Positions 1 to 59,488 of a stretch of DNA of 59,488 nucleotides are shown piece after piece. The stretch comes from Candidatus Fermentibacterota bacterium (GTDB lineage: Bacteria; Fermentibacterota; Fermentibacteria; Fermentibacterales; JCC-6), in assembly GCA_030592645.1 (NCBI GenBank), contig JAUVIR010000009.1, forward strand, positions 1 through 59,488, read 5' to 3'. The first letter of the stretch is position 1; each line of letters opens with the position of its first letter. The position numbers and the translations under genes are program-made. The notes beneath the pieces were generated by a model, which saw nothing but the letters and a program-made list of their open reading frames with translations, searched no databases and was not told where the DNA came from.

Positions 1-60
1 ATGAAGACGATATACTGTATGTGAGCCTCTTCGGTAATCCTTCATGACTTCAATATAATA

Positions 61-119
61 CCGCAGCCCCCTGAAGGCTTCGCCTAAAGGCGAGGGGTTT
101 CACCCATCCCCGAAGGGGA
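61..119. repeat. Short GC-rich double-hairpin insert
   Basis: Two small perfect hairpins lie in tandem: CGCC-TAAA-GGCG at 81-92, flanked by CCCC/GGGG runs, and TCCCC-GAA-GGGGA at 107-119. The segment sits where the middle of a C10 peptidase gene should be and carries no recognisable coding signal. It may be a small mobile palindromic element or the scar of a deletion. Confidence 0.45.
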
Positions 120-121
120 CA

Positions 122-682
122 CTAAACGCATCTTCCGACAGCCTTTATGAGAAACTTTCAGTAAACATGATGACCGCAATGCCGGCACATCTGGCGATTG
201 TGGATACAGTACCGGCAACGGTTGGTCATAACGTGATAGTCGATGGTTACAATACAGACGAATTCTATCATCTGAATTTCGGCTGGGGCGGGGCCTACAA
301 CGGCTGGTATCAGTTCCCGCTGTCAGGAATGCCGTACGGTATGAATATCATAGAGGGGGTCATACTTGATATAGGCGAAGGGCAGCAATCGATTGAGGGG
401 GAGGTAATACAGGATGAGATCCCCGCTCTGTTCCTCTCGTGTCAGACAAATCCTGTTTCTGACCATTTGCTCATCAATCTGGAGATTCTACAGAGATGTG
501 AGGTGAATGTATCTATTTACAGCATCTCAGGGCATCTTCTTGAGACGGTTGCCAACAGGGAATTCTATCCCGGTTTCTGCCAGCTTGGATGGGTTCCGGA
601 AAATACGGGGAATGGTGTATACATTCTGGCAGCATCAGGTTCATGGGGAGTTGAAACGGCAAGATTCACAATCCTGGATTAG
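122..682 (+). pseudogene. Truncated C10 (streptopain-like) peptidase with T9SS-like C-terminal domain
   Basis: The readable frame is the C-terminal half of a family C10 cysteine protease. It has the catalytic His segment (GHNVIVDGYN) followed by the YHLNFGWGG block that in the family carries the conserved Asn/Trp, and then a C-terminal beta-domain of the type IX secretion sorting kind (NPVSDHLLI start, VNVSIYSISG, GVYIL, closing ARFTILD). The propeptide and the catalytic Cys half are missing. The frame is open only from base 59, through a GC-rich hairpin segment, and an ATG at base 1 opens a seven-codon signal-peptide-like stub (MKTIYCM) that ends in TGA. I therefore read it as a decayed gene with an internal deletion. 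A start at 167 would give 171 aa, but such a product would have no catalytic Cys. Confidence 0.7.
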
Positions 683-710
683 CAGAGAAGCTGGACAGCA
701 ATCAGGTTCA

Positions 711-2066
711 TTACTGGATATCTTCCAGGAGCTTATTCAGTTCCTCCATATCTATCGAAAGCAGCCTTGCGGCAGCTTTTCTTGCCCCACCGCAGTACTC
801 CAGTGTTTCCGTTACATGATCAAGAATCTTGTCATGGAGTTTCATGGGCGTGAAATCCCCTGACATTTCGCCCGGAATAATCCTCTCACGGATATAGGGA
901 GAAAGAGAATCCTTGTTCAGTATGGAGCCGTCAGTGTTCACAACAGCACACGCAATGATGTTTTTCAGTTCCTGAACATTATCAGGATAATTGTACTGCA
1001 TGAGAAGTTCAAGCAGTTCATCTGAGAAACCGGTAATATTCCTGCCTGTCCTTTCTACTTCCTCCCTCAGAAAATACTCAGCAAGAAGCGGTATATCATC
1101 TGCTCTGTCCCTCAATGAAGGAATACGGATGGAATTCACCATAAGGTGGTAAAGAAGGTCCCTGGAGAATGATTCCCGGTATTTGGAGCTTGTCAGATCA
1201 TGTGTGGAAGCAACTATGAACCTCACATCACATCCCAGAATCTCAGTGGAATTGTTCCTGTAGAACTCGTTTGTCTGTATGACCCGCTTCAGTCTGACTT
1301 GAACGGGCAGGCTCATATTCTCAATATTATCGATGAAGAGTGTTCCGCCCGAAGCGGTTTCAAGGAAACCTGACATCTCCTTGCTCTTCCCGCTCCAGTC
1401 CCTGACCCTGCCGAACAGCTCTGACGAAAATTCCTCAGGGGAATGGGAAGCGCTGTCTACAGCGATGAAGGGTTTGCTATCCCTCGGAGACGAGTTGTGG
1501 ATCGCTTTTGCAAGCGATTCCTTGCCTGTACCCCGTTCGCCCCAGATGAACACGCTCAGATCCCCTTCCGCCATCTGTTCGGCCTGGTGAAAAAGGCGGA
1601 TAACTGCGGTATCCTGTGTAGGGAGATGTTCGAAAGCGGCAGTATTGTCCAGATCTTCTCTGGATAAAGCCTGGGGCATCCTGCTGATCGTGCTGTGGAG
1701 GGTTCCATGCTCTATGGCATTGCTAAGAACTTCCAGAAGATGTTCATCATCAACAGGTTTTGTAAGATAATCAAAAGCACCCCTCTTCATGGTTTTTACA
1801 GCAAGATCCACATCGTTCGCTCCAGTCAGTATCACAACAGGGACGTCAATTTCTTTCGTACTCATCATCCCAAGTATATCCATACCGGTGACATTGGGCA
1901 TATCGAGATCCAGCATTATCACATCAAAATGTTCTTTCTCAAGGAGTTCTTCGACCCGTCTTGAATCGTTGATCACTGTAGTTTCGAATATCTCCGTCTG
2001 CATGAGGAACACCATGAAATAATTGGTCACGGCAACATCATCGTCTACAATGAGTATTTTCTTCAA
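711..2066 (-). CDS. NtrC-type response regulator with degenerate AAA+ motifs
   Basis: 451 aa with the NtrC layout: receiver domain (1-120, acidic pocket DDD at 8-10, phospho-acceptor Asp53 in MLDLDMP, Lys in LTKP), central AAA+ domain (Walker A GERGTGKE near residue 175) and a short Fis-like HTH at the C terminus (GGARKAAARLLSI). Two motifs depart from active bacterial enhancer-binding proteins. The GAFTGA loop after ELFG is replaced by RVRDWSGK, and Walker B reads TLFIDNIENM where LFLDEIGDM is usual, so the second acidic residue is Asn. The ATG overlaps the stop of the upstream histidine kinase gene by 4 bp, so the two are coupled and form a cognate pair. Contact with sigma-54 through the normal loop is unlikely (inference). 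It may be a DNA-binding or titrating regulator. Confidence 0.85.
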   Translation of the reverse strand: MKKILIVDDDVAVTNYFMVFLMQTEIFETTVINDSRRVEELLEKEHFDVIMLDLDMPNVTGMDILGMMSTKEIDVPVVILTGANDVDLAVKTMKRGAFDYLTKPVDDEHLLEVLSNAIEHGTLHSTISRMPQALSREDLDNTAAFEHLPTQDTAVIRLFHQAEQMAEGDLSVFIWGERGTGKESLAKAIHNSSPRDSKPFIAVDSASHSPEEFSSELFGRVRDWSGKSKEMSGFLETASGGTLFIDNIENMSLPVQVRLKRVIQTNEFYRNNSTEILGCDVRFIVASTHDLTSSKYRESFSRDLLYHLMVNSIRIPSLRDRADDIPLLAEYFLREEVERTGRNITGFSDELLELLMQYNYPDNVQELKNIIACAVVNTDGSILNKDSLSPYIRERIIPGEMSGDFTPMKLHDKILDHVTETLEYCGGARKAAARLLSIDMEELNKLLEDIQ

Positions 2067-4054
2067 TTGCTCACCTTCTCTACTGCTGCATCCTCACCTG
2101 TTGGAATCCTGACCGTGAATTTAGTCCCGGCCCCAGGGATGCTGCTAACTGAAATATTCCCGCTGTGCTCCTCTGCTATCCGGAAGGCTATTGCAAGACC
2201 AAGGCCTGTACCTCCCTTTGCCCTTTTTGTTGTGAAGAACGGATCGAATATCTGTTTCTGTGTTTTCTCATCCATACCTTTTCCGTTATCCTCTATCTCT
2301 ATCACAACAATATTATCCTGATCCATGTACGTTCGGACAGTGATAAGACCTTTTTTGTCATCAGGGATCGCCTGCGCGGCATTCACTATGAGATTAATGA
2401 ATATCTGTTCGATCTTCTGCGAATTACCTGTGAATTTTGCCAGGTCATTCCCCAGTTCAAGTACTATCTCCGCGTGCTTGTGCACCTCATTTTTAACCAG
2501 CCTTGTTGTGGCTTCAAGAAGGGTATTTACATCAACAGTATCAACCAGGAGACCCTCATCTTTTCTTGCAAAGCCCCTCAGTCCTTCCACAATTCCCTTT
2601 ATGCGTTCCGAACCGTGAGCCATATCGTCAACCAGGGTCATGATATGCTCGCGGAAGAAATCGTACTTGAGGCGGGCGATCTTCAGATCCGGATGATCCT
2701 CCTGGTACGTATCAACAATGGGCAGCATATCTGTTATCGCTTGTCTGATGATCTTTATATTGCCCCTGATGAACTGATTCGGATTGTTTATCTCATGACC
2801 GATGCCGCTGACCAATTGTCCAAGTGAAGCCAGTTTATCCGCCTGCTGCAGCTGCTGTTCGTAGGTCTTCTCAAGGGTAACATCTCTGTAAAACTCAAGT
2901 ATCCCCTCGACTTCCTCCTCCTGATTGTATACGGGGAGAGTATGAACTTCCATGAACTTATCCCCATCCCTTATAGTAATAGTTATTGGAGTTTTCTCAC
3001 GCTTTATCTTACCGAGTCTGCAGTCTCTGCAAGGTGTATCACGATTGAAATAGGTTCTGTAGCATTTATCGCCAGGCTCGATATCTTCCTGATTGCTCAT
3101 GACCACATTTCTGTTCAGATCGATAAGCATTACCTCACCTGGAATTACCTTGAACATGGTCTCGAGGCGGTGCCTCGTTTCGTCCCAGCTTCTGTTGACC
3201 CTGTCCAGGTAGGAATCGGCTGTGCTGAGTTTCTGCTTTTGTTCCTCCAGGTCCTTTTCCCGCTCATTGATCTGTGCTTCAAGTTCCAGAAGCCGACTGT
3301 TCAGCCCGTCCTCTTCCTCACGTTTGAGAAGCATCCTTTCGGAAAGTTCCTTGCGCTCCAGAGCGACACTCAGCATTCTTCCTATTTCGTTGAGCATCTT
3401 CTGCTCTTCGGGAAGATGCTCGTGAGTACCGCTGATATATCCCACCCTTATCTCACCCTTATGCTCACCACTGAAAGTCAGATCTACGCTGATATAATCA
3501 TCTTCAGATGGCCTCTGACCGTATTCTTCTCCCTGAAATACGGAGTAGACAACCGCTTCATCGGGTGAACGCATGCCACGGGAAAGGTATTCCGGCAGCT
3601 TCGTGAAAAACTCCTTGATCGAGGCCGATACTTCTATCCATTCGGCAACTGTGTAGAGACAGGAGAGCTCCTTAACACGTTCTTCCTTCTCCCGGTCACT
3701 GATCATTCTCAGGGCATCTACCTGGACACCGAAGAAAAGGTAAATACCTCCATGAACGCTCTCGATATACCCGACTTTCATCGGTATGGGAGTTGATTTG
3801 TTCACCTGTGCTGCAAATAGTGCAATAACGCCCCTGGCTCCGTCATGCACTTTTTCCATGGCATTTCGGAATGACTGAAGGGATTCAAGATCAAGAATAT
3901 CTGCAAGATGCATCTCGGATGCTTCGCAGTTCGCAGGAGAACAGGTCCTTTTAAGCAGCGGGCTTACGTAGATCGTTTTCTCATTTGCGTCAGCAACCAG
4001 CAGAAAGTCAAAGCTGCTCTCAATGAGTGTATACAGGCTTTCAAGGCGGATCAT
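2063..4054 (-). CDS. PAS/GAF sensor histidine kinase
   Basis: 663 aa, with no clear membrane segment, so a cytoplasmic sensor. In order: an N-terminal PAS-like domain (about 1-110), a GAF-like region (about 130-235), a long coiled coil rich in Glu/Lys/Leu (about 240-290), a second PAS (about 295-395) with a Cys cluster (DKCYRTYF then CRDC) that could hold a metal or respond to redox, then the phospho-acceptor helix (His in GIGHEINNPN near 420) and an HATPase_c domain (N box NLIVNAAQAI, G1 EDNGKGMD, G2 GGTGLGLAI). It overlaps the downstream response regulator by 4 bp, and the pair is surely co-translated. The PAS Cys cluster suggests a redox or metal signal (inference). Confidence 0.9.
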   Translation of the reverse strand: MIRLESLYTLIESSFDFLLVADANEKTIYVSPLLKRTCSPANCEASEMHLADILDLESLQSFRNAMEKVHDGARGVIALFAAQVNKSTPIPMKVGYIESVHGGIYLFFGVQVDALRMISDREKEERVKELSCLYTVAEWIEVSASIKEFFTKLPEYLSRGMRSPDEAVVYSVFQGEEYGQRPSEDDYISVDLTFSGEHKGEIRVGYISGTHEHLPEEQKMLNEIGRMLSVALERKELSERMLLKREEEDGLNSRLLELEAQINEREKDLEEQKQKLSTADSYLDRVNRSWDETRHRLETMFKVIPGEVMLIDLNRNVVMSNQEDIEPGDKCYRTYFNRDTPCRDCRLGKIKREKTPITITIRDGDKFMEVHTLPVYNQEEEVEGILEFYRDVTLEKTYEQQLQQADKLASLGQLVSGIGHEINNPNQFIRGNIKIIRQAITDMLPIVDTYQEDHPDLKIARLKYDFFREHIMTLVDDMAHGSERIKGIVEGLRGFARKDEGLLVDTVDVNTLLEATTRLVKNEVHKHAEIVLELGNDLAKFTGNSQKIEQIFINLIVNAAQAIPDDKKGLITVRTYMDQDNIVVIEIEDNGKGMDEKTQKQIFDPFFTTKRAKGGTGLGLAIAFRIAEEHSGNISVSSIPGAGTKFTVRIPTGEDAAVEKVSN

Positions 4055-4190
4055 CAGTATTTCCCTTCAAAAAGGATAGTCGCAGATTCCTGTAATTCAG
4101 GTGATTAGATGTGGAATCGGGGCAATGCCGTCAAGAACCGGATTCACCGGAATAGATACTGCAGATAGATAATGATGCCTGACGTTCGGA

Positions 4191-4676
4191 TCAGAAAAGA
4201 TAAGAACTGGTCACTCCGATCCAAAGGCCATCGAAATTTATGATGTTGAATTTGGCCGATAAGTCTGCAGTACCGGAAAACAGGCTGAAGTCCTTGCCGA
4301 ATGAAATGTAAGCTCCCGGGTAGGTTCCAGACCAGACTGCGCTGAACCCATCATCAATAACCATGGTCGCCTCTATCGAATAGAGGGCTCCACCTGTCCC
4401 GAATCTCAGACCGAGTAATTTCAGTGAAGCTCCAAGAGTAAGAGGTACTATCGAATACTCAAAGCCCTTTGAGGAATCCGGATCAATTCCCAGCTCGCTG
4501 AACTGAAGTTCACAGTCAATATCAGCGAAGGGGAGGCCGTACCTGGCCTTAACTCCAAAGAGAAAACTGGTTTTCCACGGATCTCCCTCGTCCTGGACAG
4601 GAACGAAAGCTCCCATAGTAGGTCCGATCTCGAATGACATCAGGAAAACAAGAATTGGTAAAATAGAAAATGGCAT
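4191..4676 (-). CDS. Small outer-membrane beta-barrel-like protein
   Basis: 161 aa with a hydrophobic N terminus (MPFSILPILVFLMSFEIG) that looks like a signal peptide or its remnant. The rest alternates hydrophobic and polar residues with many Gly and aromatic residues and ends in Phe (SSYLF), as outer-membrane beta-barrels do. No family is recognised. It lies 23 bp downstream of the ABC permease gene on the same strand and may be co-transcribed with the exporter. Confidence 0.55.
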   Translation of the reverse strand: MPFSILPILVFLMSFEIGPTMGAFVPVQDEGDPWKTSFLFGVKARYGLPFADIDCELQFSELGIDPDSSKGFEYSIVPLTLGASLKLLGLRFGTGGALYSIEATMVIDDGFSAVWSGTYPGAYISFGKDFSLFSGTADLSAKFNIINFDGLWIGVTSSYLF

Positions 4677-4699
4677 AAATTACTCCAGTCTATTTGTTA

Positions 4700-5929
4700 C
4701 TATATCCTGAAAAGTATCTTTTCGCTGTTGAACATCCTCAGTGTCAAATATATCAGAATCGCTGAGAATACGATACTGGAGAGACACGCCGTTGTGATGC
4801 TGCTCCAGCTCGCGCCCTGTATGAATATTTCCTTGAGAACAAGCAGAGAATTGATGATAGGAGTTGATAGCATCCACTTTGGAGGTACATCTCCAGTCTG
4901 CATGGTTGCCATTCCCATTATCATGACAACGAAGTAAATCGGCATGATCATTCCCTGACCCTCTTTTGTATTTCTCGCGAAAGTTGATACGATGAGAACC
5001 ATGCTGGCCACAAGAACGGCCAGAGGGATGATAACGATAGCGAACTGGATTATATGAACCGTACTCATACTGTAGCTGGAGATGGCGGCACCTGATGAAC
5101 CGAACATTCCCATAAAGTATTTTGACCCGATGATAAGACCTATCACTGAACTTGCAGCTCCGACAATTGCGGCTATCATCACAGACATCATCTTGCCGAT
5201 AACTATCGAAAGCCTGCTGACCTGATTAACAAGGATCACAGCCAGGGTTCCCCTCTCCTTCTCGCCGGCAACCGTATCAAGCCCTACTTTCATGGAATTA
5301 ACAAAAAGGTAGATAATTATGAAGAAGGGAAGGAGAATACTGATTATCTTCCCTATTACACTGCCTTCCCTAGCAAGATCGTACTGCATTGGAGCTTCGT
5401 TTAAAGTGAATACTGTGAGTATCTCCTCAGATAGGTCCCGCTCAAGGATTCTCTCTCTGACTATATCTCCGTTGAGTGACGCCATTACTTCCCTGATCCT
5501 GCTATAAGCGTGCTGCGAGTAATCTGCAGTGGAATTGAAATAGACAGCTATGTCAAAAGTGCTGCACCCGGCCAGGCCTTCATGAAAATTATCCGGCATT
5601 ACCAGAAGGAGTTCCTTTTCCTTATCGGTTATCGCCTGTTTTGCAGCATCAATCTCGCTTAACTGCACTATCTCAAGTTCAGTGTTGATCGTTGATATTG
5701 CCTCTATGAAGGGACCCATAACAGTTCCGTTACCGATTCCTTCGTAAACGCAGATAGTCGATCTGAATGAGGTGATGTCAGAATCCCTGGATGCACCCAT
5801 TTTTGCCATTATCGAGTACATCACGGGAAGCATGAGAAGAGGAAGAAGCACCAGCATAGCCAGCATACGTCTGTCTGTGAATATTCGCCTCAGTTCTTTT
5901 TTCAGAATTATGATGCTGTCACTGAGCAT
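4700..5929 (-). CDS. ABC-2 type export permease, NatB-like
   Basis: 409 aa. One transmembrane helix near residue 25 follows a basic N terminus, then comes a large extracytoplasmic domain (about 50-180) and a C-terminal bundle of five to six helices with the family signature GLDTVAGEKERGTL. This is the NatB/ABC-2 permease architecture of Na+ or drug exporters. The gene overlaps the upstream ATPase gene by 11 bp, so the two make one exporter. The substrate cannot be told from sequence. The start overlaps the ATPase reading frame. Confidence 0.85.
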   Translation of the reverse strand: MLSDSIIILKKELRRIFTDRRMLAMLVLLPLLMLPVMYSIMAKMGASRDSDITSFRSTICVYEGIGNGTVMGPFIEAISTINTELEIVQLSEIDAAKQAITDKEKELLLVMPDNFHEGLAGCSTFDIAVYFNSTADYSQHAYSRIREVMASLNGDIVRERILERDLSEEILTVFTLNEAPMQYDLAREGSVIGKIISILLPFFIIIYLFVNSMKVGLDTVAGEKERGTLAVILVNQVSRLSIVIGKMMSVMIAAIVGAASSVIGLIIGSKYFMGMFGSSGAAISSYSMSTVHIIQFAIVIIPLAVLVASMVLIVSTFARNTKEGQGMIMPIYFVVMIMGMATMQTGDVPPKWMLSTPIINSLLVLKEIFIQGASWSSITTACLSSIVFSAILIYLTLRMFNSEKILFRI

Positions 5930-6695
5930 GGCTCACCTCCCCCTCCGAACCTGGAAGAATGTAACCGAAGAATACATCCTCCAGACTGTCTGAGGAACTG
6001 TTCTCAAGGATTTCCTGAAGCGAACCAATCTCTTTCAATTCACCCTCAACCAATATCCCGAATCTGTCACAAATCTTTTCCGCTACGGTCATGATGTGAG
6101 TTGATATTACGATCGTCTTTCCCGCCTGTGCATACTTCGTGAGAAAATCGGTCACCGATTTTGACGTGATCACATCGAGACCGTTGGTCGGCTCATCGAA
6201 AACGATAACCTCAGGATCATGGATAAGGCTTATGGCAATCGCAGTCTTCTGCTTCATGCCCGTGGAAAGCTTGTCTATCTTCTTATGAATGAATTCCGAC
6301 ATCTGCAGCTCGTTGAAGAGGTAATCTTTCCGCAACTGTATATCATCCTTATTCATCTTGTTGAGGGCACCAAAGTAATCCATCATGTAATCAGGGGTAA
6401 AAAATCCATCCAGTTTCATGTCCGAAGTAAGGAAGCCAATTCTGGACCTTATGGCTTTCTCATCGTCCAGCACACTGTACTGGTCGATAAATACATTGCC
6501 GCTGGTGGGTTTTATCAGGGTTGATATGCATCTAAGTGTAGTGGTTTTGCCGGCACCGTTAGGACCAAGAAGTCCGAAGATCTCACCCGGGCTGCATTCA
6601 AATGAAACATCTTTGACCGCTTCAACGGTCTCTGTGGCATGTTTTTTCCTGTTCCTGTACACTTTGCGAAGATTTTCAACCCTTAGCAATTCCAT
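5919..6695 (-). CDS. ABC transporter ATP-binding protein, NatA-like
   Basis: 258 aa ATPase with Walker A GPNGAGKTTT (about 42-51), Q-loop region, signature LSTGMKQK, Walker B VIVFDEPTNGLD and H-loop STHIM. It energises the permease encoded immediately downstream (overlapping by 11 bp). NatAB-type systems export Na+ or small amphiphiles. The exact substrate here is unknown. The upstream flank (6696-6850) holds a REP-like element and the promoter of the divergent transposase gene. Confidence 0.88.
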   Translation of the reverse strand: MELLRVENLRKVYRNRKKHATETVEAVKDVSFECSPGEIFGLLGPNGAGKTTTLRCISTLIKPTSGNVFIDQYSVLDDEKAIRSRIGFLTSDMKLDGFFTPDYMMDYFGALNKMNKDDIQLRKDYLFNELQMSEFIHKKIDKLSTGMKQKTAIAISLIHDPEVIVFDEPTNGLDVITSKSVTDFLTKYAQAGKTIVISTHIMTVAEKICDRFGILVEGELKEIGSLQEILENSSSDSLEDVFFGYILPGSEGEVSHAQ

Positions 6696-6747
6696 CTCCT
6701 TTACAAGTTAAATGCTTAACTTCGAATAGCAAAACATAACAAAATAA

Positions 6748-6787
6748 TTAGGGACGGAGGTTATTTATATTCAAATAGCGAATAATT
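6748..6787. repeat. REP-like element, copy A
   Basis: The segment reads ATTAGGGACGGAGGTTAT, then TCAAATAGCGAATAATT. Its reverse complement matches copy B (8985-9032) closely in both the ATTCGCTATTTG core and the CCTCCGTCCCTAATTA end, so the two copies lie in inverted orientation on either side of the RAYT and M48 genes. It lies just upstream of the RAYT promoter. Confidence 0.75.
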
Positions 6788-6818
6788 GCGCGTTCAACAA
6801 AGTGAGAATTCAGTGGGC

Positions 6819-6846
6819 TTGACAAACCAATCACAATTACTATACA
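6819..6846 (+). promoter_or_regulatory. Promoter of the RAYT gene
   Basis: A consensus -35 TTGACA (6819-6824) is followed after 16 bp by TATACA (6841-6846). The expected transcription start is only a few bases before the ATG at 6857, and no Shine-Dalgarno sequence is visible, so the mRNA would be leaderless or nearly so. Confidence 0.6.
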
Positions 6847-6856
6847 TATGTTTACT

Positions 6857-7573
6857 ATGGCAAGAGTAGCACGGGTAGTCGTTCCAGGTTTACCGCATCA
6901 CATTGTGCAGCGGGGAAACAGAAATCAGAGTGTTTTCTTCTCTGATTCAGATAGATTCAAATACATCTGCCTTCTCGGAAAGATTGCATGTGAGTATGAC
7001 GTTTCTTTTCTTTCCTACTGCCTTATGGATAATCATGTTCATCTGATCGCAATTCCCGAAAAAGAAGATTCACTCTCTCTATGCTTCAGAAAGGCTCATT
7101 CCATCTACTCAAGACACATCAACTCACGGTTTGACTGGCGTGGACATCTATGGCAGAATCGGTTCCACTCAAGTCCACTGGGACCTTCATATCTCTATAG
7201 TGCCATTCGTTACGTTGAGCAGAATCCTGTACGTGCAGGAATGGTTAGGAATTCCTGGGATTACAGGTGGTCCAGCGCTGCATTTCACACAGGTGACAGG
7301 GATTCTGACCTACTGGTCGACAGAAATACAAAACTGGACATATTCATAAAAGACTGGCGGGAATATTTATCAATAAATCCTGAAACTGTGCAAGTTCTTA
7401 AAATCCGTAAAGCTGCAATAAGAAATCGACCAGCTGGAAGATGCTGGTTTCTAAAAAGAATGGAGAACATTCTTGGGATTCAGGCAGAACCATTGAAACG
7501 AGGTCGTCCTCTGAAGGAGTCGGAGGCTTATTATTCGCTGTCAACGAATAAAATGCTTCCGATTCCAGACTAA
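6857..7573 (+). CDS. REP-associated tyrosine transposase (RAYT), IS200/Y1-like
   Basis: 238 aa. The N terminus (MARVARVVVPGLPHHIVQRG) is the signature of the RAYT/TnpA-REP family. The HUH motif is DNHVHLI, and the likely catalytic Tyr is in SIYSRHIN, followed by HLWQNRF and RYVEQNPVRAGMV, all family hallmarks. The family binds and cleaves REP palindromes as single strands; its members are mostly domesticated and not IS-flanked. I chose ATG 6857 over 6848 because family members start MAR and because it is closest to the inferred transcription start. The last 18 codons coincide with a REP-like hairpin (copy C), so the gene's end is made of its own target repeat. Confidence 0.92.
   Translation: MARVARVVVPGLPHHIVQRGNRNQSVFFSDSDRFKYICLLGKIACEYDVSFLSYCLMDNHVHLIAIPEKEDSLSLCFRKAHSIYSRHINSRFDWRGHLWQNRFHSSPLGPSYLYSAIRYVEQNPVRAGMVRNSWDYRWSSAAFHTGDRDSDLLVDRNTKLDIFIKDWREYLSINPETVQVLKIRKAAIRNRPAGRCWFLKRMENILGIQAEPLKRGRPLKESEAYYSLSTNKMLPIPD
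7518..7564. repeat. REP-like hairpin, copy C, inside the RAYT 3' end
   Basis: Imperfect inverted repeat: arms GAGTCGGAGGCTTATTATTCG and its partner ending CTTCCGATTC, with loop CTGTCAA. The left arm shares GGAGGCTT and TTATTCGCT with copy B. It is coding sequence of the transposase and also a potential structure recognised by it. It is followed by a small ACTGTA/TACAGT palindrome at about 7575-7600, which may help terminate transcription. Confidence 0.7.
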
Positions 7574-7597
7574 CTGTATGGCCGTAGATACCTACAG

Positions 7598-8839
7598 TCA
7601 AACATCGCTGTTATTTATAGCTTCCAGTCGATTGAGTAAAGTTGGATGTGAATAATTGAAGAATACATACAGGGGGTGTGGAGTTAGATTGCTTAGATTA
7701 TTTACATACAGTTTTTTCAGAGCATCACACGTATGCACATGATCGTATTGAACAACGGCAAATTCATCTGCCTGATACTCATTCCTTCTGCTAACGGCAT
7801 TCATAATCACCCCGAACATCGCTGAAACCGGAGAATAGAGAATTCCAAAAACGAGAAGTCCTATATGGAGTGCCGGTGTACTGATTCCAAGTGCAAGTGA
7901 AAGTAATGGACTATCGATAAACAAAGACAGTAAAAACAACATGAAGCCAGTCTGTATAACTGACAGACCAATACCGATCAGAGTGTGATTCTTCTTGTAG
8001 TGCCCTACTTCATGAGCCAGAACTGCTACGATTTCCTCGTCTGAGAGGTCATTGATCAGCGTATCATACAATACTATACGTTTCCTGGATCCCAAACCGG
8101 TAAAATACGCATCCGGTTTAGTCGACCTTTTAGAACTATTAATAATGTAGATATTATCCAGTTTAAAATCAGCTTCCCTGCTGAACGCTTCTATCTTACT
8201 CCTTAACACTCCTTCCTGCAGTGGAGTTTGTTTATTGAATAAGGGTACGATAAGATTCGAGTAGAACATTGCCATAAAAATTGTGATGATACTTATTGCG
8301 CCCCAGGCGTAGAGCCAGAAATACTCGCCAGCCCAGATAAAGAACCAGATAACCAGAGCCAGAAGCCCTCCTCCAAGAACAGCACCCTGAAGCCAGCCTT
8401 TCAGGATATCCAGAATAAACGTCATACTGGTTGTTTTGTTAAAACCAAATTGCTCCTCAATATGAAATATCCGATAATACTTGAAGGGAATTCCCAGTAT
8501 ACTGCTTCCGAACATCAGAATTCCAAAAAATATCAATGCCTGAAGAATGGGATTATGTGCAGCGGAGACCGCAAAAGTATTAACAAATGCAAAGCCATTA
8601 AGCAAGAACATAAGCAGCATAATAAGCAGATTAAATGTACTCGCTACCTGCCTGAAGTTGAATTTCACTCTCTCATAATTCTGCTGTTTGCTGTATTTCT
8701 CCTGATCATATATTCCCTTGAGAGATTCAGGCAGACTATCACTCCATCTGCTTCTGTTCAGAATATCCAGAAACCTCTCAAGCAGAAAATCAAACAGAAT
8801 TACCCCGATAATGATGTATAGCAATATCTGTGCTGTCAT
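7598..8839 (-). CDS. M48 family zinc metalloprotease, Ste24/CAAX prenyl protease type
   Basis: 413 aa integral membrane protein with about six to seven hydrophobic segments. The zinc site is HEVGH within LAHEVGHYKKNH (about residue 280), with the downstream third ligand Glu in NEYQADEFA, as in Ste24/M48A. Length fits the Ste24 family (about 400-430 aa). In bacteria such enzymes cleave membrane or unfolded proteins for envelope quality control. The gene is convergent with the RAYT gene and is enclosed by REP copies A/C and B. It is A+T-richer than the redox genes next to it. Confidence 0.9.
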   Translation of the reverse strand: MTAQILLYIIIGVILFDFLLERFLDILNRSRWSDSLPESLKGIYDQEKYSKQQNYERVKFNFRQVASTFNLLIMLLMFLLNGFAFVNTFAVSAAHNPILQALIFFGILMFGSSILGIPFKYYRIFHIEEQFGFNKTTSMTFILDILKGWLQGAVLGGGLLALVIWFFIWAGEYFWLYAWGAISIITIFMAMFYSNLIVPLFNKQTPLQEGVLRSKIEAFSREADFKLDNIYIINSSKRSTKPDAYFTGLGSRKRIVLYDTLINDLSDEEIVAVLAHEVGHYKKNHTLIGIGLSVIQTGFMLFLLSLFIDSPLLSLALGISTPALHIGLLVFGILYSPVSAMFGVIMNAVSRRNEYQADEFAVVQYDHVHTCDALKKLYVNNLSNLTPHPLYVFFNYSHPTLLNRLEAINNSDV

Positions 8840-8984
8840 CTCTCTAATACACTTTCATCTGTTATTGAGTTTTGCCACGGGACACAGTCCGCGCAGGCTC
8901 GTAGACCAGTTCTTCGAAAAAGAGAACACCCCCGCAAATATCCTGATCAATAGCCTGTATCTATGTAATCGCAGCTAAATGATA

Positions 8985-9032
8985 CGGAGGCTTTTTATTC
9001 GCTATTTGCAAATAAAAAACCTCCGTCCCTAA
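8985..9032. repeat. REP-like palindrome, copy B
   Basis: Left arm CGGAGGCTTTTTATT and right arm AATAAAAAACCTCCG surround the core CGCTATTTGC. The right flank CGTCCCTAATTA abuts the stop codon of the 9033-12698 gene. As transcribed from that gene the hairpin could act as a transcription terminator. Confidence 0.78.
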
Positions 9033-12000
9033 TTAAATTACGCGGAAGCGTTCGGTACCTACTTCAAGTATTTCCTTGCGGTACTCCTGGGAATGGGTCA
9101 TCGGCGGCTGGATCGAAGCCGCCCTGGCATCGGCCGAAACGGGAATAAGCATTCCCCTGCCATCCCAGTTCCTCTCCTCCCCGGTATTCCAGTAGAACCG
9201 TACAAGATCTCCGAGTTTATCTCTTATAATACTATCAATATTCTCAACTGACGCATCAATACCGAATGCTCCTGCCAGAGCTTCTAGAACCTCCACTCCG
9301 GTTTTACCCGACGGCGGTGTTACAGCTTTGGCGAACTCGATCAGGTTCCCTTCGAAACTGCACCTTGAGCCTTCAGTCTCCAGGAAGGTTGAGCCCGGAA
9401 GTGTAATATCAGCGAACCTGGTTGTTTCAGTATCGGTCCAGTCCATGGCAGCAATGAATTCAGCATTGCGGAACCAGGAGCCCGGTCTGTTGTATTCAAG
9501 CGGGTTCTCGCCGATTATCAGTGCTGCTCTGATAGTTCCTGCCTCAAGAATCTGCCGCAGTTCCTGACTTGTTGAGGCTCCGGGCAGCTTCTCAGCTGGA
9601 GCCGATCTACCAGGCAGGAATGCAGGGTCGGCTCCCATTACCTCGAGCCCTGCGCTGTTTGCGATCAGCCTGGGAAGAAGCATATCTGACACCTTACCCG
9701 CTTCTCTTAGCAGCAGGACCAGATCGGCGAATATTTCCATGTCATCCGGCGACGAACCCTGTGCTCTGTCCGGGCTGTGAATGAAAACAACATTTCCCGA
9801 ATGACGGATAAGCTCAGCTGTTTCGTAAATATCCGATTCCTCAGCACCGGACCTGGCAGCCGCCTCCTTAATGGAAACTTCCCGGTTCAGAAGGAATTTC
9901 TCACCTCCGTCAATATCTGCCGGAGAGACATCTCTATCATCTATGAGAACCTGCATAACAGCATTCCAGAAGATCGATGCCCTGCCTCTCATGGGATCCA
10001 CAGCCAATGCGGAAAGGTGCTGATCCATAGAGTCAAGAGCTGAGTTCGAAACGATGAGCTTAGCCCCCTCCTTGACAGCCCCGATAACATCCACTGCAAG
10101 TATCAGATGATCGGATTGAAGGGACGTGTTGTTGCAGATGATAAGATCAGCGTTTTCCAGACAGCTTCTGTCTGATGTGGAAGACGTGAACCCGAACGCA
10201 GGATCAAGCACACCGCTGCGCCCGCCGCCTGAGATAATTGCCAGTGAACCTATGTTATTTGTCCCTATCCCCTCCCTTGCGATTCTGCCTGCAAGGTAGA
10301 GTTCTTCATTTGTAAGTTCGGGGGATACGAAAACTGCAACGCTTTCGGGACCATGCTCATCGGCCACTTGTTTCAAAGATTCTACTATTCTCCCATTTGC
10401 CACCTCGAAACTCACCGGGCTGTAGGAATAGCCATCTTTCGCTGTTGGACCTGTGAACCTTTTCTGCTTTATAAAATACTCCTGTCCGAACCGGCCGTAT
10501 CTGCACAGATATTCTCCCGGTATTCCAGGCGATGCTATGAAATACCTTCCTTCACCAAAGGATCTTACGAGAATCTCACAGCCGAGCGAGCAGAAACCGC
10601 AGTGGGTTTTTACATCTTCAGTTTCAAGACAGGCCCTTCCGGAGAAGGGGTATTTCGCTGTAAGTGCTCCCGTCGGACAGGCATCAATACAGTTACCGCA
10701 GCTAACGCAGCTTGTGGAGACGAGAGGATCATTCATGGCAGGCCGCATTTCCGTTTTGAAACCTCTACCGACGAATCCGATGGCCGATACCGGCAGCACT
10801 CTCGCGCATGTCCTGATGCACCTTGCGCAGAGAACACACTTGTTCGGGTCGTAGGAGATATACGGATGGCGGTCGTCAACCTTGTGCTTTCGCACATAAC
10901 CCTTGAAATGCTCCATATCCACGCCGTATTCCTCGCCGTAAAGCCTCAGGTCGCAGTCATCGAACCTCACGCAGCCGCATGACAGGCAGCGGTCGCATTC
11001 ATGATCATTATCCTCGAGTTCGAAACCCGTCGAAACTTCACGGAAGTTATTGCGTCTGTCATCAACATCTATCAGATGAACTTCGTGACGAGGTGATTCT
11101 TTTATATCACCAAGCTCTGCTTTCCCGGGTTTTGACCAGAACTCCTTGTTGACAACGAAGGGATCAGGTTCAAGTTCTTCATTCAGAAGCCAGGCTTTTA
11201 TTGCTTTTGCGGCTTTCTGCCCGTCTCTGATAGCATCGATGGCAACAGTGGGTCCATCATCAGCTGCATCTCCACCTGCGAAAACACCTTCAATATTGGT
11301 TTTCATTGTTCCTGCATCGATGACGTAGGTGTTCCACCTGGTAAGGTCCAGTTCACCATCATCCGTATCTACAAGACCATCGAGAACGGTGTTCTGACCG
11401 ATGGCAGAAATAGCAAGATCGCAGGGAAGATCGAATTCGGCACCCTCAATCGGGACTGGTCGGCGCCTTCCTGAATCATCAGGCTCGCCGAGCTTCATCC
11501 TCTGGCAATGAAAGGCGCTGATCATACCATTCTTCTTTATAATTCCAGTTGGAGCAGCCAGCTCCATTATTTCTATGCCCTCTTCCAGGCAATCTTCGAT
11601 CTCCATCTTATCGGCAGGCATTTCAGCTTTTGTTCTCCTGTAGAGAACGATAACCTTATCAGCATTAAGCCTCCACGCCATCCGGGCGGCATCCATTGCG
11701 GTATTACCTCCGCCGACAACAACCACTGTCCCAGAGAGCAACGCGGGATCATCAGCTTTTTCAACGAGGAAATCCGCACCGGTTACTACGCCCTCTGTAT
11801 CGAATTCACCTTCAACCCGCATGGCTTTTCCAGTCCAGGCTCCCGGACCAACAAAGACAGCGTCATGTTTCTCCCTCAGTTCCTCAAGGGTCACATCCTG
11901 TCCAACACGAATACCGCATCTGATCTCCGCACCTGTACGGCAGATATACTCGACCTCCCTGTCGAGTATCTCATCGGGAAGCCTGTATTCCGGAATACCG

Positions 12001-12698
12001 TAACGCAGCATTCCACCGGTACGTTCTTTGGCTTCGTAAATAACAGGTTTTATCCCGCTTTTCCCCAGGAACCATGCAGCTGTGAGGCCTGCTGGTCCTG
12101 AGCCAATGATCGCAACAGTTTTTCCCGTATCAGGGGCACATTCAGGTACTGTATCGTACGCTTCCGGTGAATCGGAAACGAACCTTTTGATGTTGTTAAT
12201 AGCGACGGGAGCATCTATATCCATTCTCCTGCACTCGTCCTCGCACTTGCGAACACAGACACGTGCACACATGGCTGGAAGCGGGTTCTTCTCGCGAATG
12301 AGATCAACCGCCTTCTGATACTGCCCCATTGCGGATAGAGCTATGTATCCCTGAGCGTCAACACCTGCCGGGCAACCCTCCATGCAGGGCGATATGCAAT
12401 CCGCGTAATGATTGGAAAGCAGGAGTTCCAGAGCAGTTTTCCGGGATGCTACAATCCTTTCATTCCTGGTTTCGATCTCCATATCCTGCGCAATGCGCGT
12501 GGCGCATGCTGGAACCAGGTTACCTCTACCCTTAACCTGCACAACACATACAAAACAGGAGCCGTACGGCTCCAGCTCAGGTGAGTGGCACAGGGTTGGG
12601 ATACTGTCCAGTCCATTCTCATGGACCACCTCAAGAATAGTCTTTCCTGGAGTGGCCTCGATCTCCTTGCCGTTGATCTTTAGTCTGATCTTATCCAT
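9033..12698 (-). CDS. Large NuoG/GltD-fusion subunit of a bifurcating transhydrogenase (StnA-like)
   Basis: 1221 aa multi-cofactor protein. Domains in order: plant-type [2Fe-2S] ferredoxin (1-80; Cys in CHSPELEPYGSCFVC), a NuoG-type His-Cys segment (HYADCISPCMEGC, near 96-108), a GltD/NfnB-like FAD/NAD(P) module (about 110-520; GSGPAGLTAA near 195 and VVVVGGGNTAMDAA near 320), two [4Fe-4S] clusters (CVLCARCIRTC near 615, CVSCGNCIDACP near 660), another CxxCxxxC site (HCGFCSLGC), and a molybdopterin-oxidoreductase-like fold to the end. That last domain has no recognisable catalytic Cys/Sec, as in NuoG. No [FeFe]-hydrogenase H-cluster motif is present. With the NuoF- and NuoE-like genes upstream it matches the plan of the Sporomusa-type Nfn (StnABC), which couples NADH, ferredoxin and NADP+. 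Alternatives are an SfrA-like NADPH oxidoreductase or a formate-dehydrogenase-related complex. Confidence 0.72.
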   Translation of the reverse strand: MDKIRLKINGKEIEATPGKTILEVVHENGLDSIPTLCHSPELEPYGSCFVCVVQVKGRGNLVPACATRIAQDMEIETRNERIVASRKTALELLLSNHYADCISPCMEGCPAGVDAQGYIALSAMGQYQKAVDLIREKNPLPAMCARVCVRKCEDECRRMDIDAPVAINNIKRFVSDSPEAYDTVPECAPDTGKTVAIIGSGPAGLTAAWFLGKSGIKPVIYEAKERTGGMLRYGIPEYRLPDEILDREVEYICRTGAEIRCGIRVGQDVTLEELREKHDAVFVGPGAWTGKAMRVEGEFDTEGVVTGADFLVEKADDPALLSGTVVVVGGGNTAMDAARMAWRLNADKVIVLYRRTKAEMPADKMEIEDCLEEGIEIMELAAPTGIIKKNGMISAFHCQRMKLGEPDDSGRRRPVPIEGAEFDLPCDLAISAIGQNTVLDGLVDTDDGELDLTRWNTYVIDAGTMKTNIEGVFAGGDAADDGPTVAIDAIRDGQKAAKAIKAWLLNEELEPDPFVVNKEFWSKPGKAELGDIKESPRHEVHLIDVDDRRNNFREVSTGFELEDNDHECDRCLSCGCVRFDDCDLRLYGEEYGVDMEHFKGYVRKHKVDDRHPYISYDPNKCVLCARCIRTCARVLPVSAIGFVGRGFKTEMRPAMNDPLVSTSCVSCGNCIDACPTGALTAKYPFSGRACLETEDVKTHCGFCSLGCEILVRSFGEGRYFIASPGIPGEYLCRYGRFGQEYFIKQKRFTGPTAKDGYSYSPVSFEVANGRIVESLKQVADEHGPESVAVFVSPELTNEELYLAGRIAREGIGTNNIGSLAIISGGGRSGVLDPAFGFTSSTSDRSCLENADLIICNNTSLQSDHLILAVDVIGAVKEGAKLIVSNSALDSMDQHLSALAVDPMRGRASIFWNAVMQVLIDDRDVSPADIDGGEKFLLNREVSIKEAAARSGAEESDIYETAELIRHSGNVVFIHSPDRAQGSSPDDMEIFADLVLLLREAGKVSDMLLPRLIANSAGLEVMGADPAFLPGRSAPAEKLPGASTSQELRQILEAGTIRAALIIGENPLEYNRPGSWFRNAEFIAAMDWTDTETTRFADITLPGSTFLETEGSRCSFEGNLIEFAKAVTPPSGKTGVEVLEALAGAFGIDASVENIDSIIRDKLGDLVRFYWNTGEERNWDGRGMLIPVSADARAASIQPPMTHSQEYRKEILEVGTERFRVI

Positions 12699-12707
12699 TG
12701 GCCGCTC

Positions 12708-14489
12708 CTACCTTGTAACTACTGCGCCGAAGTTGCAGCTTGTTATACACTTGCCGCAATTAACGCAGGTTTCGATATTGATTACATGAACTTCTTTTAC
12801 TTTACCTGTAATAGCATCTACCGGACAGTTTTTCGCACAGAGAGTGCATCCAACACACTTATCCGGAATGATATAGAATTCTACAAGCGCCTGACATTCT
12901 CCGGCGGGGCATTTCTTGTCGAAAATATGAGCCTTGTATTCGTCAAGGTAATAGCGGATCGTAGTCTGTACAGGGTTAGGAGCTGTCTGTCCCAACCCGC
13001 ATAGACTGGCTTCCTTTATCTGGATAGACAGCTTCTCGAGTTTATCAATGTCCTCCGGCTCACCCTCTCCCCGGGTCAGTCTTTCCAGGATCTCAAGCAT
13101 TCTCAGGGTCCCTATTCTGCAGAAAGTGCATTTACCGCAGGATTCCTTCTGTGTGAAATCAAGGAAGAATCTTGCTATTTCAACCATGCATATATCCTCA
13201 TCCATAACAACCATACCGCCGGAGCCCATGATAGCGCCGGTGGCGGGGATGGATTCGAAATCTACTGGAGTATCCTTCATATGAGCGGGGATGCAGCCTC
13301 CAGAAGGGCCGCCCATCTGAACAGCCTTGAATTCCTTCCCTTCCTTTATGCCTCCTCCAATCTTGAAAACAAGATCCTCTATTGTTGTACCCATTGGAAC
13401 TTCAGCCAATCCTCCATGAACGACTTTCCCGGCCAGCGCGAATACCTTGGTTCCGGGGCTCTTTTCAGTTCCGAAGGCTGTATAGGCTTCAGCACCGTTG
13501 CATATTATCCAGGGTACGTTCGCAAAGGTTTCAACGTTGTTATTATTGGTAGGTTTCTGCCACAGACCCTTCTCCGCAGGAAATGGCGGTCGTATACGGG
13601 GCATCCCGCGTTCTCCTTCTATAGATGCGAACAATGCCGTTTCTTCACCGCAGACGAAAGCTCCCGCACCCTGCTTTATCTTCAGGTCGAAATCGAAACC
13701 GCTGCCGATGATATTCGTTCCAAGGTAACCCCGTTCTCTGGCTTCCAAAATGGCGATTTCCAGTCTGTGAATAGCCAGAGGATATTCGGCTCTGCAGTAG
13801 ATATATCCGAATGTTGCTCCTATAGCCTTTGCGCAGATTATCATCCCTTCAAGAATCGCGTGGGGATCGCCCTCAAGAACGGATCTGTCCATGAAGGCAC
13901 CGGGATCACCCTCATCAGCGTTGCAGACTACGTATTTCTGTTCTCCCTCATTCGCTGCAGCGAAGGACCACTTCAGACCTGTAGGGAATCCCGCCCCTCC
14001 GCGTCCGCGCAGCCCCGAGTCCTTGATGGTCTGGATTATCCTGGAAGGGGTCATTTCAGTAAGAGCTTTTCTTACTCCCTGATAACCTCCAGCGTTCTCG
14101 TAGTCTTCTATAGATTCGGGATTAATTGTACCGCAGTTGCGAAGTACGATCCTCTCCTGAAGATCAAGGAAATCAGACTCAGAACCACAGGTGCTCCCAT
14201 CAGGCCAGCAGGCATAAACAAGATTGTCATTATCAATTACTTCGTTACCAAGAACGTGCTTACTGAAGATCTCCTCTGCAGATTCGGGGGTTACTCCGCC
14301 GTAGAATACTCTACTGTCCCCATCTCTAACTTCAACCAGCGGCTCTCTGTAGCACATACCGATGCAGCCTGTTCTGGTGAGCATGCAAACATCAGGGTGA
14401 GCTGCAGCGAGTACCGAAAGTTTGTCGTAAGCAGCCTGGGCGCCGGCGGATAAACCGCAAGTACCCATTCCTACCACTATTTTCTTCAT
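12708..14489 (-). CDS. NuoF/HydB-like NADH-binding FMN subunit
   Basis: 593 aa. An N-terminal thioredoxin-like [2Fe-2S] domain (1-100; Cys in MGTCGLS and GCIGMC) is followed by the NuoF core: NADH/FMN site GLRGRGGAGFPTGLKW (about 160-175), NADEGDPGAFMDR, GEETALFASIEG, the N3-type [4Fe-4S] motif ESCGKCTFCRIG, and a C-terminal two-cluster ferredoxin (CVGCTLCAKNCP, CVNCGKCITSC). This is the HydB/NuoF arrangement of bifurcating complexes and serves as NADH entry and possible bifurcation site. It lies 9 bp upstream of the large subunit and downstream of the NuoE-like gene, so the three form an operon. Confidence 0.88.
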   Translation of the reverse strand: MKKIVVGMGTCGLSAGAQAAYDKLSVLAAAHPDVCMLTRTGCIGMCYREPLVEVRDGDSRVFYGGVTPESAEEIFSKHVLGNEVIDNDNLVYACWPDGSTCGSESDFLDLQERIVLRNCGTINPESIEDYENAGGYQGVRKALTEMTPSRIIQTIKDSGLRGRGGAGFPTGLKWSFAAANEGEQKYVVCNADEGDPGAFMDRSVLEGDPHAILEGMIICAKAIGATFGYIYCRAEYPLAIHRLEIAILEARERGYLGTNIIGSGFDFDLKIKQGAGAFVCGEETALFASIEGERGMPRIRPPFPAEKGLWQKPTNNNNVETFANVPWIICNGAEAYTAFGTEKSPGTKVFALAGKVVHGGLAEVPMGTTIEDLVFKIGGGIKEGKEFKAVQMGGPSGGCIPAHMKDTPVDFESIPATGAIMGSGGMVVMDEDICMVEIARFFLDFTQKESCGKCTFCRIGTLRMLEILERLTRGEGEPEDIDKLEKLSIQIKEASLCGLGQTAPNPVQTTIRYYLDEYKAHIFDKKCPAGECQALVEFYIIPDKCVGCTLCAKNCPVDAITGKVKEVHVINIETCVNCGKCITSCNFGAVVTR

Positions 14490-14539
14490 TCATTGCTCCA
14501 GACATTTTTCACAAAAGGACAGTTCGTATGATTATCAGA

Positions 14540-15055
14540 TCAGACACTCTCTACAGTTACTGCAATTGAATCGGTATTTGCTGAGGCCTTCTTTCTGTAA
14601 TTACGCAGGATCTTCCGAACAGAAGCGGGTGTAAGGCTGCCGTGTGTATCGTTGTTGACCATTATGACAGGTGCAAGTGAACAACACCCTATACATGCTA
14701 CCGTATTGAGAGTGAATAATCCATCTTCAGTAGTACCGTCCACTTCGATACCAAGCTCATCCTCGACCGTTTCCCTTATCAGTTTTGCCCCCGAAACATG
14801 GCAGGCTGTTCCCGCACATACCCGGATAACGTATTTACCCATAGGCTGCAGCCTGAACTGGCTGTAGAATGTAATGACTCCGTAAATATCAGATTCAGGT
14901 ATGGCTGTTACGCCAGCTATGTAGTTTATTGCACGCCTTGGAATGTACCCGAAATGTTCCTGGGCAGACTGAAGAAGGGGTATAAGTTCTCCGGGAGCTC
15001 CATCATATCTCCACAGTCTGTAGTTGAAATTCTCCTGTTTTGCAGCCGTTTTCAT
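14540..15055 (-). CDS. NuoE/HydC-like [2Fe-2S] subunit
   Basis: About 171 aa thioredoxin-like [2Fe-2S] protein. The cluster ligands are Cys in CAGTACHVSGA and CIGCCSLAP, and the helical N-terminal region (GELIPLLQSAQEHFGYIP) is typical of NuoE and HydC. It accepts electrons from the FMN subunit. I prefer ATG 15055 over GTG 15058. It is the first gene of the three-gene complex; the 100 bp upstream separate it from the receiver/RAM-like regulator. Confidence 0.88.
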   Translation of the reverse strand: MKTAAKQENFNYRLWRYDGAPGELIPLLQSAQEHFGYIPRRAINYIAGVTAIPESDIYGVITFYSQFRLQPMGKYVIRVCAGTACHVSGAKLIRETVEDELGIEVDGTTEDGLFTLNTVACIGCCSLAPVIMVNNDTHGSLTPASVRKILRNYRKKASANTDSIAVTVESV

Positions 15056-15155
15056 CACTCCCTTCGCGCACCTTTCTTTGTGTATCAGGTGCAGGATTCA
15101 GTGAAAACAACATGGCTCCACTGCTCCTGTGAAAGTAAGAAGTTCTTCGGTAATA

Positions 15156-16142
15156 TCAGTCTTCGATAAGCTTGATGACCTTTGCTTCCCGAACCCTGAG
15201 TACACCATCTATCTGATTAAGCTTCTGAATTATCCGCGGTGTTTTTCCCATAGCTCCGTGACCAGTGATCATTCCTACCAGTTTTGTACCCTCTTCTATC
15301 ACATCGCAGAAAACCACCTCATCGATGAAGAACACAGTGGTGAATATCTGCTGTATAGCGCCGGGATCGATATCAACAATTATATAGCTCATGGTTCCAG
15401 GCTGTCTTCTGGCATCGGCCTGAGCATCATGTTTTACAGCATGCTGATAGGTCTCTATGAACTGATCAACATCTCTATCGAGTTTCGGACGCTCAATCTG
15501 GGACATGGAAAGAACTTCGATGCCATCCATATTCTTGATCCTGCTGAATACTTCCTGTATTTCAGATGTGGAAGAAGCCTGCACCAGCAGTATGATATCG
15601 AAATCTCCTCTGACGGCATCGCATGACTGTATACCATCCATTTTGTACAGGGAATCGTAGATTTCCATGCTTCTGTCCGGATCTGTTATCTTCACAGTAA
15701 GGTATCCGCTTACCGATTCCCTCATACCGTCATCAGCCGTCTCTTCGGGAACATCTGTATCGGTCTTTCCGGGAGACAATTCTTCCAGTGCTTCAACCAG
15801 CTCAGATATTTCGAAAGGCTTGTCAAGATATCCGGTATTGTGCTCCGAAAGCGCGGTAAGCATCAGTCTTTCGTCACCAAAACCTGTTATTACAAGAACA
15901 GGAAGATCAGGATACTGGTTTTTAATGACTTTCAGGATCTTGAGCCCATCGATATCCGGCATGAATATGTCGGTGATAAGATAATCGTAAGCAATTCCTT
16001 TTTCTCTGGCCTGATTCAGTTCGTGAATTGCAGAAATGCCATCCGGACAAGCAACTGCAGTGTAATCTTCCTGTGTAAGACCTATGGTAAGGTTTCGACG
16101 AATCTCTGCCTCGTCATCGATTATTAATACACGGCCTTTCAA
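15156..16142 (-). CDS. Response regulator with C-terminal tandem RAM/AsnC-like domains
   Basis: 328 aa. A receiver domain (1-120; DDE at 9-11, Asp58 in LITDIFMPD, Lys in YLDKPF) is followed after an acidic linker by two stretches resembling the Lrp/AsnC ligand-binding (RAM) fold: about 145-215 (YLTVKITDPD, then DFDIILLVQASS) and about 250-328 (SYIIVDIDPG, then GVLRVREAKVIKL). No helix-turn-helix is visible between them, so it should not bind DNA in the Lrp way. It sits between the NuoEFG-like and NfnAB genes, all on one strand with gaps near 90 bp, so it probably modulates or senses the output of these redox complexes (inference). Confidence 0.7.
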   Translation of the reverse strand: MKGRVLIIDDEAEIRRNLTIGLTQEDYTAVACPDGISAIHELNQAREKGIAYDYLITDIFMPDIDGLKILKVIKNQYPDLPVLVITGFGDERLMLTALSEHNTGYLDKPFEISELVEALEELSPGKTDTDVPEETADDGMRESVSGYLTVKITDPDRSMEIYDSLYKMDGIQSCDAVRGDFDIILLVQASSTSEIQEVFSRIKNMDGIEVLSMSQIERPKLDRDVDQFIETYQHAVKHDAQADARRQPGTMSYIIVDIDPGAIQQIFTTVFFIDEVVFCDVIEEGTKLVGMITGHGAMGKTPRIIQKLNQIDGVLRVREAKVIKLIED

Positions 16143-16228
16143 TTGATGCCTCCTCTATTCAGCTTGTTATTCTAAGGAATGGTGGAACGCTACTTTCCGC
16201 ATGATTGAAAGTCAAGAACACCCCCACT

Positions 16229-17692
16229 TCAGTGAACTTCCGCTCTGCAAAGGTCCAGGGCACTGTCCAGATCAACCCAGCGTCCCGAACTTAGATACAG
16301 GTTCATCGCTCTGGCCGCCCTTCTTCCATGCCCCATGGCCAGTATAACGGTAGCTGCGCCCAGAACAATATCACCTCCGGCGAAAACACCGGGTACCGAA
16401 GTCTGGCCGGTTATCTCGTTAACAACGATACCACCCCATCTGGTCACTTCAAGATCAGGGAAACAGCTGGGTACAAGTGGGTTGGGGCTGTTTCCGATAG
16501 CAACGATCAGTGCATCGGTATTCTCGATGAATTCACTTCCTTCGATCGGGACCGGCCGTCTTCTACCGGATGAATCTGGTTCTCCAAGCTCCATCTTTAT
16601 TACCTCTGCACCCCTTATCCATCCCTTATCATCGCCTACCAGACGCACGGGATTCTGGAGAAGATGGAATTCCACTCCCTCTTCCTTCGCGTGATGTATC
16701 TCCTCCAGCCTTGCAGGCATCTGTTCCTCTGCCCTCCTGTAAACGATAAGCGATCTTTCTGCTCCCATTCGGAGAGCGGTTCGGGCACAGTCCATTGCAA
16801 CGTTTCCTCCGCCTACAGTAATCACTTTTTTCCCTTTAACAATGGGTGTGTCAGCCGCTGGGAAATCGTAGGCTTTCATCAGATTGGCCCGGGTGAGATA
16901 CTCGTTGGCCGACAGAACCCCGAGAAGGTTTTCTCCATCTACTCTCATAAATCTTGGAAGACCGGCTCCGGTTCCGACAAACACTGCATCAAAGTCATCA
17001 ACTATCTGCCTTACCGGTATGGTCTTCCCTATCACATAATCGTACCGGAATTCTACGCCAATCTTCTCCAGGTAGTCTACCTCATACTGCACTATTTTCT
17101 TCGGAAGCCTGAACTCTGGAATTCCGTAGACCAGAACTCCCCCGGCTCTGTGAAGCGCTTCGAAAACTATAACCTCATGACCGAACTTGATCAGATCTCC
17201 CGCCACTGTAAGGCCTGCAGGACCTGCACCGATAATCGCAACCCTTTTCCCCGAAGGTTTCATAGAGGGAGGCTGCTCGAACTCTCCCTGCTCCCTGTCC
17301 CAGTCGGCGATGAACCGTTCGAGTTTACCTATCATCACCGATTTGCAGGGATCCTTCCTGACCTTGCCGATGGTACAGAAAAGCTGACACTGCTCTTCCT
17401 GGGGACAAACCCTTCCACAAACGGCTGGAAGAAGGTTTCTCTCCTTCATCTTCCTTGCAGCACCCTTGAAGTCACCTTCTTCGATGAGCTTAATGAAACC
17501 GGGAATATCGATACCTACAGGACAACCTTCAATACAGAACGGTGTTTTACACTGAATACACCTTCTTGCCTCCAGCATAGCCATTTCGGGAGTGTATCCC
17601 AGCGGAACTTCCTCAAGATTATTTACGCGTTCCTTCGGATCCTGTTCAGGCATATCAACGGGCGGAATCTTCATCCTTTCCTTGGCGTTCAT
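16229..17692 (-). CDS. nfnB: NADH-dependent ferredoxin:NADP+ oxidoreductase large subunit NfnB (SudA/GltD-like)
   Basis: 487 aa. N-terminal iron-sulfur segment of the GltD type (ARRCIQCKTPFCIEGCPV, then CGRVCPQEEQC), FAD-binding GAGPAGLTVAGDL (about 155), NAD(P)-binding VGGGNVAMDCARTA (about 290) and the closing FAD motif GVFAGGDIVLG. Length and layout fit NfnB/SudA. Together with NfnA, encoded immediately upstream and overlapping by 4 bp, it forms the electron-bifurcating transhydrogenase that oxidises NADPH while reducing ferredoxin and NAD+, or the reverse. It can be mistaken for the glutamate synthase small subunit, but the NfnA partner settles the call. Confidence 0.9.
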   Translation of the reverse strand: MNAKERMKIPPVDMPEQDPKERVNNLEEVPLGYTPEMAMLEARRCIQCKTPFCIEGCPVGIDIPGFIKLIEEGDFKGAARKMKERNLLPAVCGRVCPQEEQCQLFCTIGKVRKDPCKSVMIGKLERFIADWDREQGEFEQPPSMKPSGKRVAIIGAGPAGLTVAGDLIKFGHEVIVFEALHRAGGVLVYGIPEFRLPKKIVQYEVDYLEKIGVEFRYDYVIGKTIPVRQIVDDFDAVFVGTGAGLPRFMRVDGENLLGVLSANEYLTRANLMKAYDFPAADTPIVKGKKVITVGGGNVAMDCARTALRMGAERSLIVYRRAEEQMPARLEEIHHAKEEGVEFHLLQNPVRLVGDDKGWIRGAEVIKMELGEPDSSGRRRPVPIEGSEFIENTDALIVAIGNSPNPLVPSCFPDLEVTRWGGIVVNEITGQTSVPGVFAGGDIVLGAATVILAMGHGRRAARAMNLYLSSGRWVDLDSALDLCRAEVH

Positions 17693-18555
17693 CGTGAACC
17701 CCCTTCGGACATGCTATCAAGTCTGCAGCCGGCGTGGGAGGAATAACGTTCAAGCGCGTTCTTCTCTTCCGACCTATATGTATCAAGGCGCGCCATAAGT
17801 TCATCAAAATCAACCTTGTGCCCATCGAACTCCGGTCCATCAATACAGGCAAACTTTATGGAACCACCAACGGTTACCCTGCAGCAACCACACATACCAG
17901 TTCCATCAACCATGATCGGGTTAAGGCTGACAATTGTTGGAATGCCAAGCTTCTCAGTCAGGATACAGACGAATTTCATCATGATCGGTGGTCCCATGGT
18001 GATACATTGCTCGAATTTCTCACCGTCATCTACAAGATTCCGGATAGCATCGGTCACAAGACCCTTCTGGCCTTCCGAACCGTCATCTGTAGTTATTATC
18101 AGTTCATCACTTGCTTCTCTCATTAAGTCGGTAAGTATGATCAGATTGGCAGATCTTGCTCCGAGGATACTGGTGACATGGTTACCAATATCTTTCATTG
18201 CTCTTGCAACAGGATACAGCGGGGCAATACCGATACCTCCCCCGACGCAAAGAACCCTGCCGACTTTCTCAATCTCCGTGGGTTCGCCCAGAGGGCCTGT
18301 AAGTGTCGGGATGGAATCACCCTTCCTCATCTGAGCCATCTGCAGGGTTGTTTTACCGACTGCCTGTATGATAAGGGTGATACTTCCCTCTTCGGTATCA
18401 ACATCGGCTATTGTTATTGGAATTCTCTCCCCGTTTTCATTGATCCGCACAATAACGAATTGACCGGGTTTTCTGTATCTGGCGATATCGGGTGCCCGGA
18501 ATCTGTACAGGTAAATATCCGGTCCAAGTTTTTCCTTGTGCAGAAGCTGGTACAT
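17689..18555 (-). CDS. nfnA: NADH-dependent ferredoxin:NADP+ oxidoreductase small subunit NfnA (SudB-like)
   Basis: 288 aa, ferredoxin-NADP+ reductase fold: FAD-binding beta-barrel (about 1-95), NAD(H)-binding GGGIGIAPLYPVARA (about 105-120), and a C-terminal [2Fe-2S] site whose Cys lie in MVDGTGMCGCCRV and KFACIDGPEFDGH. This matches NfnA/SudB/HydG (about 280 aa). The ATG follows a good Shine-Dalgarno (TGGAGG) at 18559-18565. A promoter is seen 100 bp upstream. Confidence 0.9.
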   Translation of the reverse strand: MYQLLHKEKLGPDIYLYRFRAPDIARYRKPGQFVIVRINENGERIPITIADVDTEEGSITLIIQAVGKTTLQMAQMRKGDSIPTLTGPLGEPTEIEKVGRVLCVGGGIGIAPLYPVARAMKDIGNHVTSILGARSANLIILTDLMREASDELIITTDDGSEGQKGLVTDAIRNLVDDGEKFEQCITMGPPIMMKFVCILTEKLGIPTIVSLNPIMVDGTGMCGCCRVTVGGSIKFACIDGPEFDGHKVDFDELMARLDTYRSEEKNALERYSSHAGCRLDSMSEGGSR

Positions 18556-18653
18556 ATGTGTCCTCCATTAAGACTGCTGAACTCTATTCATGAAGACGAG
18601 TAATTCAATAATAGCACTGATAATTAACTGCTAAATTCGATAACAGTCACGGC

Positions 18654-18682
18654 ACAATATCCATGCTTAATATCCCGGTCAA
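18654..18682 (-). promoter_or_regulatory. Promoter of the nfnAB operon
   Basis: Read on the minus strand: -35 TTGACC (18677-18682), 17 bp spacer, -10 TATTGT (18654-18659). The transcript would start near 18647 and have a leader of about 90 nt before nfnA. It may also drive the downstream regulator and NuoEFG-like genes, since gaps there are about 90-100 bp with no clear terminator. Confidence 0.55.
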
Positions 18683-18714
18683 GTAGTTGATTTCGAATCT
18701 ATCTATATCAGTAC

Positions 18715-18744
18715 TTGACGAAGACCACTATCAATCACTAAACT
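18715..18744 (+). promoter_or_regulatory. Candidate promoter of the glutamate dehydrogenase gene
   Basis: TTGACG (18715-18720) is followed 17-18 bp later by CTAAAC/TAAACT (18738-18744). It is divergent from the nfnAB promoter 33 bp away, so the two operons could share a regulator. The leader to ATG 18833 is about 80 nt. A strong Shine-Dalgarno (GAAGGGAGGGA) lies at about 18815-18825. Confidence 0.45.
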
Positions 18745-18832
18745 ACTGGGTCTAAGTGACAGTTTTGAATGATAATATCCATATTTCTTTTCTTGTTCTT
18801 AACTCTTTACCCTCGAAGGGAGGGACGGGCAT

Positions 18833-20185
18833 ATGCTCGAAGAACTTTACCAGAAGGTAGTAGAGAAGGACCCGGCTCAGCCTGAGTTTCACCAGGCTGT
18901 ACAGGAAGTCCTCGAATCACTCGAGGTAGTCCTCGAGAAGCATCCCGAGTACCGCAAAGCCAGAATTCCTGAAAGAATAGTCGAACCAGAACGCGTGATC
19001 ATGTTCAGGGTTCCCTGGGTTACCGACGATGGGGATATTCAGGTTAACCGAGGTTTCAGAATTGAAATGAACAGTGCCATAGGGCCATACAAGGGCGGCC
19101 TCCGTTTTCACCCTTCGGTGAACCTGGGCATCCTGAAGTTCCTGGCCTTCGAGCAGGTTTTCAAGAACGCACTTACAACCATCCCCATGGGCGGCGGCAA
19201 AGGCGGATCGGACTTCGATCCCAAAGGCAAATCCGACATGGAAGTAATGAAGTTCTGTCAGAGCTTCATGTCTGAACTTTTCCGTCACATCGGTCCAAGT
19301 ACCGATGTACCCGCCGGTGATATCGGTGTTGGCGGAAGAGAGATCGGTTACCTCTTCGGCCAGTACAAGAAACTGAGAAACGAATGGAGCGGTGTACTTA
19401 CCGGTAAGGGTCTTCAGTACGGCGGAAGCCTGATAAGGCCTGAGGCAACCGGTTACGGCGCTGTGTATTTCGGTGAAGAGATGCTCAAAACCCGCGGAGA
19501 TAGTTACGATGGTAAGGTATGTCTTGTTTCCGGCGCAGGAAACGTTGCGCAGTACACTACAGAGAAGATCATCGAGCTCGGCGGCAAGGTAGTCACACTC
19601 TCAGATTCCGGCGGATACATCTACGATGAAGATGGTATCGATACGGACAAACTTGCCTTCGTCATGGACCTCAAGAACAACCGCAGAGGCAGGATCAGTG
19701 AATACGCCGACAAGTACCGAAGCGCTCAGTACTTCGCAATTGACCCTGAACTTGACTACAACCCGCTGTGGGATCACAAAGCCGATTGCGCCTTCCCGAG
19801 TGCCACCCAGAACGAGATCAATGCGAAGGATGCACAGAATCTAATCAACAACGGCGTCTTCCTCGTCTCCGAGGGAGCCAACATGCCTACAGTTCCAGAT
19901 GGTGTTAACATCTTTATCCAGCATAAAATTCTCTACGGTCCCGGTAAAGCCGCAAATGCAGGCGGCGTATCAACCTCCGGGCTTGAAATGGCCCAGAACG
20001 CCACTTTCTCAAGCTGGAGCCGTAAAGAAGTTGATACTAAGCTTCATAACATCATGATAAGCATTCATGCACAGGCCAGAGCCGCTGCTGAAATGTACGG
20101 AGAACCGGATAACTACGTTCTCGGTGCCAATGCAGCCGGTTTCAGTAAGGTTGCGGATGCCATGATAGCTCAGGGTGTTGTGTAG
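18833..20185 (+). CDS. gdhA: Glutamate dehydrogenase, hexameric GdhA type
   Basis: 450 aa, the usual length for the small hexameric enzyme. Substrate site GPYKGGLRFHPSV (about 83-95) and PMGGGKGGSDFDP (about 122-134, with the catalytic Lys), nucleotide-binding GAGNVAQYTTEK (about 234), and the C-terminal region NAGGVSTSGLEMAQN. It interconverts 2-oxoglutarate plus ammonium and glutamate. The closeness to GdhA of the E. coli type suggests NADP(H) use (family knowledge). It is divergent from nfnAB, which would supply or use the NADPH, so nitrogen assimilation and redox balancing are adjacent. Confidence 0.95.
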   Translation: MLEELYQKVVEKDPAQPEFHQAVQEVLESLEVVLEKHPEYRKARIPERIVEPERVIMFRVPWVTDDGDIQVNRGFRIEMNSAIGPYKGGLRFHPSVNLGILKFLAFEQVFKNALTTIPMGGGKGGSDFDPKGKSDMEVMKFCQSFMSELFRHIGPSTDVPAGDIGVGGREIGYLFGQYKKLRNEWSGVLTGKGLQYGGSLIRPEATGYGAVYFGEEMLKTRGDSYDGKVCLVSGAGNVAQYTTEKIIELGGKVVTLSDSGGYIYDEDGIDTDKLAFVMDLKNNRRGRISEYADKYRSAQYFAIDPELDYNPLWDHKADCAFPSATQNEINAKDAQNLINNGVFLVSEGANMPTVPDGVNIFIQHKILYGPGKAANAGGVSTSGLEMAQNATFSSWSRKEVDTKLHNIMISIHAQARAAAEMYGEPDNYVLGANAAGFSKVADAMIAQGVV

Positions 20186-20210
20186 GAATACTCTTAGAAA
20201 GAGTTCGAAG

Positions 20211-20242
20211 AAAGGACCTCCGGCTGAGCCGGGGGTCCTTTT
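20211..20242 (+). terminator. Rho-independent terminator of gdhA
   Basis: Stem AAAGGACCTCCGGC (20211-20224), loop TGA, partner GCCGGGGGTCCTTTT (20228-20242), paired over 11-14 bp with one T-G wobble and ending in a T run. It starts 25 bp after the gdhA stop. Confidence 0.85.
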
Positions 20243-20666
20243 CAGTAGCACAACTAACTGGATTTGACGTACATCTATCGGTGAACCACGAATGTCATGA
20301 CAAACTGCTTTCCACTAGACCATGTACGGGATATGTAATTCTTCCGTAATAAGTTCTCTAGCAGCAGTCACTCATTGTATTCACAGTAATCGCAAGTTAC
20401 TATTATTGAACCCCCTGATATGTGGACTCTACATATCCACGGCTCTCACCCTCTTTAGTGTATACATGTTTACCTATTCTGCCAAGCTCATCGATCCTGA
20501 TAACCATTGACAGTATAGTACCTGAATTAATGGTGTTAGATAAGCAACAGTTTGAAAAGAAATGAGGATTCTACATAATCATTGTTCTCCGGCAAAAATA
20601 ACGAATCTTGCTTCAAGCCATACATTGTGTTATGTTGTCTTACAGCTAAATACATAAACATACATT
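20243..20666. other. Gene-poor stretch before the cassette array
   Basis: No convincing gene is seen in about 430 bp; the 62-codon frame at 20322-20510 has no Shine-Dalgarno or recognisable fold. A possible weak attC lies near 20500-20541: a GTTAGAT box (20535-20541) follows ACCATT/AATGGT arms, but no good left-hand box was found. If real it would mark the upstream edge of the array. Confidence 0.3.
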
Positions 20667-20681
20667 ATGGGAGGTGTGAGA

Positions 20682-20900
20682 ATGAGTATTGCCGTGTCAG
20701 TTAGGCTTCCTGATAAACTAGCAGCAGAATTAGGTGAGGTTGCCAGAATATCTGAACGATCCAAATCCTTTCTTATTCAGAAAGCACTGGAAGCCTATCT
20801 CGATGATCAGGCTGATTTGCAGATTTCTATTGATCGACTTCGTGATCCAACTGATCCTGTAATATCTCTTGATGATATGCGATCCGAACTTGACCTATAA
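20682..20900 (+). CDS. Ribbon-helix-helix antitoxin (CopG/RelB-like)
   Basis: 72 aa. The N-terminal MSIAVSVRLPDKLAAELGEV is the beta-strand and first helix of an RHH DNA-binding domain, followed by SERSKSFLIQKALEAYLDD. The acidic C terminus (DPVISLDDMRSELDL) would wrap the toxin. ATG 20682 is chosen for its strong Shine-Dalgarno GGGAGGTG (20668-20675). It overlaps the RelE-like toxin gene by 29 bp, so the two are translationally coupled. It presumably represses its own promoter. Confidence 0.85.
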   Translation: MSIAVSVRLPDKLAAELGEVARISERSKSFLIQKALEAYLDDQADLQISIDRLRDPTDPVISLDDMRSELDL

Positions 20901-21144
20901 CATCACATTAAAAAAATCTGTAAGTAAGGATCTTAAGAAGATAGACAAATCAGAAGCTGACAGAATTCTGACAAAATTAGCGACTGAGCTGCCAAACAAG
21001 GCCGATTTCTTCCCAGAACTCAAAGGCAAATACGCTGGATTGAGAAAATATCGTATTGGAAACTACAGAATCGTTTTTTCGATCATTAAGAACACAATAT
21101 TGATTACTCGAATCCGTCACCGGAAAGAAGCCTATAGAAATTAA
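20872..21144 (+). CDS. RelE/ParE-family toxin
   Basis: 90 aa from ATG 20872. Pattern of a RelE/ParE toxin: NITLKKSVSKDLKKI, a helix ending LPNKADFFPELKGK, then LRKYRIGNYRIVFSI and ILITRIRHRKEAYRN. The conserved basic residues in RKYRIGNYRI and the C-terminal RHRKEAY suit an mRNA interferase of RelE type more than a gyrase poison. The stop codon ends one base before the left box of attC-1, which is how integron cassettes end. Confidence 0.85.
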   Translation: MICDPNLTYNITLKKSVSKDLKKIDKSEADRILTKLATELPNKADFFPELKGKYAGLRKYRIGNYRIVFSIIKNTILITRIRHRKEAYRN

Positions 21145-21145
21145 G

Positions 21146-21223
21146 GGAGAACAAGCGGCTGCAGCGGAATTGCGGCCAAGCGATGTCTATAGTAGCGCAA
21201 TCCACTGAGCCTTAGCATTAGAC
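21146..21223 (+). other. attC-1 recombination site, closing the toxin-antitoxin module
   Basis: 78 bp. Outer boxes are degenerate: GGAGAAC (21146-21152) and ATTAGAC (21217-21223, one change from GTTRRRY). The inner arms pair well: GGCT-[G]-CAGCGGAATTGCG (21057+100 to 21174) with CGCAATCCACTG-AGCC (21196-21211), giving one unpaired G at 21161 in the place of the attC extrahelical base, and one bulged A. The loop is about 21 nt. Length equals attC-3. Confidence 0.6.
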
Positions 21224-21240
21224 CTACCGATGGGAAAGAC

Positions 21241-21702
21241 ATGGAATTCGTAAAACTCAACCACGCCGACAAGCGTCAAGCGGAGTGTATTCAAGGTCAT
21301 TTTTTCGATTCCTACAGTGTCGAGGCACGATTGATCGGAATACCAGATTTTCCGCCACTACGCAGAACGGTTGACAACATCCGCTCTGCGCAATCCAGCT
21401 TTGTCGGGTGCATGATCAACGACCGACTCGTCGCAGTTGCCGAGATCGAGAGAAAAAGTAACGGCAGCGCAAACATCGCAGGTTTCGCTGTCCGTCCTTC
21501 CAGTTTTCGCCGGGGAATCGGGTCGAGGTTGCTTTGCCACCTCCTCGATACATTGGGGAACTCCCAGGTAACGGTATCGACTGCATGGGAAAACAAACCG
21601 GCGATTTCGCTGTATGAAACGCATGGATTCCGTGTTGCAAATCGCTGGGCTACTCAAAGCGGGATTGATATGGTCACATTGCTGAAGGCCGACGAAGCCT
21701 AA
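21241..21702 (+). CDS. GNAT family N-acetyltransferase
   Basis: 153 aa. The acetyl-CoA-binding signature is RRGIGSRLLCHLL (about 97-109), preceded by the beta-4 strand NIAGFAVRPSSF and followed by ISLYETHGFRV, as in RimI-like GNATs. The N-terminal 60 residues are specific to this protein. The acceptor substrate is unknown. The stop codon TAA lies inside the left box of attC-2. It is a single-gene cassette. Confidence 0.85.
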   Translation: MEFVKLNHADKRQAECIQGHFFDSYSVEARLIGIPDFPPLRRTVDNIRSAQSSFVGCMINDRLVAVAEIERKSNGSANIAGFAVRPSSFRRGIGSRLLCHLLDTLGNSQVTVSTAWENKPAISLYETHGFRVANRWATQSGIDMVTLLKADEA

Positions 21703-21834
21703 ACAACTCTCTGAAGCGTGACCAGGATTCGCGTCGAGCTCATTACATGCTGATACAAGCATCGTCAGTAATGCCCTCGTCCAGTCCCGCCTTCGACCGA
21801 AACATCCCAGCCCCTGAGTTCAGTTGCGTTTGGC
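21697..21834 (+). other. attC-2 candidate site, long form
   Basis: 138 bp bounded by GCCTAAACAACT (21697-21708) and AGTTGCGTTTGGC (21822-21834), which pair with small bulges. Further inside, GGAT..TCG and TCGACCGAAACATCC pair, and the tip CATTAC/GTAATG closes a small loop. The whole segment is thus a long imperfect hairpin, as in large attC sites. Boxes are more degenerate than in attC-3. Confidence 0.5.
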
Positions 21835-21867
21835 TTGACAATCGTGTAGAAATAGGTACAATTGTAC
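21835..21867 (+). promoter_or_regulatory. Promoter and palindromic operator of the PIN toxin module
   Basis: TTGACA (21835-21840), 16 bp, TACAAT (21857-21862). The -10 lies within the perfect palindrome GTACAATTGTAC (21856-21867), a likely autoregulatory operator. The expected start of transcription is at or next to the ATG at 21870, so the message should be leaderless. TTGACA begins right after the attC-2 box. Confidence 0.7.
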
Positions 21868-21869
21868 AT

Positions 21870-22262
21870 ATGAGAATAGTAACTGATTCGAGCGTGTTCC
21901 TGGCAGCGGTTCTCAATGAACCGGAGAAGGCACACATCATCGAGTTGACTGCAGGGCATGATCTGATTGCACCAGAAGTATTGCCATATGAACTTGGAAA
22001 TGCATTAAGTTCGCTGTACAGAAGGAAACGCTTGAACGCTTCAGATGTTCTGAAAATCTGGGATTCCCTAATGGACATTCCGGTAGAACTCAAGCCAATT
22101 GAGGTTAGATCTGCCTTAGAAATCACTATCGAAAGCAAGATCTACGCATATGACGCCTACTTCATCGAGTGTGCCAAGCATTGGCGCTGTCCATTGCTTA
22201 CTCTTGATCGCAAGCTGGAAACTGTTGCAGTGAACAATGGCATTCAAGTATTGGAGATCTAA
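21870..22262 (+). CDS. PIN-domain ribonuclease toxin (VapC-like)
   Basis: 130 aa PIN domain. Acidic residues expected at the Mg2+ site are Asp6 (MRIVTDSSVF), Glu near 43 (LPYELGNAL) and Asp near 92 (IYAYDAYFIECA), plus the late Asp in LLTLDRKLE. It should cleave RNA. The ATG lies 7 bp after the -10 box with no Shine-Dalgarno, which indicates a leaderless transcript. Toxin precedes antitoxin here, the reverse of usual vapBC order. Confidence 0.87.
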   Translation: MRIVTDSSVFLAAVLNEPEKAHIIELTAGHDLIAPEVLPYELGNALSSLYRRKRLNASDVLKIWDSLMDIPVELKPIEVRSALEITIESKIYAYDAYFIECAKHWRCPLLTLDRKLETVAVNNGIQVLEI

Positions 22263-22478
22263 ATCAGAGTTTTTACTTACTCCGAAGCAAGGAAAAGACT
22301 TGCGGAGGTGTTGGATCTCGCGGAAGACGATGAGGTTATCATCAAGCGAAGAAACGGAGAAACTTTCTCCCTGAAGAGGATAAGAAAAGCTGTTTCTCCT
22401 CTCGATATCGAGGGTCTGAAACTGGATATTTCAACAACCGAACTTGTTGCTGCAGTCCGTGAATCGAGAGAACGATAG
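22263..22478 (+). CDS. Phd/YefM-like antitoxin with apparent ATC start
   Basis: About 71 codons read in frame directly after the PIN stop: I/M-RVFTYSEARKRLAEVLD, then EVIIKRRNGETFSLKR, then SPLDIEGLKLDISTTELV and a charged end RESRER. That is the Phd/YefM fold (HTH-like N terminus, toxin-wrapping C terminus). The codon in the initiation place is ATC (22263-22265) just after TAA, with GGAG at 22253-22256 correctly spaced. No ATG occurs in the frame, and the only in-frame GTG would remove the first strand and helix. Either ATC is used through coupling, or the ATG has been lost by one base change. The stop overlaps the attC-3 left box. Confidence 0.65.
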   Translation: MRVFTYSEARKRLAEVLDLAEDDEVIIKRRNGETFSLKRIRKAVSPLDIEGLKLDISTTELVAAVRESRER

Positions 22479-22555
22479 CCTAACCACTGCATGAACCACT
22501 CACAAATGCAAACCACTGAGCCAGAGTATTGTGCTGGTTATGCAAAGCGTTAGAC
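22478..22555 (+). other. attC-3 recombination site, well conserved
   Basis: 78 bp. R'' box GCCTAAC (22478-22484, fits RYYYAAC) and R' box GTTAGAC (22549-22555, fits GTTRRRY). L'' TGCAT-[G]-AACCA pairs with L' TGGTT-ATGCA (22535-22544), leaving one extrahelical G at 22493, and the stem continues as CACAA/TTGTG. The central spacers are CAC and AAGC. These are the diagnostic parts of an integron attC bottom-strand hairpin. Confidence 0.82.
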
Positions 22556-22583
22556 ACATAATATTAATTACAGGTGGAGAAAA

Positions 22584-22955
22584 ATGACTTTTTGCACATC
22601 AATTCATTGCATGGATGGGAGAATACAGGAACCAATCATAGAATATTTAAAGGAGATCTATAGCATAACCTATGTTGACACAATAACTGAACCGGGGCCA
22701 TGCAAAATACTTGCTGAGAATCAAGACAAAATATCAGTTAATTCCATTATGGAAAGGACTAATATTTCAATAAATAGACATGGTTCGAAGCTCATTGCTA
22801 TTTCTGGACATTATGATTGCGTAGGAAATCCTTGCGATGAAGATATGCAGAAAAAACAAATAAGAGAATCCATTAAATATCTTAGTAATAATTTTCCTGA
22901 AATAGAAATAATCGGATTGTGGATTGATAATGAATGGAAAATAAGTAATGTCTAA
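22584..22955 (+). CDS. Small beta-carbonic-anhydrase-like zinc protein
   Basis: 123 aa. Two motifs resemble the zinc site of beta-class carbonic anhydrases: CMDGR (Cys9, Asp11, Arg13) and SGHYDCVGNP (His and Cys near 75-78), spaced as in short CA-like proteins. The fragment IIEYLKEIYSITYVDTITEPG lies between them. True beta-CAs are usually about 200 aa, so this compact version may have another activity. Base composition is much more A+T-rich than the flanking chromosome, suggesting acquisition. A Shine-Dalgarno (GGTGGAGAAAA) precedes ATG 22584. The stop codon lies within the left box of attC-4. Confidence 0.7.
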   Translation: MTFCTSIHCMDGRIQEPIIEYLKEIYSITYVDTITEPGPCKILAENQDKISVNSIMERTNISINRHGSKLIAISGHYDCVGNPCDEDMQKKQIRESIKYLSNNFPEIEIIGLWIDNEWKISNV

Positions 22956-23008
22956 CCAATCAATGCATCCGACTTTTTCCTGCAGCTTCGCTTTGGGAAA
23001 AAGCGGGT
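22950..23008 (+). other. attC-4 site, right end truncated
   Basis: The left box GTCTAAC (22950-22956, perfect RYYYAAC) contains the stop of the preceding gene. Arms CATCCGACTTTTTCC (22965-22979 region) and GGGAAAAAGCGGGTG pair around TGCAGCTTCGCTTT. The expected right box GTTRRRY is missing: after CGGGTG the sequence runs into the end of the minus-strand gene at 23016. This looks like a damaged terminal site where the array meets the old chromosome. The hairpin may also serve as a transcription terminator. Confidence 0.6.
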
Positions 23009-23015
23009 GTCCTTC

Positions 23016-26015
23016 TTATGTCAGCTGAATAGTTCCTATTTTAGCTTTGGTGTTGATCAGGATCCGGAGCGGCCTGTAAAGTTGGATATACCTCAGGAAT
23101 TTTGTCTCCTCCATAGCGGTGTGACTCTCAAGATAATCGTAATCAAGATAATCTTCACCTTTCCTTTTCAGCGTGAAGTAACCGATTCCAAGAGAAGTGA
23201 TGTTCTGGAAGAAATGCGTCCCCTGCGAAGGTTCCACATCCATATCCGGAAGGGGAGTTTCTACAATGCAGCCCACTGAAGATATCTGATTCCATCTGAC
23301 CGGTATTCCAAGCCAGCTGTCCGAACTTCCCCATCTCCCGGGGCCTATCAGAAGCGACTGACGTCTCAGGCGTCTTATCGTCCGATTCATCTGCTCGATC
23401 TCAGCTGCTATCTCAGTTGTCTGGCTCCTGTCGAACTTTCTGGTAGATACGTAGATAATATCTCTGATGTCCTCTATGAATCCATGGCCCAGAACCTGGT
23501 GTGATATGCAGACAGCATTATCCTCGTCGATGTCTTCCACTTCCGGCAGCACTCCATCTGTAGATCCCATCGGCCTGATCTGGAGAAAGCCGAATTCATT
23601 GGAATCCCCGGTTGAAACGTTTTCCAGGTTCACTGCAAATTCTATTTCAATGTCGCTTGAAAATGCTACCTTCCCTATTTTGAGAAGGTGCTTCAGGAGC
23701 GGCGCAAGCGGGAAATAGTCCCCCTTAAGCACTCCAGCCATTGTGACAAGCTTCGCGCCAGGCCTGAAAGTGCCGTCGATTATCATGTCATTATCTGCGG
23801 AGAAAACTGAGCCAACCGGAGCAAGTGTCCCATCCTCCTGAGCCCTCTGCAGATCCAGGGTCACAAGGTGCATATCCCGGCCGGGATCATCAGCATTCAC
23901 ACTGGCATCCCCCGAAAGATCCAGAGCAAGGAATTCACGCTGAGAGTTTCTCAGGTACTCATTAGTTGAGGAGAACTGGTACAGTCTACCGGGAGACTCG
24001 GGTGAGAATCTTACACATTTGCCTCCGTCTACCACCGTGCCCCCAAGACCCAGGGCAACCGAAGCGACACCGCATTCCTCACTCATGCCGTCGAGGGGAT
24101 AATAATTGTACGACTTTGCTACTCCGGCAAAATTCGGATAGAACGAATCTCCATGTTCTCTGGCTGCAATCTGCTGTATAACCACCGCCATTTTCTCTTC
24201 CTCAAGGCGGTTAGGTGTGGTTTCTATGTATGCAACCGATTCACTGTAATATGTGGATGCATACACCAGCTTAATTGCGCTGAGAAGCTGCGACATTCTA
24301 ACATCGATGTCCGGACTGTTATTAGGGAGCATGTAAGTTCTGTAGATCCCTGCAAAAGGGTAGGAGGGACTGTCTTCGAGAAGACTGGAGGATCGTACCG
24401 CGAGAGGATATCTGACTTCCTCAAGAAAAGCCAGCAGCATTTCTCTTACATCAGCCGGAATGGGTGCGTCCAGAAAGGCTCCGGCAATTGCTCTGTCCCT
24501 CTTGATACTGGAGCTGCTATTGTCAAAATCATCCCTGCCGAAAACCAGTTCGGTAAGTCCGGGATTCTCCATGAACCGGTCAAAAACCCCTGTAGTCACA
24601 ACTGCGGTTGGAGGAACATAAATATTCACATCGGGGAATTCATCATTGATACTGTAGATGTTCAGAAGAGCATTTATAAAGGCAAGTCCACGTCCCTTTC
24701 CACCGAGAGAGCCTGAACCTATTTTCACAAACTCCGTGTCATAATCAAACGTCTCACTTGAGAATTCTTCAACCTGGCCTGCTCTGTACCTTTCCATCCA
24801 CTGCTTCAGGGACGAAAGCAGATAGGAACGGAGATCTCCAGTAGTTTCGAAATCCTCAACTTTCTGAGGTCTAAGGGCACGGGCAAGGTCGAATTCGGTC
24901 CTGGCCATCAGCCATGTAGAGAAGTCATTCCTCTCTGCATGGTAGAACAGGCTCTCATCGGACACTTTCTTCAATGCCAGTCGCAATTCTCTGAGATCTC
25001 CGGCTCTGGCCTCTTCATGACCATCTGGATTTCTGAATACGAAATCACCGAAACCGAGATAATCCCTCATGAACTCCCTCAGATCCGCCAGGAGAGTAGG
25101 TGAGTTTTTGTTAATGAATGCCGCTCCTATTGAGTTGGCTTTCCCCCTGTTGATTTCTTCTGCAGACTGGAACAGAATCGGGCATTCCGGGTCGTTCGAC
25201 AGTATCTCTTCAGCAAGCTGGAAACCGGCACGGGGGTATTCAACACCTTCTTTCTCGAATCTCACATCAAGTATCATTCCCAGTATATGATCCTTGAAAA
25301 GCCTGTATAGTTCGATAGCTTCCTCGTAATTGCTGGCATGCAGAATCTTGGGTCTTGCCCGCATCCGCATGAGTTTTTGCATCTGGTTCACACCGTCAGT
25401 CATTAATGCCTGTGTCTGCTGCATAAGCTCGGTATACAGCATGGGCAGATAAGAGGAGCAGAATCTTATGGAATCCTCAACAAGGATTATGCATTTGACC
25501 CCTGCAACGCGGGAATCATGTTCGGCGTTCATCCTGTCCTCAATGGATTTGATTATAGCGAGGAACAGTCTTGCGTCTCCCTGCCATACAAAAGCCTGCC
25601 CGCCGGACTCCAGCCTGCCCTCATCCATCAGGATTTTGAGGTCACGCCCGGTATACGCAAGAACCACGAATGGAATACCAGGAGCCGCCTCAGCAATAGC
25701 CGCACCCAGTTCATCACATTGCATCGAACCTATGCTGAGCATCGAAATAACCAGGTCGAAGCTCTCCTGTTCAAGACGCTGCAGCGCTTCCTCACCGGTT
25801 GATACCCTTACGATGCGCGGAGCGTACCTGAGGTTAAGTTGAAGGTACTCGGAGAACAGTACTTCTGTGAATTTACCGTCTTCTTCCAGCGTATACGAAT
25901 CATACAAACTTGAGACCAGAAGTATGTTTCTGATCCGTCTGGACATCAGTGTGTAGAAGGGTATAGCTTCAGATCCGCGTCTTCCTACTAATTCATCGAG
26001 CTTTCTGTCCCTCAT
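23016..26015 (-). CDS. PPDK/PEP-synthase-type ATP-grasp protein with N-terminal receiver-like domains
   Basis: About 999 aa. The N-terminal half holds two receiver-like regions: about 30-165 (ILLVSSLYDSY, FDLVISMLSIG, FVVLAYTG) and about 180-330 (CIILVEDSIRF, GMILDVRF, PILFQSAE, FINKNS). The C-terminal half is a pyruvate-phosphate-dikinase N-terminal (ATP-grasp) domain: GSLGGKGRGLAFINALL, LAVRSSSLLEDSPSYPFAGIY, and VVIQQIAAREHGD. The PPDK phospho-His swivelling domain and the TIM-barrel are absent, so it cannot make PEP by itself. It probably phosphorylates another partner under control of the receivers (inference). ATG 26015 is favoured over 26063 because of AAAGGAAA at the right spacing. 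Confidence 0.75.
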   Translation of the reverse strand: MRDRKLDELVGRRGSEAIPFYTLMSRRIRNILLVSSLYDSYTLEEDGKFTEVLFSEYLQLNLRYAPRIVRVSTGEEALQRLEQESFDLVISMLSIGSMQCDELGAAIAEAAPGIPFVVLAYTGRDLKILMDEGRLESGGQAFVWQGDARLFLAIIKSIEDRMNAEHDSRVAGVKCIILVEDSIRFCSSYLPMLYTELMQQTQALMTDGVNQMQKLMRMRARPKILHASNYEEAIELYRLFKDHILGMILDVRFEKEGVEYPRAGFQLAEEILSNDPECPILFQSAEEINRGKANSIGAAFINKNSPTLLADLREFMRDYLGFGDFVFRNPDGHEEARAGDLRELRLALKKVSDESLFYHAERNDFSTWLMARTEFDLARALRPQKVEDFETTGDLRSYLLSSLKQWMERYRAGQVEEFSSETFDYDTEFVKIGSGSLGGKGRGLAFINALLNIYSINDEFPDVNIYVPPTAVVTTGVFDRFMENPGLTELVFGRDDFDNSSSSIKRDRAIAGAFLDAPIPADVREMLLAFLEEVRYPLAVRSSSLLEDSPSYPFAGIYRTYMLPNNSPDIDVRMSQLLSAIKLVYASTYYSESVAYIETTPNRLEEEKMAVVIQQIAAREHGDSFYPNFAGVAKSYNYYPLDGMSEECGVASVALGLGGTVVDGGKCVRFSPESPGRLYQFSSTNEYLRNSQREFLALDLSGDASVNADDPGRDMHLVTLDLQRAQEDGTLAPVGSVFSADNDMIIDGTFRPGAKLVTMAGVLKGDYFPLAPLLKHLLKIGKVAFSSDIEIEFAVNLENVSTGDSNEFGFLQIRPMGSTDGVLPEVEDIDEDNAVCISHQVLGHGFIEDIRDIIYVSTRKFDRSQTTEIAAEIEQMNRTIRRLRRQSLLIGPGRWGSSDSWLGIPVRWNQISSVGCIVETPLPDMDVEPSQGTHFFQNITSLGIGYFTLKRKGEDYLDYDYLESHTAMEETKFLRYIQLYRPLRILINTKAKIGTIQLT

Positions 26016-26065
26016 CAGCTTTCCTTTGATCTCAGTAAGACAGTATGCGGGTATTTCCGGCATTG

Positions 26066-26104
26066 GGGACGGAGGTAATTAGATTATTCAATTACCTCCG
26101 TCCC
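26066..26104. repeat. REP-like palindrome, copy D (perfect)
   Basis: Perfect 15-bp arms, GGGACGGAGGTAATT (26066-26080) and AATTACCTCCGTCCC (26090-26104), with a 9-nt loop. It shares GGGACGGAGGT with copy A and the reverse complement end of copy B, 17 kb away from the RAYT gene. It lies at the 5' end of the preceding minus-strand gene. Confidence 0.8.
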
Positions 26105-26165
26105 TTTTCAGGAATATAGCCACAATATCCTGATGCAGGCACAGCATCCACTCGATAACCTGATC

Positions 26166-26220
26166 TGGACACACCAAAACTCATAGGTATATTACCAAAC
26201 ATTATTGGTGTTGCACCAAT
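26166..26220 (+). promoter_or_regulatory. Candidate promoter and operator of the AbrB-like gene
   Basis: TGGACA (26166-26171), 16 bp, TATATT (26188-26193), then the palindrome ATTGGTG-TTG-CACCAAT (26204-26220) just downstream of the expected transcription start. Such a position fits autorepression by the encoded AbrB-like protein. Confidence 0.5.
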
Positions 26221-26240
26221 GTATCATAGACGGAGGAAAT

Positions 26241-26453
26241 ATGCAGATCGATCTTGATAACGTTGCGTATATCGGAGAGACGTCGGTAACAATCCGGAAA
26301 AGCAGGCGCCGGATCACAATCCCAAAGGAGATCGTTGAAAAACTGCGTATTTCAGACGGTGATAAAATTCGTTGGGTTCTATTCAATGATGGAAAACTCT
26401 CTATCTCCACGGTAAACTCTTCATCTGAATCCTCAGCTGCAACCGGGATATAG
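26241..26453 (+). CDS. AbrB/SpoVT-like DNA-binding protein
   Basis: 70 aa swapped-hairpin DNA-binding domain: VTIRKSRRRITIPKEIVEKLRI then GDKIRWVLFNDGKLSI, as in AbrB, MazE and SpoVT N-terminal domains. ATG 26241 follows GGAGG at ideal spacing (26232-26236). No toxin gene follows; the next gene, 13 bp downstream, is a TauE/SafE transporter, so it may regulate that transporter and itself through the ATTGGTG palindrome. Confidence 0.8.
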   Translation: MQIDLDNVAYIGETSVTIRKSRRRITIPKEIVEKLRISDGDKIRWVLFNDGKLSISTVNSSSESSAATGI

Positions 26454-26466
26454 AAATACCGATTAT

Positions 26467-27285
26467 ATGGATACTGTCCTGCCCGTATTGATCCTGGTTG
26501 TTATTGCGTTCGCAAGTGAATTCGTAGACTCATCTCTTGGCATGGGCTACGGAACAACACTTACGCCACTCCTGATCATTATGGGCTACAACCCGCTGAT
26601 AGTCGTGCCTGCAATCCTGACCTCTGAGCTTATTACCGGGGGGTTTGCAGCCTTTATGCATCACAGGGCTGGAAACGTGCAGTTCGATTTCCGGAATGAT
26701 GTGAACCACATTCTAGTGAAAAAGATGAGGTTGCTCGGTTACATTCCCCGGTCAAATGCCTCGAAAATTGCTCTTGTACTGGCAGCATGCAGCCTTGCGG
26801 GCGCTGTAATAGCAGTTTTCCTGGCCATTAACATTCCAAAAACATACCTTAAGGTGTTCATAGGCGTTATGGTTTCTTCAATGGGTGTTCTGATCCTGCT
26901 CAAACGCAATTCGAAACCGCACTTTTCATGGAAAAAAATCGTAGGGCTCGGGATTCTAGCGGCATTCAACAAAGGTCTTTCCGGGGGAGGCTACGGTCCT
27001 CTCGTTACCTCCGGGCAGATACTCTCCGGGGTGGATACTAAGAACTCAGTTGCCATAACATCACTGGCCGAAAGCTTCACCTGCGCTGTGGGAATAACAA
27101 CTTTCCTTCTGCTCGGAACTGAATTCGACTGGACAATTACGCTCGCCCTTCTTGCAGGGGCTGCAGCTTCGGTACCGTTTTCTACCAGGGTTGTTAAGAA
27201 ACTGAAAGTAAAGAATTTCACACTCATCGTCGGAACAGCCACGGTTATACTGGGGTTATTTACTTTGTATAAGGTTGTTTTCTAA
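26467..27285 (+). CDS. TauE/SafE family sulfite/organosulfonate exporter
   Basis: 272 aa with about eight hydrophobic segments and the repeated TauE/SafE halves: FVDSSLGMGYGTTLTPLLII near the N terminus and GGGYGPLVTSGQIL in the second half. The family moves sulfite, sulfonates or related anions outwards. It follows the AbrB-like gene closely and is probably co-transcribed. In this sulfur-oriented window a role in sulfite or sulfoacetate efflux is plausible (inference). Confidence 0.85.
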   Translation: MDTVLPVLILVVIAFASEFVDSSLGMGYGTTLTPLLIIMGYNPLIVVPAILTSELITGGFAAFMHHRAGNVQFDFRNDVNHILVKKMRLLGYIPRSNASKIALVLAACSLAGAVIAVFLAINIPKTYLKVFIGVMVSSMGVLILLKRNSKPHFSWKKIVGLGILAAFNKGLSGGGYGPLVTSGQILSGVDTKNSVAITSLAESFTCAVGITTFLLLGTEFDWTITLALLAGAAASVPFSTRVVKKLKVKNFTLIVGTATVILGLFTLYKVVF

Positions 27286-27312
27286 ATAACGGATTCAGCC
27301 TGAAGATATCGA

Positions 27313-28725
27313 CTATTCCCTTCGAAGAAGCGAAGACAGGAATGCTCTTATGTCATGAAACAGGCCCATGAAACCCCTGAGTCTAAAGTGTTTCAGAAGA
27401 AGAGACGGGATCCGGGAAAAGGGTTTTTTCAGAAGGTAATTCCTGCCTATGATGCCCTGTGCCCAGTCTCGGAGGTTTATCAGTTCCCTGTCGGTGAAAT
27501 CCGTCAAATTTACCAGAAGACTATCGGCACTGTTCATTTCTGTCAGGAATTTCTCTACGTCCGGAATTCTGCCCTGTTCAATGGCCATATTAAAGATAGC
27601 GGTTCCCGGGTATGGAGTTACAAACAACATTGGAGCGGTAATGTCAGCCTGTCTGCAGAACTCCACTGTCCTTGCTACAGAGTCGCGCGTCTCTCCGAAC
27701 ATTCCAATTATGAAACTTCCATCAGCGTGGATACCCACAGATTCTGTCAGTTTGATGGCATCAAGACACTGCTGTGCTGTAACTCCCCTTTTCATCCTTC
27801 TGAGCATATCATCGCAGCCGGATTCGATCCCGTATGAGATCCAGTCGCAGCCTGCATCCTTCATCGAAAGCAGCATCTCCCTGTCAACGGTATTCACTCT
27901 TCCCAGACAGGACCACTTAAGGTCCGGCAGTTCTTCCTTCATGAGGTCACATATCTTCATTACAAAATCTCTGTCACTTGTGAAAAGGTCATCTGGAAAA
28001 CCGGAATATCTGATATCGTAACGGTTCACCAGTTCCTTCAACTCTGCGACAATTGATTCGGGAGACCTTCTTCTTACATTCCGTCCATAGATTCTGTAAC
28101 AGTACACACAGTTGAATGGGCAGCCCCTGCTGGCAAGCACCTCCATATGACGCACCTTATTCTGGCGGTGATCCAGGCTTGATACGTAGTTCTCCACCGG
28201 AAACAGATCCCAGGCCGGCCAGGGAATTGAATCCAGATTCTGAATCATATCCCGCGGCTGCGATCTCCTCGTGGAGCCCTCATCATCAAGCCATGCGATC
28301 CCTCGAACGGAATGCCAGTCAGTTCCCTCTTCCAGCGATTTCATTAGTTCAACGGAGGTAATCTCACCCTCCCCCAGAACCACACAGTCCAATCCGCAGG
28401 ACTTCAGGTAAATCCCTGGAACGGTCGTGGCGCCACTGTTGCCAGCCATCATGAAAACTCCAGGAAGCTCTTGACGTAACCTGCCGGCAAGCTGCTTCAC
28501 AAATCGGAATCTTGTTACCATTCCACCAAATGCAATAACCTGAGGTGATTTCTCTACAGTGTATTTCACTGCATCTGCAACTGAAAGGTTATCACCTTCC
28601 ATATCGACTACAGAAACGCTGTGCCCAGCCTCCAGAAGGCAGGCTGCCACATATGCAAGGCCAAATGGAAAATAACGTGAATGATTTCCCTCGCCGAAAC
28701 TAGGATATACCAGTACAATCTTCAT
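27313..28725 (-). CDS. B12-binding-domain radical SAM protein
   Basis: 470 aa. N-terminal cobalamin-binding Rossmann-like domain (about 1-140: KIVLVYPSFGEGNHSRYFP, VIAFGGMV, VVLGEGEIT), then the radical SAM core with cluster motif CPFNCVYC (about 205-212) and a family block WISYGIESG. The C terminus after 400 is basic. Such enzymes perform methylations or ring rearrangements on lipids, hopanoids, bacteriochlorophyll-like or peptide substrates; the substrate cannot be inferred. It stands alone, convergent with the TauE gene. Confidence 0.88.
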   Translation of the reverse strand: MKIVLVYPSFGEGNHSRYFPFGLAYVAACLLEAGHSVSVVDMEGDNLSVADAVKYTVEKSPQVIAFGGMVTRFRFVKQLAGRLRQELPGVFMMAGNSGATTVPGIYLKSCGLDCVVLGEGEITSVELMKSLEEGTDWHSVRGIAWLDDEGSTRRSQPRDMIQNLDSIPWPAWDLFPVENYVSSLDHRQNKVRHMEVLASRGCPFNCVYCYRIYGRNVRRRSPESIVAELKELVNRYDIRYSGFPDDLFTSDRDFVMKICDLMKEELPDLKWSCLGRVNTVDREMLLSMKDAGCDWISYGIESGCDDMLRRMKRGVTAQQCLDAIKLTESVGIHADGSFIIGMFGETRDSVARTVEFCRQADITAPMLFVTPYPGTAIFNMAIEQGRIPDVEKFLTEMNSADSLLVNLTDFTDRELINLRDWAQGIIGRNYLLKKPFSRIPSLLLKHFRLRGFMGLFHDIRAFLSSLLRRE

Positions 28726-28855
28726 AATCTTACCAATTTCTCCCTGGAATTTCTATCGTACGATAATCGCATATTATTCGATGAAGGTCAAACCTGTTAT
28801 ATGCTGGTTATCGGCTCTCGGGGGAAATGCTGCAGGTGTCTGGGGCTGCGAATAC

Positions 28856-29323
28856 TCAGCTGATAGAAGCGACTGGAATATGGGTGATGAACTTTGAAGT
28901 ACAACCAATATAGAAGCCTTCCCGAAAAGGATTCTGAGCATGGTTTGAAATGCTGCCCCATTGTGTTATCCGGCGGACACAGTCGTCCTGGAAGCCTGAC
29001 AGTCCGTTATAAGCCTGGCGGATGCGCTGTAGATCTTTTCCGCTGCAGCGGCCTGATTCAAGACAAATGTCAATCATACAGAACAGTTCCTCTGCAATGA
29101 GTGATGCCGAATAGCCTGCACTGTCGAGAAGAAGCTCCAGATCGGTTTCTTCCCATAATCCCGATACTTCCCGGAGTTTATCCGGAATAACGTGCCATCG
29201 GTAATGTGCAAGACATTCAAATGGGGAATCGAACATTTCATCAGTGTATTCATTGGACCAGCTATTCTCAAGAGTATCAGACCGTGCAAAGGAATGATGC
29301 CTTACGAAGAAACTTTTTTTCAT
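28856..29323 (-). CDS. Hypothetical protein, soluble, His/Cys-containing
   Basis: 155 aa, not recognised. It begins MKKSFFVRHHSF, is largely helical, and has scattered Cys (five or more) and acidic segments. The ATG follows AAGGAGGCAGC, a strong Shine-Dalgarno, and a promoter is visible upstream, so the frame is probably real. It is monocistronic and divergent from the small TGA-containing gene. Confidence 0.55.
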   Translation of the reverse strand: MKKSFFVRHHSFARSDTLENSWSNEYTDEMFDSPFECLAHYRWHVIPDKLREVSGLWEETDLELLLDSAGYSASLIAEELFCMIDICLESGRCSGKDLQRIRQAYNGLSGFQDDCVRRITQWGSISNHAQNPFREGFYIGCTSKFITHIPVASIS

Positions 29324-29354
29324 GCTGCCTCCTTCTCAATTATTCCTATAGGTA

Positions 29355-29382
29355 AACATATGTATACGTATCGAGATGTCAA
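29355..29382 (-). promoter_or_regulatory. Promoter of the 28856-29323 gene
   Basis: Minus strand: TTGACA (29377-29382), 16 bp, TATGTT (29355-29360). The A+T-rich spacer contains nested palindromes around GTATAC, which could bind a regulator. Confidence 0.5.
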
Positions 29383-29412
29383 GCTGACATTCGGAACACT
29401 TATCGGACTGCC

Positions 29413-29441
29413 TTGACATTTACATTGATTCGCTGTTAAAT
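29413..29441 (+). promoter_or_regulatory. Promoter of the TGA-interrupted small gene
   Basis: TTGACA (29413-29418), exactly 17 bp, TTAAAT (29436-29441). Transcription would start near 29448, giving a 60-nt leader before ATG 29508. Confidence 0.6.
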
Positions 29442-29507
29442 AATAGCAGGCACTTGTTAAGCAGCGATCAATGTTACTACTGCTGCAATTCGAATGGAGG
29501 TTTTTCT

Positions 29508-29756
29508 ATGAAATTCCTGGTAACAATGCCGAAGCTCTCGCCAGATGAGATAGACAGATCCTGAGCAAAGGTCATTGAAGCTTCCGGTGGAAGCGGAATG
29601 ACTATGGACCGGGCATATACGAACCGGGATGAAGGATTTGTCTGCTGCTGCTGGAACTCTCCCTCCCTAGACAGTCTCAAGGAACTTTTTGAAAAAGCCG
29701 GTGCGCCCTTCGAGAAGATGGAGCCGGTTACGGAGCACTTAGCAGCTGCATGGTGA
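29508..29756 (+). CDS. DUF4242-like small protein with in-frame TGA (candidate selenoprotein or nonsense mutant)
   Basis: 82 codons read in one frame: MKFLVTMPKLSPDEIDRS, then TGA at codon 19 (29562-29564), then AKVIEASGGSGM, FVCCCWNSPSLDSLKELF and KAGAPFEKMEPVTEH to a final TGA. The pattern (strand-helix-strand, aromatic CCW strand, APS-LxxLF helix, AGxPFE end) resembles the DUF4242/SCO4226 nickel-binding-like ferredoxin-fold family, whose members are about 80-90 aa. It has a strong promoter and a good Shine-Dalgarno (TGGAGG, 29495-29500), and coding quality is the same on both sides of the TGA. Immediately after the TGA lies a SECIS-like hairpin. Either TGA is recoded as selenocysteine, or the gene has one nonsense change. 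The antisense 116-codon frame over this region is a shadow. Confidence 0.6.
29571..29602 (+). promoter_or_regulatory. SECIS-like stem-loop after the in-frame TGA
   Basis: Lower stem GTCATT/AATGAC (29571-29576 with 29597-29602), small internal loop GAA/GG, upper stem GCTTCC/GGAAGC (29580-29585 with 29589-29594), apical loop GGT (29586-29588). The apical GGU lies 21 nt downstream of the TGA, within the range of bacterial SECIS elements, and a GU-containing apical loop is their key feature. No SelB binding can be shown from sequence alone. Confidence 0.45.
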
Positions 29757-29798
29757 TTGCTGTCCTTCATAACAGGGCCCGTCTTCAACAGGCGGGCT

Positions 29799-30542
29799 CT
29801 ATTCCCATCTGAAGTATTTTGCGGCAAAAGCGAAACCTGCTACCGTGACGCCGCACAGGACTAATATCTGAACGGGATACTCCCACAGATGCCCGCCGAG
29901 CCATAGCCCCTGCAACAACTCAATTACATGAGTAAGAGGAAGAATTTGTGAGAAGGATTTCAGGAAAGATGGGAGCATTTCCCTTGGAAGGGCAGCTCCG
30001 GAAAGAAACAACATTGGAAAATACATGACATTGGAAATTATCATACCGCTTCGGGCGGTGGGGGCCAGGCTGGCCGGAATGAACCCCAATGCGGAAATAG
30101 AGAGAGTGGACAGAACAAATGCGAAAAATACTTCGGGAATATTGCCGTAAAAACGCATTCCAAAAACAATCACTCCAGCTGCAAGGAGAAGGAGCATCCC
30201 CAAAACCGTAATTATGAATAGTGAAGATAACTCCGCTGTGAGAACCAGAAGGGGAGAAATCGGAGCAGATTTGAACCTCCTTAAAATTCCCTTCTCCCTG
30301 TAGGCAGAGATGCTTGTTGTAAGACCCGAGATACCGGTGGTTAAGATCACTATCCCTATGAAAGCGGGAACGGCGAAATCTATGTATCCAAAATTTTCAC
30401 CCGGAAATGGGTCATTACCCCAGATACTTCCGAACAGCATCATAAGCAGCAGCGGGAATATCAGTGTAAAGAAGAAGCCTGAAGGTTCCCTCAGGTAAAG
30501 GACAAACTCCATTCGTGTCAGGTTAAAATACCGCTTAAACAT
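29799..30542 (-). CDS. ABC-2 type transporter permease (DrrB/YhhJ-like)
   Basis: 247 aa with six hydrophobic segments and the ABC-2 membrane domain pattern (REPSGFFFTLIFPLLLMMLFG at the N terminus, ISAYREKGILRRFKSAP, and the late LPLTHVIELLQGLW). It pairs with the ATPase whose gene ends 1 bp upstream. Drug, lipid or polysaccharide export is typical of the family. Confidence 0.87.
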   Translation of the reverse strand: MFKRYFNLTRMEFVLYLREPSGFFFTLIFPLLLMMLFGSIWGNDPFPGENFGYIDFAVPAFIGIVILTTGISGLTTSISAYREKGILRRFKSAPISPLLVLTAELSSLFIITVLGMLLLLAAGVIVFGMRFYGNIPEVFFAFVLSTLSISALGFIPASLAPTARSGMIISNVMYFPMLFLSGAALPREMLPSFLKSFSQILPLTHVIELLQGLWLGGHLWEYPVQILVLCGVTVAGFAFAAKYFRWE

Positions 30543-30543
30543 A

Positions 30544-31461
30544 TCAGTCGTTTATCTCTTTTCCGGTCAGTTTCAGGAAAACATCCTCCAGAGTGGATTT
30601 CTCTGTATGAAAGTCCCCCAGTTCAATTTCTCTGTCTACAAGCAGCTTCACGATTCCAACTACAGCAGAACTGTCCCGAACACGGGCGACAGTCTTTCCG
30701 CCCTCTCTGAAAACCTCCACCACTCCGGTTATTGATTCCAGCTCACTCTCATTAAAGCTTTCGGGAATTCCCATGACCACACTGAGGGCAAAGGCATGTG
30801 ACCTGATTAGTGATTCGGGAGTATCCATGGCAACGATCTTCCCGTTATCGATTATGGCGACCCGGTCACAGAGCTTCTCCGCCTCATCCATGTAGTGTGT
30901 AGACAAAAAGACGGTTTTGCCGTCATCCCGAAGCGCCCTGACAAGATCCCACATCGAACACCTTGACCGGGGATCTAGACCGCTCGTCAGTTCATCAAGA
31001 AATACTATTTCAGGATCACCAACAAGAGATAGGGCAACGAATAGCCTTTTCTTCTGCCCCCCTGACAGGGCTGAGAAATGCGAATCCTTCTTATCCGACA
31101 ATCCCAATCTTGAGAGTATCCCGGAAGTATCAGCAGGATTCCCGTAAAAGCATGAGAAAAGGTCAATTGCTTCCCATACTTTCATTCTATCTGGAAGTTC
31201 GGATTCCTGCTGCTGGATACCTACCTTTTCCAGGAGAGCCTTTCGCTGCCTGAGGGGGTCAAAGCCCAATACGCTGATAAATCCCGAATCGGGTTTGCGC
31301 ATGCTTACGATGCAGTCCATGGTTGTGGTTTTACCTGCGCCATTGGGCCCTACAATGCCGAAGATCTCCCCCCTCGATACGCAAAGGGAGATGCCATCGA
31401 CGGCATGCACCTCACCATAGCATTTTTTTAGATCTTCGACACGAACAACTACTTCAGGCAA
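30544..31461 (-). CDS. ABC transporter ATP-binding protein (DrrA/CcmA-like)
   Basis: 305 aa. Walker A GPNGAGKTTT, signature LSGGQKKRLF, Walker B IVFLDELTSGLD (the usual DEPT is DELT), H-loop STHYMDEAE, and a C-terminal DrrA-type extension (about 220-305) ending LEDVFLKLTGKEI. It energises the permease next door. Substrate unknown. Confidence 0.88.
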   Translation of the reverse strand: MPEVVVRVEDLKKCYGEVHAVDGISLCVSRGEIFGIVGPNGAGKTTTMDCIVSMRKPDSGFISVLGFDPLRQRKALLEKVGIQQQESELPDRMKVWEAIDLFSCFYGNPADTSGILSRLGLSDKKDSHFSALSGGQKKRLFVALSLVGDPEIVFLDELTSGLDPRSRCSMWDLVRALRDDGKTVFLSTHYMDEAEKLCDRVAIIDNGKIVAMDTPESLIRSHAFALSVVMGIPESFNESELESITGVVEVFREGGKTVARVRDSSAVVGIVKLLVDREIELGDFHTEKSTLEDVFLKLTGKEIND

Positions 31462-31481
31462 AACAACCTCAATTCCTCTGT

Positions 31482-32993
31482 TCAGTTCAGGATTGTTACC
31501 GTTTTCTTAAGCTCTAACGAGCCGTTGGACAGGACAACGAAGAAAACTCCGGAATTCCACGATGAGACATCAACTGTCTCCTCGCCGCTTAGTTCAGCAG
31601 ACCATACGAGACGGCCGGAAAGGTCGTAGATCCCGCAATTCCATTCTCCCTGCGGCGGAGTGAGAATCATAACGCCTGCCAAAGGATTCTGCAGGACTAT
31701 ATTTCCCGCAAAACCTTCCAGAGGATTATCTCCGCAGGACGTCCCTTCAGAGGAGAGAAAAGCCCAGGTATGATAGGGCTGACTCTGCTGATCCTGCAGG
31801 CCTGCAAACACAATGGGTGAAGGTGATACAGTTTCCATATAAACGGTGCTTACGTTGTACACTCTTTCAGTAAAAGGCTGCTCCCAGATAAGATCCCCGC
31901 TCAATGCATCAACAAGTGTTATCCTTCTCCCGTTGATGCTTCCACCAACGATACACGGAACCCATGCCCCCCCGGTATAAACTGAATCAGCCCAGGCTAC
32001 ACTCCATGTATTCGAACCAGTGGCGTAGCTCCATAGAGTGGTGCCGGTGGCTCCATCGAGACAGATCGTTCCCGCATTATCCCCGGCAACAGCGATCTCT
32101 GCAATCCCATCTCCATTTATATCGGGTCCCCCCTCGACATCAAGAAGCATTCCACCCAGATCTCTAGCCCATAGTGAATCACCACCAAGGCTGTAGCACT
32201 GGACTTCTCCGCTGAAAGAACTGCTGACCATCCAGGGAACGGTATCCTCTCGATCAACAGCCGATACGCACATGACGTCTCCGCCGCCGTTCCTGCTCCA
32301 GATAAGGGATCCATCGGAGCCGTCAACCAGTTCAAGTGTATAATCCGTGTGGGAGCTTCCCCCTATTCCAAGGTAAATTTCCTGCACAGCATCACCCGTT
32401 ACGTCAGGTACAGCAAGTACATCCTCAACAGCATCCGCTGTAGTTCTGGTCCAGAGGGTATCACCGGTAGCTCCGTTCAAGCAGGCTGCTGCGGATGTGT
32501 TGGCAGCCCCCGTAGAACCGAACCCCCCGAGAAGCTCCGGAAGGTTATCGCCGGTCTGATCCTCCATAAAACAGCAGCTGTAGCCCCAGCCGGCTCCGCC
32601 GGGAATACTCTCGTACGCGCTCCATAACCATATAAGGGATCCGTCTATCCCCGAAACCAGTATCAGGCATCTTCCCGGGGGAAGGTATCCGCCAGGTGTA
32701 GCCATAAGAATATCTCCGTATCCATCTCCATTCATATCCGGTACTCCTGCAAGACCCTCATCCTGGTAAATTCCGTTGTACTGATCACTGGTCCAGAGGA
32801 TATCACCGGAGGCACCTGATAAGCACCAGAGTGTAGGCTCATCATCGAAGTAATTCAAACCGCTCGCTACATCCGGGACACCGTCCCCGTCAATATCACC
32901 AATATCAATCGTTGAATAAACACCACCGCTTGTAACGTTAGCCCACAGTGTATCCGGCGCGCTTGCGGTAAGAATCAATATCATCAATAACAT
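31482..32993 (-). CDS. Secreted beta-propeller protein with T9SS-like sorting domain
   Basis: 503 aa from ATG 32993 (Shine-Dalgarno AAAGGAG). Signal peptide (MLLMILILTASA), then repeated FG-GAP/PQQ-like blades with DxDGDGxxD calcium motifs (DIDGDGVPDVASG, DMNGDGYGDIL, DINGDGIAEIAVAG) and TLW/SLIW strands. The final 75 residues form a Por/T9SS-type domain (NPLAGVMILTP, WNCGIYDLSGRLVW, SGVFFVVLSNG, KKTVTILN). It is probably exported across the outer membrane and surface-attached or released. The function may be adhesion or polymer binding. Confidence 0.8.
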   Translation of the reverse strand: MLLMILILTASAPDTLWANVTSGGVYSTIDIGDIDGDGVPDVASGLNYFDDEPTLWCLSGASGDILWTSDQYNGIYQDEGLAGVPDMNGDGYGDILMATPGGYLPPGRCLILVSGIDGSLIWLWSAYESIPGGAGWGYSCCFMEDQTGDNLPELLGGFGSTGAANTSAAACLNGATGDTLWTRTTADAVEDVLAVPDVTGDAVQEIYLGIGGSSHTDYTLELVDGSDGSLIWSRNGGGDVMCVSAVDREDTVPWMVSSSFSGEVQCYSLGGDSLWARDLGGMLLDVEGGPDINGDGIAEIAVAGDNAGTICLDGATGTTLWSYATGSNTWSVAWADSVYTGGAWVPCIVGGSINGRRITLVDALSGDLIWEQPFTERVYNVSTVYMETVSPSPIVFAGLQDQQSQPYHTWAFLSSEGTSCGDNPLEGFAGNIVLQNPLAGVMILTPPQGEWNCGIYDLSGRLVWSAELSGEETVDVSSWNSGVFFVVLSNGSLELKKTVTILN

Positions 32994-33010
32994 TACCAAT
33001 CATCTCCTTT

Positions 33011-33571
33011 TCATAATCCAGCATTTTCCAGAAGGAGGAGTACGGCTGCTAAAATCAGGCAGCCGGGTATCACTACCAGCCATGGATTGACATTCAGAAT
33101 TTCCGGGATTGTCTTCGCCCCGAAATCACCTTTCTGAAGAATGCCGTTTTTAAGCCCGGGGTAGATAGAAGCGTACAGACCGGACCCGATCAGAATACCC
33201 GCTACACCTCCGAGCAATGCGTCCAGAGAACCTGTCCCAACAGCACCCGATACGGTTCCGGGACAGTAACCGAGAGTCGCGAAACCGACACCGAAGATAA
33301 GGCCGCCAACCGCTGATGATCCGAGTGATCCGGGTTTGGGATGAAGTTTGACAAGACCGGCGCTTTTTAGAGCGTAAATGCCCAGAGAACCGGTGATAAC
33401 TGCTGACAGCATAACCTTCACAACCGTGAAATCCTTCAGAAGAAGCTGACCGATAATGACATCGTAATCGGTGACTCCTCCCTTCTGCAGCAGAAAGCCG
33501 AATGCTACCCCGCAGAGCAGAGCAATAGCGAACTGCAGACCTCTTTTCGCATGCAGTTCATCGAGGGTCAT
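33011..33571 (-). CDS. YeeE/YedE-type sulfur transporter, C-terminal half (DUF6691)
   Basis: 186 aa membrane protein with four to five hydrophobic segments and the family motif GFATLGYCPGTVSGAVGTGS, whose Cys is thought to relay sulfur anions in the YeeE/TsuA family. It overlaps the preceding YeeE/YedE half by 4 bp, so the two are co-translated and probably form one channel. It belongs to the three-gene sulfur operon with the MBL/rhodanese protein. Confidence 0.88.
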   Translation of the reverse strand: MTLDELHAKRGLQFAIALLCGVAFGFLLQKGGVTDYDVIIGQLLLKDFTVVKVMLSAVITGSLGIYALKSAGLVKLHPKPGSLGSSAVGGLIFGVGFATLGYCPGTVSGAVGTGSLDALLGGVAGILIGSGLYASIYPGLKNGILQKGDFGAKTIPEILNVNPWLVVIPGCLILAAVLLLLENAGL

Positions 33572-34101
33572 GATGCACCTCCTGCAAACACTTCAAATAT
33601 CAGCAGTGCTGTGACAATACCGCCTGCAAAGAAACATATTGCTGCTATCCAGCTGCTGAGGGTCCATTGAAGTGTTCCACTTATTCCGTGGCCGCTTGTA
33701 CATCCTCCCGCCCATCTGGAACCGAAACCCATTACAATACCTCCTGCAAGAGCAACCAGGAGTCTGAGGATCGGTGTGTCTCCGAAGTAAGCAGTCCAGA
33801 GCGAATGTTCAATGCTTATTCTGAAGGAACCTGAGAGGATGCTGGATATGAACGCCCCGGCAAACACGCCCAGAACAAGTATCCATTCCCAGTCAATTTC
33901 AGGAACGAACTCCATATAGTAGGGTTTTTCCTTTACCTTATCACCTCTGAACAGCTTCTCGATCATTCCGCTCGTTCTGGCAAAAGCAGTAGAACAGCCG
34001 ATGGCTTTGTTTGAAAGGAGAAAAGTCACCCAGCTGAGAACACCAATACCGGCCCCAACCAGATATGGAGACCATCTTCCCGCTTCAAGCCAGTTCATCA
34101 A
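33568..34101 (-). CDS. YeeE/YedE-type sulfur transporter, N-terminal half
   Basis: 177 aa with about five membrane segments. Conserved Cys motifs AIGCSTAFAR and RWAGGCTSGHGISG match the sulfur-transport (DUF395) repeat. It overlaps the MBL/rhodanese gene upstream and the second half-transporter downstream by 4 bp each. The split arrangement is common in anaerobes and contrasts with the fused protein at 41466-42656. Confidence 0.88.
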   Translation of the reverse strand: MMNWLEAGRWSPYLVGAGIGVLSWVTFLLSNKAIGCSTAFARTSGMIEKLFRGDKVKEKPYYMEFVPEIDWEWILVLGVFAGAFISSILSGSFRISIEHSLWTAYFGDTPILRLLVALAGGIVMGFGSRWAGGCTSGHGISGTLQWTLSSWIAAICFFAGGIVTALLIFEVFAGGAS

Positions 34102-35558
34102 TGCTTATCCACTCCGGTTTTCGCCGTGACCCGGTCGTGTAAATTGCCCGTGAGCAGTCGCGGACCATGAGGTATGGAACACATCAGGCATGCAGGGGCA
34201 AGAGCTGCCGAATTGAACCCTTTCATACCTCCGGAAATGTTCTGAAGCTTTCTGAATCCGTTAGTCAGGAGGATACTCCCGGCCAGAGTTGATCTGTATC
34301 CGGTGCTGCATACAAGAAGGGTCTCCGAATCCTGGTCCAGCTCCCGAAAGCGGGTCCTCAGATCCGGTGCAGGGATGTTTACAGCACCATCGATGTGTGA
34401 ATTGTCATACTCAGCGGAAGATCGCACATCCAGTATCAGACCGTTACTGCATGACCTGATCACAAGGTCGGCCTCAAGTACCGACAATTGAGGTAAATGG
34501 GCAGCCGGAAGACCTGCAAGAGACCACGCAAACATACCTCCGTCCAGGTATCCCTTCACCCTGTCAAGTCCTACTCTTCTGAGCCATAAGGTTGTGTCCG
34601 ATACCTCAGAGAGGCTCGAAGCAACGAGGTAGATATCAGCATCAGGGGGGAGAACCCAACCGGCAAAGACGGGGATATTCCCCTCGAAGTCAATACTTAC
34701 AGCATTCGGTATATGCTGTCCGCCGAAGGCATCGTACCTCCGTACATCCAATACAATTGAATTAGGGCCACCGATGGCCTTTCTGAATTCTTCCGGCTTC
34801 ATCGGTTCAGGCTCCCCGAGGGAGGAAATTGTTGCAGATCCTGCTCTGTTGAACGCACTGCATCTGGAAAAATGATCAGGTGCCGGAGGCATTCCGGTGG
34901 TAAGGGAATGAATAAAAGCATCCCTGTCTTCGATCTGCAGGGCGGCATTGTACTTGCGTTCGTAGCCTATTGTACTGCGCCATTTGGAGCCCATAGCCCT
35001 GCCGCACAGGGATCCCGCGCCGTGCGCAGGATATACTTCGCAGAAATCCGGCAGTTCCATGAGTTTTCTCAAGCTGTCATATAAACGGGATGCAAGCTCC
35101 TGCGCCATGTCCGGGAACAGGTCCGGCCGACCCACATCCCCGACAAATAATGTATCTCCGCAGAATACACCGGCTGGATCCGGCCCTCTGCCTGTATCAG
35201 ATACTATGTAACTTACATGTTCCGGTGTATGCCCCGGAGTCTCTATTACATCTATTTTCATCTCCTCAAGCAGGAAACTGTCACCCTCGGAAACGGGTAA
35301 ATGGTCGAATGCACAGCATGCCAATGCCGGCACAACCACCGAAGCCCCTGTCAAGGCTGCCAGATCCATGTGACCAGACACGAAATCCGCATGCAGATGG
35401 GTCAGGAGAACATGAGTTATTTTCAGATCATGGTCCGCAGCTGCCCTGATGTAACCGCCGACATCCCTTGAGGGATCGATAACAGCGCAGGTTCTGTTTC
35501 CCGCCAGCATATATGAACTATGGGCGAGTTTAGGCATGAAAAAATGAACCAGCAGCAT
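34098..35558 (-). CDS. Metallo-beta-lactamase/double-rhodanese fusion (persulfide dioxygenase-like)
   Basis: 486 aa. The MBL domain (1-240) has the metal motif THLHADFVSGH and later TPGHTPEH, CGDTLFVGDVGRPDL and YPAHGAGS, as in ETHE1/BlhA-type persulfide enzymes. Two rhodanese domains follow. The first (about 270-370) lacks a catalytic Cys, its loop being LVASSLSE. The second (about 385-470) has CSTGYRS and should be active. It probably handles glutathione-like persulfide or sulfane sulfur delivered by the coupled YeeE/YedE transporter. ATG 35558 follows GGAG at good spacing, whereas an upstream start would add 25 unrelated residues. O2-using dioxygenase activity seems odd in an anaerobe, so hydrolase or transferase use is possible. 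Confidence 0.82.
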   Translation of the reverse strand: MLLVHFFMPKLAHSSYMLAGNRTCAVIDPSRDVGGYIRAAADHDLKITHVLLTHLHADFVSGHMDLAALTGASVVVPALACCAFDHLPVSEGDSFLLEEMKIDVIETPGHTPEHVSYIVSDTGRGPDPAGVFCGDTLFVGDVGRPDLFPDMAQELASRLYDSLRKLMELPDFCEVYPAHGAGSLCGRAMGSKWRSTIGYERKYNAALQIEDRDAFIHSLTTGMPPAPDHFSRCSAFNRAGSATISSLGEPEPMKPEEFRKAIGGPNSIVLDVRRYDAFGGQHIPNAVSIDFEGNIPVFAGWVLPPDADIYLVASSLSEVSDTTLWLRRVGLDRVKGYLDGGMFAWSLAGLPAAHLPQLSVLEADLVIRSCSNGLILDVRSSAEYDNSHIDGAVNIPAPDLRTRFRELDQDSETLLVCSTGYRSTLAGSILLTNGFRKLQNISGGMKGFNSAALAPACLMCSIPHGPRLLTGNLHDRVTAKTGVDKH

Positions 35559-35865
35559 TTTCAGTCTCCGTTCCTTCAGAACAGTAAGTGAATGCAGCAG
35601 TAACACTGTAACCAGTGACTGGAAAATACCCAAGAAACGGTGTGTCCGTCAAATCTACCCTGCATCATCCAGTCAACACTTTGACGCATGCCGGTCATCT
35701 GAGGCAGGGTATCCGCTTTTCGGAAATCAGCAGATTTATTGATGCGGAACAAATTGTGTTGAAGTAGTGTTTGTAACGTGTTATGATATTTACGGAATTT
35801 ACTACCTCATCAGCTGACACTCCGCATGTGTCAGTGATCACGAATGAACATGGAAGGCAGTGTAA
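35559..35865 (+). promoter_or_regulatory. Divergent intergenic region with M6 protease promoter and leader hairpin
   Basis: 307 bp. A plus-strand promoter is clear: TTGAAG (35759-35764), 17 bp, TATGAT (35782-35787). The leader holds a perfect inverted repeat CTGACAC-N7-GTGTCAG (35814-35834), an operator or RNA hairpin. No gene is seen in the region. Confidence 0.6.
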
Positions 35866-37515
35866 ATGAAGACTCTGACATTACTATCCCTGCTGCTTCT
35901 GGCAGCCAGCCTGCAGGCAGCTCCGCCCCCTCCCTGGTTCCCGTGGGAAACGGAACGGGGTGAAACGAATCTGCAGCTCTACCTGGAATCTTACACCGAG
36001 GCCCGAACAAGAGGCGTGGACGCGGCAAATCCGATATACGGCCTGCACAACCCTCCGTTCGGACCGGATGGTGCCCTGAGCGGCACAGACGAAGGGATGA
36101 ATGTCCTTATACTGCTTGTGGATTTCACTGATAATGTGGCCATGACACCTTCGGTATACTTCGACTCCATGGGTTTCGCCGCGGATACCTTCTCTCTTAA
36201 GAATTACTACAGTGAAGTATCCTTCGGTCAGATTGACATTGTAACTCTTGATTATCCCTCCAGCACCGCCTGGCAGAGAGCACCGGAGACTTACGTATAC
36301 TATGTGGATGATAACTACGGGTGGGGGAATTACCCGGCCAACTCCCAGGGCATGGTGGAAGACGTCTGCGAGCTTGTGGATCCTTTTGTAGACTTCTCAC
36401 AGTACGATAATGATTCCGATGGTTACGTCGACGGTGTGAATGTGATGTTCGCCGGTCAGTTCGACGGCACCCCCCAGACCATCTGGCCCCACGCCTGGTC
36501 CCTGCCCGGAGGCGGTGTAACCTTCGACGGAGTGAAGGTTTACTCTTTCAGCGTCCAGAACGAGTACGATGACAATCCCGGTGATAAATCCGCTGCAGTC
36601 TTCTGCCACGAGTTCGGGCACGTAATGGGACTGCCGGACCTCTACGATTACGATTATGACTCCAACGGTATAGGCGACTGGGGCATCATGTCCTTCGGCC
36701 TCTACAACGGGAACAGCTGGAGCCCGGCCCACTTCTGTGCGTGGAGCAGGATCGGCCTCGGAATATCCATCCCGGTGAACATCACTTCGGCAGGTTACTA
36801 TGATGTCCCTTCCGTGGAGATGTCTGGAACCATCTACCGGTTATGGACAAATGGCTCCGGGGGTAACGAATACTATCTTGTCGAGAACCGCAGGCCCATA
36901 GGTTACGATTCCGCCCTCCCGGGGTGGGGCGTCCTCATCTGGCATGTAGACGACGCCACCTCCAGCAACAACAACCAATGGTACCCCGGCCACACTTCCT
37001 ACGGACACTACCATGTCGCTCTGGAACAGGCAGACGGCCTCTGGGAGCTCGAACAGAAACAGAGCTACGGAGACCAGGAGGATCCGTTCCCGGGCCCGTC
37101 CTCCCAGAACGCGGATGCCTTTAACTACTGGACCGTTCCGGACAGCAGGGATTACTTCTTCGAGGATACATACGTAGAGGTCTCCTCCATACCGGAGAGC
37201 GCCGATACCGTCAACGTATTCTTAAGCGCCTCGCAGACCGGAATAGCTGAAGGGGATATCCCAGATGCCCCCGGTGTCCTTACGATGGCAGCCAATCCGG
37301 CAAACGGCTCGGCTGTCTTCCATATCTCCCACCCGGGAGGAGAAGCATCGCTGGAGATTTTCGATATCAGCGGCAGAGTGGTCGCAGTAATCCTTGATGG
37401 AGAGCTGCCGCAGGGTGACCATACACTCTCATGGGATGGAGGGACCGGTATCTATTTCGCAAGGTATGAAGGAAACGGCATTCTCTCAGGAACGAGGTTC
37501 CTGCTCGTGCGGTAA
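35866..37515 (+). CDS. Secreted M6-family metalloprotease (immune inhibitor A-like) with T9SS-like domain
   Basis: 549 aa. Signal peptide MKTLTLLSLLLLAASLQA; M6 catalytic motif CHEFGHVMGLPDLYD (zinc HEFGH, about 248-256), preceded by a calcium-like DNDSDGYVDG and followed by GDWGIMSFG. A C-terminal T9SS-type sorting domain is seen (AANPANGSAVFHI, SLEIFDISGRVV, GIYFARYEG, TRFLLVR). It would be exported and digest extracellular protein. The gene is G+C-richer than its surroundings. Its last 30 bp overlap the convergent sugar transferase gene. Confidence 0.9.
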   Translation: MKTLTLLSLLLLAASLQAAPPPPWFPWETERGETNLQLYLESYTEARTRGVDAANPIYGLHNPPFGPDGALSGTDEGMNVLILLVDFTDNVAMTPSVYFDSMGFAADTFSLKNYYSEVSFGQIDIVTLDYPSSTAWQRAPETYVYYVDDNYGWGNYPANSQGMVEDVCELVDPFVDFSQYDNDSDGYVDGVNVMFAGQFDGTPQTIWPHAWSLPGGGVTFDGVKVYSFSVQNEYDDNPGDKSAAVFCHEFGHVMGLPDLYDYDYDSNGIGDWGIMSFGLYNGNSWSPAHFCAWSRIGLGISIPVNITSAGYYDVPSVEMSGTIYRLWTNGSGGNEYYLVENRRPIGYDSALPGWGVLIWHVDDATSSNNNQWYPGHTSYGHYHVALEQADGLWELEQKQSYGDQEDPFPGPSSQNADAFNYWTVPDSRDYFFEDTYVEVSSIPESADTVNVFLSASQTGIAEGDIPDAPGVLTMAANPANGSAVFHISHPGGEASLEIFDISGRVVAVILDGELPQGDHTLSWDGGTGIYFARYEGNGILSGTRFLLVR

Positions 37516-38124
37516 GGACGTTTCATCACGTTCCAGATCTTTTGCGAATACTATCCGGTCCGCTGAACCGCCGGGGTCGAGATTCACTGCACGGGACCTG
37601 AACACTCCTGCAAATGTGGCCATCAGAATTCTCAGATCGTAGCATGGGCTGCGGCTTCGCACATAGTGATAGTCGAGCCTCATCTGTAATCTCTTATCCA
37701 GACTGCCCTTCCGGAGGAGACATAACTGCGCGGGGCCGGTCCAGCCCGGCCTTACAGTTTCGCGGAGTGACGTATCCAGATCCCTCAGCAGGGAGGCGGG
37801 CAGCGGCCTCGGACCAACGAAACTCATCCTGCCTGTCAGTATGAGAAAGAGCTCGGGGAGTTCGTCCAGATGCGACCGGCGCAGAAGCCTTCCCCAGAAA
37901 TTGATTCTGTGCGCCTCGAAAAATACCCGTCCGGTCTCCCTCCCGCTCTTCATGGATCTGATCTTCAGGTGGGTGTACTCAACTCCATACCGCCCGATGC
38001 GTTTCGACAGGTGAAAAGGAGGAAAACCGATGAAAATCGAAGATATCAGAAGCACAGCAAGGGTGAGAGGCAGGGTGATAACGATAAGAACAAAGGCTGC
38101 GAGGGCTTCCAGCGGGCGCGGCAT
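37486..38124 (-). CDS. Bacterial sugar transferase (undecaprenyl-phosphate glycosyl-1-phosphate transferase type)
   Basis: 212 aa from ATG 38124. One N-terminal transmembrane helix, then the family blocks SKRIGRYGVEYTHLKIRSM, RRSHLDELPEL, MSFVGPRPLP and RPGWTGPAQL. It starts a lipid-linked glycan by loading sugar-1-phosphate on undecaprenyl phosphate. The start overlaps the stop of the Mur ligase gene (TGATG) and follows GAGGAG, so it is translationally coupled; the longer upstream frame is not needed. Confidence 0.85.
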   Translation of the reverse strand: MPRPLEALAAFVLIVITLPLTLAVLLISSIFIGFPPFHLSKRIGRYGVEYTHLKIRSMKSGRETGRVFFEAHRINFWGRLLRRSHLDELPELFLILTGRMSFVGPRPLPASLLRDLDTSLRETVRPGWTGPAQLCLLRKGSLDKRLQMRLDYHYVRSRSPCYDLRILMATFAGVFRSRAVNLDPGGSADRIVFAKDLERDETSLPHEQEPRS

Positions 38125-39545
38125 CAGGACTCCTCGGAGGCGGCATAAGCTCCGGTACATGAGATGAACTGATCCCCCCTCTCGAAGAGATCGACAAAGA
38201 GAGGAGCACCGCTGCATCCAGGGGAGAGCAGCAGAGTACCCTCTTCATTCGGATCCAGACAACTGATTCCGATATTAACGGCTTCATTCATATCCCCGGC
38301 GAGGCTGAGCCGGTTCTCATTCATCCCCTTCAATGCGTTCCTCAGCCTTGCCGAAGCAGGATCATCGCTGAAGAGGATGATCCGGTGAACCCTCGCTCTG
38401 ATAAGCGATGCAAGGGGACCGTAATCCAGATTCTTGTGCCCTCCTCCTCCTGCTATAAGCACGATCTTCCCGCTGTCCAGATTCATTATAGCCTTTATTA
38501 CTGAGTCCGGCGTGGTGGCTGCGGAATCGTTGATGATACGGATTTTTCCGTATCTTCCTGCGAACTGGTATCTATGGGGAATGCCTGGAAATGTGGCTAT
38601 CCCCCCTGCGATTCTCAACGGATCGGCACCTGCCGCAACGGCACAGCATACCGCGGGAGTGATGAGATCGAGATGCACAGGTACAGCCATGTGGTCAGGA
38701 AGAGTATCAACACGGGTAAGTCTGACAACCCCGGGATCCCTCCAAGTCAGCCAGCCATCCTCCAGGAAAGAGCCTTTTGTGCCATCCGGCGGAACATGGT
38801 TCGAGGAAAAGTAATACCTTTCCGAACTGCCGGGGATCTCCGATAGAGCCGGATCATCAACAGGCAGGACAATGATGTCACCCGGGCTCTGGTGCCTCGC
38901 GATGGACTCCTTATCGAACCTGTACTCTTCCATCGAACTGTACCAGTTCATGTGATCGGCAAAGAAATTCAGCCAGCAGCCTATATGGGGAGATTTTCTG
39001 TGCAGATTCATTTCCGAAAGCTGCCAGGAGGAAAGTTCGAGAATCGGGTAGATCGAATCATCATCAACGAACCGAAGGGGTGAGACACAGTTATTCCCTG
39101 CTGCAATTGTCTTCACCCCGGAGAAGCGGAGTATATGGCTGACAAGGTGAGTGGTGAAGCTTTTGCCCTTTGTACCTGTAATGCCGACCCATGGTCTGTC
39201 TACGATCTCACAGAATATACCTGTCGGGCTGTCGACCGCCGAGTCCGAATCCGAAGCTGCAACCAGGAATCTGTTGCTGCGTTTGATGCCGGGATTCCTT
39301 ATCACCAGGTCGGCTTTAATGAAATCCTCGATGCTGTGGCCGCCGAGCACAAACCTGATATCCATATCTGCCAGCTCAGCAAGGGAATCCCCAAGAACGG
39401 ATTCATCCAGAAGATCTGTTACGGTAACTCTGGCGCCGCGCGCAAGGGCGAAAAGCGCAGCACCCACCCCTCCGTCCTTTGTACCCAGTCCCATTATCAG
39501 GACACTCTTATCCTGCAGATCATCAGAGGACCTCCAGAGTCTCAC
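38124..39545 (-). CDS. murD: Mur ligase, MurD-type
   Basis: 473 aa. N-terminal dinucleotide-like domain (VLIMGLGTKDGGVG), ATP-binding GITGTKGKSFTTH (about 124-136), the central LELSSWQLSEM, and the C-terminal ligase blocks NDSAATTPDSV and LLLSPGCSGAPLFVDLFERG. These are MurD hallmarks (D-Glu addition to UDP-MurNAc-Ala). The position is unusual: it is not in a division/cell-wall cluster but between a radical SAM gene and a sugar transferase, overlapping both. It may be the housekeeping enzyme or a paralog used in another amide-forming pathway. Confidence 0.8.
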   Translation of the reverse strand: MRLWRSSDDLQDKSVLIMGLGTKDGGVGAALFALARGARVTVTDLLDESVLGDSLAELADMDIRFVLGGHSIEDFIKADLVIRNPGIKRSNRFLVAASDSDSAVDSPTGIFCEIVDRPWVGITGTKGKSFTTHLVSHILRFSGVKTIAAGNNCVSPLRFVDDDSIYPILELSSWQLSEMNLHRKSPHIGCWLNFFADHMNWYSSMEEYRFDKESIARHQSPGDIIVLPVDDPALSEIPGSSERYYFSSNHVPPDGTKGSFLEDGWLTWRDPGVVRLTRVDTLPDHMAVPVHLDLITPAVCCAVAAGADPLRIAGGIATFPGIPHRYQFAGRYGKIRIINDSAATTPDSVIKAIMNLDSGKIVLIAGGGGHKNLDYGPLASLIRARVHRIILFSDDPASARLRNALKGMNENRLSLAGDMNEAVNIGISCLDPNEEGTLLLSPGCSGAPLFVDLFERGDQFISCTGAYAASEES

Positions 39546-40510
39546 GCCAGAACCCCGAACAGAACCCTGTCAAGATCATGTGAAACAAGATATTCGGGGT
39601 ACTTCTGCGTGTACAGCTCATGCAGCTTCTTCCCGACAAAGCAGTCGTCGTCACCGCCGCACACTGACCCGCACTGCTGCCCGGATTTAAAACTGTTCCA
39701 GTCGAAATCTTCAGTCCAGATACAATCAGGTTCGGCTCGGCCGACAAATCTCTGGCATGCATGAACCATCCCCCCCGGATCGATCAGCGCAGTTGCGCTG
39801 CCTGCATTACACCTGAGTTCAGGTATCCAGCATCCCAGAAGAAGTCTGTGATGACCTCCGAGCCGTATTGATCGGGAAGATGCTTCCGAGTAAGCATTCT
39901 TCAGAAGGATGTAGCGTTCCGCTGGAGATAACGGATATCTCTCCCGATAAAGGAGGGAGATAGATAGTTCCGACAAGCCAAGTTCGGAAGAGATGAAATT
40001 CAGCAATTCCGGAAGATGACGGGAACTCTCAGTATCAAGCACCGCATTCAGATAAACGGGTAGATCCAGATCCATCAGCAGTTTCAGACCTTCGATGACC
40101 TTTCGGAAGGTACCCCGGCCATCCGCGGTTCTCCGCCTTGAATCGTGAAGAACCTCCGGACCGTCAAGCGAGACTACATGTATCAACCGTTCATCCCCCC
40201 TGAAACCGCTGAGCCGATCTGCGGTGAGCAGAGTGGCGTTCGTGTTCACTACCACTAATCCATCCGGAACCCTCGAGAAGAAAAGATCGGCTATATCCAG
40301 TAATAGCTCCTTCTCTATCCATGGCTCCCCGCCGGTGAACCTTATCTGAGGTCTCGCCTGCGGATTGGATCTGAGGATATGATCCGAAAATGATTCCGCT
40401 GCTCTTCTGAACATACCGGGGTCACCAGGTTTCCCTCCGGAAGGGCAGTAGCAATAGGTACATGCACAGTTACATTCACATGTAGGCATCAGGTACAGTG
40501 AAGTCACCAT
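39542..40510 (-). CDS. Radical SAM protein with SPASM-like C terminus
   Basis: 322 aa from ATG 40510 (Shine-Dalgarno GGGGAGG). Radical SAM cluster motif CNCACTYC within an unusual run of Cys near residues 10-21, followed by RFTGGEPWIEKELLLDI. The C terminus has a Cys set (LLGCWIPELRCNAGS, VHACQRFVG, CGSVCGGDDDC) of the SPASM/twitch type that binds auxiliary clusters. Related enzymes modify peptides or proteins. It overlaps the upstream radical SAM gene by 1 bp and the MurD-like gene by 4 bp. Confidence 0.82.
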   Translation of the reverse strand: MVTSLYLMPTCECNCACTYCYCPSGGKPGDPGMFRRAAESFSDHILRSNPQARPQIRFTGGEPWIEKELLLDIADLFFSRVPDGLVVVNTNATLLTADRLSGFRGDERLIHVVSLDGPEVLHDSRRRTADGRGTFRKVIEGLKLLMDLDLPVYLNAVLDTESSRHLPELLNFISSELGLSELSISLLYRERYPLSPAERYILLKNAYSEASSRSIRLGGHHRLLLGCWIPELRCNAGSATALIDPGGMVHACQRFVGRAEPDCIWTEDFDWNSFKSGQQCGSVCGGDDDCFVGKKLHELYTQKYPEYLVSHDLDRVLFGVLA

Positions 40511-41319
40511 CAGTACCCTCCCCTGCAGTCCCATGGCGTAATCTGTTCGGGCAGTGTCGCACGGCAGAAACATGCCCTGACATCCGTCTTCTCGAACATC
40601 GATGCAATCCGTTTGAAAAGCGGCAGGCGCCATTCCTCTGCAGGATGAACCGGAACATCACCGGGCAGCGGATAATGTGCAATCAAGCGATCGAACATCG
40701 CCTCCGGAAGCGAATTCCTCATCCTTGATGCAATAAACCCGTCCATTCTCAGAGTTTCAATACCAATAGCGAACGGCTTTATCCTAAGCACCCACTGCAG
40801 AAGCGCAGACAGCCTATCCCCATCCGTGATTCCAGGTATGATCGGATCAATTCTTACAACAGTTCGGAGCCCTTTCATCTGGGCCAGGTCCTGGATCAGT
40901 TCGGCTCTCTCTCCGGCTTTCGGAGCTCCTGGTTCAAGCAGATCGGTGATACCGTCATCCAGAGTGTTCAGTGAAATACCCACGAAGGATCGACTGCTAT
41001 CCCTTATTATCCCGATATCTCTTCTTACCAGAAGACTCCGGGTGATAACGTAGAACGGCTGCTCCGTTCTGGAGAAGTGCCTTACCAGCGAACCGGTTCG
41101 AAAGTGCTCTTCCTCGCATGGAGGGTATGGATCGGTCCATGGGGAGAGATAGAGTGGAACAGAGGATATGGGACTTTCGAATATCTCCCGCTCACGGTCT
41201 GTCGGCCTGATTTCTTCCGAGTGTCTCTGCTTCCCAATACAGTAAACGCAGTTAAATGGGCACCCTGTGTAGAGATCCGCTTCGCGCAGACTGGGGCACT
41301 TCCCAACATATTTCGGCAT
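40510..41319 (-). CDS. Radical SAM protein, SplB-like
   Basis: 269 aa from ATG 41319 (Shine-Dalgarno AGAGGTGAT). The cluster motif is CPFNCVYC (near residue 20), followed by LYLSPWTDPYPPCE, VITRSLLVRRD and VGISLNTLDD, which resemble the spore-photoproduct-lyase-like radical SAM family. A C-terminal Cys pair ACFCRA may bind another cluster. It is first in the four-gene coupled operon. Confidence 0.8.
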   Translation of the reverse strand: MPKYVGKCPSLREADLYTGCPFNCVYCIGKQRHSEEIRPTDREREIFESPISSVPLYLSPWTDPYPPCEEEHFRTGSLVRHFSRTEQPFYVITRSLLVRRDIGIIRDSSRSFVGISLNTLDDGITDLLEPGAPKAGERAELIQDLAQMKGLRTVVRIDPIIPGITDGDRLSALLQWVLRIKPFAIGIETLRMDGFIASRMRNSLPEAMFDRLIAHYPLPGDVPVHPAEEWRLPLFKRIASMFEKTDVRACFCRATLPEQITPWDCRGGY

Positions 41320-41393
41320 ATCACCTCTCCGTTTCCGCATAACTGATATTCAGAACTGCAGCCCCGGTCAAGAATGCGGGATGCGTAACGGAA

Positions 41394-41432
41394 GACAGGG
41401 ACGAGAATTCTCTCGTCCCTGTCAGCTTTTTT
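41394..41432. terminator. Perfect inverted repeat, likely bidirectional terminator
   Basis: Arms GACAGGGACGAGA (41394-41406) and TCTCGTCCCTGTC (41411-41423) with loop ATTC, followed by AGC and seven T. It lies after the 41466-42656 gene and upstream of the radical SAM operon. The T run faces right, opposite to both neighbouring genes, so the terminator polarity is odd; in the leftward direction only a short TTCC follows. Confidence 0.6.
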
Positions 41433-41465
41433 TCCGATCAGATCAGTCGGCTCAGGATGTTTACT

Positions 41466-42656
41466 CTAATACGCTGAAAACTTTCCTGTCCGCTCATTCC
41501 ATTTCACGAAGAGATACCAGAGAAGCATGATAGCCAGGAATACACCAACTGCTGGTCCGTACCCGATTTTTTCAGGCAGGAAAAACATCTGCTTCATGCT
41601 GTCAGGCAGCGCATCGAAAAATGCAGGCTTGATGAACTTCGCTGTAAAGGGCATTGCAACCATCATACCGATTATTGAAGCCCAGAGTTTGATATGTCCT
41701 TCGCCGGCGCGCCACAGTGAGCCAACGGTACATCCACCGGCAATGGTCATTCCAAATCCGAAGATCGTTCCTCCGATGATGGCAGGGACCCAGAAATGGG
41801 GCCAGACCCAGATCATTTCGCCCCTGACACCCATGAACTTGAGGACGACAAACCCGAACATCGAGACCAGGATACCCGCCATTACAGCGAGTGCCGGTTT
41901 AGAGCTGCCGGACATGAACGGCTCACGGAGTGCCCTGACAACACAGAAGCGTGAACGCTGGCAGACCAGGCCTAAGTAAAGGCCAATTGGTGCGAACCAT
42001 GCGAGTACGCTGCTGGTGCCTGTGTACCTGAAGGCTACGATCATACCTATGATTACTACAACAAATCCGAGGATCGGCTGCCAGGATCCCTTGCCTTTTC
42101 CGGCGTCAAGAATCGAATATGTTTTTCCGCTGCTTAATTTCGGGAATTTATTCACTTCGAAGAGCAGGTACTTAACAGCAAGCCATGTACCGACTACGAG
42201 TCCTCCTGTGAAAACGACTGCGCCCAGTGAAAGCGCGGGCCAACCGCTGAAAAAACCGCCGATCGTGCAGGATACACCTACAACGGCTCCAAGTCCCATC
42301 AGGAGGCCTCCGATAAGCCCTTTGAAGAGTTCGCCAATAGGAGGAAACCTGAGAGCGAACTGCTTGGAGAAAAGAGCTCCAGCGAACGCGCCCAGTAATA
42401 GCATTATGCACAGAACCGAGTATGGGAATAGATTAACCGCTCCCATGTTGGCAAAGTCCCCGCCCATAAGGTTGAACAGGTTATCTCCCCAGTTCTTGAC
42501 TCCCCCGGAGGCGCCCCATGGCTTAAGAACTATAAAAAGGCAGATGTTACCCACACCGAGCAGGATTCCACCCACCCACATAGGCCATGATTTGGAGAAA
42601 AACACATCGTACAGTTCACGAAGGCTTCCTTTATTCTTTGCACCGGATTCACTCAT
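41466..42656 (-). CDS. Fused YeeE/YedE family thiosulfate/sulfur transporter (TsuA-like)
   Basis: 396 aa with about nine to ten membrane segments in two repeats. Conserved Cys are in VGVSCTIGGFF, VCQRSRFCVVRAL and IAGGCTVGSLW, matching the sulfur-relay Cys of TsuA/YeeE, which imports thiosulfate. TusA-family genes are the usual partners, and one lies 82 bp upstream here. ATG 42656 has a Shine-Dalgarno AAGGAGATAACG. Confidence 0.9.
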   Translation of the reverse strand: MSESGAKNKGSLRELYDVFFSKSWPMWVGGILLGVGNICLFIVLKPWGASGGVKNWGDNLFNLMGGDFANMGAVNLFPYSVLCIMLLLGAFAGALFSKQFALRFPPIGELFKGLIGGLLMGLGAVVGVSCTIGGFFSGWPALSLGAVVFTGGLVVGTWLAVKYLLFEVNKFPKLSSGKTYSILDAGKGKGSWQPILGFVVVIIGMIVAFRYTGTSSVLAWFAPIGLYLGLVCQRSRFCVVRALREPFMSGSSKPALAVMAGILVSMFGFVVLKFMGVRGEMIWVWPHFWVPAIIGGTIFGFGMTIAGGCTVGSLWRAGEGHIKLWASIIGMMVAMPFTAKFIKPAFFDALPDSMKQMFFLPEKIGYGPAVGVFLAIMLLWYLFVKWNERTGKFSAY

Positions 42657-42738
42657 CGTTATCTCCTTGGCAAAATGAAGCGGTCGTCAGGGGTATTCAA
42701 TCCCAGCTCTTCCGCAAAAAATACACTGACTCGAAAAC

Positions 42739-42969
42739 CTATTTTTCGCGACGGATAAAGAAAGTAAACCCATCTTCAGTGTCAACAACCTCAAGAAGAG
42801 AATTGCCGGTTTTGCCGCACCATGCCGGCACATCATCCTTTGATCCGGGATCGGTACCGTACATCTCCAGAACCTTTCCGACCTCAAGTTTCTTGATTGC
42901 CATAGCCAGCTTCAGAATCGGCATCGGGCACGATAACCCCTTGCAATCGAGAATCACATCACCCTGCAT
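42739..42969 (-). CDS. tusA: TusA-family sulfurtransferase
   Basis: 76 aa. Active-site Cys in GLSCPMPILKL (CPxP motif, about residue 14), with a second Cys in VPAWCGKTG. It carries persulfide sulfur between proteins. ATG follows AAAGGAGGAA. It pairs with the downstream YeeE/YedE transporter, the known TsuA/TsuB type arrangement. Confidence 0.92.
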   Translation of the reverse strand: MQGDVILDCKGLSCPMPILKLAMAIKKLEVGKVLEMYGTDPGSKDDVPAWCGKTGNSLLEVVDTEDGFTFFIRREK

Positions 42970-43121
42970 AGTTCCTCCTTTTCAGTGGTTCAGAAAAAGC
43001 GATCACAGTTGAAAATGCATATAAGGAAATTCGAATATCTGAACTTCATTGAGTTTAACATTCCCCGAACCATTGTCAAGGTTCAGAGAAAGGCTGCAAA
43101 AGTAAGAAAACCTGTGAGGAA

Positions 43122-43532
43122 TCAGAAATCCGGAAAGGGCTTCCTCATCCAGGTTCTACAGATAGACTTATACTCATCTGAAAGGTTCGGATTTGAAACA
43201 GAGAGGTTCTGTGCCCTCTTCTCGATTGGTTTCGCTGATTTCCCTGCAGCCCACACGATCCCGTTCAGTATGAGAAAGAACACAAACTGGGTGAAATCAA
43301 GTCTTCCTGTGATTATTCCGATACAACCCAGAACACCCATACCTCCAAAGAAGACTATAGCCAGAAGTGCCTGATACATCTGCTTTCGAACCATTTCTTT
43401 CAGATTCTCAAGATTCAAGAGGCTGTCGATACCTGAATTAAGGGCTAGAAATTTCTTCAAAGCTGACAGAGCAATAAAGAAATTCACCATCCCGCAGGAG
43501 AACATCACAAGAATCCATCCAAAGTAATCCAT
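43122..43532 (-). CDS. Hypothetical inner-membrane protein
   Basis: 136 aa with three hydrophobic segments (about 5-25, 55-80, 82-100) separated by a charged helix (NLENLKEMVRKQMYQ). The basic C-terminal tail has one Cys. No family recognised. It stands between the TusA pair and the SurA-like lipoprotein gene on the same strand. Confidence 0.6.
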   Translation of the reverse strand: MDYFGWILVMFSCGMVNFFIALSALKKFLALNSGIDSLLNLENLKEMVRKQMYQALLAIVFFGGMGVLGCIGIITGRLDFTQFVFFLILNGIVWAAGKSAKPIEKRAQNLSVSNPNLSDEYKSICRTWMRKPFPDF

Positions 43533-43578
43533 TCTAATCCCTACTCCCGTTCACTCAAACAGCAGTGTTTTCAGGTTT

Positions 43579-45204
43579 CTAAAGAGATGCCCAGAGACCG
43601 GGGTCGACAGGAAGATTCTCAAGGACCTCATCATTTACCAGAGGTTGGTATTTAAGTTCAAGCCTCTGCATCAATACTACGGTTGCCTCTTCTTCAAGCC
43701 TGGCGCGGACCATTAATTCGAGGGGAATTCTGACCTCTTCCTGAAGGGCTTCTCTTTCCGGTGCGACATCGATCAGCCTGAACAGGACATATCCTGTACT
43801 TTCAGTCAGTTCAAACGGTCCTGCCCAGCTTGTTATGTCAGATCGATCGATAAGGAACACTTCTCTACCGAAGCCGCCTGGGATATCGCTCATTCTCAAT
43901 AACCTGGTAATCTGCGGGCGGGCTGAATCTGCCGCGAGATATAGAAGTCCATTGAGCGTTGCTGCATAATCTTCAATGTTTCCATTGCTCAGAGCGGCCC
44001 TATAATCATCCATATGATCCGGAGGTATAATGACAGCCTGCAGTGAACGCATCTCTTCTATGATGAAGGGTGCTTCAAGATTGTTGAACTGGTCCTCGAT
44101 ATCAGAATCGGTAACGGTAACTTCTGAAGAAACCATGTCATCATAGTATTTCTCAGACGCCAGATCGAACAAATAGGATTCAGCTTCGGCTCGAAGCGAA
44201 TCCACCAGCAGGGGTGCGGCCTGCTGCAGCGTTTCGGCAAGAAATGAGCCGAATGTAAGATTCTCGATGAAATAGAACTGCCATGTCAAAGACGTTGGCT
44301 GCACATACGTTCTCGATTCAAGAAAATCTATTCCATCCCTCACCATGATTGAGCTCCAGTTGCCCAGATCAGACTCTACAACGATTTCTTCGATCAGTTC
44401 TCCATTTCCCGAATAGAAATCAACAAGCCTGCTTACGGCGGCGGTATCCACTGAGATCGAGTATTCCTCTACCATGGAATTCCTTATCCCGTTCATCCAC
44501 CGACTGTTTCTACCATTAGCGATACGGTTGGTTGCCATCTGGTTACAGGCTGCGGTGTCCGCGAGCGCCTCGGCAACAAGTGCTGGATCCGTTACTTCGA
44601 CTGAATCAAGTCTCACTATGATTCCGGATTCAGTGCTGCCGGCCTGCCCTGTGGATAATGTGTCAAGATGAATGGCAAGCCCAAAACTGAGTTCAGGCAG
44701 GTGGTCAGGCCCGTGTGAGATCGAGGAATCTGTACCCGGATTGAGTGTGTACCAGACGGATTTACCGATATGATCTCTGTAAAACTGAAGATCGGATACG
44801 GTAACCGCAGTTTCAGCAACTGACAAAAAATAATCATGGGCTCTCTCTACTGTCATGAACCCAAGCCAGGAATCACTGCCGGATACGATACCAGGATCTG
44901 ATAGATAGCCTTCGGATTCAAGTTCAGTCTGAAGGACAAGTTTTCTTGTGTAAGTCAGTATGTACTGCCCCACCGGATCGGCATTTCTCGTGAAGTACTC
45001 CCGCTGCTCCTGATTCAGTCCGTTCCATGCATCTCCGATTTGGGAAACCGTTACGGTGTCCATCCCGACGATGATGAGCCACGTATCTCCGTTCGCGGCT
45101 GTTGAACCGAGACATCCTGAAATCAGGAATAGCAGCACTGATACCGATGCCGTGACTATGGTCAGAATTGTTTTCAAGAGAAGCCTCCCTTTAAATTCAT
45201 GCAA
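43579..45204 (-). CDS. Lipoprotein with SurA/PpiC-like chaperone-isomerase features
   Basis: 541 aa. A basic start and hydrophobic stretch lead to a lipobox LISGC (Cys about 31), so it should be lipidated. The mature part resembles SurA/PrsA-type folding factors: an N-terminal helical domain (VTVSQIGDAWNGL, REYFTRNADPVGQYILTY), a second chaperone-like helix and a PPIase-like stretch near the C terminus (MRSLQAVIIPPD, TGYVLFRLIDVAPE). The parvulin core is divergent, so it may be a chaperone only. Likely periplasmic, helping outer-membrane or secreted proteins fold. Confidence 0.65.
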   Translation of the reverse strand: MHEFKGRLLLKTILTIVTASVSVLLFLISGCLGSTAANGDTWLIIVGMDTVTVSQIGDAWNGLNQEQREYFTRNADPVGQYILTYTRKLVLQTELESEGYLSDPGIVSGSDSWLGFMTVERAHDYFLSVAETAVTVSDLQFYRDHIGKSVWYTLNPGTDSSISHGPDHLPELSFGLAIHLDTLSTGQAGSTESGIIVRLDSVEVTDPALVAEALADTAACNQMATNRIANGRNSRWMNGIRNSMVEEYSISVDTAAVSRLVDFYSGNGELIEEIVVESDLGNWSSIMVRDGIDFLESRTYVQPTSLTWQFYFIENLTFGSFLAETLQQAAPLLVDSLRAEAESYLFDLASEKYYDDMVSSEVTVTDSDIEDQFNNLEAPFIIEEMRSLQAVIIPPDHMDDYRAALSNGNIEDYAATLNGLLYLAADSARPQITRLLRMSDIPGGFGREVFLIDRSDITSWAGPFELTESTGYVLFRLIDVAPEREALQEEVRIPLELMVRARLEEEATVVLMQRLELKYQPLVNDEVLENLPVDPGLWASL

Positions 45205-45308
45205 AAACGAAACTCAGTGATACTTCGTTATTGATGGATCACGCTGATTTTATGAACAGGATTGAAATATACAATTCTGCAGGCATTCAACATAGCGGCT
45301 ACTTAGAA

Positions 45309-45334
45309 AGGGAAGGGGCAGAAGCCCCTTCCCT
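45309..45334 (-). terminator. Terminator of the 45357-46193 gene
   Basis: Perfect 11-bp stem AGGGAAGGGGC (45309-45319) and GCCCCTTCCCT (45324-45334) with a 4-nt loop. On the minus strand it follows the gene's stop codon by 22 bp and is followed by TTTCTAAG. Confidence 0.7.
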
Positions 45335-45356
45335 CAGAACAAGTTGTGTACTAAAC

Positions 45357-46193
45357 CTAGAATACAGTCTTGATGGATCCCCAGGTGTCTCTTTCGAGAG
45401 AAACAGCGGTTTCCCAGCAGTATACTCCGTCAGGTGAACCCTGGGCGAGAACCCAGAGCTGATCGATATCGACGGTGTAGTCGGCCATGGTGCATCCACC
45501 GGAAGTGGGAGACTCAGGGGTAAGATCATACGAAGTAATGAGAACGCCTGCAGCGTCGATCTGATAGAGCATGCCATCAGAAGAAGCTGTTGAAGCCCAC
45601 ATGCAGTTGCCGCCGGCATCCCATGCTAATCCGTACAGGCCGCCGTTGGCGACTGCGGTGGACCATGTTGTTGAGGATGCAGAACTGCCGGAGACACCAT
45701 CCCAGGTTACCTGAAAGATGGTATTGGCGAAACTGCCTGTGTAGAAATAGGTACCGTCATAGCCCTGAGCTCTGTTAGGAGAGACGGCGCTGTGAGTGTA
45801 GGTACCGGCTCTGGCATAGCTTGCATCGTAGTACTGTACGACAGTACTTTCGCTGGCGTACATGTATGTACCGTCCCAGCACATGTCACGAAGACCCCAG
45901 CCCGAAGTACCGTTCTGGTCTACTATGGTGACCTGGGTGTGCGGGGCTGTACCCGTAATGATGAGAATCTTGAGCGGGCCGCCGGTATTCACGGCGTCAG
46001 TTACCCAGAAGTTTGTGCCGTCGAAGCCGACGCCAACGGAACGGCCGGAGCCTCCGAGAGCATCGCAATCGAAATAGTCGAGCTGAGTAAGGTCAGCATC
46101 GGCTGCTCCAGGTGTACCTGGATTCGGGCTGATATCTGTATCGGATGCAAGAGCAACACCCGCTATACAGATAAGTACAAACATAAACCGCAT
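45357..46193 (-). CDS. Secreted propeller-like protein
   Basis: 278 aa. Signal peptide MRFMFVLICIAGVALA, then repeats with the pattern VGFDGTNFWVTD, MCWDGTYMYASE, QGYDGTYFYTGS and LAWDAGGNCMWAS: about five blades of a beta-propeller. It ends SLERDTWGSIKTVF rather than in a typical T9SS domain. The short Trp-Gly-x-Ile-Lys end may be a sorting or anchoring tag (inference). Monocistronic, with a Shine-Dalgarno AGGAGGAG. Confidence 0.75.
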   Translation of the reverse strand: MRFMFVLICIAGVALASDTDISPNPGTPGAADADLTQLDYFDCDALGGSGRSVGVGFDGTNFWVTDAVNTGGPLKILIITGTAPHTQVTIVDQNGTSGWGLRDMCWDGTYMYASESTVVQYYDASYARAGTYTHSAVSPNRAQGYDGTYFYTGSFANTIFQVTWDGVSGSSASSTTWSTAVANGGLYGLAWDAGGNCMWASTASSDGMLYQIDAAGVLITSYDLTPESPTSGGCTMADYTVDIDQLWVLAQGSPDGVYCWETAVSLERDTWGSIKTVF

Positions 46194-46290
46194 AATTTCT
46201 CCTCCTTTGTGTTAAACCATTTTTATCACTATTATATTTACTAAATAAAAAACAGATGTCAATACTCATTATGTGACCGCTGCAGAATGA

Positions 46291-48162
46291 TCATTCAACC
46301 AGAAGATTGTGAAGATCACAGCTCAATCTATCCAGATCGATCAGAAAAGCCAGATCGCGGATCCGCAGCAGGACAGCCTCGAACCCGGGAGTGGTACCCT
46401 CCCCATTCGGGTACACCCTGAGAAGGGATTCACCAGCTATTATAAGCATTCTTTCGGCAAGAGCTCCTTCGAATTGGGGAAGTGCCTCCGCTATATTGAC
46501 CAGCCTTGCGGCCCGGGTAACAAGTATTTCAGCTGTTTCCTGTGTCGGCGGGAGTACCACCTCACAGCAGACTTCTCCTATCATGATCAGGTTCTGAACA
46601 TCATCTGGAGGGAATGCTGCCGCGTTCAATGCAAGAATACTTCGTTCGGGAAGGGTTACGGGAGAAACCCTCAGAGCATTCAGGAACGATTCGGCTGCTT
46701 TCTCATCTTTTCCGCACGCAGCCTCCGACTGCGCCTGAAGCGTCCATCCTTTCCAGTATGAAGGGTAGATACTGTTGAACTTCCCGGCAGCATTTCCGGC
46801 TGCAAGTAGCATCCCGTCATCAAGATAAGCCTGGGCAAGAAAAAGCCAGGTTCTCTCTTCGAACGGTATCCATGAAGATGCACTCTCGAGTGTCTGCGCA
46901 GCGCTGCCGGCTGACCCGGTGCCGGACAGACCAAACACTCTACCTCGTTCGAGGAGGCTGTAACCCCTGACAATTACCGTACTCCAGAAAAGAGCTGCAG
47001 CCAGCAAAATAAACAGTACGGGTAATGGGATACGGATCGTTCTGTCTCCCGATGGCCTGCTGAGGATAACACCGATACAGAGAGAAACAGGAAGAGCTCC
47101 AAGGGGAGTTGCCAGCGGCAGATCAGCGGCCAGGAAAGGAAATATGCAGAGAAGAAGGGCTCCCTCGATAGCTGCAAAGTGTTTTTTTCGAACTATCAGC
47201 CATCCGGTAAGACAGATAAGAAGTAAACCGCTCAGTCCCCATTCCACCAGAGGTGTAAGAATATCGGAATGAAGGTGGTCTATCCTTTTCTCAGGATCTC
47301 CGGCAAGTATCTGCACCCTCTCGCCGGCATCCTGGATAAGGGTCAGACGTGACTGACCGGTACCGGTTCCCATCGGCAGGTTCCGCATCAGCTGGCCGGT
47401 TCCCGCCTGCCATGTACGGCACCTGATTTCGAGAGAAGGAGCGATACTTCGAGTGATATCGGGAACAGCCGTAATGGCGATCTGACCTGCGAGAAGAATT
47501 CCTATGATAACTCCGGGATGAAGTCCCTTCCGCAGGTTCAGGGAAAACCAGAGCAGTGCCAGAATCACAGCTATCCATGCGAGAACAAAATTTGTCAGAA
47601 CGAGAGCAGTACCAGTAAGAATTGCTGCGGGAATCCTTATCCTGGCTCTTTTGAATCCCGCGCCTGTTACCGCTAATACGAATCCGACAGCCAGGAGTGC
47701 TCCAGGCCGGTTGGTGTTTCCCCATATACTGTCATTATGGACAAGTATTTCGATAACTGCAGCTATTACTGATGCGCTCAGCAGTGAAATCCAGATCGAT
47801 CGGGAACCGAATACCCTTACGATCCCTGCAGCTCCGGCAATCATCAGCCCGAAGGAGATCCACTTCACGGCTGGAAGTATTCCCTGTATCGGGATGGAAG
47901 CCGTAAGTATTCCAATCATGGGCAGAAAAGAAAGAAGTGCTGCAGCGACTACTGCCCAGACAGGAATGCGTTTTCTACCTGCGAACAGAACAAGCATAGC
48001 GCAAACCGGGTAGACCGCGAGACGGGATGTGAGAGTCGAATCAAACAATCCTGGAAAAACCGATAGCATTGCAAGCAGAAGCGCTGCTGCTACAGGTGCT
48101 GCTCCGTGTACTACGGCTCTGTTATCTGAGCGAATTGTACAGTTTGCCTTCTCTTCCGGCAT
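46291..48162 (-). CDS. O-antigen ligase/polymerase family membrane protein with TPR-like C terminus
   Basis: 623 aa. About ten to twelve membrane segments in the first 400 residues and the Wzy_C/WaaL-type loop (RTWQAGTGQLMRNLPMGTGTG, then RIDHLHSDILTPLVEWG) whose His and Arg are typical. From about 430 a soluble region of helix pairs (WIPFEERTWLFLAQAYLDD, WKGWTLQAQSEAACGKDEKA) looks like TPRs. It would join or polymerise O-chains, or related glycans, at the periplasmic face. Confidence 0.82.
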   Translation of the reverse strand: MPEEKANCTIRSDNRAVVHGAAPVAAALLLAMLSVFPGLFDSTLTSRLAVYPVCAMLVLFAGRKRIPVWAVVAAALLSFLPMIGILTASIPIQGILPAVKWISFGLMIAGAAGIVRVFGSRSIWISLLSASVIAAVIEILVHNDSIWGNTNRPGALLAVGFVLAVTGAGFKRARIRIPAAILTGTALVLTNFVLAWIAVILALLWFSLNLRKGLHPGVIIGILLAGQIAITAVPDITRSIAPSLEIRCRTWQAGTGQLMRNLPMGTGTGQSRLTLIQDAGERVQILAGDPEKRIDHLHSDILTPLVEWGLSGLLLICLTGWLIVRKKHFAAIEGALLLCIFPFLAADLPLATPLGALPVSLCIGVILSRPSGDRTIRIPLPVLFILLAAALFWSTVIVRGYSLLERGRVFGLSGTGSAGSAAQTLESASSWIPFEERTWLFLAQAYLDDGMLLAAGNAAGKFNSIYPSYWKGWTLQAQSEAACGKDEKAAESFLNALRVSPVTLPERSILALNAAAFPPDDVQNLIMIGEVCCEVVLPPTQETAEILVTRAARLVNIAEALPQFEGALAERMLIIAGESLLRVYPNGEGTTPGFEAVLLRIRDLAFLIDLDRLSCDLHNLLVE

Positions 48163-48265
48163 GAAATGGAGTCCGATCTTTAATATCTATAACTTCCGGT
48201 TGTAATCTCATGCACGATATTTACACTCCCGGGCGGAGTCAATCCCGGAATACCGCATAGGATCT

Positions 48266-49045
48266 CTATTCGCCGGAGCCGCGGGCATATCCAATATCGA
48301 ACCCGCACAGTGCAAGATTACTCAGAAGATCTTCTGGATCTTCGCCCCAGAGTCCCAGCTTCCGGGATATGTGCTCCGTCCAGGAGTAGCTGTCAAAATC
48401 GAATTTCTCTTCCGTTCCTTCAGGCAGCGGTATCATGTAGTTGGCTTCCCTGTAGTAGTTCTGGCTGAGGTATCCGGAATCCATTACCTCCGCGGCTTCG
48501 GAAACTTCATCATCAGAGTAACAGGTGTATCTGCTCTCGGACAGGTGAAAGTCCATGGGGTATCTGGGTCTGACTGGGGGAGCTTCCGCAGGATACCCCA
48601 TCGTCAACATCACAAGGGGGAAAATATTGTCCTGCAGTTCGTACAGTTCCCTGATCTTCTTCGCCATGAATGGAGCAGCTCCTATATAGCAGCTTCCAAG
48701 TCCAAGGCTTTCCGCAGCTACCACCATGTTCTGTGCCATATAGGCAGCGTCCTGTATCCCGAACAGCAGCGTATAAATATCCGAAGCCTTTCTTTTCCAG
48801 CCCCGTTTCTTCATGATCTTTTCCATTCTGTACACATCGACACATACTGTGAAAAGAAGTGGAGCCCTGAATACATTATGCTCAATCTCTCTGGACAGGA
48901 GAACACTGCCCAGCTGCATGGCGAACGGAGCCTGCTGACCGGCGCGGACAACGGTTTCTATTACTTCGTCTGAAGGCTGTTCCTCCCGGTATTTTCTTAT
49001 GGATTTCCTGTTCATCAAGGCATCAATTACAGGATTACTTATCAT
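48266..49045 (-). CDS. Nitroreductase family protein
   Basis: 259 aa from ATG 49045 (GAGAGGTGAG upstream). FMN-binding pattern: RKSIRKYREEQPSDEVIETVVRA at the N terminus, GQQAPFAMQLGSV, AESLGLGSCYIG and LTMGYPAEAPPVRPR. About 60 residues longer than minimal nitroreductases, with an acidic C-terminal extension. FMN-dependent reduction of nitro or quinone-like compounds is the family activity; the substrate is unknown. Confidence 0.87.
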   Translation of the reverse strand: MISNPVIDALMNRKSIRKYREEQPSDEVIETVVRAGQQAPFAMQLGSVLLSREIEHNVFRAPLLFTVCVDVYRMEKIMKKRGWKRKASDIYTLLFGIQDAAYMAQNMVVAAESLGLGSCYIGAAPFMAKKIRELYELQDNIFPLVMLTMGYPAEAPPVRPRYPMDFHLSESRYTCYSDDEVSEAAEVMDSGYLSQNYYREANYMIPLPEGTEEKFDFDSYSWTEHISRKLGLWGEDPEDLLSNLALCGFDIGYARGSGE

Positions 49046-49295
49046 CGATCCACTCACCTCTCTGGTTGTTCTCCGTTTCAATACTACATTTCCATGGAAA
49101 CAGTGTCACGGTATAAAGCTATATTCGCTGAAACTTTGTTAATCCCGGAGCATCGGGGACTTGCCCCGTACGTTCTACTGGTTTACATTGCATGGCATTA
49201 TGATGACTTGGCATTCAAAGTGTATTCAACAAAATGGTTGTAACTGAACTGAGTGTTCAGAGAGTAAATTAAATCCTATCCACCCGGGAGGCGTT

Positions 49296-49631
49296 ATGCT
49301 TGACAGGCTTAGAGACAAAATTATCGAATTCCGTGACCTTCGCGACTGGAAACAGTTTCACGATCCGAAGAACCTGGCTGAAGCGATTGTTATCGAATCC
49401 GGAGAACTTCTTGAGAATTTCCTATGGAAAACCTGCGATGAATCCAGTAACCTTGATGATGACTCCGTCGTCTTAATCGGAGAAGAGATAGCCGATATAG
49501 CGATATTCCTTACTATTCTCGCTCATGAACTGAAGCTGGATATCGAACAGATCGTCAATAGAAAGCTTCAGCTCAACAAAGAGAGATATCCCGTCGAAAC
49601 TTCAAAGGGTAATGCGAAGAAACACCCCTGA
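49296..49631 (+). CDS. MazG-like nucleotide pyrophosphohydrolase (DCTPP1/RS21-C6 type)
   Basis: 111 aa all-helical protein. Metal-binding pattern IESGELLENFLW (ExxE) then GEEIADIAIFL (ExxD), as in the short MazG-like family that hydrolyses dCTP or noncanonical NTPs to NMP. Shine-Dalgarno GGGAGG at 49286-49291. Monocistronic, convergent with the PH-like gene. Confidence 0.87.
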   Translation: MLDRLRDKIIEFRDLRDWKQFHDPKNLAEAIVIESGELLENFLWKTCDESSNLDDDSVVLIGEEIADIAIFLTILAHELKLDIEQIVNRKLQLNKERYPVETSKGNAKKHP

Positions 49632-49661
49632 TACTTGTGATATACACGAATTAAGATCGTG

Positions 49662-50072
49662 TTAGAGTGTAACCTGCCACTCTTCCTCACCGGTCTGGGA
49701 AAGACCTACGCCATTGCTCAGGAGAGAATCTTTGAACCATTCAAGGGATTTCTCAAATCCGTTAAGCAGTACCACCGATCCATCAATGGCTTTCAGCTCC
49801 AGTAGTTTGTTGTTCCTGGCATACTTACCTCTACTTGCCCTGAGGCCTTCCAGAGGAAAGCTTACAGGATTGCCCTTTACAAGCAGAATGAGCAGAATGC
49901 CCAGCTGCATGTGAAAAGGAGCCATTTTACCAAGATCAAAATATACGAATCTCTGATCTGTCAGAACGCATCGCGAATAAACAGGGAATTTCACCTTCTT
50001 CCCCTGCAGGGTAGATCTTTTCGTATCGACAAGTATGTTTTCTCCCGGATAAAGTTCGAGCTTCTTCCCCAT
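49662..50072 (-). CDS. PH/GRAM-like domain protein
   Basis: 136 aa from ATG 50072 (AAGGAGATGAA just upstream). Beta-rich with the pattern LYPGENILVDTKRSTL, SRCVLTDQRFVYFDLG and a C-terminal helix (FEKSLEWFKDSLL), like bacterial PH/GRAM domain proteins. One hydrophobic stretch (LGILLILLV) lies in the middle. Function unknown; such domains often sit at membranes. Confidence 0.65.
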   Translation of the reverse strand: MGKKLELYPGENILVDTKRSTLQGKKVKFPVYSRCVLTDQRFVYFDLGKMAPFHMQLGILLILLVKGNPVSFPLEGLRASRGKYARNNKLLELKAIDGSVVLLNGFEKSLEWFKDSLLSNGVGLSQTGEEEWQVTL

Positions 50073-50288
50073 TTCATCTCCTTGATATCTGTGAGCCTCT
50101 GCGCGGGCTGATTCCCAGTTGCATGCAGGACGATATATCTCACATAGTAATTCTGTCAATGCAGAAACGATCCGGAACCCTGTCCATAACTTCAATCCGC
50201 AGCAGCTGAGGCGAAAAGCGAAACTACTCCCCTTTCGCGCAGAATTGATTATTGTACCTTTCAGTATTTCAGGAAGAGGAGAGTTATT

Positions 50289-51599
50289 TTGGAAGCATCA
50301 TCTGATACCGTTGCCGACCTGAAAAAGAAGAACATTCAGCTGCAGCGTCAGCTTAACAGCCTTGAGCTTGTATTTCGGAACGCGGTTGATATTCTGGTGG
50401 TAGTCGATGCAGTTTCAGGCACAGTACAGAGGATAAGCGATGCCGTTGAAGCTGTGCTCGGTTACAAACGTTCGAACCTGATCGGCAATAAACTGACAGA
50501 GATCCTCCCTGATGATAAAACATCCAATCATCTGCGCCTGAAAGATGGCATCCCCGAGATCGTTGATGGCGTTTTTCTTGATCAGAAAGTGAAATGTCAT
50601 GACAATTCCACCAAATTAATGGACATGACCATCAGTCTCGTCAGCAGCAACGATCAAAGCGTCATCCTTATAACCCTGAGAGACACATCCGGGAGAAAGC
50701 GCCTCCAGAGTGATATGATCAAGAAGAACAGCGCGCTGGACAGTGCTCTGAGTGCCATGATCATAACCAACAGTTCATGGAAGATAGACTACGCAAATGT
50801 TGAAGCTCTGAACTACTGGAGGTACAGCAGAACGGAGATGCTGAATCTGGATATATCGGATCTTCTTCCCTACATGGGCGACTTCGACACCCTTATGAAC
50901 TGTATTGAAGAAAGAGGACAGTGGGATGATGAAATAGAGTGTCAGCGCAGGGACAGCACGACTTTCATGGCTCATGCCACAGCCATTGCTGTGGATACTG
51001 ATGATGAAGACCCGTGCTACATTCTTTCCTTCCTCGATATCACAAAGCGCGTCCGCCTTGAAAAAAGGCTCACAGAACTTTCTCTGCGCGACAGTCTTAC
51101 AGGTCTGTATAATCGGCGGGGGTTCATGACTCTGGGCAAGCAGCTTCTTGATTCTTCTCTTCGAAAGCAACCTGAGATCGGCCTTCTTTACGTTGACCTC
51201 GATTACCTTAAGCTGATAAACGATAAGCTTGGTCATCCGGAGGGTGACAAAGCTTTGATGATCACAGCAAGGGTATTGAAAAGCTGCTTTCGGGATTCGG
51301 ACATCATAGCCAGACTGGGTGGAGACGAGTTCGTTGTGCTTTTCCTCGATACTCCGGGCCTTACCGCAGAATCCATCAGAGCCAGAATTGATAATCGGCT
51401 TAATGATACCCTTGATACTAAACCCATTCCATTCACGCTGTCCCTGAGTATAGGATACTATTCCACGGTACTTTGTTATCAGACTCAGATCGGGATGCTT
51501 CTGAGCCTTGCCGATTCTCTCATGTACAAAGACAAAGATGAAAGAAGAAAAACTATAAGCGGAGATGACATAGTGAGCCGGAAAGATCAGCAGATCTGA
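50289..51599 (+). CDS. PAS-PAS-GGDEF diguanylate cyclase
   Basis: 436 aa with a TTG start (AGGAGAG spaced about 8 bp). An N-terminal coiled coil (KKKNIQLQRQLNSLE) leads into two PAS domains (about 25-140 and 145-265; ILITLRDTSGRKR and ILSFLDITKRVRLEKR close them). The GGDEF domain (about 275-420) has RLGGDEFVVLF and an I-site RDSD exactly five residues before it. It should make cyclic di-GMP and be feedback-inhibited. No membrane segment, so it senses a cytoplasmic signal. Confidence 0.92.
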   Translation: MEASSDTVADLKKKNIQLQRQLNSLELVFRNAVDILVVVDAVSGTVQRISDAVEAVLGYKRSNLIGNKLTEILPDDKTSNHLRLKDGIPEIVDGVFLDQKVKCHDNSTKLMDMTISLVSSNDQSVILITLRDTSGRKRLQSDMIKKNSALDSALSAMIITNSSWKIDYANVEALNYWRYSRTEMLNLDISDLLPYMGDFDTLMNCIEERGQWDDEIECQRRDSTTFMAHATAIAVDTDDEDPCYILSFLDITKRVRLEKRLTELSLRDSLTGLYNRRGFMTLGKQLLDSSLRKQPEIGLLYVDLDYLKLINDKLGHPEGDKALMITARVLKSCFRDSDIIARLGGDEFVVLFLDTPGLTAESIRARIDNRLNDTLDTKPIPFTLSLSIGYYSTVLCYQTQIGMLLSLADSLMYKDKDERRKTISGDDIVSRKDQQI

Positions 51600-51704
51600 T
51601 CTTTAATCTCCGACTCTGAACTCATCTGAGTACAGGTTTCAGTGAAACCGATTTTCGCACTGAAATTATCGGAAAAATGAAAAGAACAGCTGTTCGAATG
51701 GAAC

Positions 51705-51747
51705 TTGACAGCAGCATAAAATTGGAATACGATTCCGTATTCGAATA
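51705..51747 (+). promoter_or_regulatory. Promoter and palindromic operator of the arsR-dsrE-tusA-hdr operon
   Basis: TTGACA (51705-51710), 17 bp, TACGAT (51728-51733). The -10 is covered by the perfect inverted repeat GAATACG-ATTC-CGTATTC (51725-51742), overlapped by a second palindrome TATTCGAATA (51738-51747). Such A+T-rich inverted repeats over the -10 are typical ArsR-family operators, so the operon's own regulator probably represses here. Confidence 0.7.
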
Positions 51748-51839
51748 TTAGAATATCCTTTCACAGAAATGGTAAGAATATTTCAGATAGCAGACCAGAT
51801 CAGATCGATTTTGAAGCGATTACTGAAGTACTCAAAGCA

Positions 51840-52148
51840 ATGGCTCATCCTGTAAGGCTTATGATCATGGATGAGCTGCTGCGGAATCCCCGATGCGTTT
51901 CAGCCATGCATGAGATACTCGATGTCAGGCAGCCAAACATATCCCAGCACCTTACAATTCTGAAGAACTCCGGAATAGTTGCTTCGGACCGGGACGGCTC
52001 CTACAGATGCTACTACCTCCGAAAGCCCGGTCTTGTCAAAGCTGTACTGAAATCAATGAACAGGGAATGGCCGGAAGCGGACATTGAAGATGTTAGAGGA
52101 AATTTCAAACGGGCGCTGAAAATACGCCTGAATAAACTCGGGATCTAA
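51840..52148 (+). CDS. ArsR-family regulator of the sulfur/Hdr operon
   Basis: 102 aa from ATG 51840. Winged-helix ArsR fold: MAHPVRLMIMDELL, recognition helix RQPNISQHLTILKNSGIV, wing DGSYRCYYLRKPG. Two Cys (in NPRCVSA and YRCYYL) could form a sulfide- or persulfide-responsive pair like BigR/SqrR (inference). The ATG gives no helix 1 and has no Shine-Dalgarno. The frame stays open upstream with good ArsR-like sequence (QIDFEAITEVLKA) but no ATG, GTG or TTG, so a rarer start such as ATT 51780 is likely. It is first of the operon, 20 bp before dsrE. Confidence 0.85.
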   Translation: MAHPVRLMIMDELLRNPRCVSAMHEILDVRQPNISQHLTILKNSGIVASDRDGSYRCYYLRKPGLVKAVLKSMNREWPEADIEDVRGNFKRALKIRLNKLGI

Positions 52149-52168
52149 CCCCGGAAGGAGACTCTTAA

Positions 52169-52522
52169 ATGGGTAAAGTAGCGTTCATATGTAATGGATC
52201 CGAAAAGTCCAATCTGTACCCTGCATTCGTTCTGGCTTCCTCAGCTATAGCATCAGGCGATGATGTTATCATTTTCTTCACACCTGCGGCGGTTCCGGCT
52301 CTTAAACCGGGCTTCCTGGAAAGCATGACCGGAAAAGGTATGCCCGATATGAAGGATCTTCTTGAAGGAGTAATGGTTCTCGGCGGCCGTATGATGCTGT
52401 GCGAACTGGGCCTTGAGGCACATGACGTTACAGCTTCCGACCTTAGGGATGATATCACTATAGGCGGCGCGACCACCTTCATGGCCGAAATTCAAGACGC
52501 GAAAACAACATTCTCATTCTAA
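52169..52522 (+). CDS. DsrE/DsrF-like sulfur-carrier family protein
   Basis: 117 aa with the DsrE-like fold: VAFICNGSEKSNLYPAFVLASSA, DDVIIFFTPAAVPAL, GGRMMLCELGLEAHDV. Single mid-protein Cys (in MLCELGL) at the site that carries persulfide in DsrE/DsrE2 proteins. It partners TusA in sulfur relays. Shine-Dalgarno AAGGAGAC. Second gene of the operon. Confidence 0.87.
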   Translation: MGKVAFICNGSEKSNLYPAFVLASSAIASGDDVIIFFTPAAVPALKPGFLESMTGKGMPDMKDLLEGVMVLGGRMMLCELGLEAHDVTASDLRDDITIGGATTFMAEIQDAKTTFSF

Positions 52523-52540
52523 CACGGAAGGAAACTAATA

Positions 52541-52765
52541 ATGGCTTCTATTGTACTTGACGCACTTGGACTGAAATGCCCCCAGCCGATACTTAAAATA
52601 GCTATAAAGGCAAAAGAACTGCAGCCGGGCGACATGCTTGAAGTTCTCGCGGACTGCCCCTCTTTCCCGGTTGATATTAAAGCATGGTGCGAACGAACAG
52701 GGAAAACCCTTCTGTTCTGCGCCACCGAGGGAGACGGAAAGCACAAAGCACAGGTTCAGTTCTAA
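52541..52765 (+). CDS. tusA: TusA-family sulfurtransferase, operon copy
   Basis: 74 aa. Active-site Cys in GLKCPQPILKI (CPxP), with further Cys in DCPSFP, AWCERTG and FCATEG. It is the second TusA in the window and distinct from the one at 42739-42969. Lying between DsrE and MvhD/HdrA genes it should pass sulfane sulfur to or from the Hdr-like complex (inference). Shine-Dalgarno GGAAGGAAAC. Confidence 0.92.
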   Translation: MASIVLDALGLKCPQPILKIAIKAKELQPGDMLEVLADCPSFPVDIKAWCERTGKTLLFCATEGDGKHKAQVQF

Positions 52766-52784
52766 TAGCCGGACAGTTGCAATA

Positions 52785-53207
52785 ATGGAAGATTTCGAAC
52801 CGCGTATCATAGGGTTTCTCTGTAACTGGTGCTCTTATGCGGGAGCAGATCTTGCCGGTACCAGCAGGCTGAAAATGCCCCCGAACCTGGTTCCGATAAA
52901 GGTCATGTGTTCCAGCAGGGTTGATCCTGAAATGGTGACGGACGCCTTCCTCCGGGGTGCTGACGGTGTCCTTATCGCCGGGTGTCATCCGGGTGACTGC
53001 CATTATGACAAGGGAAACTACTATGCAAGGCGCAGATTCGCGGTACTGAAAAAGGTAGTCGAAAGCCTGGGTCTGGAGGCGGACAGGCTCCGGCTCTCCT
53101 GGATTTCCGCTTCTGAAGGAGCCCGCTTTCAGCAGGTCGTGGAGGAGTTCACCGAGAAGATACGAAAAATGGGTCCGAATCCCACCGGGAAGGAAACCCT
53201 TCTGTAG
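52785..53207 (+). CDS. MvhD-like [2Fe-2S] electron-transfer subunit
   Basis: 140 aa from ATG 52785. Family motifs: FLCNWCSYAGADLAG (Cys13 and Cys16), VMCSSRVDPEMV, GVLIAGCHPGDCHY and YYARRR. In methanogens MvhD links hydrogenase to HdrA, and in QmoB it is fused behind HdrA. No hydrogenase genes are nearby, so here it must pass electrons between HdrA and another partner, perhaps the FdhB-like proteins. The stop overlaps the next GTG start by one base. Confidence 0.9.
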   Translation: MEDFEPRIIGFLCNWCSYAGADLAGTSRLKMPPNLVPIKVMCSSRVDPEMVTDAFLRGADGVLIAGCHPGDCHYDKGNYYARRRFAVLKKVVESLGLEADRLRLSWISASEGARFQQVVEEFTEKIRKMGPNPTGKETLL

Positions 53208-54484
53208 TGGATGATGTTCTCGTTGTAGGGGCAGGGGTCGCTGGAATGAAGGCCTCTTTACTGCTCGCCTCGGCCCGAAGGCAAGTTCATCTGGTCGAGA
53301 ACTCCTCCGTAATCGGCGGCCGGCTCATCCGCTGTGAGGATATATTCCCGGCGATGGAATGCGCTACCTGCATGGTCTCCCCCATGCAGCAGGAAGTTCT
53401 CCGGAACGATCTCATCAATGTGATCACACTGGGGGAAATACTCTCAATTGAAGGTTCAATCGGAGATTTCAGGGTAAGGATACGTAAGCAGGCATCCTGC
53501 GTGGACCCTGTGGCATGCATCGGCTGCGCCGAATGCTGGAATGCCTGCCCGGTCGAGATCAGCAATGACTTCGAAGAGAACCTCTCGAGCAGAAAGGCTA
53601 TCTCAGTCCCCTGTGCCGGAGCCCTGCCGAATGTCCCCTGGATAGACAGAGAGCACTGTCTCAGATGGAACGGCGATGAAAACTGCAGCCTGTGTGCCGA
53701 CGCATGTGTTTTCGAAGCGGTAGATTATTCAGAGGCAGACTCGGAGTTCGATATAACCGTATCCGACATAATACTTTCGACAGGTTACCAGCCTGCTCCG
53801 GGAGAGGTATTTGAGAAATTCCAGTTGGGGATATCTCCGGGAGTTTTTACCGCATCGGAATTCGAGCGGTACTACTCCTCGAACGGTCCCACATCAGGAG
53901 AACTTGTAACGAAAGATGGCTTGAAACCTGCATCTGCAGCGATAATAGTTCATGCAGACGGCACAGGAAGCCACTCAAGGATCAATACAATGTACTCTCT
54001 GAAGTTCCTTCATTACCTTCACGAAAAACTCCCGGATATCCGACCTGTGGTGTTTCTGGATGCTTCATATTCACCGGTTACACTCGAAGACAGGAACCAT
54101 AGTAAATGGCTTGCCGCTGAAGCTGATGTGATCCTGTACACACAGATGCCCCGGGTGCAAACTGCAGAAGACAGTAAAACCCTGAGTATTACATGCAGCA
54201 CGGCCGAAGGTACTTTCCAGGCGGAAGCAGACCTGCTGCTGCTCGGTACATCAATGCTGCCTTCATCGGGAACTTCAAAGTTCATCAAGCTGCTGGACCT
54301 GCAGTGCAGTGATGAAGGATTCATCGGTAAACCTGAACCAGCGTTTTCATCAGTAACGACCTCTGTTCCCGGTATTTTTGCTGCGGGATGCGCAGGCGGT
54401 CCGCTGGACATAACCTCTTCTGTCATAGAAGCCGCTGCCGCCGCAGGCAGGGTACTTGCAGATGCGAACAGGGGGGGGAAATGA
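53207..54484 (+). CDS. HdrA/QmoA-like flavoprotein, first copy
   Basis: 425 aa from GTG 53207. FAD-binding GAGVAGMKASLLL (about 7-20), VENSSVIGGRL, a conserved Cys pair MECATCMVSP near 52, a [4Fe-4S] motif CIGCAECWNACPV (about 104-116), a second Cys set (CLRWNGDENCSLCADAC, about 150-167), and the closing FAD motif GIFAAGCAGGPLDI. Length and layout are near QmoA rather than the longer methanogen HdrA. It overlaps the second HdrA gene by 4 bp (ATGA). Confidence 0.88.
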   Translation: MDDVLVVGAGVAGMKASLLLASARRQVHLVENSSVIGGRLIRCEDIFPAMECATCMVSPMQQEVLRNDLINVITLGEILSIEGSIGDFRVRIRKQASCVDPVACIGCAECWNACPVEISNDFEENLSSRKAISVPCAGALPNVPWIDREHCLRWNGDENCSLCADACVFEAVDYSEADSEFDITVSDIILSTGYQPAPGEVFEKFQLGISPGVFTASEFERYYSSNGPTSGELVTKDGLKPASAAIIVHADGTGSHSRINTMYSLKFLHYLHEKLPDIRPVVFLDASYSPVTLEDRNHSKWLAAEADVILYTQMPRVQTAEDSKTLSITCSTAEGTFQAEADLLLLGTSMLPSSGTSKFIKLLDLQCSDEGFIGKPEPAFSSVTTSVPGIFAAGCAGGPLDITSSVIEAAAAAGRVLADANRGGK

Positions 54485-55683
54485 GAACGGGTGTTTTTGT
54501 CTGCAGCTGCGGTCCCAACATCGGTGACAGAATTGATATTGAAAAAATAGCTGATGAAGTTTCCGGTATAGAGGGTGTAGTACTCGCGGAAACTCACGGC
54601 CTGCTCTGCTCCCCTGACGGAAAGAAATACCTTGAAGAGAGAATAAAGGAAAACGACCTGGAACGGGTTGTTATTGCCGCATGTTCTCCACGGGAACATG
54701 AGATCACCTTCATGAAGGTATGCGAAACGGCCGGGCTCAACCCCTTCATGATGCAGATGGCGAATATCCGTGAACAGGTCGCATGGGTAACACCGGACAG
54801 AGAATCTGCAACGCGCAAGGCACTCAAACTTGTGCGTGGCGCCATAAACAGAACCATCCGTCACAAACCCCTGGAAAAAACAAGCATCGTCTGCAACCCC
54901 GAAATTGTAATAGTAGGAGGGGGAATTGCTGGTATGTCCGCTGCCCTTCTTCTCGCGGATGCGGACAGGAAAATAACGATCATTGAGAAAAACTCCTCTC
55001 TGGGCGGCCACCCTGGGAACAAAGATCTTGCTGCACATTTTTGCGAAGCGGTGAAAGAACGGAAAGAGATAACTGTCATAACCGGATGTGAACCGGAGGA
55101 GATCGTCGGTTTCTTCGGAAATTTCATCATTAAACCCGGTGAAGATATAGAGGAAATACGTGCCGGATCTATAGTTCTCGCGACCGGATGCATGGTGGAT
55201 GATAACGGCAGGGACACTGCTCCGGATGGATTTCGGAAAATGACGGAAATGCTCAGGATCACAACTGACGAAAATGGTTTCCCGGGCCGCGAACATGCTT
55301 CACTTGCCCCCGTATCTACTCCTATCGACGGTGTATATGTAACCGGTTGCGCAGGAGGACTCTGCAGCCCCGGCGAGGCGGTATCTCGATCCGAGGCGGT
55401 TGCAGGTACTATCCTCTCCTCCCTGATACCGGGCAGGGAAGTCGAAACCGAACCGAGAACATCAGTTATTTCAGAAACACTCTGCCGCGGATGTAAAACC
55501 TGTCTGGAAGTCTGCGGTTACGGCGCCATATCCTTCGATGATGAAAGGCTTGTCTGCACTGTAAACAGCGTCCTGTGTAAAGGATGCGGTAACTGCGCGG
55601 CGGCATGCCCCTCCGGAGCCATTAAATCCCAGCATTTCACTCCGGATCAGATCCGCTATCAGATGGCGGGGCTTCTGAGATGA
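54481..55683 (+). CDS. HdrA/QmoB-like flavoprotein, second copy
   Basis: 400 aa from ATG 54481. HdrA N-terminal domain (FVCSCGPNIGDRIDIEKI, then ETHGLLCSPDGKKYLEERI and ACSPREHEITF), FAD site VGGGIAGMSAALLL (about 140-153) with GGHPGN, YVTGCAGGLCSPGEAV, and two C-terminal [4Fe-4S] motifs (CRGCKTCLEVC and CKGCGNCAAACP). The FAD-binding core is shorter than in methanogen HdrA. With the separate MvhD it equals the two halves of QmoB. It overlaps both neighbours by 4 bp. Confidence 0.88.
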   Translation: MRTGVFVCSCGPNIGDRIDIEKIADEVSGIEGVVLAETHGLLCSPDGKKYLEERIKENDLERVVIAACSPREHEITFMKVCETAGLNPFMMQMANIREQVAWVTPDRESATRKALKLVRGAINRTIRHKPLEKTSIVCNPEIVIVGGGIAGMSAALLLADADRKITIIEKNSSLGGHPGNKDLAAHFCEAVKERKEITVITGCEPEEIVGFFGNFIIKPGEDIEEIRAGSIVLATGCMVDDNGRDTAPDGFRKMTEMLRITTDENGFPGREHASLAPVSTPIDGVYVTGCAGGLCSPGEAVSRSEAVAGTILSSLIPGREVETEPRTSVISETLCRGCKTCLEVCGYGAISFDDERLVCTVNSVLCKGCGNCAAACPSGAIKSQHFTPDQIRYQMAGLLR

Positions 55684-56711
55684 ATTCAATAATCGTAGAT
55701 TTTCTGGAAAAAGCACTGGTCAGTGATTACGTCAGCTCCGTGCTGGTTCCATCAGGAGGACCTGATAATACTTTTCCGTGGACTCTTATAAGCGATGTTT
55801 CCGCTCTCGCTATGGCGGAGCCCGTTCCGCCTGTCATGTACGTTCAGGGAGCTAAAGCACTGGCTTCCTTCACTCAATCCATGACGGAGGGAAAGCTCCT
55901 TGCTGTTATGCGTCCATGTGAGGCCAGAGCCGCAGTGGAGCTGTCAAAGCTTGAGCAGATAGATCTCGACAATATCATCCTTCTCACAATGGACTGCCCT
56001 GGCGCTGTGCCACTTAAGGAGTACCGCAGGGATGCCGGCATTCAGCCGGACATCAGCATACCCGAGACCATTCGTCCTTTGTGCAGGCAGTGTACCGAAT
56101 TCACCTCTGCCGGTGATCTATGCCTTGCCATGCATGGAGGTCTTCGTGAGGTACTTCCCCTTACACCCGCGGGACAGGAACTCCTTGATTCTCTCGGGAT
56201 GAAAGCAGAACCGGACACGTCAGCATGGATAGAATGGGCAAGCAGCCTCAAGGCAGAGAGGGAAGCAGTCAGTACCGAGAACAGAAAGAGTTTGAAGAAG
56301 GCCTACAGCGGCCTCGAGGGTCTGGTCGAGGTGTTCAGCGGATGCATCTCCTGCCGCAGCTGCCGAACGGTATGTCCGATCTGTTACTGCAGACTCTGCT
56401 TCATCGATATGAAAGACAGACGTTGCCCTGCTTCTGCGCACCTCGAAAACTCCCGCAGCAGCGGAGCTGCAAGGGTTATGTCCGGCACACTTCTATTTCA
56501 TATCGGTAGAATGGCGCACATGAGCCTTTCATGCGTATCGTGCGGAATGTGCGAGGATGCCTGCCCGTCGGATATCCCTGTAGGCAGGCTCGTAAGCATG
56601 GTTTCCGCCGGTACCACAGCTGTCTTTAACTACAGCGCCGGAAGTGATCCTGAAGATCCGCTGCCCCTGAATACGTTCCGCCTGGAGGAACTTCATGAAT
56701 ACGAAGACTAG
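55680..56711 (+). CDS. FrhB/FdhB-like iron-sulfur flavoprotein, first copy
   Basis: 343 aa. The FrhB/FdhB family block VMRPCEARAAVELSKLEQID (about 78-97) is followed by DCPGAVP and a Cys-rich C terminus: GCISCRSCRTVCPICYCRLC (about 221-240) and CVSCGMCEDACPSDIP (about 283-298), that is, two [4Fe-4S] clusters plus extra Cys. Relatives bind flavin and pass electrons from F420, formate or NAD(P)H modules. In this operon it occupies the place of HdrB/HdrC or QmoC. It overlaps the second HdrA gene by 4 bp and the next paralog by 17 bp. Confidence 0.82.
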   Translation: MNSIIVDFLEKALVSDYVSSVLVPSGGPDNTFPWTLISDVSALAMAEPVPPVMYVQGAKALASFTQSMTEGKLLAVMRPCEARAAVELSKLEQIDLDNIILLTMDCPGAVPLKEYRRDAGIQPDISIPETIRPLCRQCTEFTSAGDLCLAMHGGLREVLPLTPAGQELLDSLGMKAEPDTSAWIEWASSLKAEREAVSTENRKSLKKAYSGLEGLVEVFSGCISCRSCRTVCPICYCRLCFIDMKDRRCPASAHLENSRSSGAARVMSGTLLFHIGRMAHMSLSCVSCGMCEDACPSDIPVGRLVSMVSAGTTAVFNYSAGSDPEDPLPLNTFRLEELHEYED

Positions 56712-57789
56712 CGTACTGGTTTCCGAATCATCAATCGGGGATACTCTGAGAGATCTGCTGGGTAAACTTCTTGAGAACGGGGAGATCGATTCAGTTTTCG
56801 CTCTCCGTGAAACCAGGCAGAAGGGCAGGTACTGCTATTCCCTCATAACAGATCCCACCCTTATCAGGGAAGCTCTGCCTTTCCACCCGGTTATGCCTGT
56901 TCAGGGAGCCAGGGCTCTTTCGGAAATGACAATCACCGAACCTTTCGGGCGCCCTGTTGCCGCACTTCTCCGGCCCTGCGAGATCCGGGCTTTCGTAGAG
57001 AATGTTAAACAGTCTCAGGGGAGCCTGGAGAATATCTTCATCATCAGCTGCACATGTCCCGGTGTGATACCGGCATCGAAATTACTGGGGGAAGACCGGG
57101 AGGACGTTCTCGCAAACCATGGCGGAAACATCAGAAACGCATGCAGGACATGCACCGGATTCATTCCCGGGCCGCAGGCCGATATGACTGTTCTTTTAGC
57201 TTCGGATGAGCCGCACGACGGTACTGTTATTTATCTGAATACCGATAGGGCTGTTGAAATCGCCGGGAAACTCGATTCCCTGTCGCGCGAAACAGGCAAG
57301 CCTGCCGCTGAACTCACATCCGGTATTTCAGAAGCAAGAGAAAAATCTCTGAAGGATCTTATGAGGGATATTCCGGCACCTGCTGATGGACTGCAATCAC
57401 TGGTATCGCTTTTCGCAGCCTGCATCGGATGCCGGGGATGCCGGGAAGCATGTCCTTTATGCAGCTGCGTTCTCTGCGATTACGAAACTGCACGCACCCT
57501 GCATTCACCTGAACTCGTCCGGTCGGAAGCTAAGCGAAAAGGATCAGTTAGAGTACCGGCAGGAACCCTCCAGTTCCAGCTCGGAAGGCTCATGCATATC
57601 TCACCTTCATGTACGGCGTGCGGTCAGTGCAGCGATGTATGCCCCGTGGATATTCCTGTCTCCGATATATTTATCAGGGCGGCTAATCTGGTTCAGGAAT
57701 CTCTTGACTACGCCCCGGGCAGAGATACCGATGATACCCCTCCCATGGCAACCTACCTGGAGAAGGAACTGCTGGACATAACCGACTGA
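56695..57789 (+). CDS. FrhB/FdhB-like iron-sulfur flavoprotein, second copy
   Basis: 364 aa paralog of the preceding protein: LLRPCEIRAFVENVKQ, SCTCPGVIP, CRTCTGF, GCRGCREACPLCSCVLC and CTACGQCSDVCPVDIPVSD. The same order and spacing of Cys motifs show tandem duplication, but sequence identity outside the motifs is modest, so it is an old duplication. The two probably form a heterodimer delivering or accepting electrons at the HdrA pair (inference). Last gene of the operon; 1 bp separates it from the convergent small gene. Confidence 0.82.
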   Translation: MNTKTSVLVSESSIGDTLRDLLGKLLENGEIDSVFALRETRQKGRYCYSLITDPTLIREALPFHPVMPVQGARALSEMTITEPFGRPVAALLRPCEIRAFVENVKQSQGSLENIFIISCTCPGVIPASKLLGEDREDVLANHGGNIRNACRTCTGFIPGPQADMTVLLASDEPHDGTVIYLNTDRAVEIAGKLDSLSRETGKPAAELTSGISEAREKSLKDLMRDIPAPADGLQSLVSLFAACIGCRGCREACPLCSCVLCDYETARTLHSPELVRSEAKRKGSVRVPAGTLQFQLGRLMHISPSCTACGQCSDVCPVDIPVSDIFIRAANLVQESLDYAPGRDTDDTPPMATYLEKELLDITD

Positions 57790-57790
57790 T

Positions 57791-58231
57791 CTATCTTTCC
57801 GGAACCTCTATCAGGCAGTCGTAAGGTGCCATATGGTAATCTCCGAGAAGCTCATCAGGATCACCCCGGGCTTCAAGCGAATCTCTCCACGCAATGAAGG
57901 ACATGGCATCCGTTCGGGCTCCTATGACGCGGAAGATACGCATCATGCCGCCGCTTTCCGGTATGTAACTGTCAGCTTCTTCGATCTCAAGGATAACCCT
58001 TTCACCGACATGAAGAGTCAGGAAATAATCCATAAGAGGATCGGTGGACCAGAAGGATCTTACATCCCCGCTCTCATCGCGAATGACCGGGTGAATGTAA
58101 TCGCCGACCTCGTAACCAAGCATAATACCGACTACAGTTGTAGAATCGTACACTACATTTGGCGAAAACTCAAAATCATCGGCAACGACACCCGATAGCA
58201 GAGCGATAATAATAATCAGGCTCAAATTCAA
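57791..58231 (-). CDS. Hypothetical secreted protein
   Basis: 146 aa with a signal peptide (MNLSLIIIIALLSGVVA) and an acidic, beta-rich mature part (VGIMLGYEVGDYIHPVI, LHVGERVILEIEEADS) with one Cys near the C terminus. No family recognised. It is convergent with the Hdr operon and only 1 bp from it, so the two transcripts must overlap. Confidence 0.6.
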   Translation of the reverse strand: MNLSLIIIIALLSGVVADDFEFSPNVVYDSTTVVGIMLGYEVGDYIHPVIRDESGDVRSFWSTDPLMDYFLTLHVGERVILEIEEADSYIPESGGMMRIFRVIGARTDAMSFIAWRDSLEARGDPDELLGDYHMAPYDCLIEVPER

Positions 58232-58332
58232 CCTCCTCCCCGTTTTTGAGACTTTCTGATACTGTGCAAACTGAATATTGCTACTGAAAAGATTCTTCGC
58301 AATGGCAGAGCCGAACAGGCAAGATCACCTGA

Positions 58333-59100
58333 TCATCGAATTACAATCATCCTCCCGGAGTCAATGAAACCGCCGGCCTGCATGCGAACAACGTATAGCC
58401 CTGCGTGAAGATCACTTATAATCGCCTCGTGCATGCCCGGAGTCAGTGCGCTATACGCCAGCTCAGTAACAACTCTTCCGGAAATATCGTAAACAGTTAT
58501 ACAAACATTTTCGATAACAGGGATCTCGAATGCAACAAGCGCCATTCCATATGAAGGATTTGGCGCTGCATTATGCAAAGCATAATTGCATGTACCGGTT
58601 GATTCATCGCCACCAATCGGAACAGGCGGCGCAACAGTAAACTCATCACTCCAGCCGGAATAGCCGAGATCGTCCTGTATATAGATCATATACTCAATGC
58701 CGGGGTCCCAGCTCAAAGGCACGGGACCGCTGAAGACCCAGGAGCCGGTGTTAGGCGCTGATGCTGCCAGAGTGTCAATAAATACTGCTCCGTCGTAGAG
58801 AACAATGCTTACGCTGTCGCAGTAAACACCTGCCCAGCCAACGGGAAGATTCGTTGCATATTGCGTCCATATGGTTGAGCTGTCCGGCTCTATGACATGA
58901 AGATTTGCATTCAGGCCGAGGCTGTGTAACTCACCCCCCGCAACCGCCACAAAACCCTCATTGGGCGCGGGCACGTTGCACTGGCCGTAGTTATTGTCAC
59001 CCCAAGCTACTATCGAGCCTTCTGAGCCTTCAGACACACCCGGAACAAGCAGAAACACAGCTGCAGAAAGTAGAAGAACTGACAGATTCTTCATGATCAT
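58333..59100 (-). CDS. Secreted RCC1-remnant protein with T9SS-like sorting domain
   Basis: 255 aa from ATG 59100. Signal peptide (MKNLSVLLLSAAVFLLVPG), then one RCC1-like repeat (GSIVAWGDNNYGQCNVPAPN, then GFVAVAGGELHSLGL), an Ig-like/KRE9-type domain (NLPVGWAGVYCDSVSIVLYDG, IEYMIYIQDDLGYSGWSDEF) and a T9SS-type C terminus (NAAPNPSYGMALV, ITVYDISGRVV, GLYVVRMQAGG, GRMIVIR). RCC1 propellers need several repeats, so a single one suggests loss of the others by recombination, with signal and sorting parts kept. Confidence 0.75.
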   Translation of the reverse strand: MIMKNLSVLLLSAAVFLLVPGVSEGSEGSIVAWGDNNYGQCNVPAPNEGFVAVAGGELHSLGLNANLHVIEPDSSTIWTQYATNLPVGWAGVYCDSVSIVLYDGAVFIDTLAASAPNTGSWVFSGPVPLSWDPGIEYMIYIQDDLGYSGWSDEFTVAPPVPIGGDESTGTCNYALHNAAPNPSYGMALVAFEIPVIENVCITVYDISGRVVTELAYSALTPGMHEAIISDLHAGLYVVRMQAGGFIDSGRMIVIR

Positions 59101-59142
59101 CCATCCCACCCCTAAATACCTACCTTAACCATATGTTATTCA

Positions 59143-59161
59143 AATAGTTGCGGCAACTATT
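59143..59161. repeat. Perfect 19-bp inverted repeat
   Basis: AATAGTTGC-G-GCAACTATT. It lies 43 bp upstream of the start of the 58333-59100 gene on its promoter side, so it may be an operator. The rest of 59110-59340 shows no gene. Confidence 0.55.
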
Positions 59162-59351
59162 CCCGAAACTTATAATGTGAATAATTCAATTATTCTATCC
59201 CGTCAATACTGTAAATGAATTAATTGCTCAACCCAGATGTCACAGATATCCCTTAGCCTTCATAGAAACTTATGATCCTGTCACTATATGCTCAGCCCAA
59301 AGCAGTTGATCAGAGAATTGGAATCAAAGCTATATCCTTGAATATCCGGAC

Positions 59352-59380
59352 TTGACATCCGGATTTACAAGGTAATATTT
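59352..59380 (+). promoter_or_regulatory. Promoter of the terminal ATPase gene
   Basis: TTGACA (59352-59357) and ATATTT/TAATAT about 15-17 bp on (59373-59380). ATCCGGA repeats (59344-59350 and 59357-59363) flank the -35. The ATG at 59386 falls at the expected transcription start, with no Shine-Dalgarno, so a leaderless mRNA is likely. Confidence 0.55.
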
Positions 59381-59385
59381 CAAAT

Positions 59386-59488
59386 ATGATAAAAAGACCA
59401 GATCTGTTCAAATCACTGAATAGGTGTATTACAGAAAACCCTGTAACAACACTGCTTGGTCCACGTCAATGTGGAAAGACCACCATTG
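59386..59488 (+). CDS. DUF4143-type AAA ATPase, 5' fragment cut by window end
   Basis: 34 codons are visible: MIKRPDLFKSLNR, then a Walker A segment TLLGPRQCGKTTI. The GPRQxGKTT form is characteristic of the AAA_14/DUF4143 ATP-binding proteins (full length about 380-420 aa), which are common accessory genes of unknown role. The gene runs off the window. Confidence 0.8.
   Translation, partial: MIKRPDLFKSLNRCITENPVTTLLGPRQCGKTTI

Follow-up and report, generated by a model that had tools for sequence, protein, structure and literature searches.

The window that we analysed, a stretch of 59,488 nucleotides from a Candidatus Fermentibacterota bacterium, carries a small gene on its forward strand (29508-29756) whose frame reads directly as MKFLVTMPKLSPDEIDRS-TGA-AKVIEASGGSGMTMDRAYTNRDEGFVCCCWNSPSLDSLKELFEKAGAPFEKMEPVTEHLAAAW-TGA. 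A previous sequence-only reading of this DNA had described the open reading frame, the TGA at codon 19, a Shine-Dalgarno sequence, a run of cysteines at positions 46-47-48 and a hairpin, and all of these lie where it had placed them (Table 1). The promoter it proposed held up in part: TTGACA is present at 29413-29418, as it is in homologs L002-L004, but a good -10 box is lacking; TTAAAT is a poor one, and a consensus promoter scan called no forward-strand promoter at this gene. A GC-rich hairpin without a T-run follows the terminal TGA (at about 29774-29806). That TGA serves elsewhere as an ordinary stop, also proposed from the sequence, was confirmed in several neighbouring genes and at the end of the gene itself.

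The gene neighbourhood is not conserved between species, which was counted against the interpretation given below, and because it changes from one species to another, we dropped function inferred from gene neighbours. The divergently oriented gene at 28856-29323 (reverse strand) encodes a 155-aa protein with no Pfam match; the nearest relative, L002, is the only one to retain it, and L003 and L004 have other genes in its place. Some kilobases off lies a sulphur-handling neighbourhood, consisting of two half-size sulphur/thiosulfate transport proteins (PF04143, TsuA/YedE-like) that adjoin a metallo-beta-lactamase/rhodanese fusion (33011-35633, reverse strand), together with a TauE/SafE exporter (26467-27285).

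Table 1. Features of the candidate selenoprotein gene and of the selenocysteine machinery in the same genome
Feature	Position	Strand	Remarks
Possible promoter: TTGACA, 17-nt spacer, weak -10 TTAAAT	29413-29441	+	read directly
Shine-Dalgarno GGAGG	29496-29500	+	7 nt before ATG; GGAGG or a close variant upstream of the start in all homologs
Probable selenoprotein gene	29508-29756	+	82 aa with Sec19 (MKFLVTMPKLSPDEIDRSU...); predicted SCO4226-like ferredoxin fold
In-frame TGA, codon 19	29562-29564	+	TGA in 11 of 11 distinct homologs; Sec machinery in genome
Candidate SECIS hairpin	29570-29603	+	lower stem 29570-29576/29597-29603, upper stem 29580-29585/29589-29594, apical loop GGU 29586-29588
Cys46-Cys47-Cys48 (TGC TGC TGC)	29643-29651	+	Cys47 is the family-wide cysteine and a possible partner of Sec19
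Terminal TGA stop	29754-29756	+	read directly
SelA	C29:6287-7375		adjoins SelB
SelB	C29:7438-9303		adjoins SelA
SelD	G000:C25:33494-34420		own in-frame TGA
tRNA-Sec, anticodon TCA	C58:4859-4951

Conservation of the TGA and of the hairpin behind it

Scanning the species genomes of Bacteria and Archaea gave five relatives, each of them from Candidatus Fermentibacteria (Aegiribacteria included), and a profile search of 42 Fermentibacterota genomes gave 11 matches. Both searches were pooled and duplicates removed, leaving 11 distinct sequences that span five genera and two families of Fermentibacterota and share 44-94% pairwise identity (the least similar pair, 44% over 79 residues). The profile search gave no match in 31 of the 42 genomes, tblastn detected no homologs among plasmids or phages, and IMG/VR likewise had none. 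The gene was found in one phylum only (11 of 42 genomes), which we counted against selenocysteine.

Codon 19 was TGA in every ortholog found (11 of 11), in frames that are otherwise open; none had a sense codon, TAA or TAG at this position. The 11 distinct sequences come from independent MAGs and all retain the TGA, which excludes a sequencing error. Purifying selection was similar on both sides of the TGA, with a pN/pS of 0.36 before it and 0.39 after it (codons 34-79), and the forward frame had the best pN/pS of the six frames, the other five being worse.

The hairpin downstream of codon 19 has 13 pairs, seven in the lower and six in the upper stem, with a GGU loop 21 nt 3′ of the TGA and a minimum free energy (MFE) of -16.5 kcal/mol; the two-part stem, the loop and its distance agree with the sequence-only reading, but not the 12 bp it had counted. 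None of 200 dinucleotide shuffles was as stable (z -4.0), and the hairpin also stood out from synonymous recodings of the same peptide (z -3.7). In two of the 11 homologs, L006 and L027, it was not clearly stronger than such recodings, a result that we counted against selenocysteine. Among the 2441 TGAs of the window, eight were followed by an apical stem of 6 bp or more and an MFE this low, and of these eight only the TGA of codon 19 lies inside a readable frame. The runner-up TGA with a hairpin in a readable frame is at window position 18919 on the reverse strand (-14.6 kcal/mol). Published limits of the bSECIS model are a loop of 3-9 nt with G in its first two positions, an upper stem of 4-16 bp, a distance of 16-37 nt from the UGA and an MFE of at most -7.5 (PMC13188914). 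The present hairpin, with its 3-nt loop and upper stem of 6 bp, falls inside all of them and is kept in the homologs. An Rfam search of the window matched no SECIS, and near the gene it gave only a chance match below cut-off; the SECIS_1 model matched nowhere, controls included, and is therefore uninformative.

The apical stem GCTTCC/GGAAGC is invariant in the homologs, synonymous positions included. Each of its codons 25, 26, 28 and 29 (GCT TCC ... GGA AGC) was identical in 55 of 55 pairs, while in the intervening loop codon the third base is free to vary. Synonymous identity was 0.81 at codons 20-33 versus 0.57 elsewhere, and pS was 0.29 versus 0.64-0.67, indicating that synonymous change is suppressed where the hairpin lies. 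Covariation was modest: two pairs of the lower stem have changed on both sides (two cells), and sliding the partners destroys the fit. The slightness of this signal was also counted against selenocysteine.

The machinery for selenocysteine insertion was found in full in this genome, with selA, selB, selD and tRNA-Sec all present (Table 1), and it is widespread in Fermentibacterota. The selD gene likewise has a hairpin behind its TGA, with a 3-nt, G-rich loop (GGC) at a distance of 22 nt, a geometry nearly that of the codon-19 hairpin; SelD is otherwise an unrelated protein and a long-known selenoprotein. Several Fermentibacterota have two SelD copies (L044, at G003:C20:5257-6180, L045 and L046); most have an in-frame TGA, but one copy in G003 has none.

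Taken from comparative sequence evidence, the TGA at codon 19 is very probably read as selenocysteine in an 82-aa protein, a reading supported by every check proposed from the sequence that we ran, except the one for a cysteine homolog. Incorporation would be by the standard machinery: the ribosome would reach the UGA, SelB with Sec-tRNA-Sec would bind the hairpin just 3′ of it, the one with the GGU apical loop, and selenocysteine would go in at codon 19 in place of termination.

Three other accounts of the locus have to be weighed against this one. The TGA might be a real stop that ends an 18-aa leader peptide, with re-initiation at ATG31 or ATG33 yielding a protein of 50-52 aa; GGAAGCGG, just 5′ of ATG31, could serve as a Shine-Dalgarno sequence, and a 52-aa ORF does appear in the mechanical ORF list. 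However, strand 1 and helix 1, encoded before and across the TGA, are required for the domain, the codons on either side of the TGA evolve as a single frame, the stop is always TGA and never TAA or TAG, and ATG31 is CTG in homolog L028, so that we regard re-initiation as very improbable. Hardly any weight falls on a TGA that stands for some other amino acid, or on a codon that has decayed or was mis-sequenced. Although no cysteine homologs were found that would show a Cys/Sec requirement, TGA ends neighbouring genes, the genome has a tRNA-Sec with a TCA anticodon, and the TGA is conserved across independent assemblies, with purifying selection after it. Finally, a 116-aa ORF on the reverse strand (29477-29827) overlaps the whole gene and is free of stops in the window, as in several homologs, but it has stops in three of the 11 homologs, a weaker pN/pS (0.48 versus 0.39 for the forward frame) and a product with no Pfam match, whereas that of the forward frame matches both PF14026 and the fold of SCO4226; it is almost certainly a shadow of the forward frame, and not the reverse.

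A divergent SCO4226-like protein with no cysteine counterpart found

As judged from profile match and predicted fold, the product is a divergent, distant SCO4226-like (PF14026/DUF4242) protein with a ferredoxin-like fold. The PF14026 match spans the TGA (residues 9-73); the window protein scores 25.6 bits, against a gathering cut-off of 28.5, and four orthologs score above this cut-off (29.4-37.7 bits). An AlphaFold2 model built from six input sequences (mean pLDDT 79) predicts strands at residues 2-6, 33-39, 44-50 and 70-73 and helices at 12-26 and 54-64. Its best solved Foldseek match is SCO4226 of Streptomyces coelicolor (PF14026; PDB 4oi3/4oi6), with an E-value of 2.6e-5 and a TM score of 0.75 for 4oi6. 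The two proteins are alike in length (82 aa), in fold and in having the family-wide cysteine at the position of Cys47, and the profile match is weak but consistent. The window protein differs in carrying Sec within helix 1 and three consecutive cysteines (46-48), and in lacking the Ni-1 ligands of SCO4226: Asn39, Glu42 and Glu72 stand in place of Asp43, Ser46 and His76. Identity in the structural alignment is about 16%, and the score against NF033706, the equivalog for SCO4226 nickel-binding proteins, is 21.2 bits versus a cut-off of 125, so that the protein is not a member. The cysteine triplet, which the sequence-only reading had singled out, is present in the window protein but is not a family trait, the sole invariant cysteine being Cys47.

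The closest non-selenium relatives that we found are short DUF4242-like proteins in the phylum of G211 (L062, L087-L091; MPKFLAFH...TARWVRTYYHKDSGRRICEWEAPS). From residue 32-35 (strand 2) onwards their alignment is gap-free up to the end, and Arg35, Tyr37, Cys47 and Trp49 are shared. At the Sec position they have, by the likely alignment, Tyr or Trp, with no Cys, no TGA and no in-frame stop.

Selenoproteins usually have cysteine homologs (PMC12013277, PMC9312934). No homolog with Cys for Sec was found in the 42 Fermentibacterota genomes, nor, with the alignment of helix 1 uncertain in each case, among plasmid DUF4242 proteins, 385 relatives across Bacteria or 395 genomes of another phylum. 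Distant relatives carry His, Tyr, Trp, Ala or Ser in roughly the Sec19 column, where alignment is again uncertain, and this too was counted against selenocysteine. To find no Cys version is unusual for a selenoprotein. The KSC motif of long-type DUF4242 proteins initially resembled a Cys/Sec pair; it lies approximately a helical turn beyond that position, however, and could not be aligned with it, and we therefore claim no Cys pair. Either closer Cys relatives exist in unsampled genomes, or selenocysteine arose here without cysteine.

A possible partner for Sec19

In the predicted structure, Sec19 sits in the middle of helix 1, on the same face as Ile15 and Val22/Ile23, and because of these neighbours it probably packs against the sheet. 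In SCO4226, Tyr50 and Leu52, which flank the family cysteine, face the dimer interface (PMC4186839), and for this reason Cys47 should face the helices. Since Sec19 would pack on the sheet where Cys47 should point, a Sec19-Cys47 pair is plausible. Based on this modelled arrangement, Sec19 most likely works together with Cys47, either as a reversible Se-S pair or as joint ligands of a soft metal, and the protein would be a small, stand-alone one for redox chemistry or metal handling. The redox form in particular, a Sec19-Cys47 Se-S pair, has somewhat under an even chance.

The main alternative accepts the selenoprotein but makes Sec19 a metal ligand, and not one half of a Sec/Cys redox pair. It arises because an ungapped extension of the SCO4226 alignment sets Sec19 on His23, a Ni-2 ligand in that protein (PMC4186839), which Sec19 would replace; cysteines 46-48 could join it as ligands. 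However, the Ni-1 ligands are replaced, as described above, and the helix-1 alignment is not significant alone and falls outside the significant local alignment. We consider this role rather unlikely. A scenario that combines these elements is also tentative, and we think it improbable: selenocysteine, without a cysteine predecessor, would have appeared at the position of the SCO4226 nickel-ligand His, facing an ancestral cysteine, and a metal-binding protein of ferredoxin fold would in this way have gained a new site for redox chemistry or for a soft metal.

Whichever role Sec19 has, the protein very probably represents a new selenoprotein family, as the sequence-only reading had proposed for the case that the TGA is read as selenocysteine. 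An inventory of May 2026 lists 119 prokaryotic selenoprotein families and has no DUF4242/PF14026 or SCO4226-like entry (PMC13188914). No selenoprotein model of NCBIfam 20.0 matched the window protein, and among the open papers searched none has both “DUF4242” and “selenoprotein”, or both “Fermentibacter” and “selenocysteine”; an unlisted earlier mention may exist in subscription papers or GenBank annotation. The family shares with the 119 known ones the UGA, the bSECIS hairpin, and SelA, SelB, SelD and tRNA-Sec. Most known bacterial selenoprotein families have Cys homologs, and the majority of the characterised ones have a thioredoxin-like fold.

The finding would thus add the SCO4226/DUF4242 ferredoxin-like fold, so far unlisted, to those of prokaryotic selenoproteins. 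Standard annotation would end the gene at codon 19 or begin it at codon 31, and the domain would be lost. Searches for Cys/Sec pairs, the route to many selenoprotein discoveries, would miss the family because no Cys version was found, and the family bears in this way on the question of whether selenocysteine arises without a cysteine ancestor.

Follow-up and report, generated by a model that had tools for sequence, protein, structure and literature searches.

A conserved Hdr-type operon of uncultured Aegiribacteria that carries sulfur-carrier genes and lacks HdrB and HdrC

Members of the Fermentibacterota, a candidate phylum, inhabit anoxic, often sulfidic sites and digesters. In the window analyzed here (a stretch of 59,488 nucleotides, contig JAUVIR010000009.1 of assembly GCA_030592645.1), genes for the sulfur carriers DsrE and TusA stand in one operon with Hdr-type genes. 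What could such an operon do with sulfur when the disulfide-reducing arm HdrBC is not part of it? An initial annotation proposed a sulfur-coupled flavin complex. That proposal is partly supported: the sulfur link, the HdrA heterodimer and the missing HdrBC hold up, and its F420 option does not.

The operon consists of eight open reading frames on the plus strand (51840-57789) in the order arsR-dsrE-tusA-mvhD-hdrAa-hdrAb-fdhB-fdhB, all present as first annotated and all matching the families claimed for them. Neighboring genes are separated by 18-20 bp or overlap by 1, 4, 4 and 17 bp, in agreement with the tight spacing noted before. The full set occurs in nine other Aegiribacteria genomes (in one of these, G016, dsrE contains an in-frame TAA), and elsewhere the order is broken by contig ends alone. 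None of the ten complete copies of the operon contains HdrB, HdrC or QmoC, an absence that had been claimed from the single sequence. A scan of genome contigs gave matches confined to Aegiribacteria/Fermentibacteria, plus one weak match, and the compact operon was found in one genus only. The operon is real and is conserved in uncultured Aegiribacteria.

A single promoter had been proposed for all eight genes. The candidate, TTGACA - 17 nt - TACGAT (51705..51733, plus strand), agrees with the consensus at 10 of 12 positions. Five promoter-type sites were found against 5.3 expected, so this match alone is unremarkable and would not stand out by site count, yet TTGACA is unchanged in the upstream regions of orthologous operons (11/11). 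Directly 3' of the -10 element lies an operator-like palindrome, TATTCGAATATTAGAATA (51738..51755), a candidate ArsR site; identical or near-identical palindromes precede several orthologous operons. The first gene, arsR (51840..52148, plus strand), encodes an ArsR/SmtB-type regulator of 102 aa counted from the first ATG (PF01022 HTH_5, E 1e-12). Relatives start this gene about 21-27 codons farther upstream, where ATG, GTG and TTG are absent in the window; the true start is perhaps at about 51780, a position that has no usual start codon in this assembly. Sulfane-sulfur sensors of the SqrR/BigR/SoxR group are recognized by two conserved cysteines at the SoxR C50/C116 sites. The ArsR protein has two cysteines, one of them in the wing and none in the C-terminal helix region, and it scores 48 bits against the BigR model, far under the 155-bit cut-off. 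It is probably this protein that represses the operon.

The two HdrA-like flavoproteins that were first annotated are both there, but neither is full-length, and hdrAb starts at 54481. HdrAa (53207..54484, plus strand; 425 aa; HdrA 5odc, E 4e-59) corresponds to positions 141-557 of the HdrA model, that is, the FAD domain with its inserted two-cluster ferredoxin, without the N-terminal and C-terminal domains; its C55, E220 and K266 are the equivalents of Cys197, E356 and K409. According to alignments and a structure model, HdrAb (54481..55683, plus strand; 400 aa) covers model positions 1-229 and the C-terminus. It has an N-terminal FeS domain (C8, C10, C43, C68), a shortened FAD domain and a C-terminal two-cluster ferredoxin. 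The FAD domain lacks the insert and the middle part, the E356/K409 region is deleted and Cys197 is absent. The structure model of HdrAb is mediocre (pLDDT 74, pTM 0.51) and is used in a supporting role only. The two proteins are thus complementary: HdrAa has Cys197 and no N-terminal domain, and HdrAb has the N-terminal domain and no Cys197. Such complementarity is the rule proposed for heterodimers of tandem HdrA proteins (PMC9012536), and by sequence HdrAa and HdrAb follow it, which favors the Qmo-like pairing suggested earlier.

Comparison of 12 HdrAa orthologues indicates a further loss. C386, C399, C403 and C404 (5odc numbering), which we take by elimination, not from coordinates, to be the ligands of cluster HA4, are absent in 12/12 compact HdrAa proteins. 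C194, C197, the eight cysteines of the inserted ferredoxin, E356 and K409 are present in 12/12, and all five paralogous and both canonical HdrA sequences retain every one of these residues, HA4 cysteines included. In known complexes, HA4 is the TrxR-domain cluster that passes the high-potential electron to HdrBC (PMC12350162; PMC9012536), and K409/E356 are marks of a bifurcating FAD (PMC12054007). The HdrBC arm appears to have been lost both as subunits and as the HA4 cofactor; the earlier reading of a missing arm is strengthened because the wire leading to it is also gone.

The remaining subunits would serve electron input. MvhD (52785..53207, plus strand; 140 aa; MvhD/FlpD PF02662, E 3e-55) is a [2Fe-2S] connector, and FdhB-type input subunits act via MvhD in the solved complexes 7bkb and 8rvu. 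The two FdhB-like proteins are fB1 (55680..56711, plus strand; 343 aa; FdhB 9t1s_M, E 6e-27) and fB2 (56695..57789, plus strand; 364 aa; FdhB/ElpB, E 2e-21 to 1e-18). Both score under the cut-off of the Pfam FrhB/FdhB models, and they are assigned by profile matches to FdhB/ElpB of PDB 7bkb, 8rvu and 9t1s (E 4e-41 to 2e-54) and by fold similarity (TM 0.73-0.74). The AF2 model of fB2 (pLDDT 80, pTM 0.84) has 7bkb_E and 8rvu_E as its top fold matches. The canonical flavin/F420 segments of FdhB are not conserved in fB1 and fB2: the KGECGGAVTAL and SLHC segments are missing, and the N-terminal segments are not kept. The F420-synthesis gene cofD was found in 0/42 genomes of the phylum. F420, one of the carriers first suggested, is therefore an unlikely one and was rejected.

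The sulfur side is represented by DsrE (52169..52522, plus strand; 117 aa; DrsE_2 PF13686, E 2e-11; DsrE PF02635, E 2e-8), whose Cys78 is unchanged across aligned orthologues, and by the sulfurtransferase TusA (52541..52765, plus strand; 74 aa; PF01206, E 4e-18), in which the alignment shows the CPxP motif kept as Cys13-Pro-x-Pro. Outside the compact operon, every occurrence of the same DsrE in the phylum is next to a large paralogous Hdr/FdhB supercluster, where the gene belongs to a tusA-yedE-dsrE-tusA set. Among sister-genus genomes, those with HdrA genes all have DsrE (4/4), adjoining these genes together with yedE and two tusA genes, and those without HdrA genes have none (0/9); one genome of another genus (G025) has the large cluster and no such DsrE on the contigs examined. 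Such a second, independent tie between the same carriers DsrE/TusA and a related Hdr/FdhB cluster supports the sulfur link first proposed. A yedE-like sulfur transporter gene of the window, about 9 kb away and outside the operon (41466..42656, minus strand; PF04143, E 2e-45), is 67-71% identical to yedE of the sister-genus set and is a possible partner for sulfur uptake. Trees connect the two clusters as well. For HdrAa, HdrAb, fB1 and fB2, the partner in each tree is the corresponding gene in module 1 of that large paralogous cluster (joined groups with UFBoot 100, 100, 90 and 72), and the module accordingly behaves as a single unit; the mvhD tree gives no clear resolution. It had been said that hdrB or hdrC beside the operon in relatives would speak against a new complex. 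None was found for the compact operon, but the paralogous clusters do bear HdrC-like, or HdrB plus HdrC, genes.

We give roughly an even chance to the reading that the operon encodes a soluble Hdr-derived complex without the HdrBC arm, with the sulfane sulfur of DsrE/TusA as its substrate, most likely reduced to sulfide. We infer substrate, donor and direction alike, and reductive use of the sulfane sulfur is probable. The complex would consist of an HdrAa.HdrAb heterodimer, MvhD and the two FdhB-like subunits. Sulfane sulfur would enter via YedE to TusA and DsrE, and a non-F420 donor would reduce the FdhB-like pair, from which electrons would pass over the [2Fe-2S] cluster of MvhD to the FAD of HdrAa. 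One electron could then leave through the C-terminal ferredoxin of HdrAb and the inserted ferredoxin of HdrAa to free ferredoxin. Because there is no HA4 to accept it, the second electron would go straight from the FAD to the persulfide, docked where HdrC would sit; the persulfide-reduction site and the TusA/DsrE-HdrA contact are postulated. The complex is possibly bifurcating; otherwise it would be a plain persulfide reductase. The potentials are about -270 mV for S0/H2S, -320 mV for NADH and about -450 to -500 mV for ferredoxin. Given these values, NADH-driven bifurcation onto sulfur would be uphill, and bifurcation would need a donor of lower potential. It is possible, if rather doubtful, that the complex is a soluble bifurcating persulfide reductase which has discarded HdrBC and HA4, sends the high-potential electron from FAD to DsrE/TusA sulfane sulfur and thereby lets a fermenter without Dsr or F420 gain reduced ferredoxin.

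Several other readings of the same genes have to be weighed. The operon could encode an electron hub derived from Hdr that has no sulfur chemistry of its own and passes electrons, for example, from ferredoxin to NAD(P)H or a different carrier; DsrE, TusA and ArsR would then act only in sulfur sensing or buffering, or in Fe-S assembly. Every part besides DsrE/TusA is indeed an electron-transfer module, the substrate site is only postulated, and the paralogous large cluster holds several nicotinamide-type inputs (NuoEF, HydG/AsrB). This reading is nevertheless unlikely: the same DsrE/TusA are linked to these clusters twice, separately, and the missing high-potential branch would be left without an obvious sink.

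Oxidation or disproportionation of sulfane sulfur, as in sHdr or Qmo/reverse-Dsr, is a weak and improbable reading. In its favor, sHdr and rDsr are supplied by TusA and DsrE, YTD proteins increase under disproportionation (PMC9751629), an oxidative role has been proposed for DsrEFH type II (PMC13293266), and Sat is present. Sat, however, occurs in 36/42 genomes whether or not they have the operon, and it was set aside as an oxidation marker since so near-universal a protein is uninformative. Siroheme sulfite reductase (NIR_SIR, PF01077) was found in 0/42 genomes of the phylum, with 11/14 controls positive, which accords with the absence of dsrAB noted at the outset, makes Dsr chemistry unlikely and led us to reject a Dsr partner. 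HA4 is lost, no DsrF/DsrH gene adjoins dsrE, and the single HdrB gene of the genome lies far off, in a canonical HdrABC-MvhADG locus (C19).

A role in which YedE, TusA and DsrE supply selenium or sulfur for selenocysteine or modified tRNA is more improbable still. It could draw on the YedE/FdhT-like match and on the organism's SelD, which has its own in-frame TGA, but SelD exceeds its threshold score in 35/42 genomes, among them the majority of sister-genus genomes that lack DsrE, and the operon is free of in-frame TGA; selenium supply is disfavored on these grounds. HdrB and HdrC are encoded in the genome and could in principle complete a heterodisulfide-type reductase in trans, but this is very improbable and was rejected on the loss of the exit cluster to HdrBC in 12/12 HdrAa orthologues; the C19 HdrBC is encoded, besides, in a separate HdrABC-MvhADG operon whose HdrA bears HA4. 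An F420H2-dependent complex like Elp-Hdr, suggested by the homology of fB1/fB2 to ElpB/FdhB, is scarcely credible with cofD in 0/42 genomes and the N-terminal FdhB segments not kept.

If the reductive reading is true, Hdr's bifurcating core can function in the absence of the disulfide-reducing HdrBC arm, tied instead to protein-bound sulfur. There would be a sulfur-reduction route for lineages without Dsr, and a soluble one open to fermenting bacteria. The reading sharply predicts one structural outcome, a heterodimeric HdrA devoid of HA4, and the operon is a marker for a little-known candidate phylum.

Each known system shares some parts with this operon. The sHdr pathway of sulfur oxidation likewise has TusA and DsrE carriers, an ArsR regulator first and an HdrA homologue, but sHdrB1/B2, sHdrC1/C2 and LbpA are missing from the operon, and HdrAa matches sHdrA (6tjr, E 2e-11) far more weakly than HdrA. 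In subunit make-up QmoABC is similar, with two HdrA-like flavoproteins and an MvhD-type domain; it differs in that the operon here has no QmoC-like membrane subunit and no aprAB beside it. The methanogen complexes Elp-Hdr (8rvu), Fdh-Hdr (7bkb) and Mvh-Hdr (5odc) have the same HdrA fold, E356/K409, MvhD and FdhB/ElpB-like inputs. Unlike them, the operon is without HdrB, HdrC, FdhA/ElpA, hydrogenase, HA4 and F420; its HdrA is split into two unequal halves and its FdhB-like subunits are two. Tandem or fused HdrA of ANME (HdrA5/6, 12/13, 3/4; 'type II' HdrA) and HdrL of Desulfobacterium show the complementary Cys197/N-terminal domain together with MvhD and FdhB-like genes (PMC9012536, PMC12054007), but HdrBC or HdrD is often retained there, and dsrE/tusA are absent; the literature consulted on tandem HdrA holds no description of HA4 loss with this heterodimer pattern. 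YedE, TusA and DsrE also make up YTD, or yeeE-tusA-dsrEFH type II, and one such set lies beside the large Hdr cluster of the sister genus, where no CHP1/CHP2 (DsrF/DsrH) was seen on inspection of the genes beside yedE-tusA-dsrE. What distinguishes the Fermentibacterota from YTD and DsrEFH type II is the coupling of these proteins to Hdr-type genes, with no Dsr pathway.

On contig C31 of the 2.58 Mb genome (Candidatus Aegiribacteria / Fermentibacterota; 93% complete), eight genes lie on the + strand at 51840-57789. Neighbouring genes are 18-20 bp apart or overlap by 1-17 bp, in agreement with the tight array described in the initial annotation. The genes encode ArsR, DsrE, TusA, MvhD, two HdrA-like proteins (HdrAa, HdrAb) and two FdhB-like proteins (fB1, fB2). 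The search for this order that the annotation suggested recovered it complete in nine other genomes, and elsewhere only contig ends interrupt it. Across 11 upstream regions TTGACA is invariant and is followed around -10 by a largely conserved AT-rich palindrome, which makes a single ArsR-controlled promoter plausible. Where relatives start arsR (within 51780-51840), the window has ATT and no usual start codon. One relative's dsrE (G016:C44:10284-10634) has an in-frame TAA, the remaining operon genes being open.

That the operon encodes an Hdr-derived soluble complex using sulfane sulfur on DsrE/TusA is, in our judgement, an evenly balanced proposition. Sulfane sulfur is more likely the acceptor than the donor, because no known oxidising partner was found. 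Electrons would pass from a donor through the FdhB-like pair and MvhD to the FAD of HdrAa, steps modelled on known complexes. A low-potential branch would then run through the retained ferredoxin domains and a high-potential branch directly to the persulfide, HA4 (the HdrA cluster wiring FAD to HdrBC) being lost; this direct step we infer. Energetic considerations speak against NADH as the only donor for bifurcation, and thus a plain persulfide reductase without bifurcation is possible.

In known HdrA, one of the ligands of the N-terminal cluster, Cys197, is contributed by the partner HdrA; in ANME tandem pairs Cys197 and the N-terminal domain are divided between two proteins (PMC9012536). In the alignment, HdrAa keeps Cys197 but no N-terminal domain, and HdrAb shows the converse: its N-terminal domain is present, with C8, C10, C43 and C68 invariant, and Cys197 is absent. 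This tandem-like split predicts an obligate HdrAa.HdrAb heterodimer.

HA4, in the TrxR domain, takes the high-potential electron to HdrBC (PMC12350162; PMC9012536). An alignment of 12 compact, five paralogous and two canonical sequences against the HdrA of M. thermolithotrophicus (5odc) showed that every one of the 12 compact HdrAa retains C194, C197, the eight inserted-ferredoxin cysteines, E356 and K409. All 12 lack C386 (replaced by a conserved His), C399, C403 and C404, by elimination the putative HA4 ligands, which are present in 5/5 paralogous and 2/2 canonical sequences; the HA4 region is deleted altogether from HdrAb. The absence of hdrB/hdrC noted in the initial annotation is thus paralleled by apparent loss of the cofactor serving HdrBC. 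This argues against HdrBC being supplied from elsewhere in the genome, whose one HdrB sits within a canonical HdrABC-MvhADG operon on contig C19. That locus (L017) reads HdrC-HdrB-HdrA-MvhD, then fumarate-reductase-like TfrB/TfrA, then MvhG-MvhA, possibly a hydrogenase-driven thiol:fumarate-type system in a bacterium.

A joint fB1 and fB2 profile aligns with FdhB/ElpB along almost the whole length (E 4e-41 to 2e-54), and the folds nearest to the fB2 model are FdhB 7bkb_E (TM 0.74) and ElpB 8rvu_E (TM 0.73). Both proteins retain the Fe-S cysteines, but conservation does not extend to the KGECGGAVTAL and SLHC segments. F420, initially considered as a carrier, is very unlikely because CofD is missing in 42/42 genomes of the phylum.

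Feeding of Dsr by TusA/DsrE is ruled out, since the siroheme sulfite or nitrite reductase family has no member in the 42 genomes (controls positive in 11/14). The window has YedE-type transporters ~9 and ~18 kb from the operon. A split YeeE/YedE pair with a metallo-beta-lactamase/rhodanese protein (33011-35633, -) forms a second sulfur-uptake set. A further candidate for an NAD(P)H-linked sulfur reductase is an NfnB/NfnA or SudA/SudB-like pair (16229-18555, -). At 9033-15058 (-), NuoE/NuoF-like genes accompany a protein of 1221 aa in which NuoG-N, Fer4_20/pyridine-nucleotide and molybdopterin oxidoreductase domains are joined, possibly a bifurcating formate dehydrogenase. SelD is widespread across the phylum, independent of DsrE; it has one in-frame TGA here (G000:C25:33494-34420) and in most genomes, so selenocysteine is probably used.

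Contig C3 of the same genome carries a related mvhD-hdrA-hdrA-fdhB-fdhB module. An ArsR-like gene comes before it, and after it lie mvhD, a 1022-aa HdrA::HdrA fusion, another mvhD and a third FdhB-like gene. In the sister genus this large cluster goes on with HydB-like, HydG/AsrB-like, HdrC-like, FrhB, NuoE, NuoF and NuoG-N/HdrA genes. Such Hdr/FdhB/NuoEF/HydG superclusters, of ~16 genes, occur at L016 (C3:1-14000), L063/L064, L084 and L085; their FrhB passes Pfam although the phylum lacks cofD. In trees, compact hdrAa, hdrAb, fB1 and fB2 are each monophyletic (UFBoot 97-100) and pair with the matching gene of the first module (100, 100, 90 and 72, respectively); mvhD has no resolved placement. 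By this gene-by-gene pairing, the most fitting reading of the compact operon is a diverged sister of that module which has incorporated dsrE and tusA.

Of the 42 genomes searched with a profile built on the shortened HdrAb, 14 have this form; these, and some additional fragments, all belong to one genus. Window-type DsrE occurs in the operon's own genus and in exactly four of the 13 sister-genus genomes, the only ones there with HdrA homologues (4/4 vs 0/9; chance probability 1/715, uncorrected for shared ancestry). In all four, dsrE adjoins Hdr genes on the same contig; the three fully read have tusA-yedE-dsrE-tusA oriented towards the large cluster; in the fourth, dsrE and yedE occupy the equivalent place. 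An exception is G025, of another genus, which has the large cluster and no window-type DsrE on the contigs searched.

The genome searches covered one phylum. In the open-access papers searched we found no report of these parts joined, of clean HA4 loss with other HdrA features kept, or of such a setting in a phylum that has neither Dsr nor F420. Already known singly are tandem HdrA heterodimers, HdrA-MvhD-FdhB assemblies and TusA/DsrE/YedE sets. Elsewhere in this DsrAB-free phylum, DsrC genes lie ~4-6 kb from a long HdrA::HdrA-type gene (L078 G003:C39, L079 G005:C55, L080 G009:C49, L081 G039:C17, L082 G021:C33), and for seven of eight DsrC genes an HdrA of this kind is on the same contig. These HdrA::HdrA-MvhD-FdhB-HydB-HydG-HdrC-HdrB clusters resemble Flox-Hdr, with DsrC as disulfide partner.
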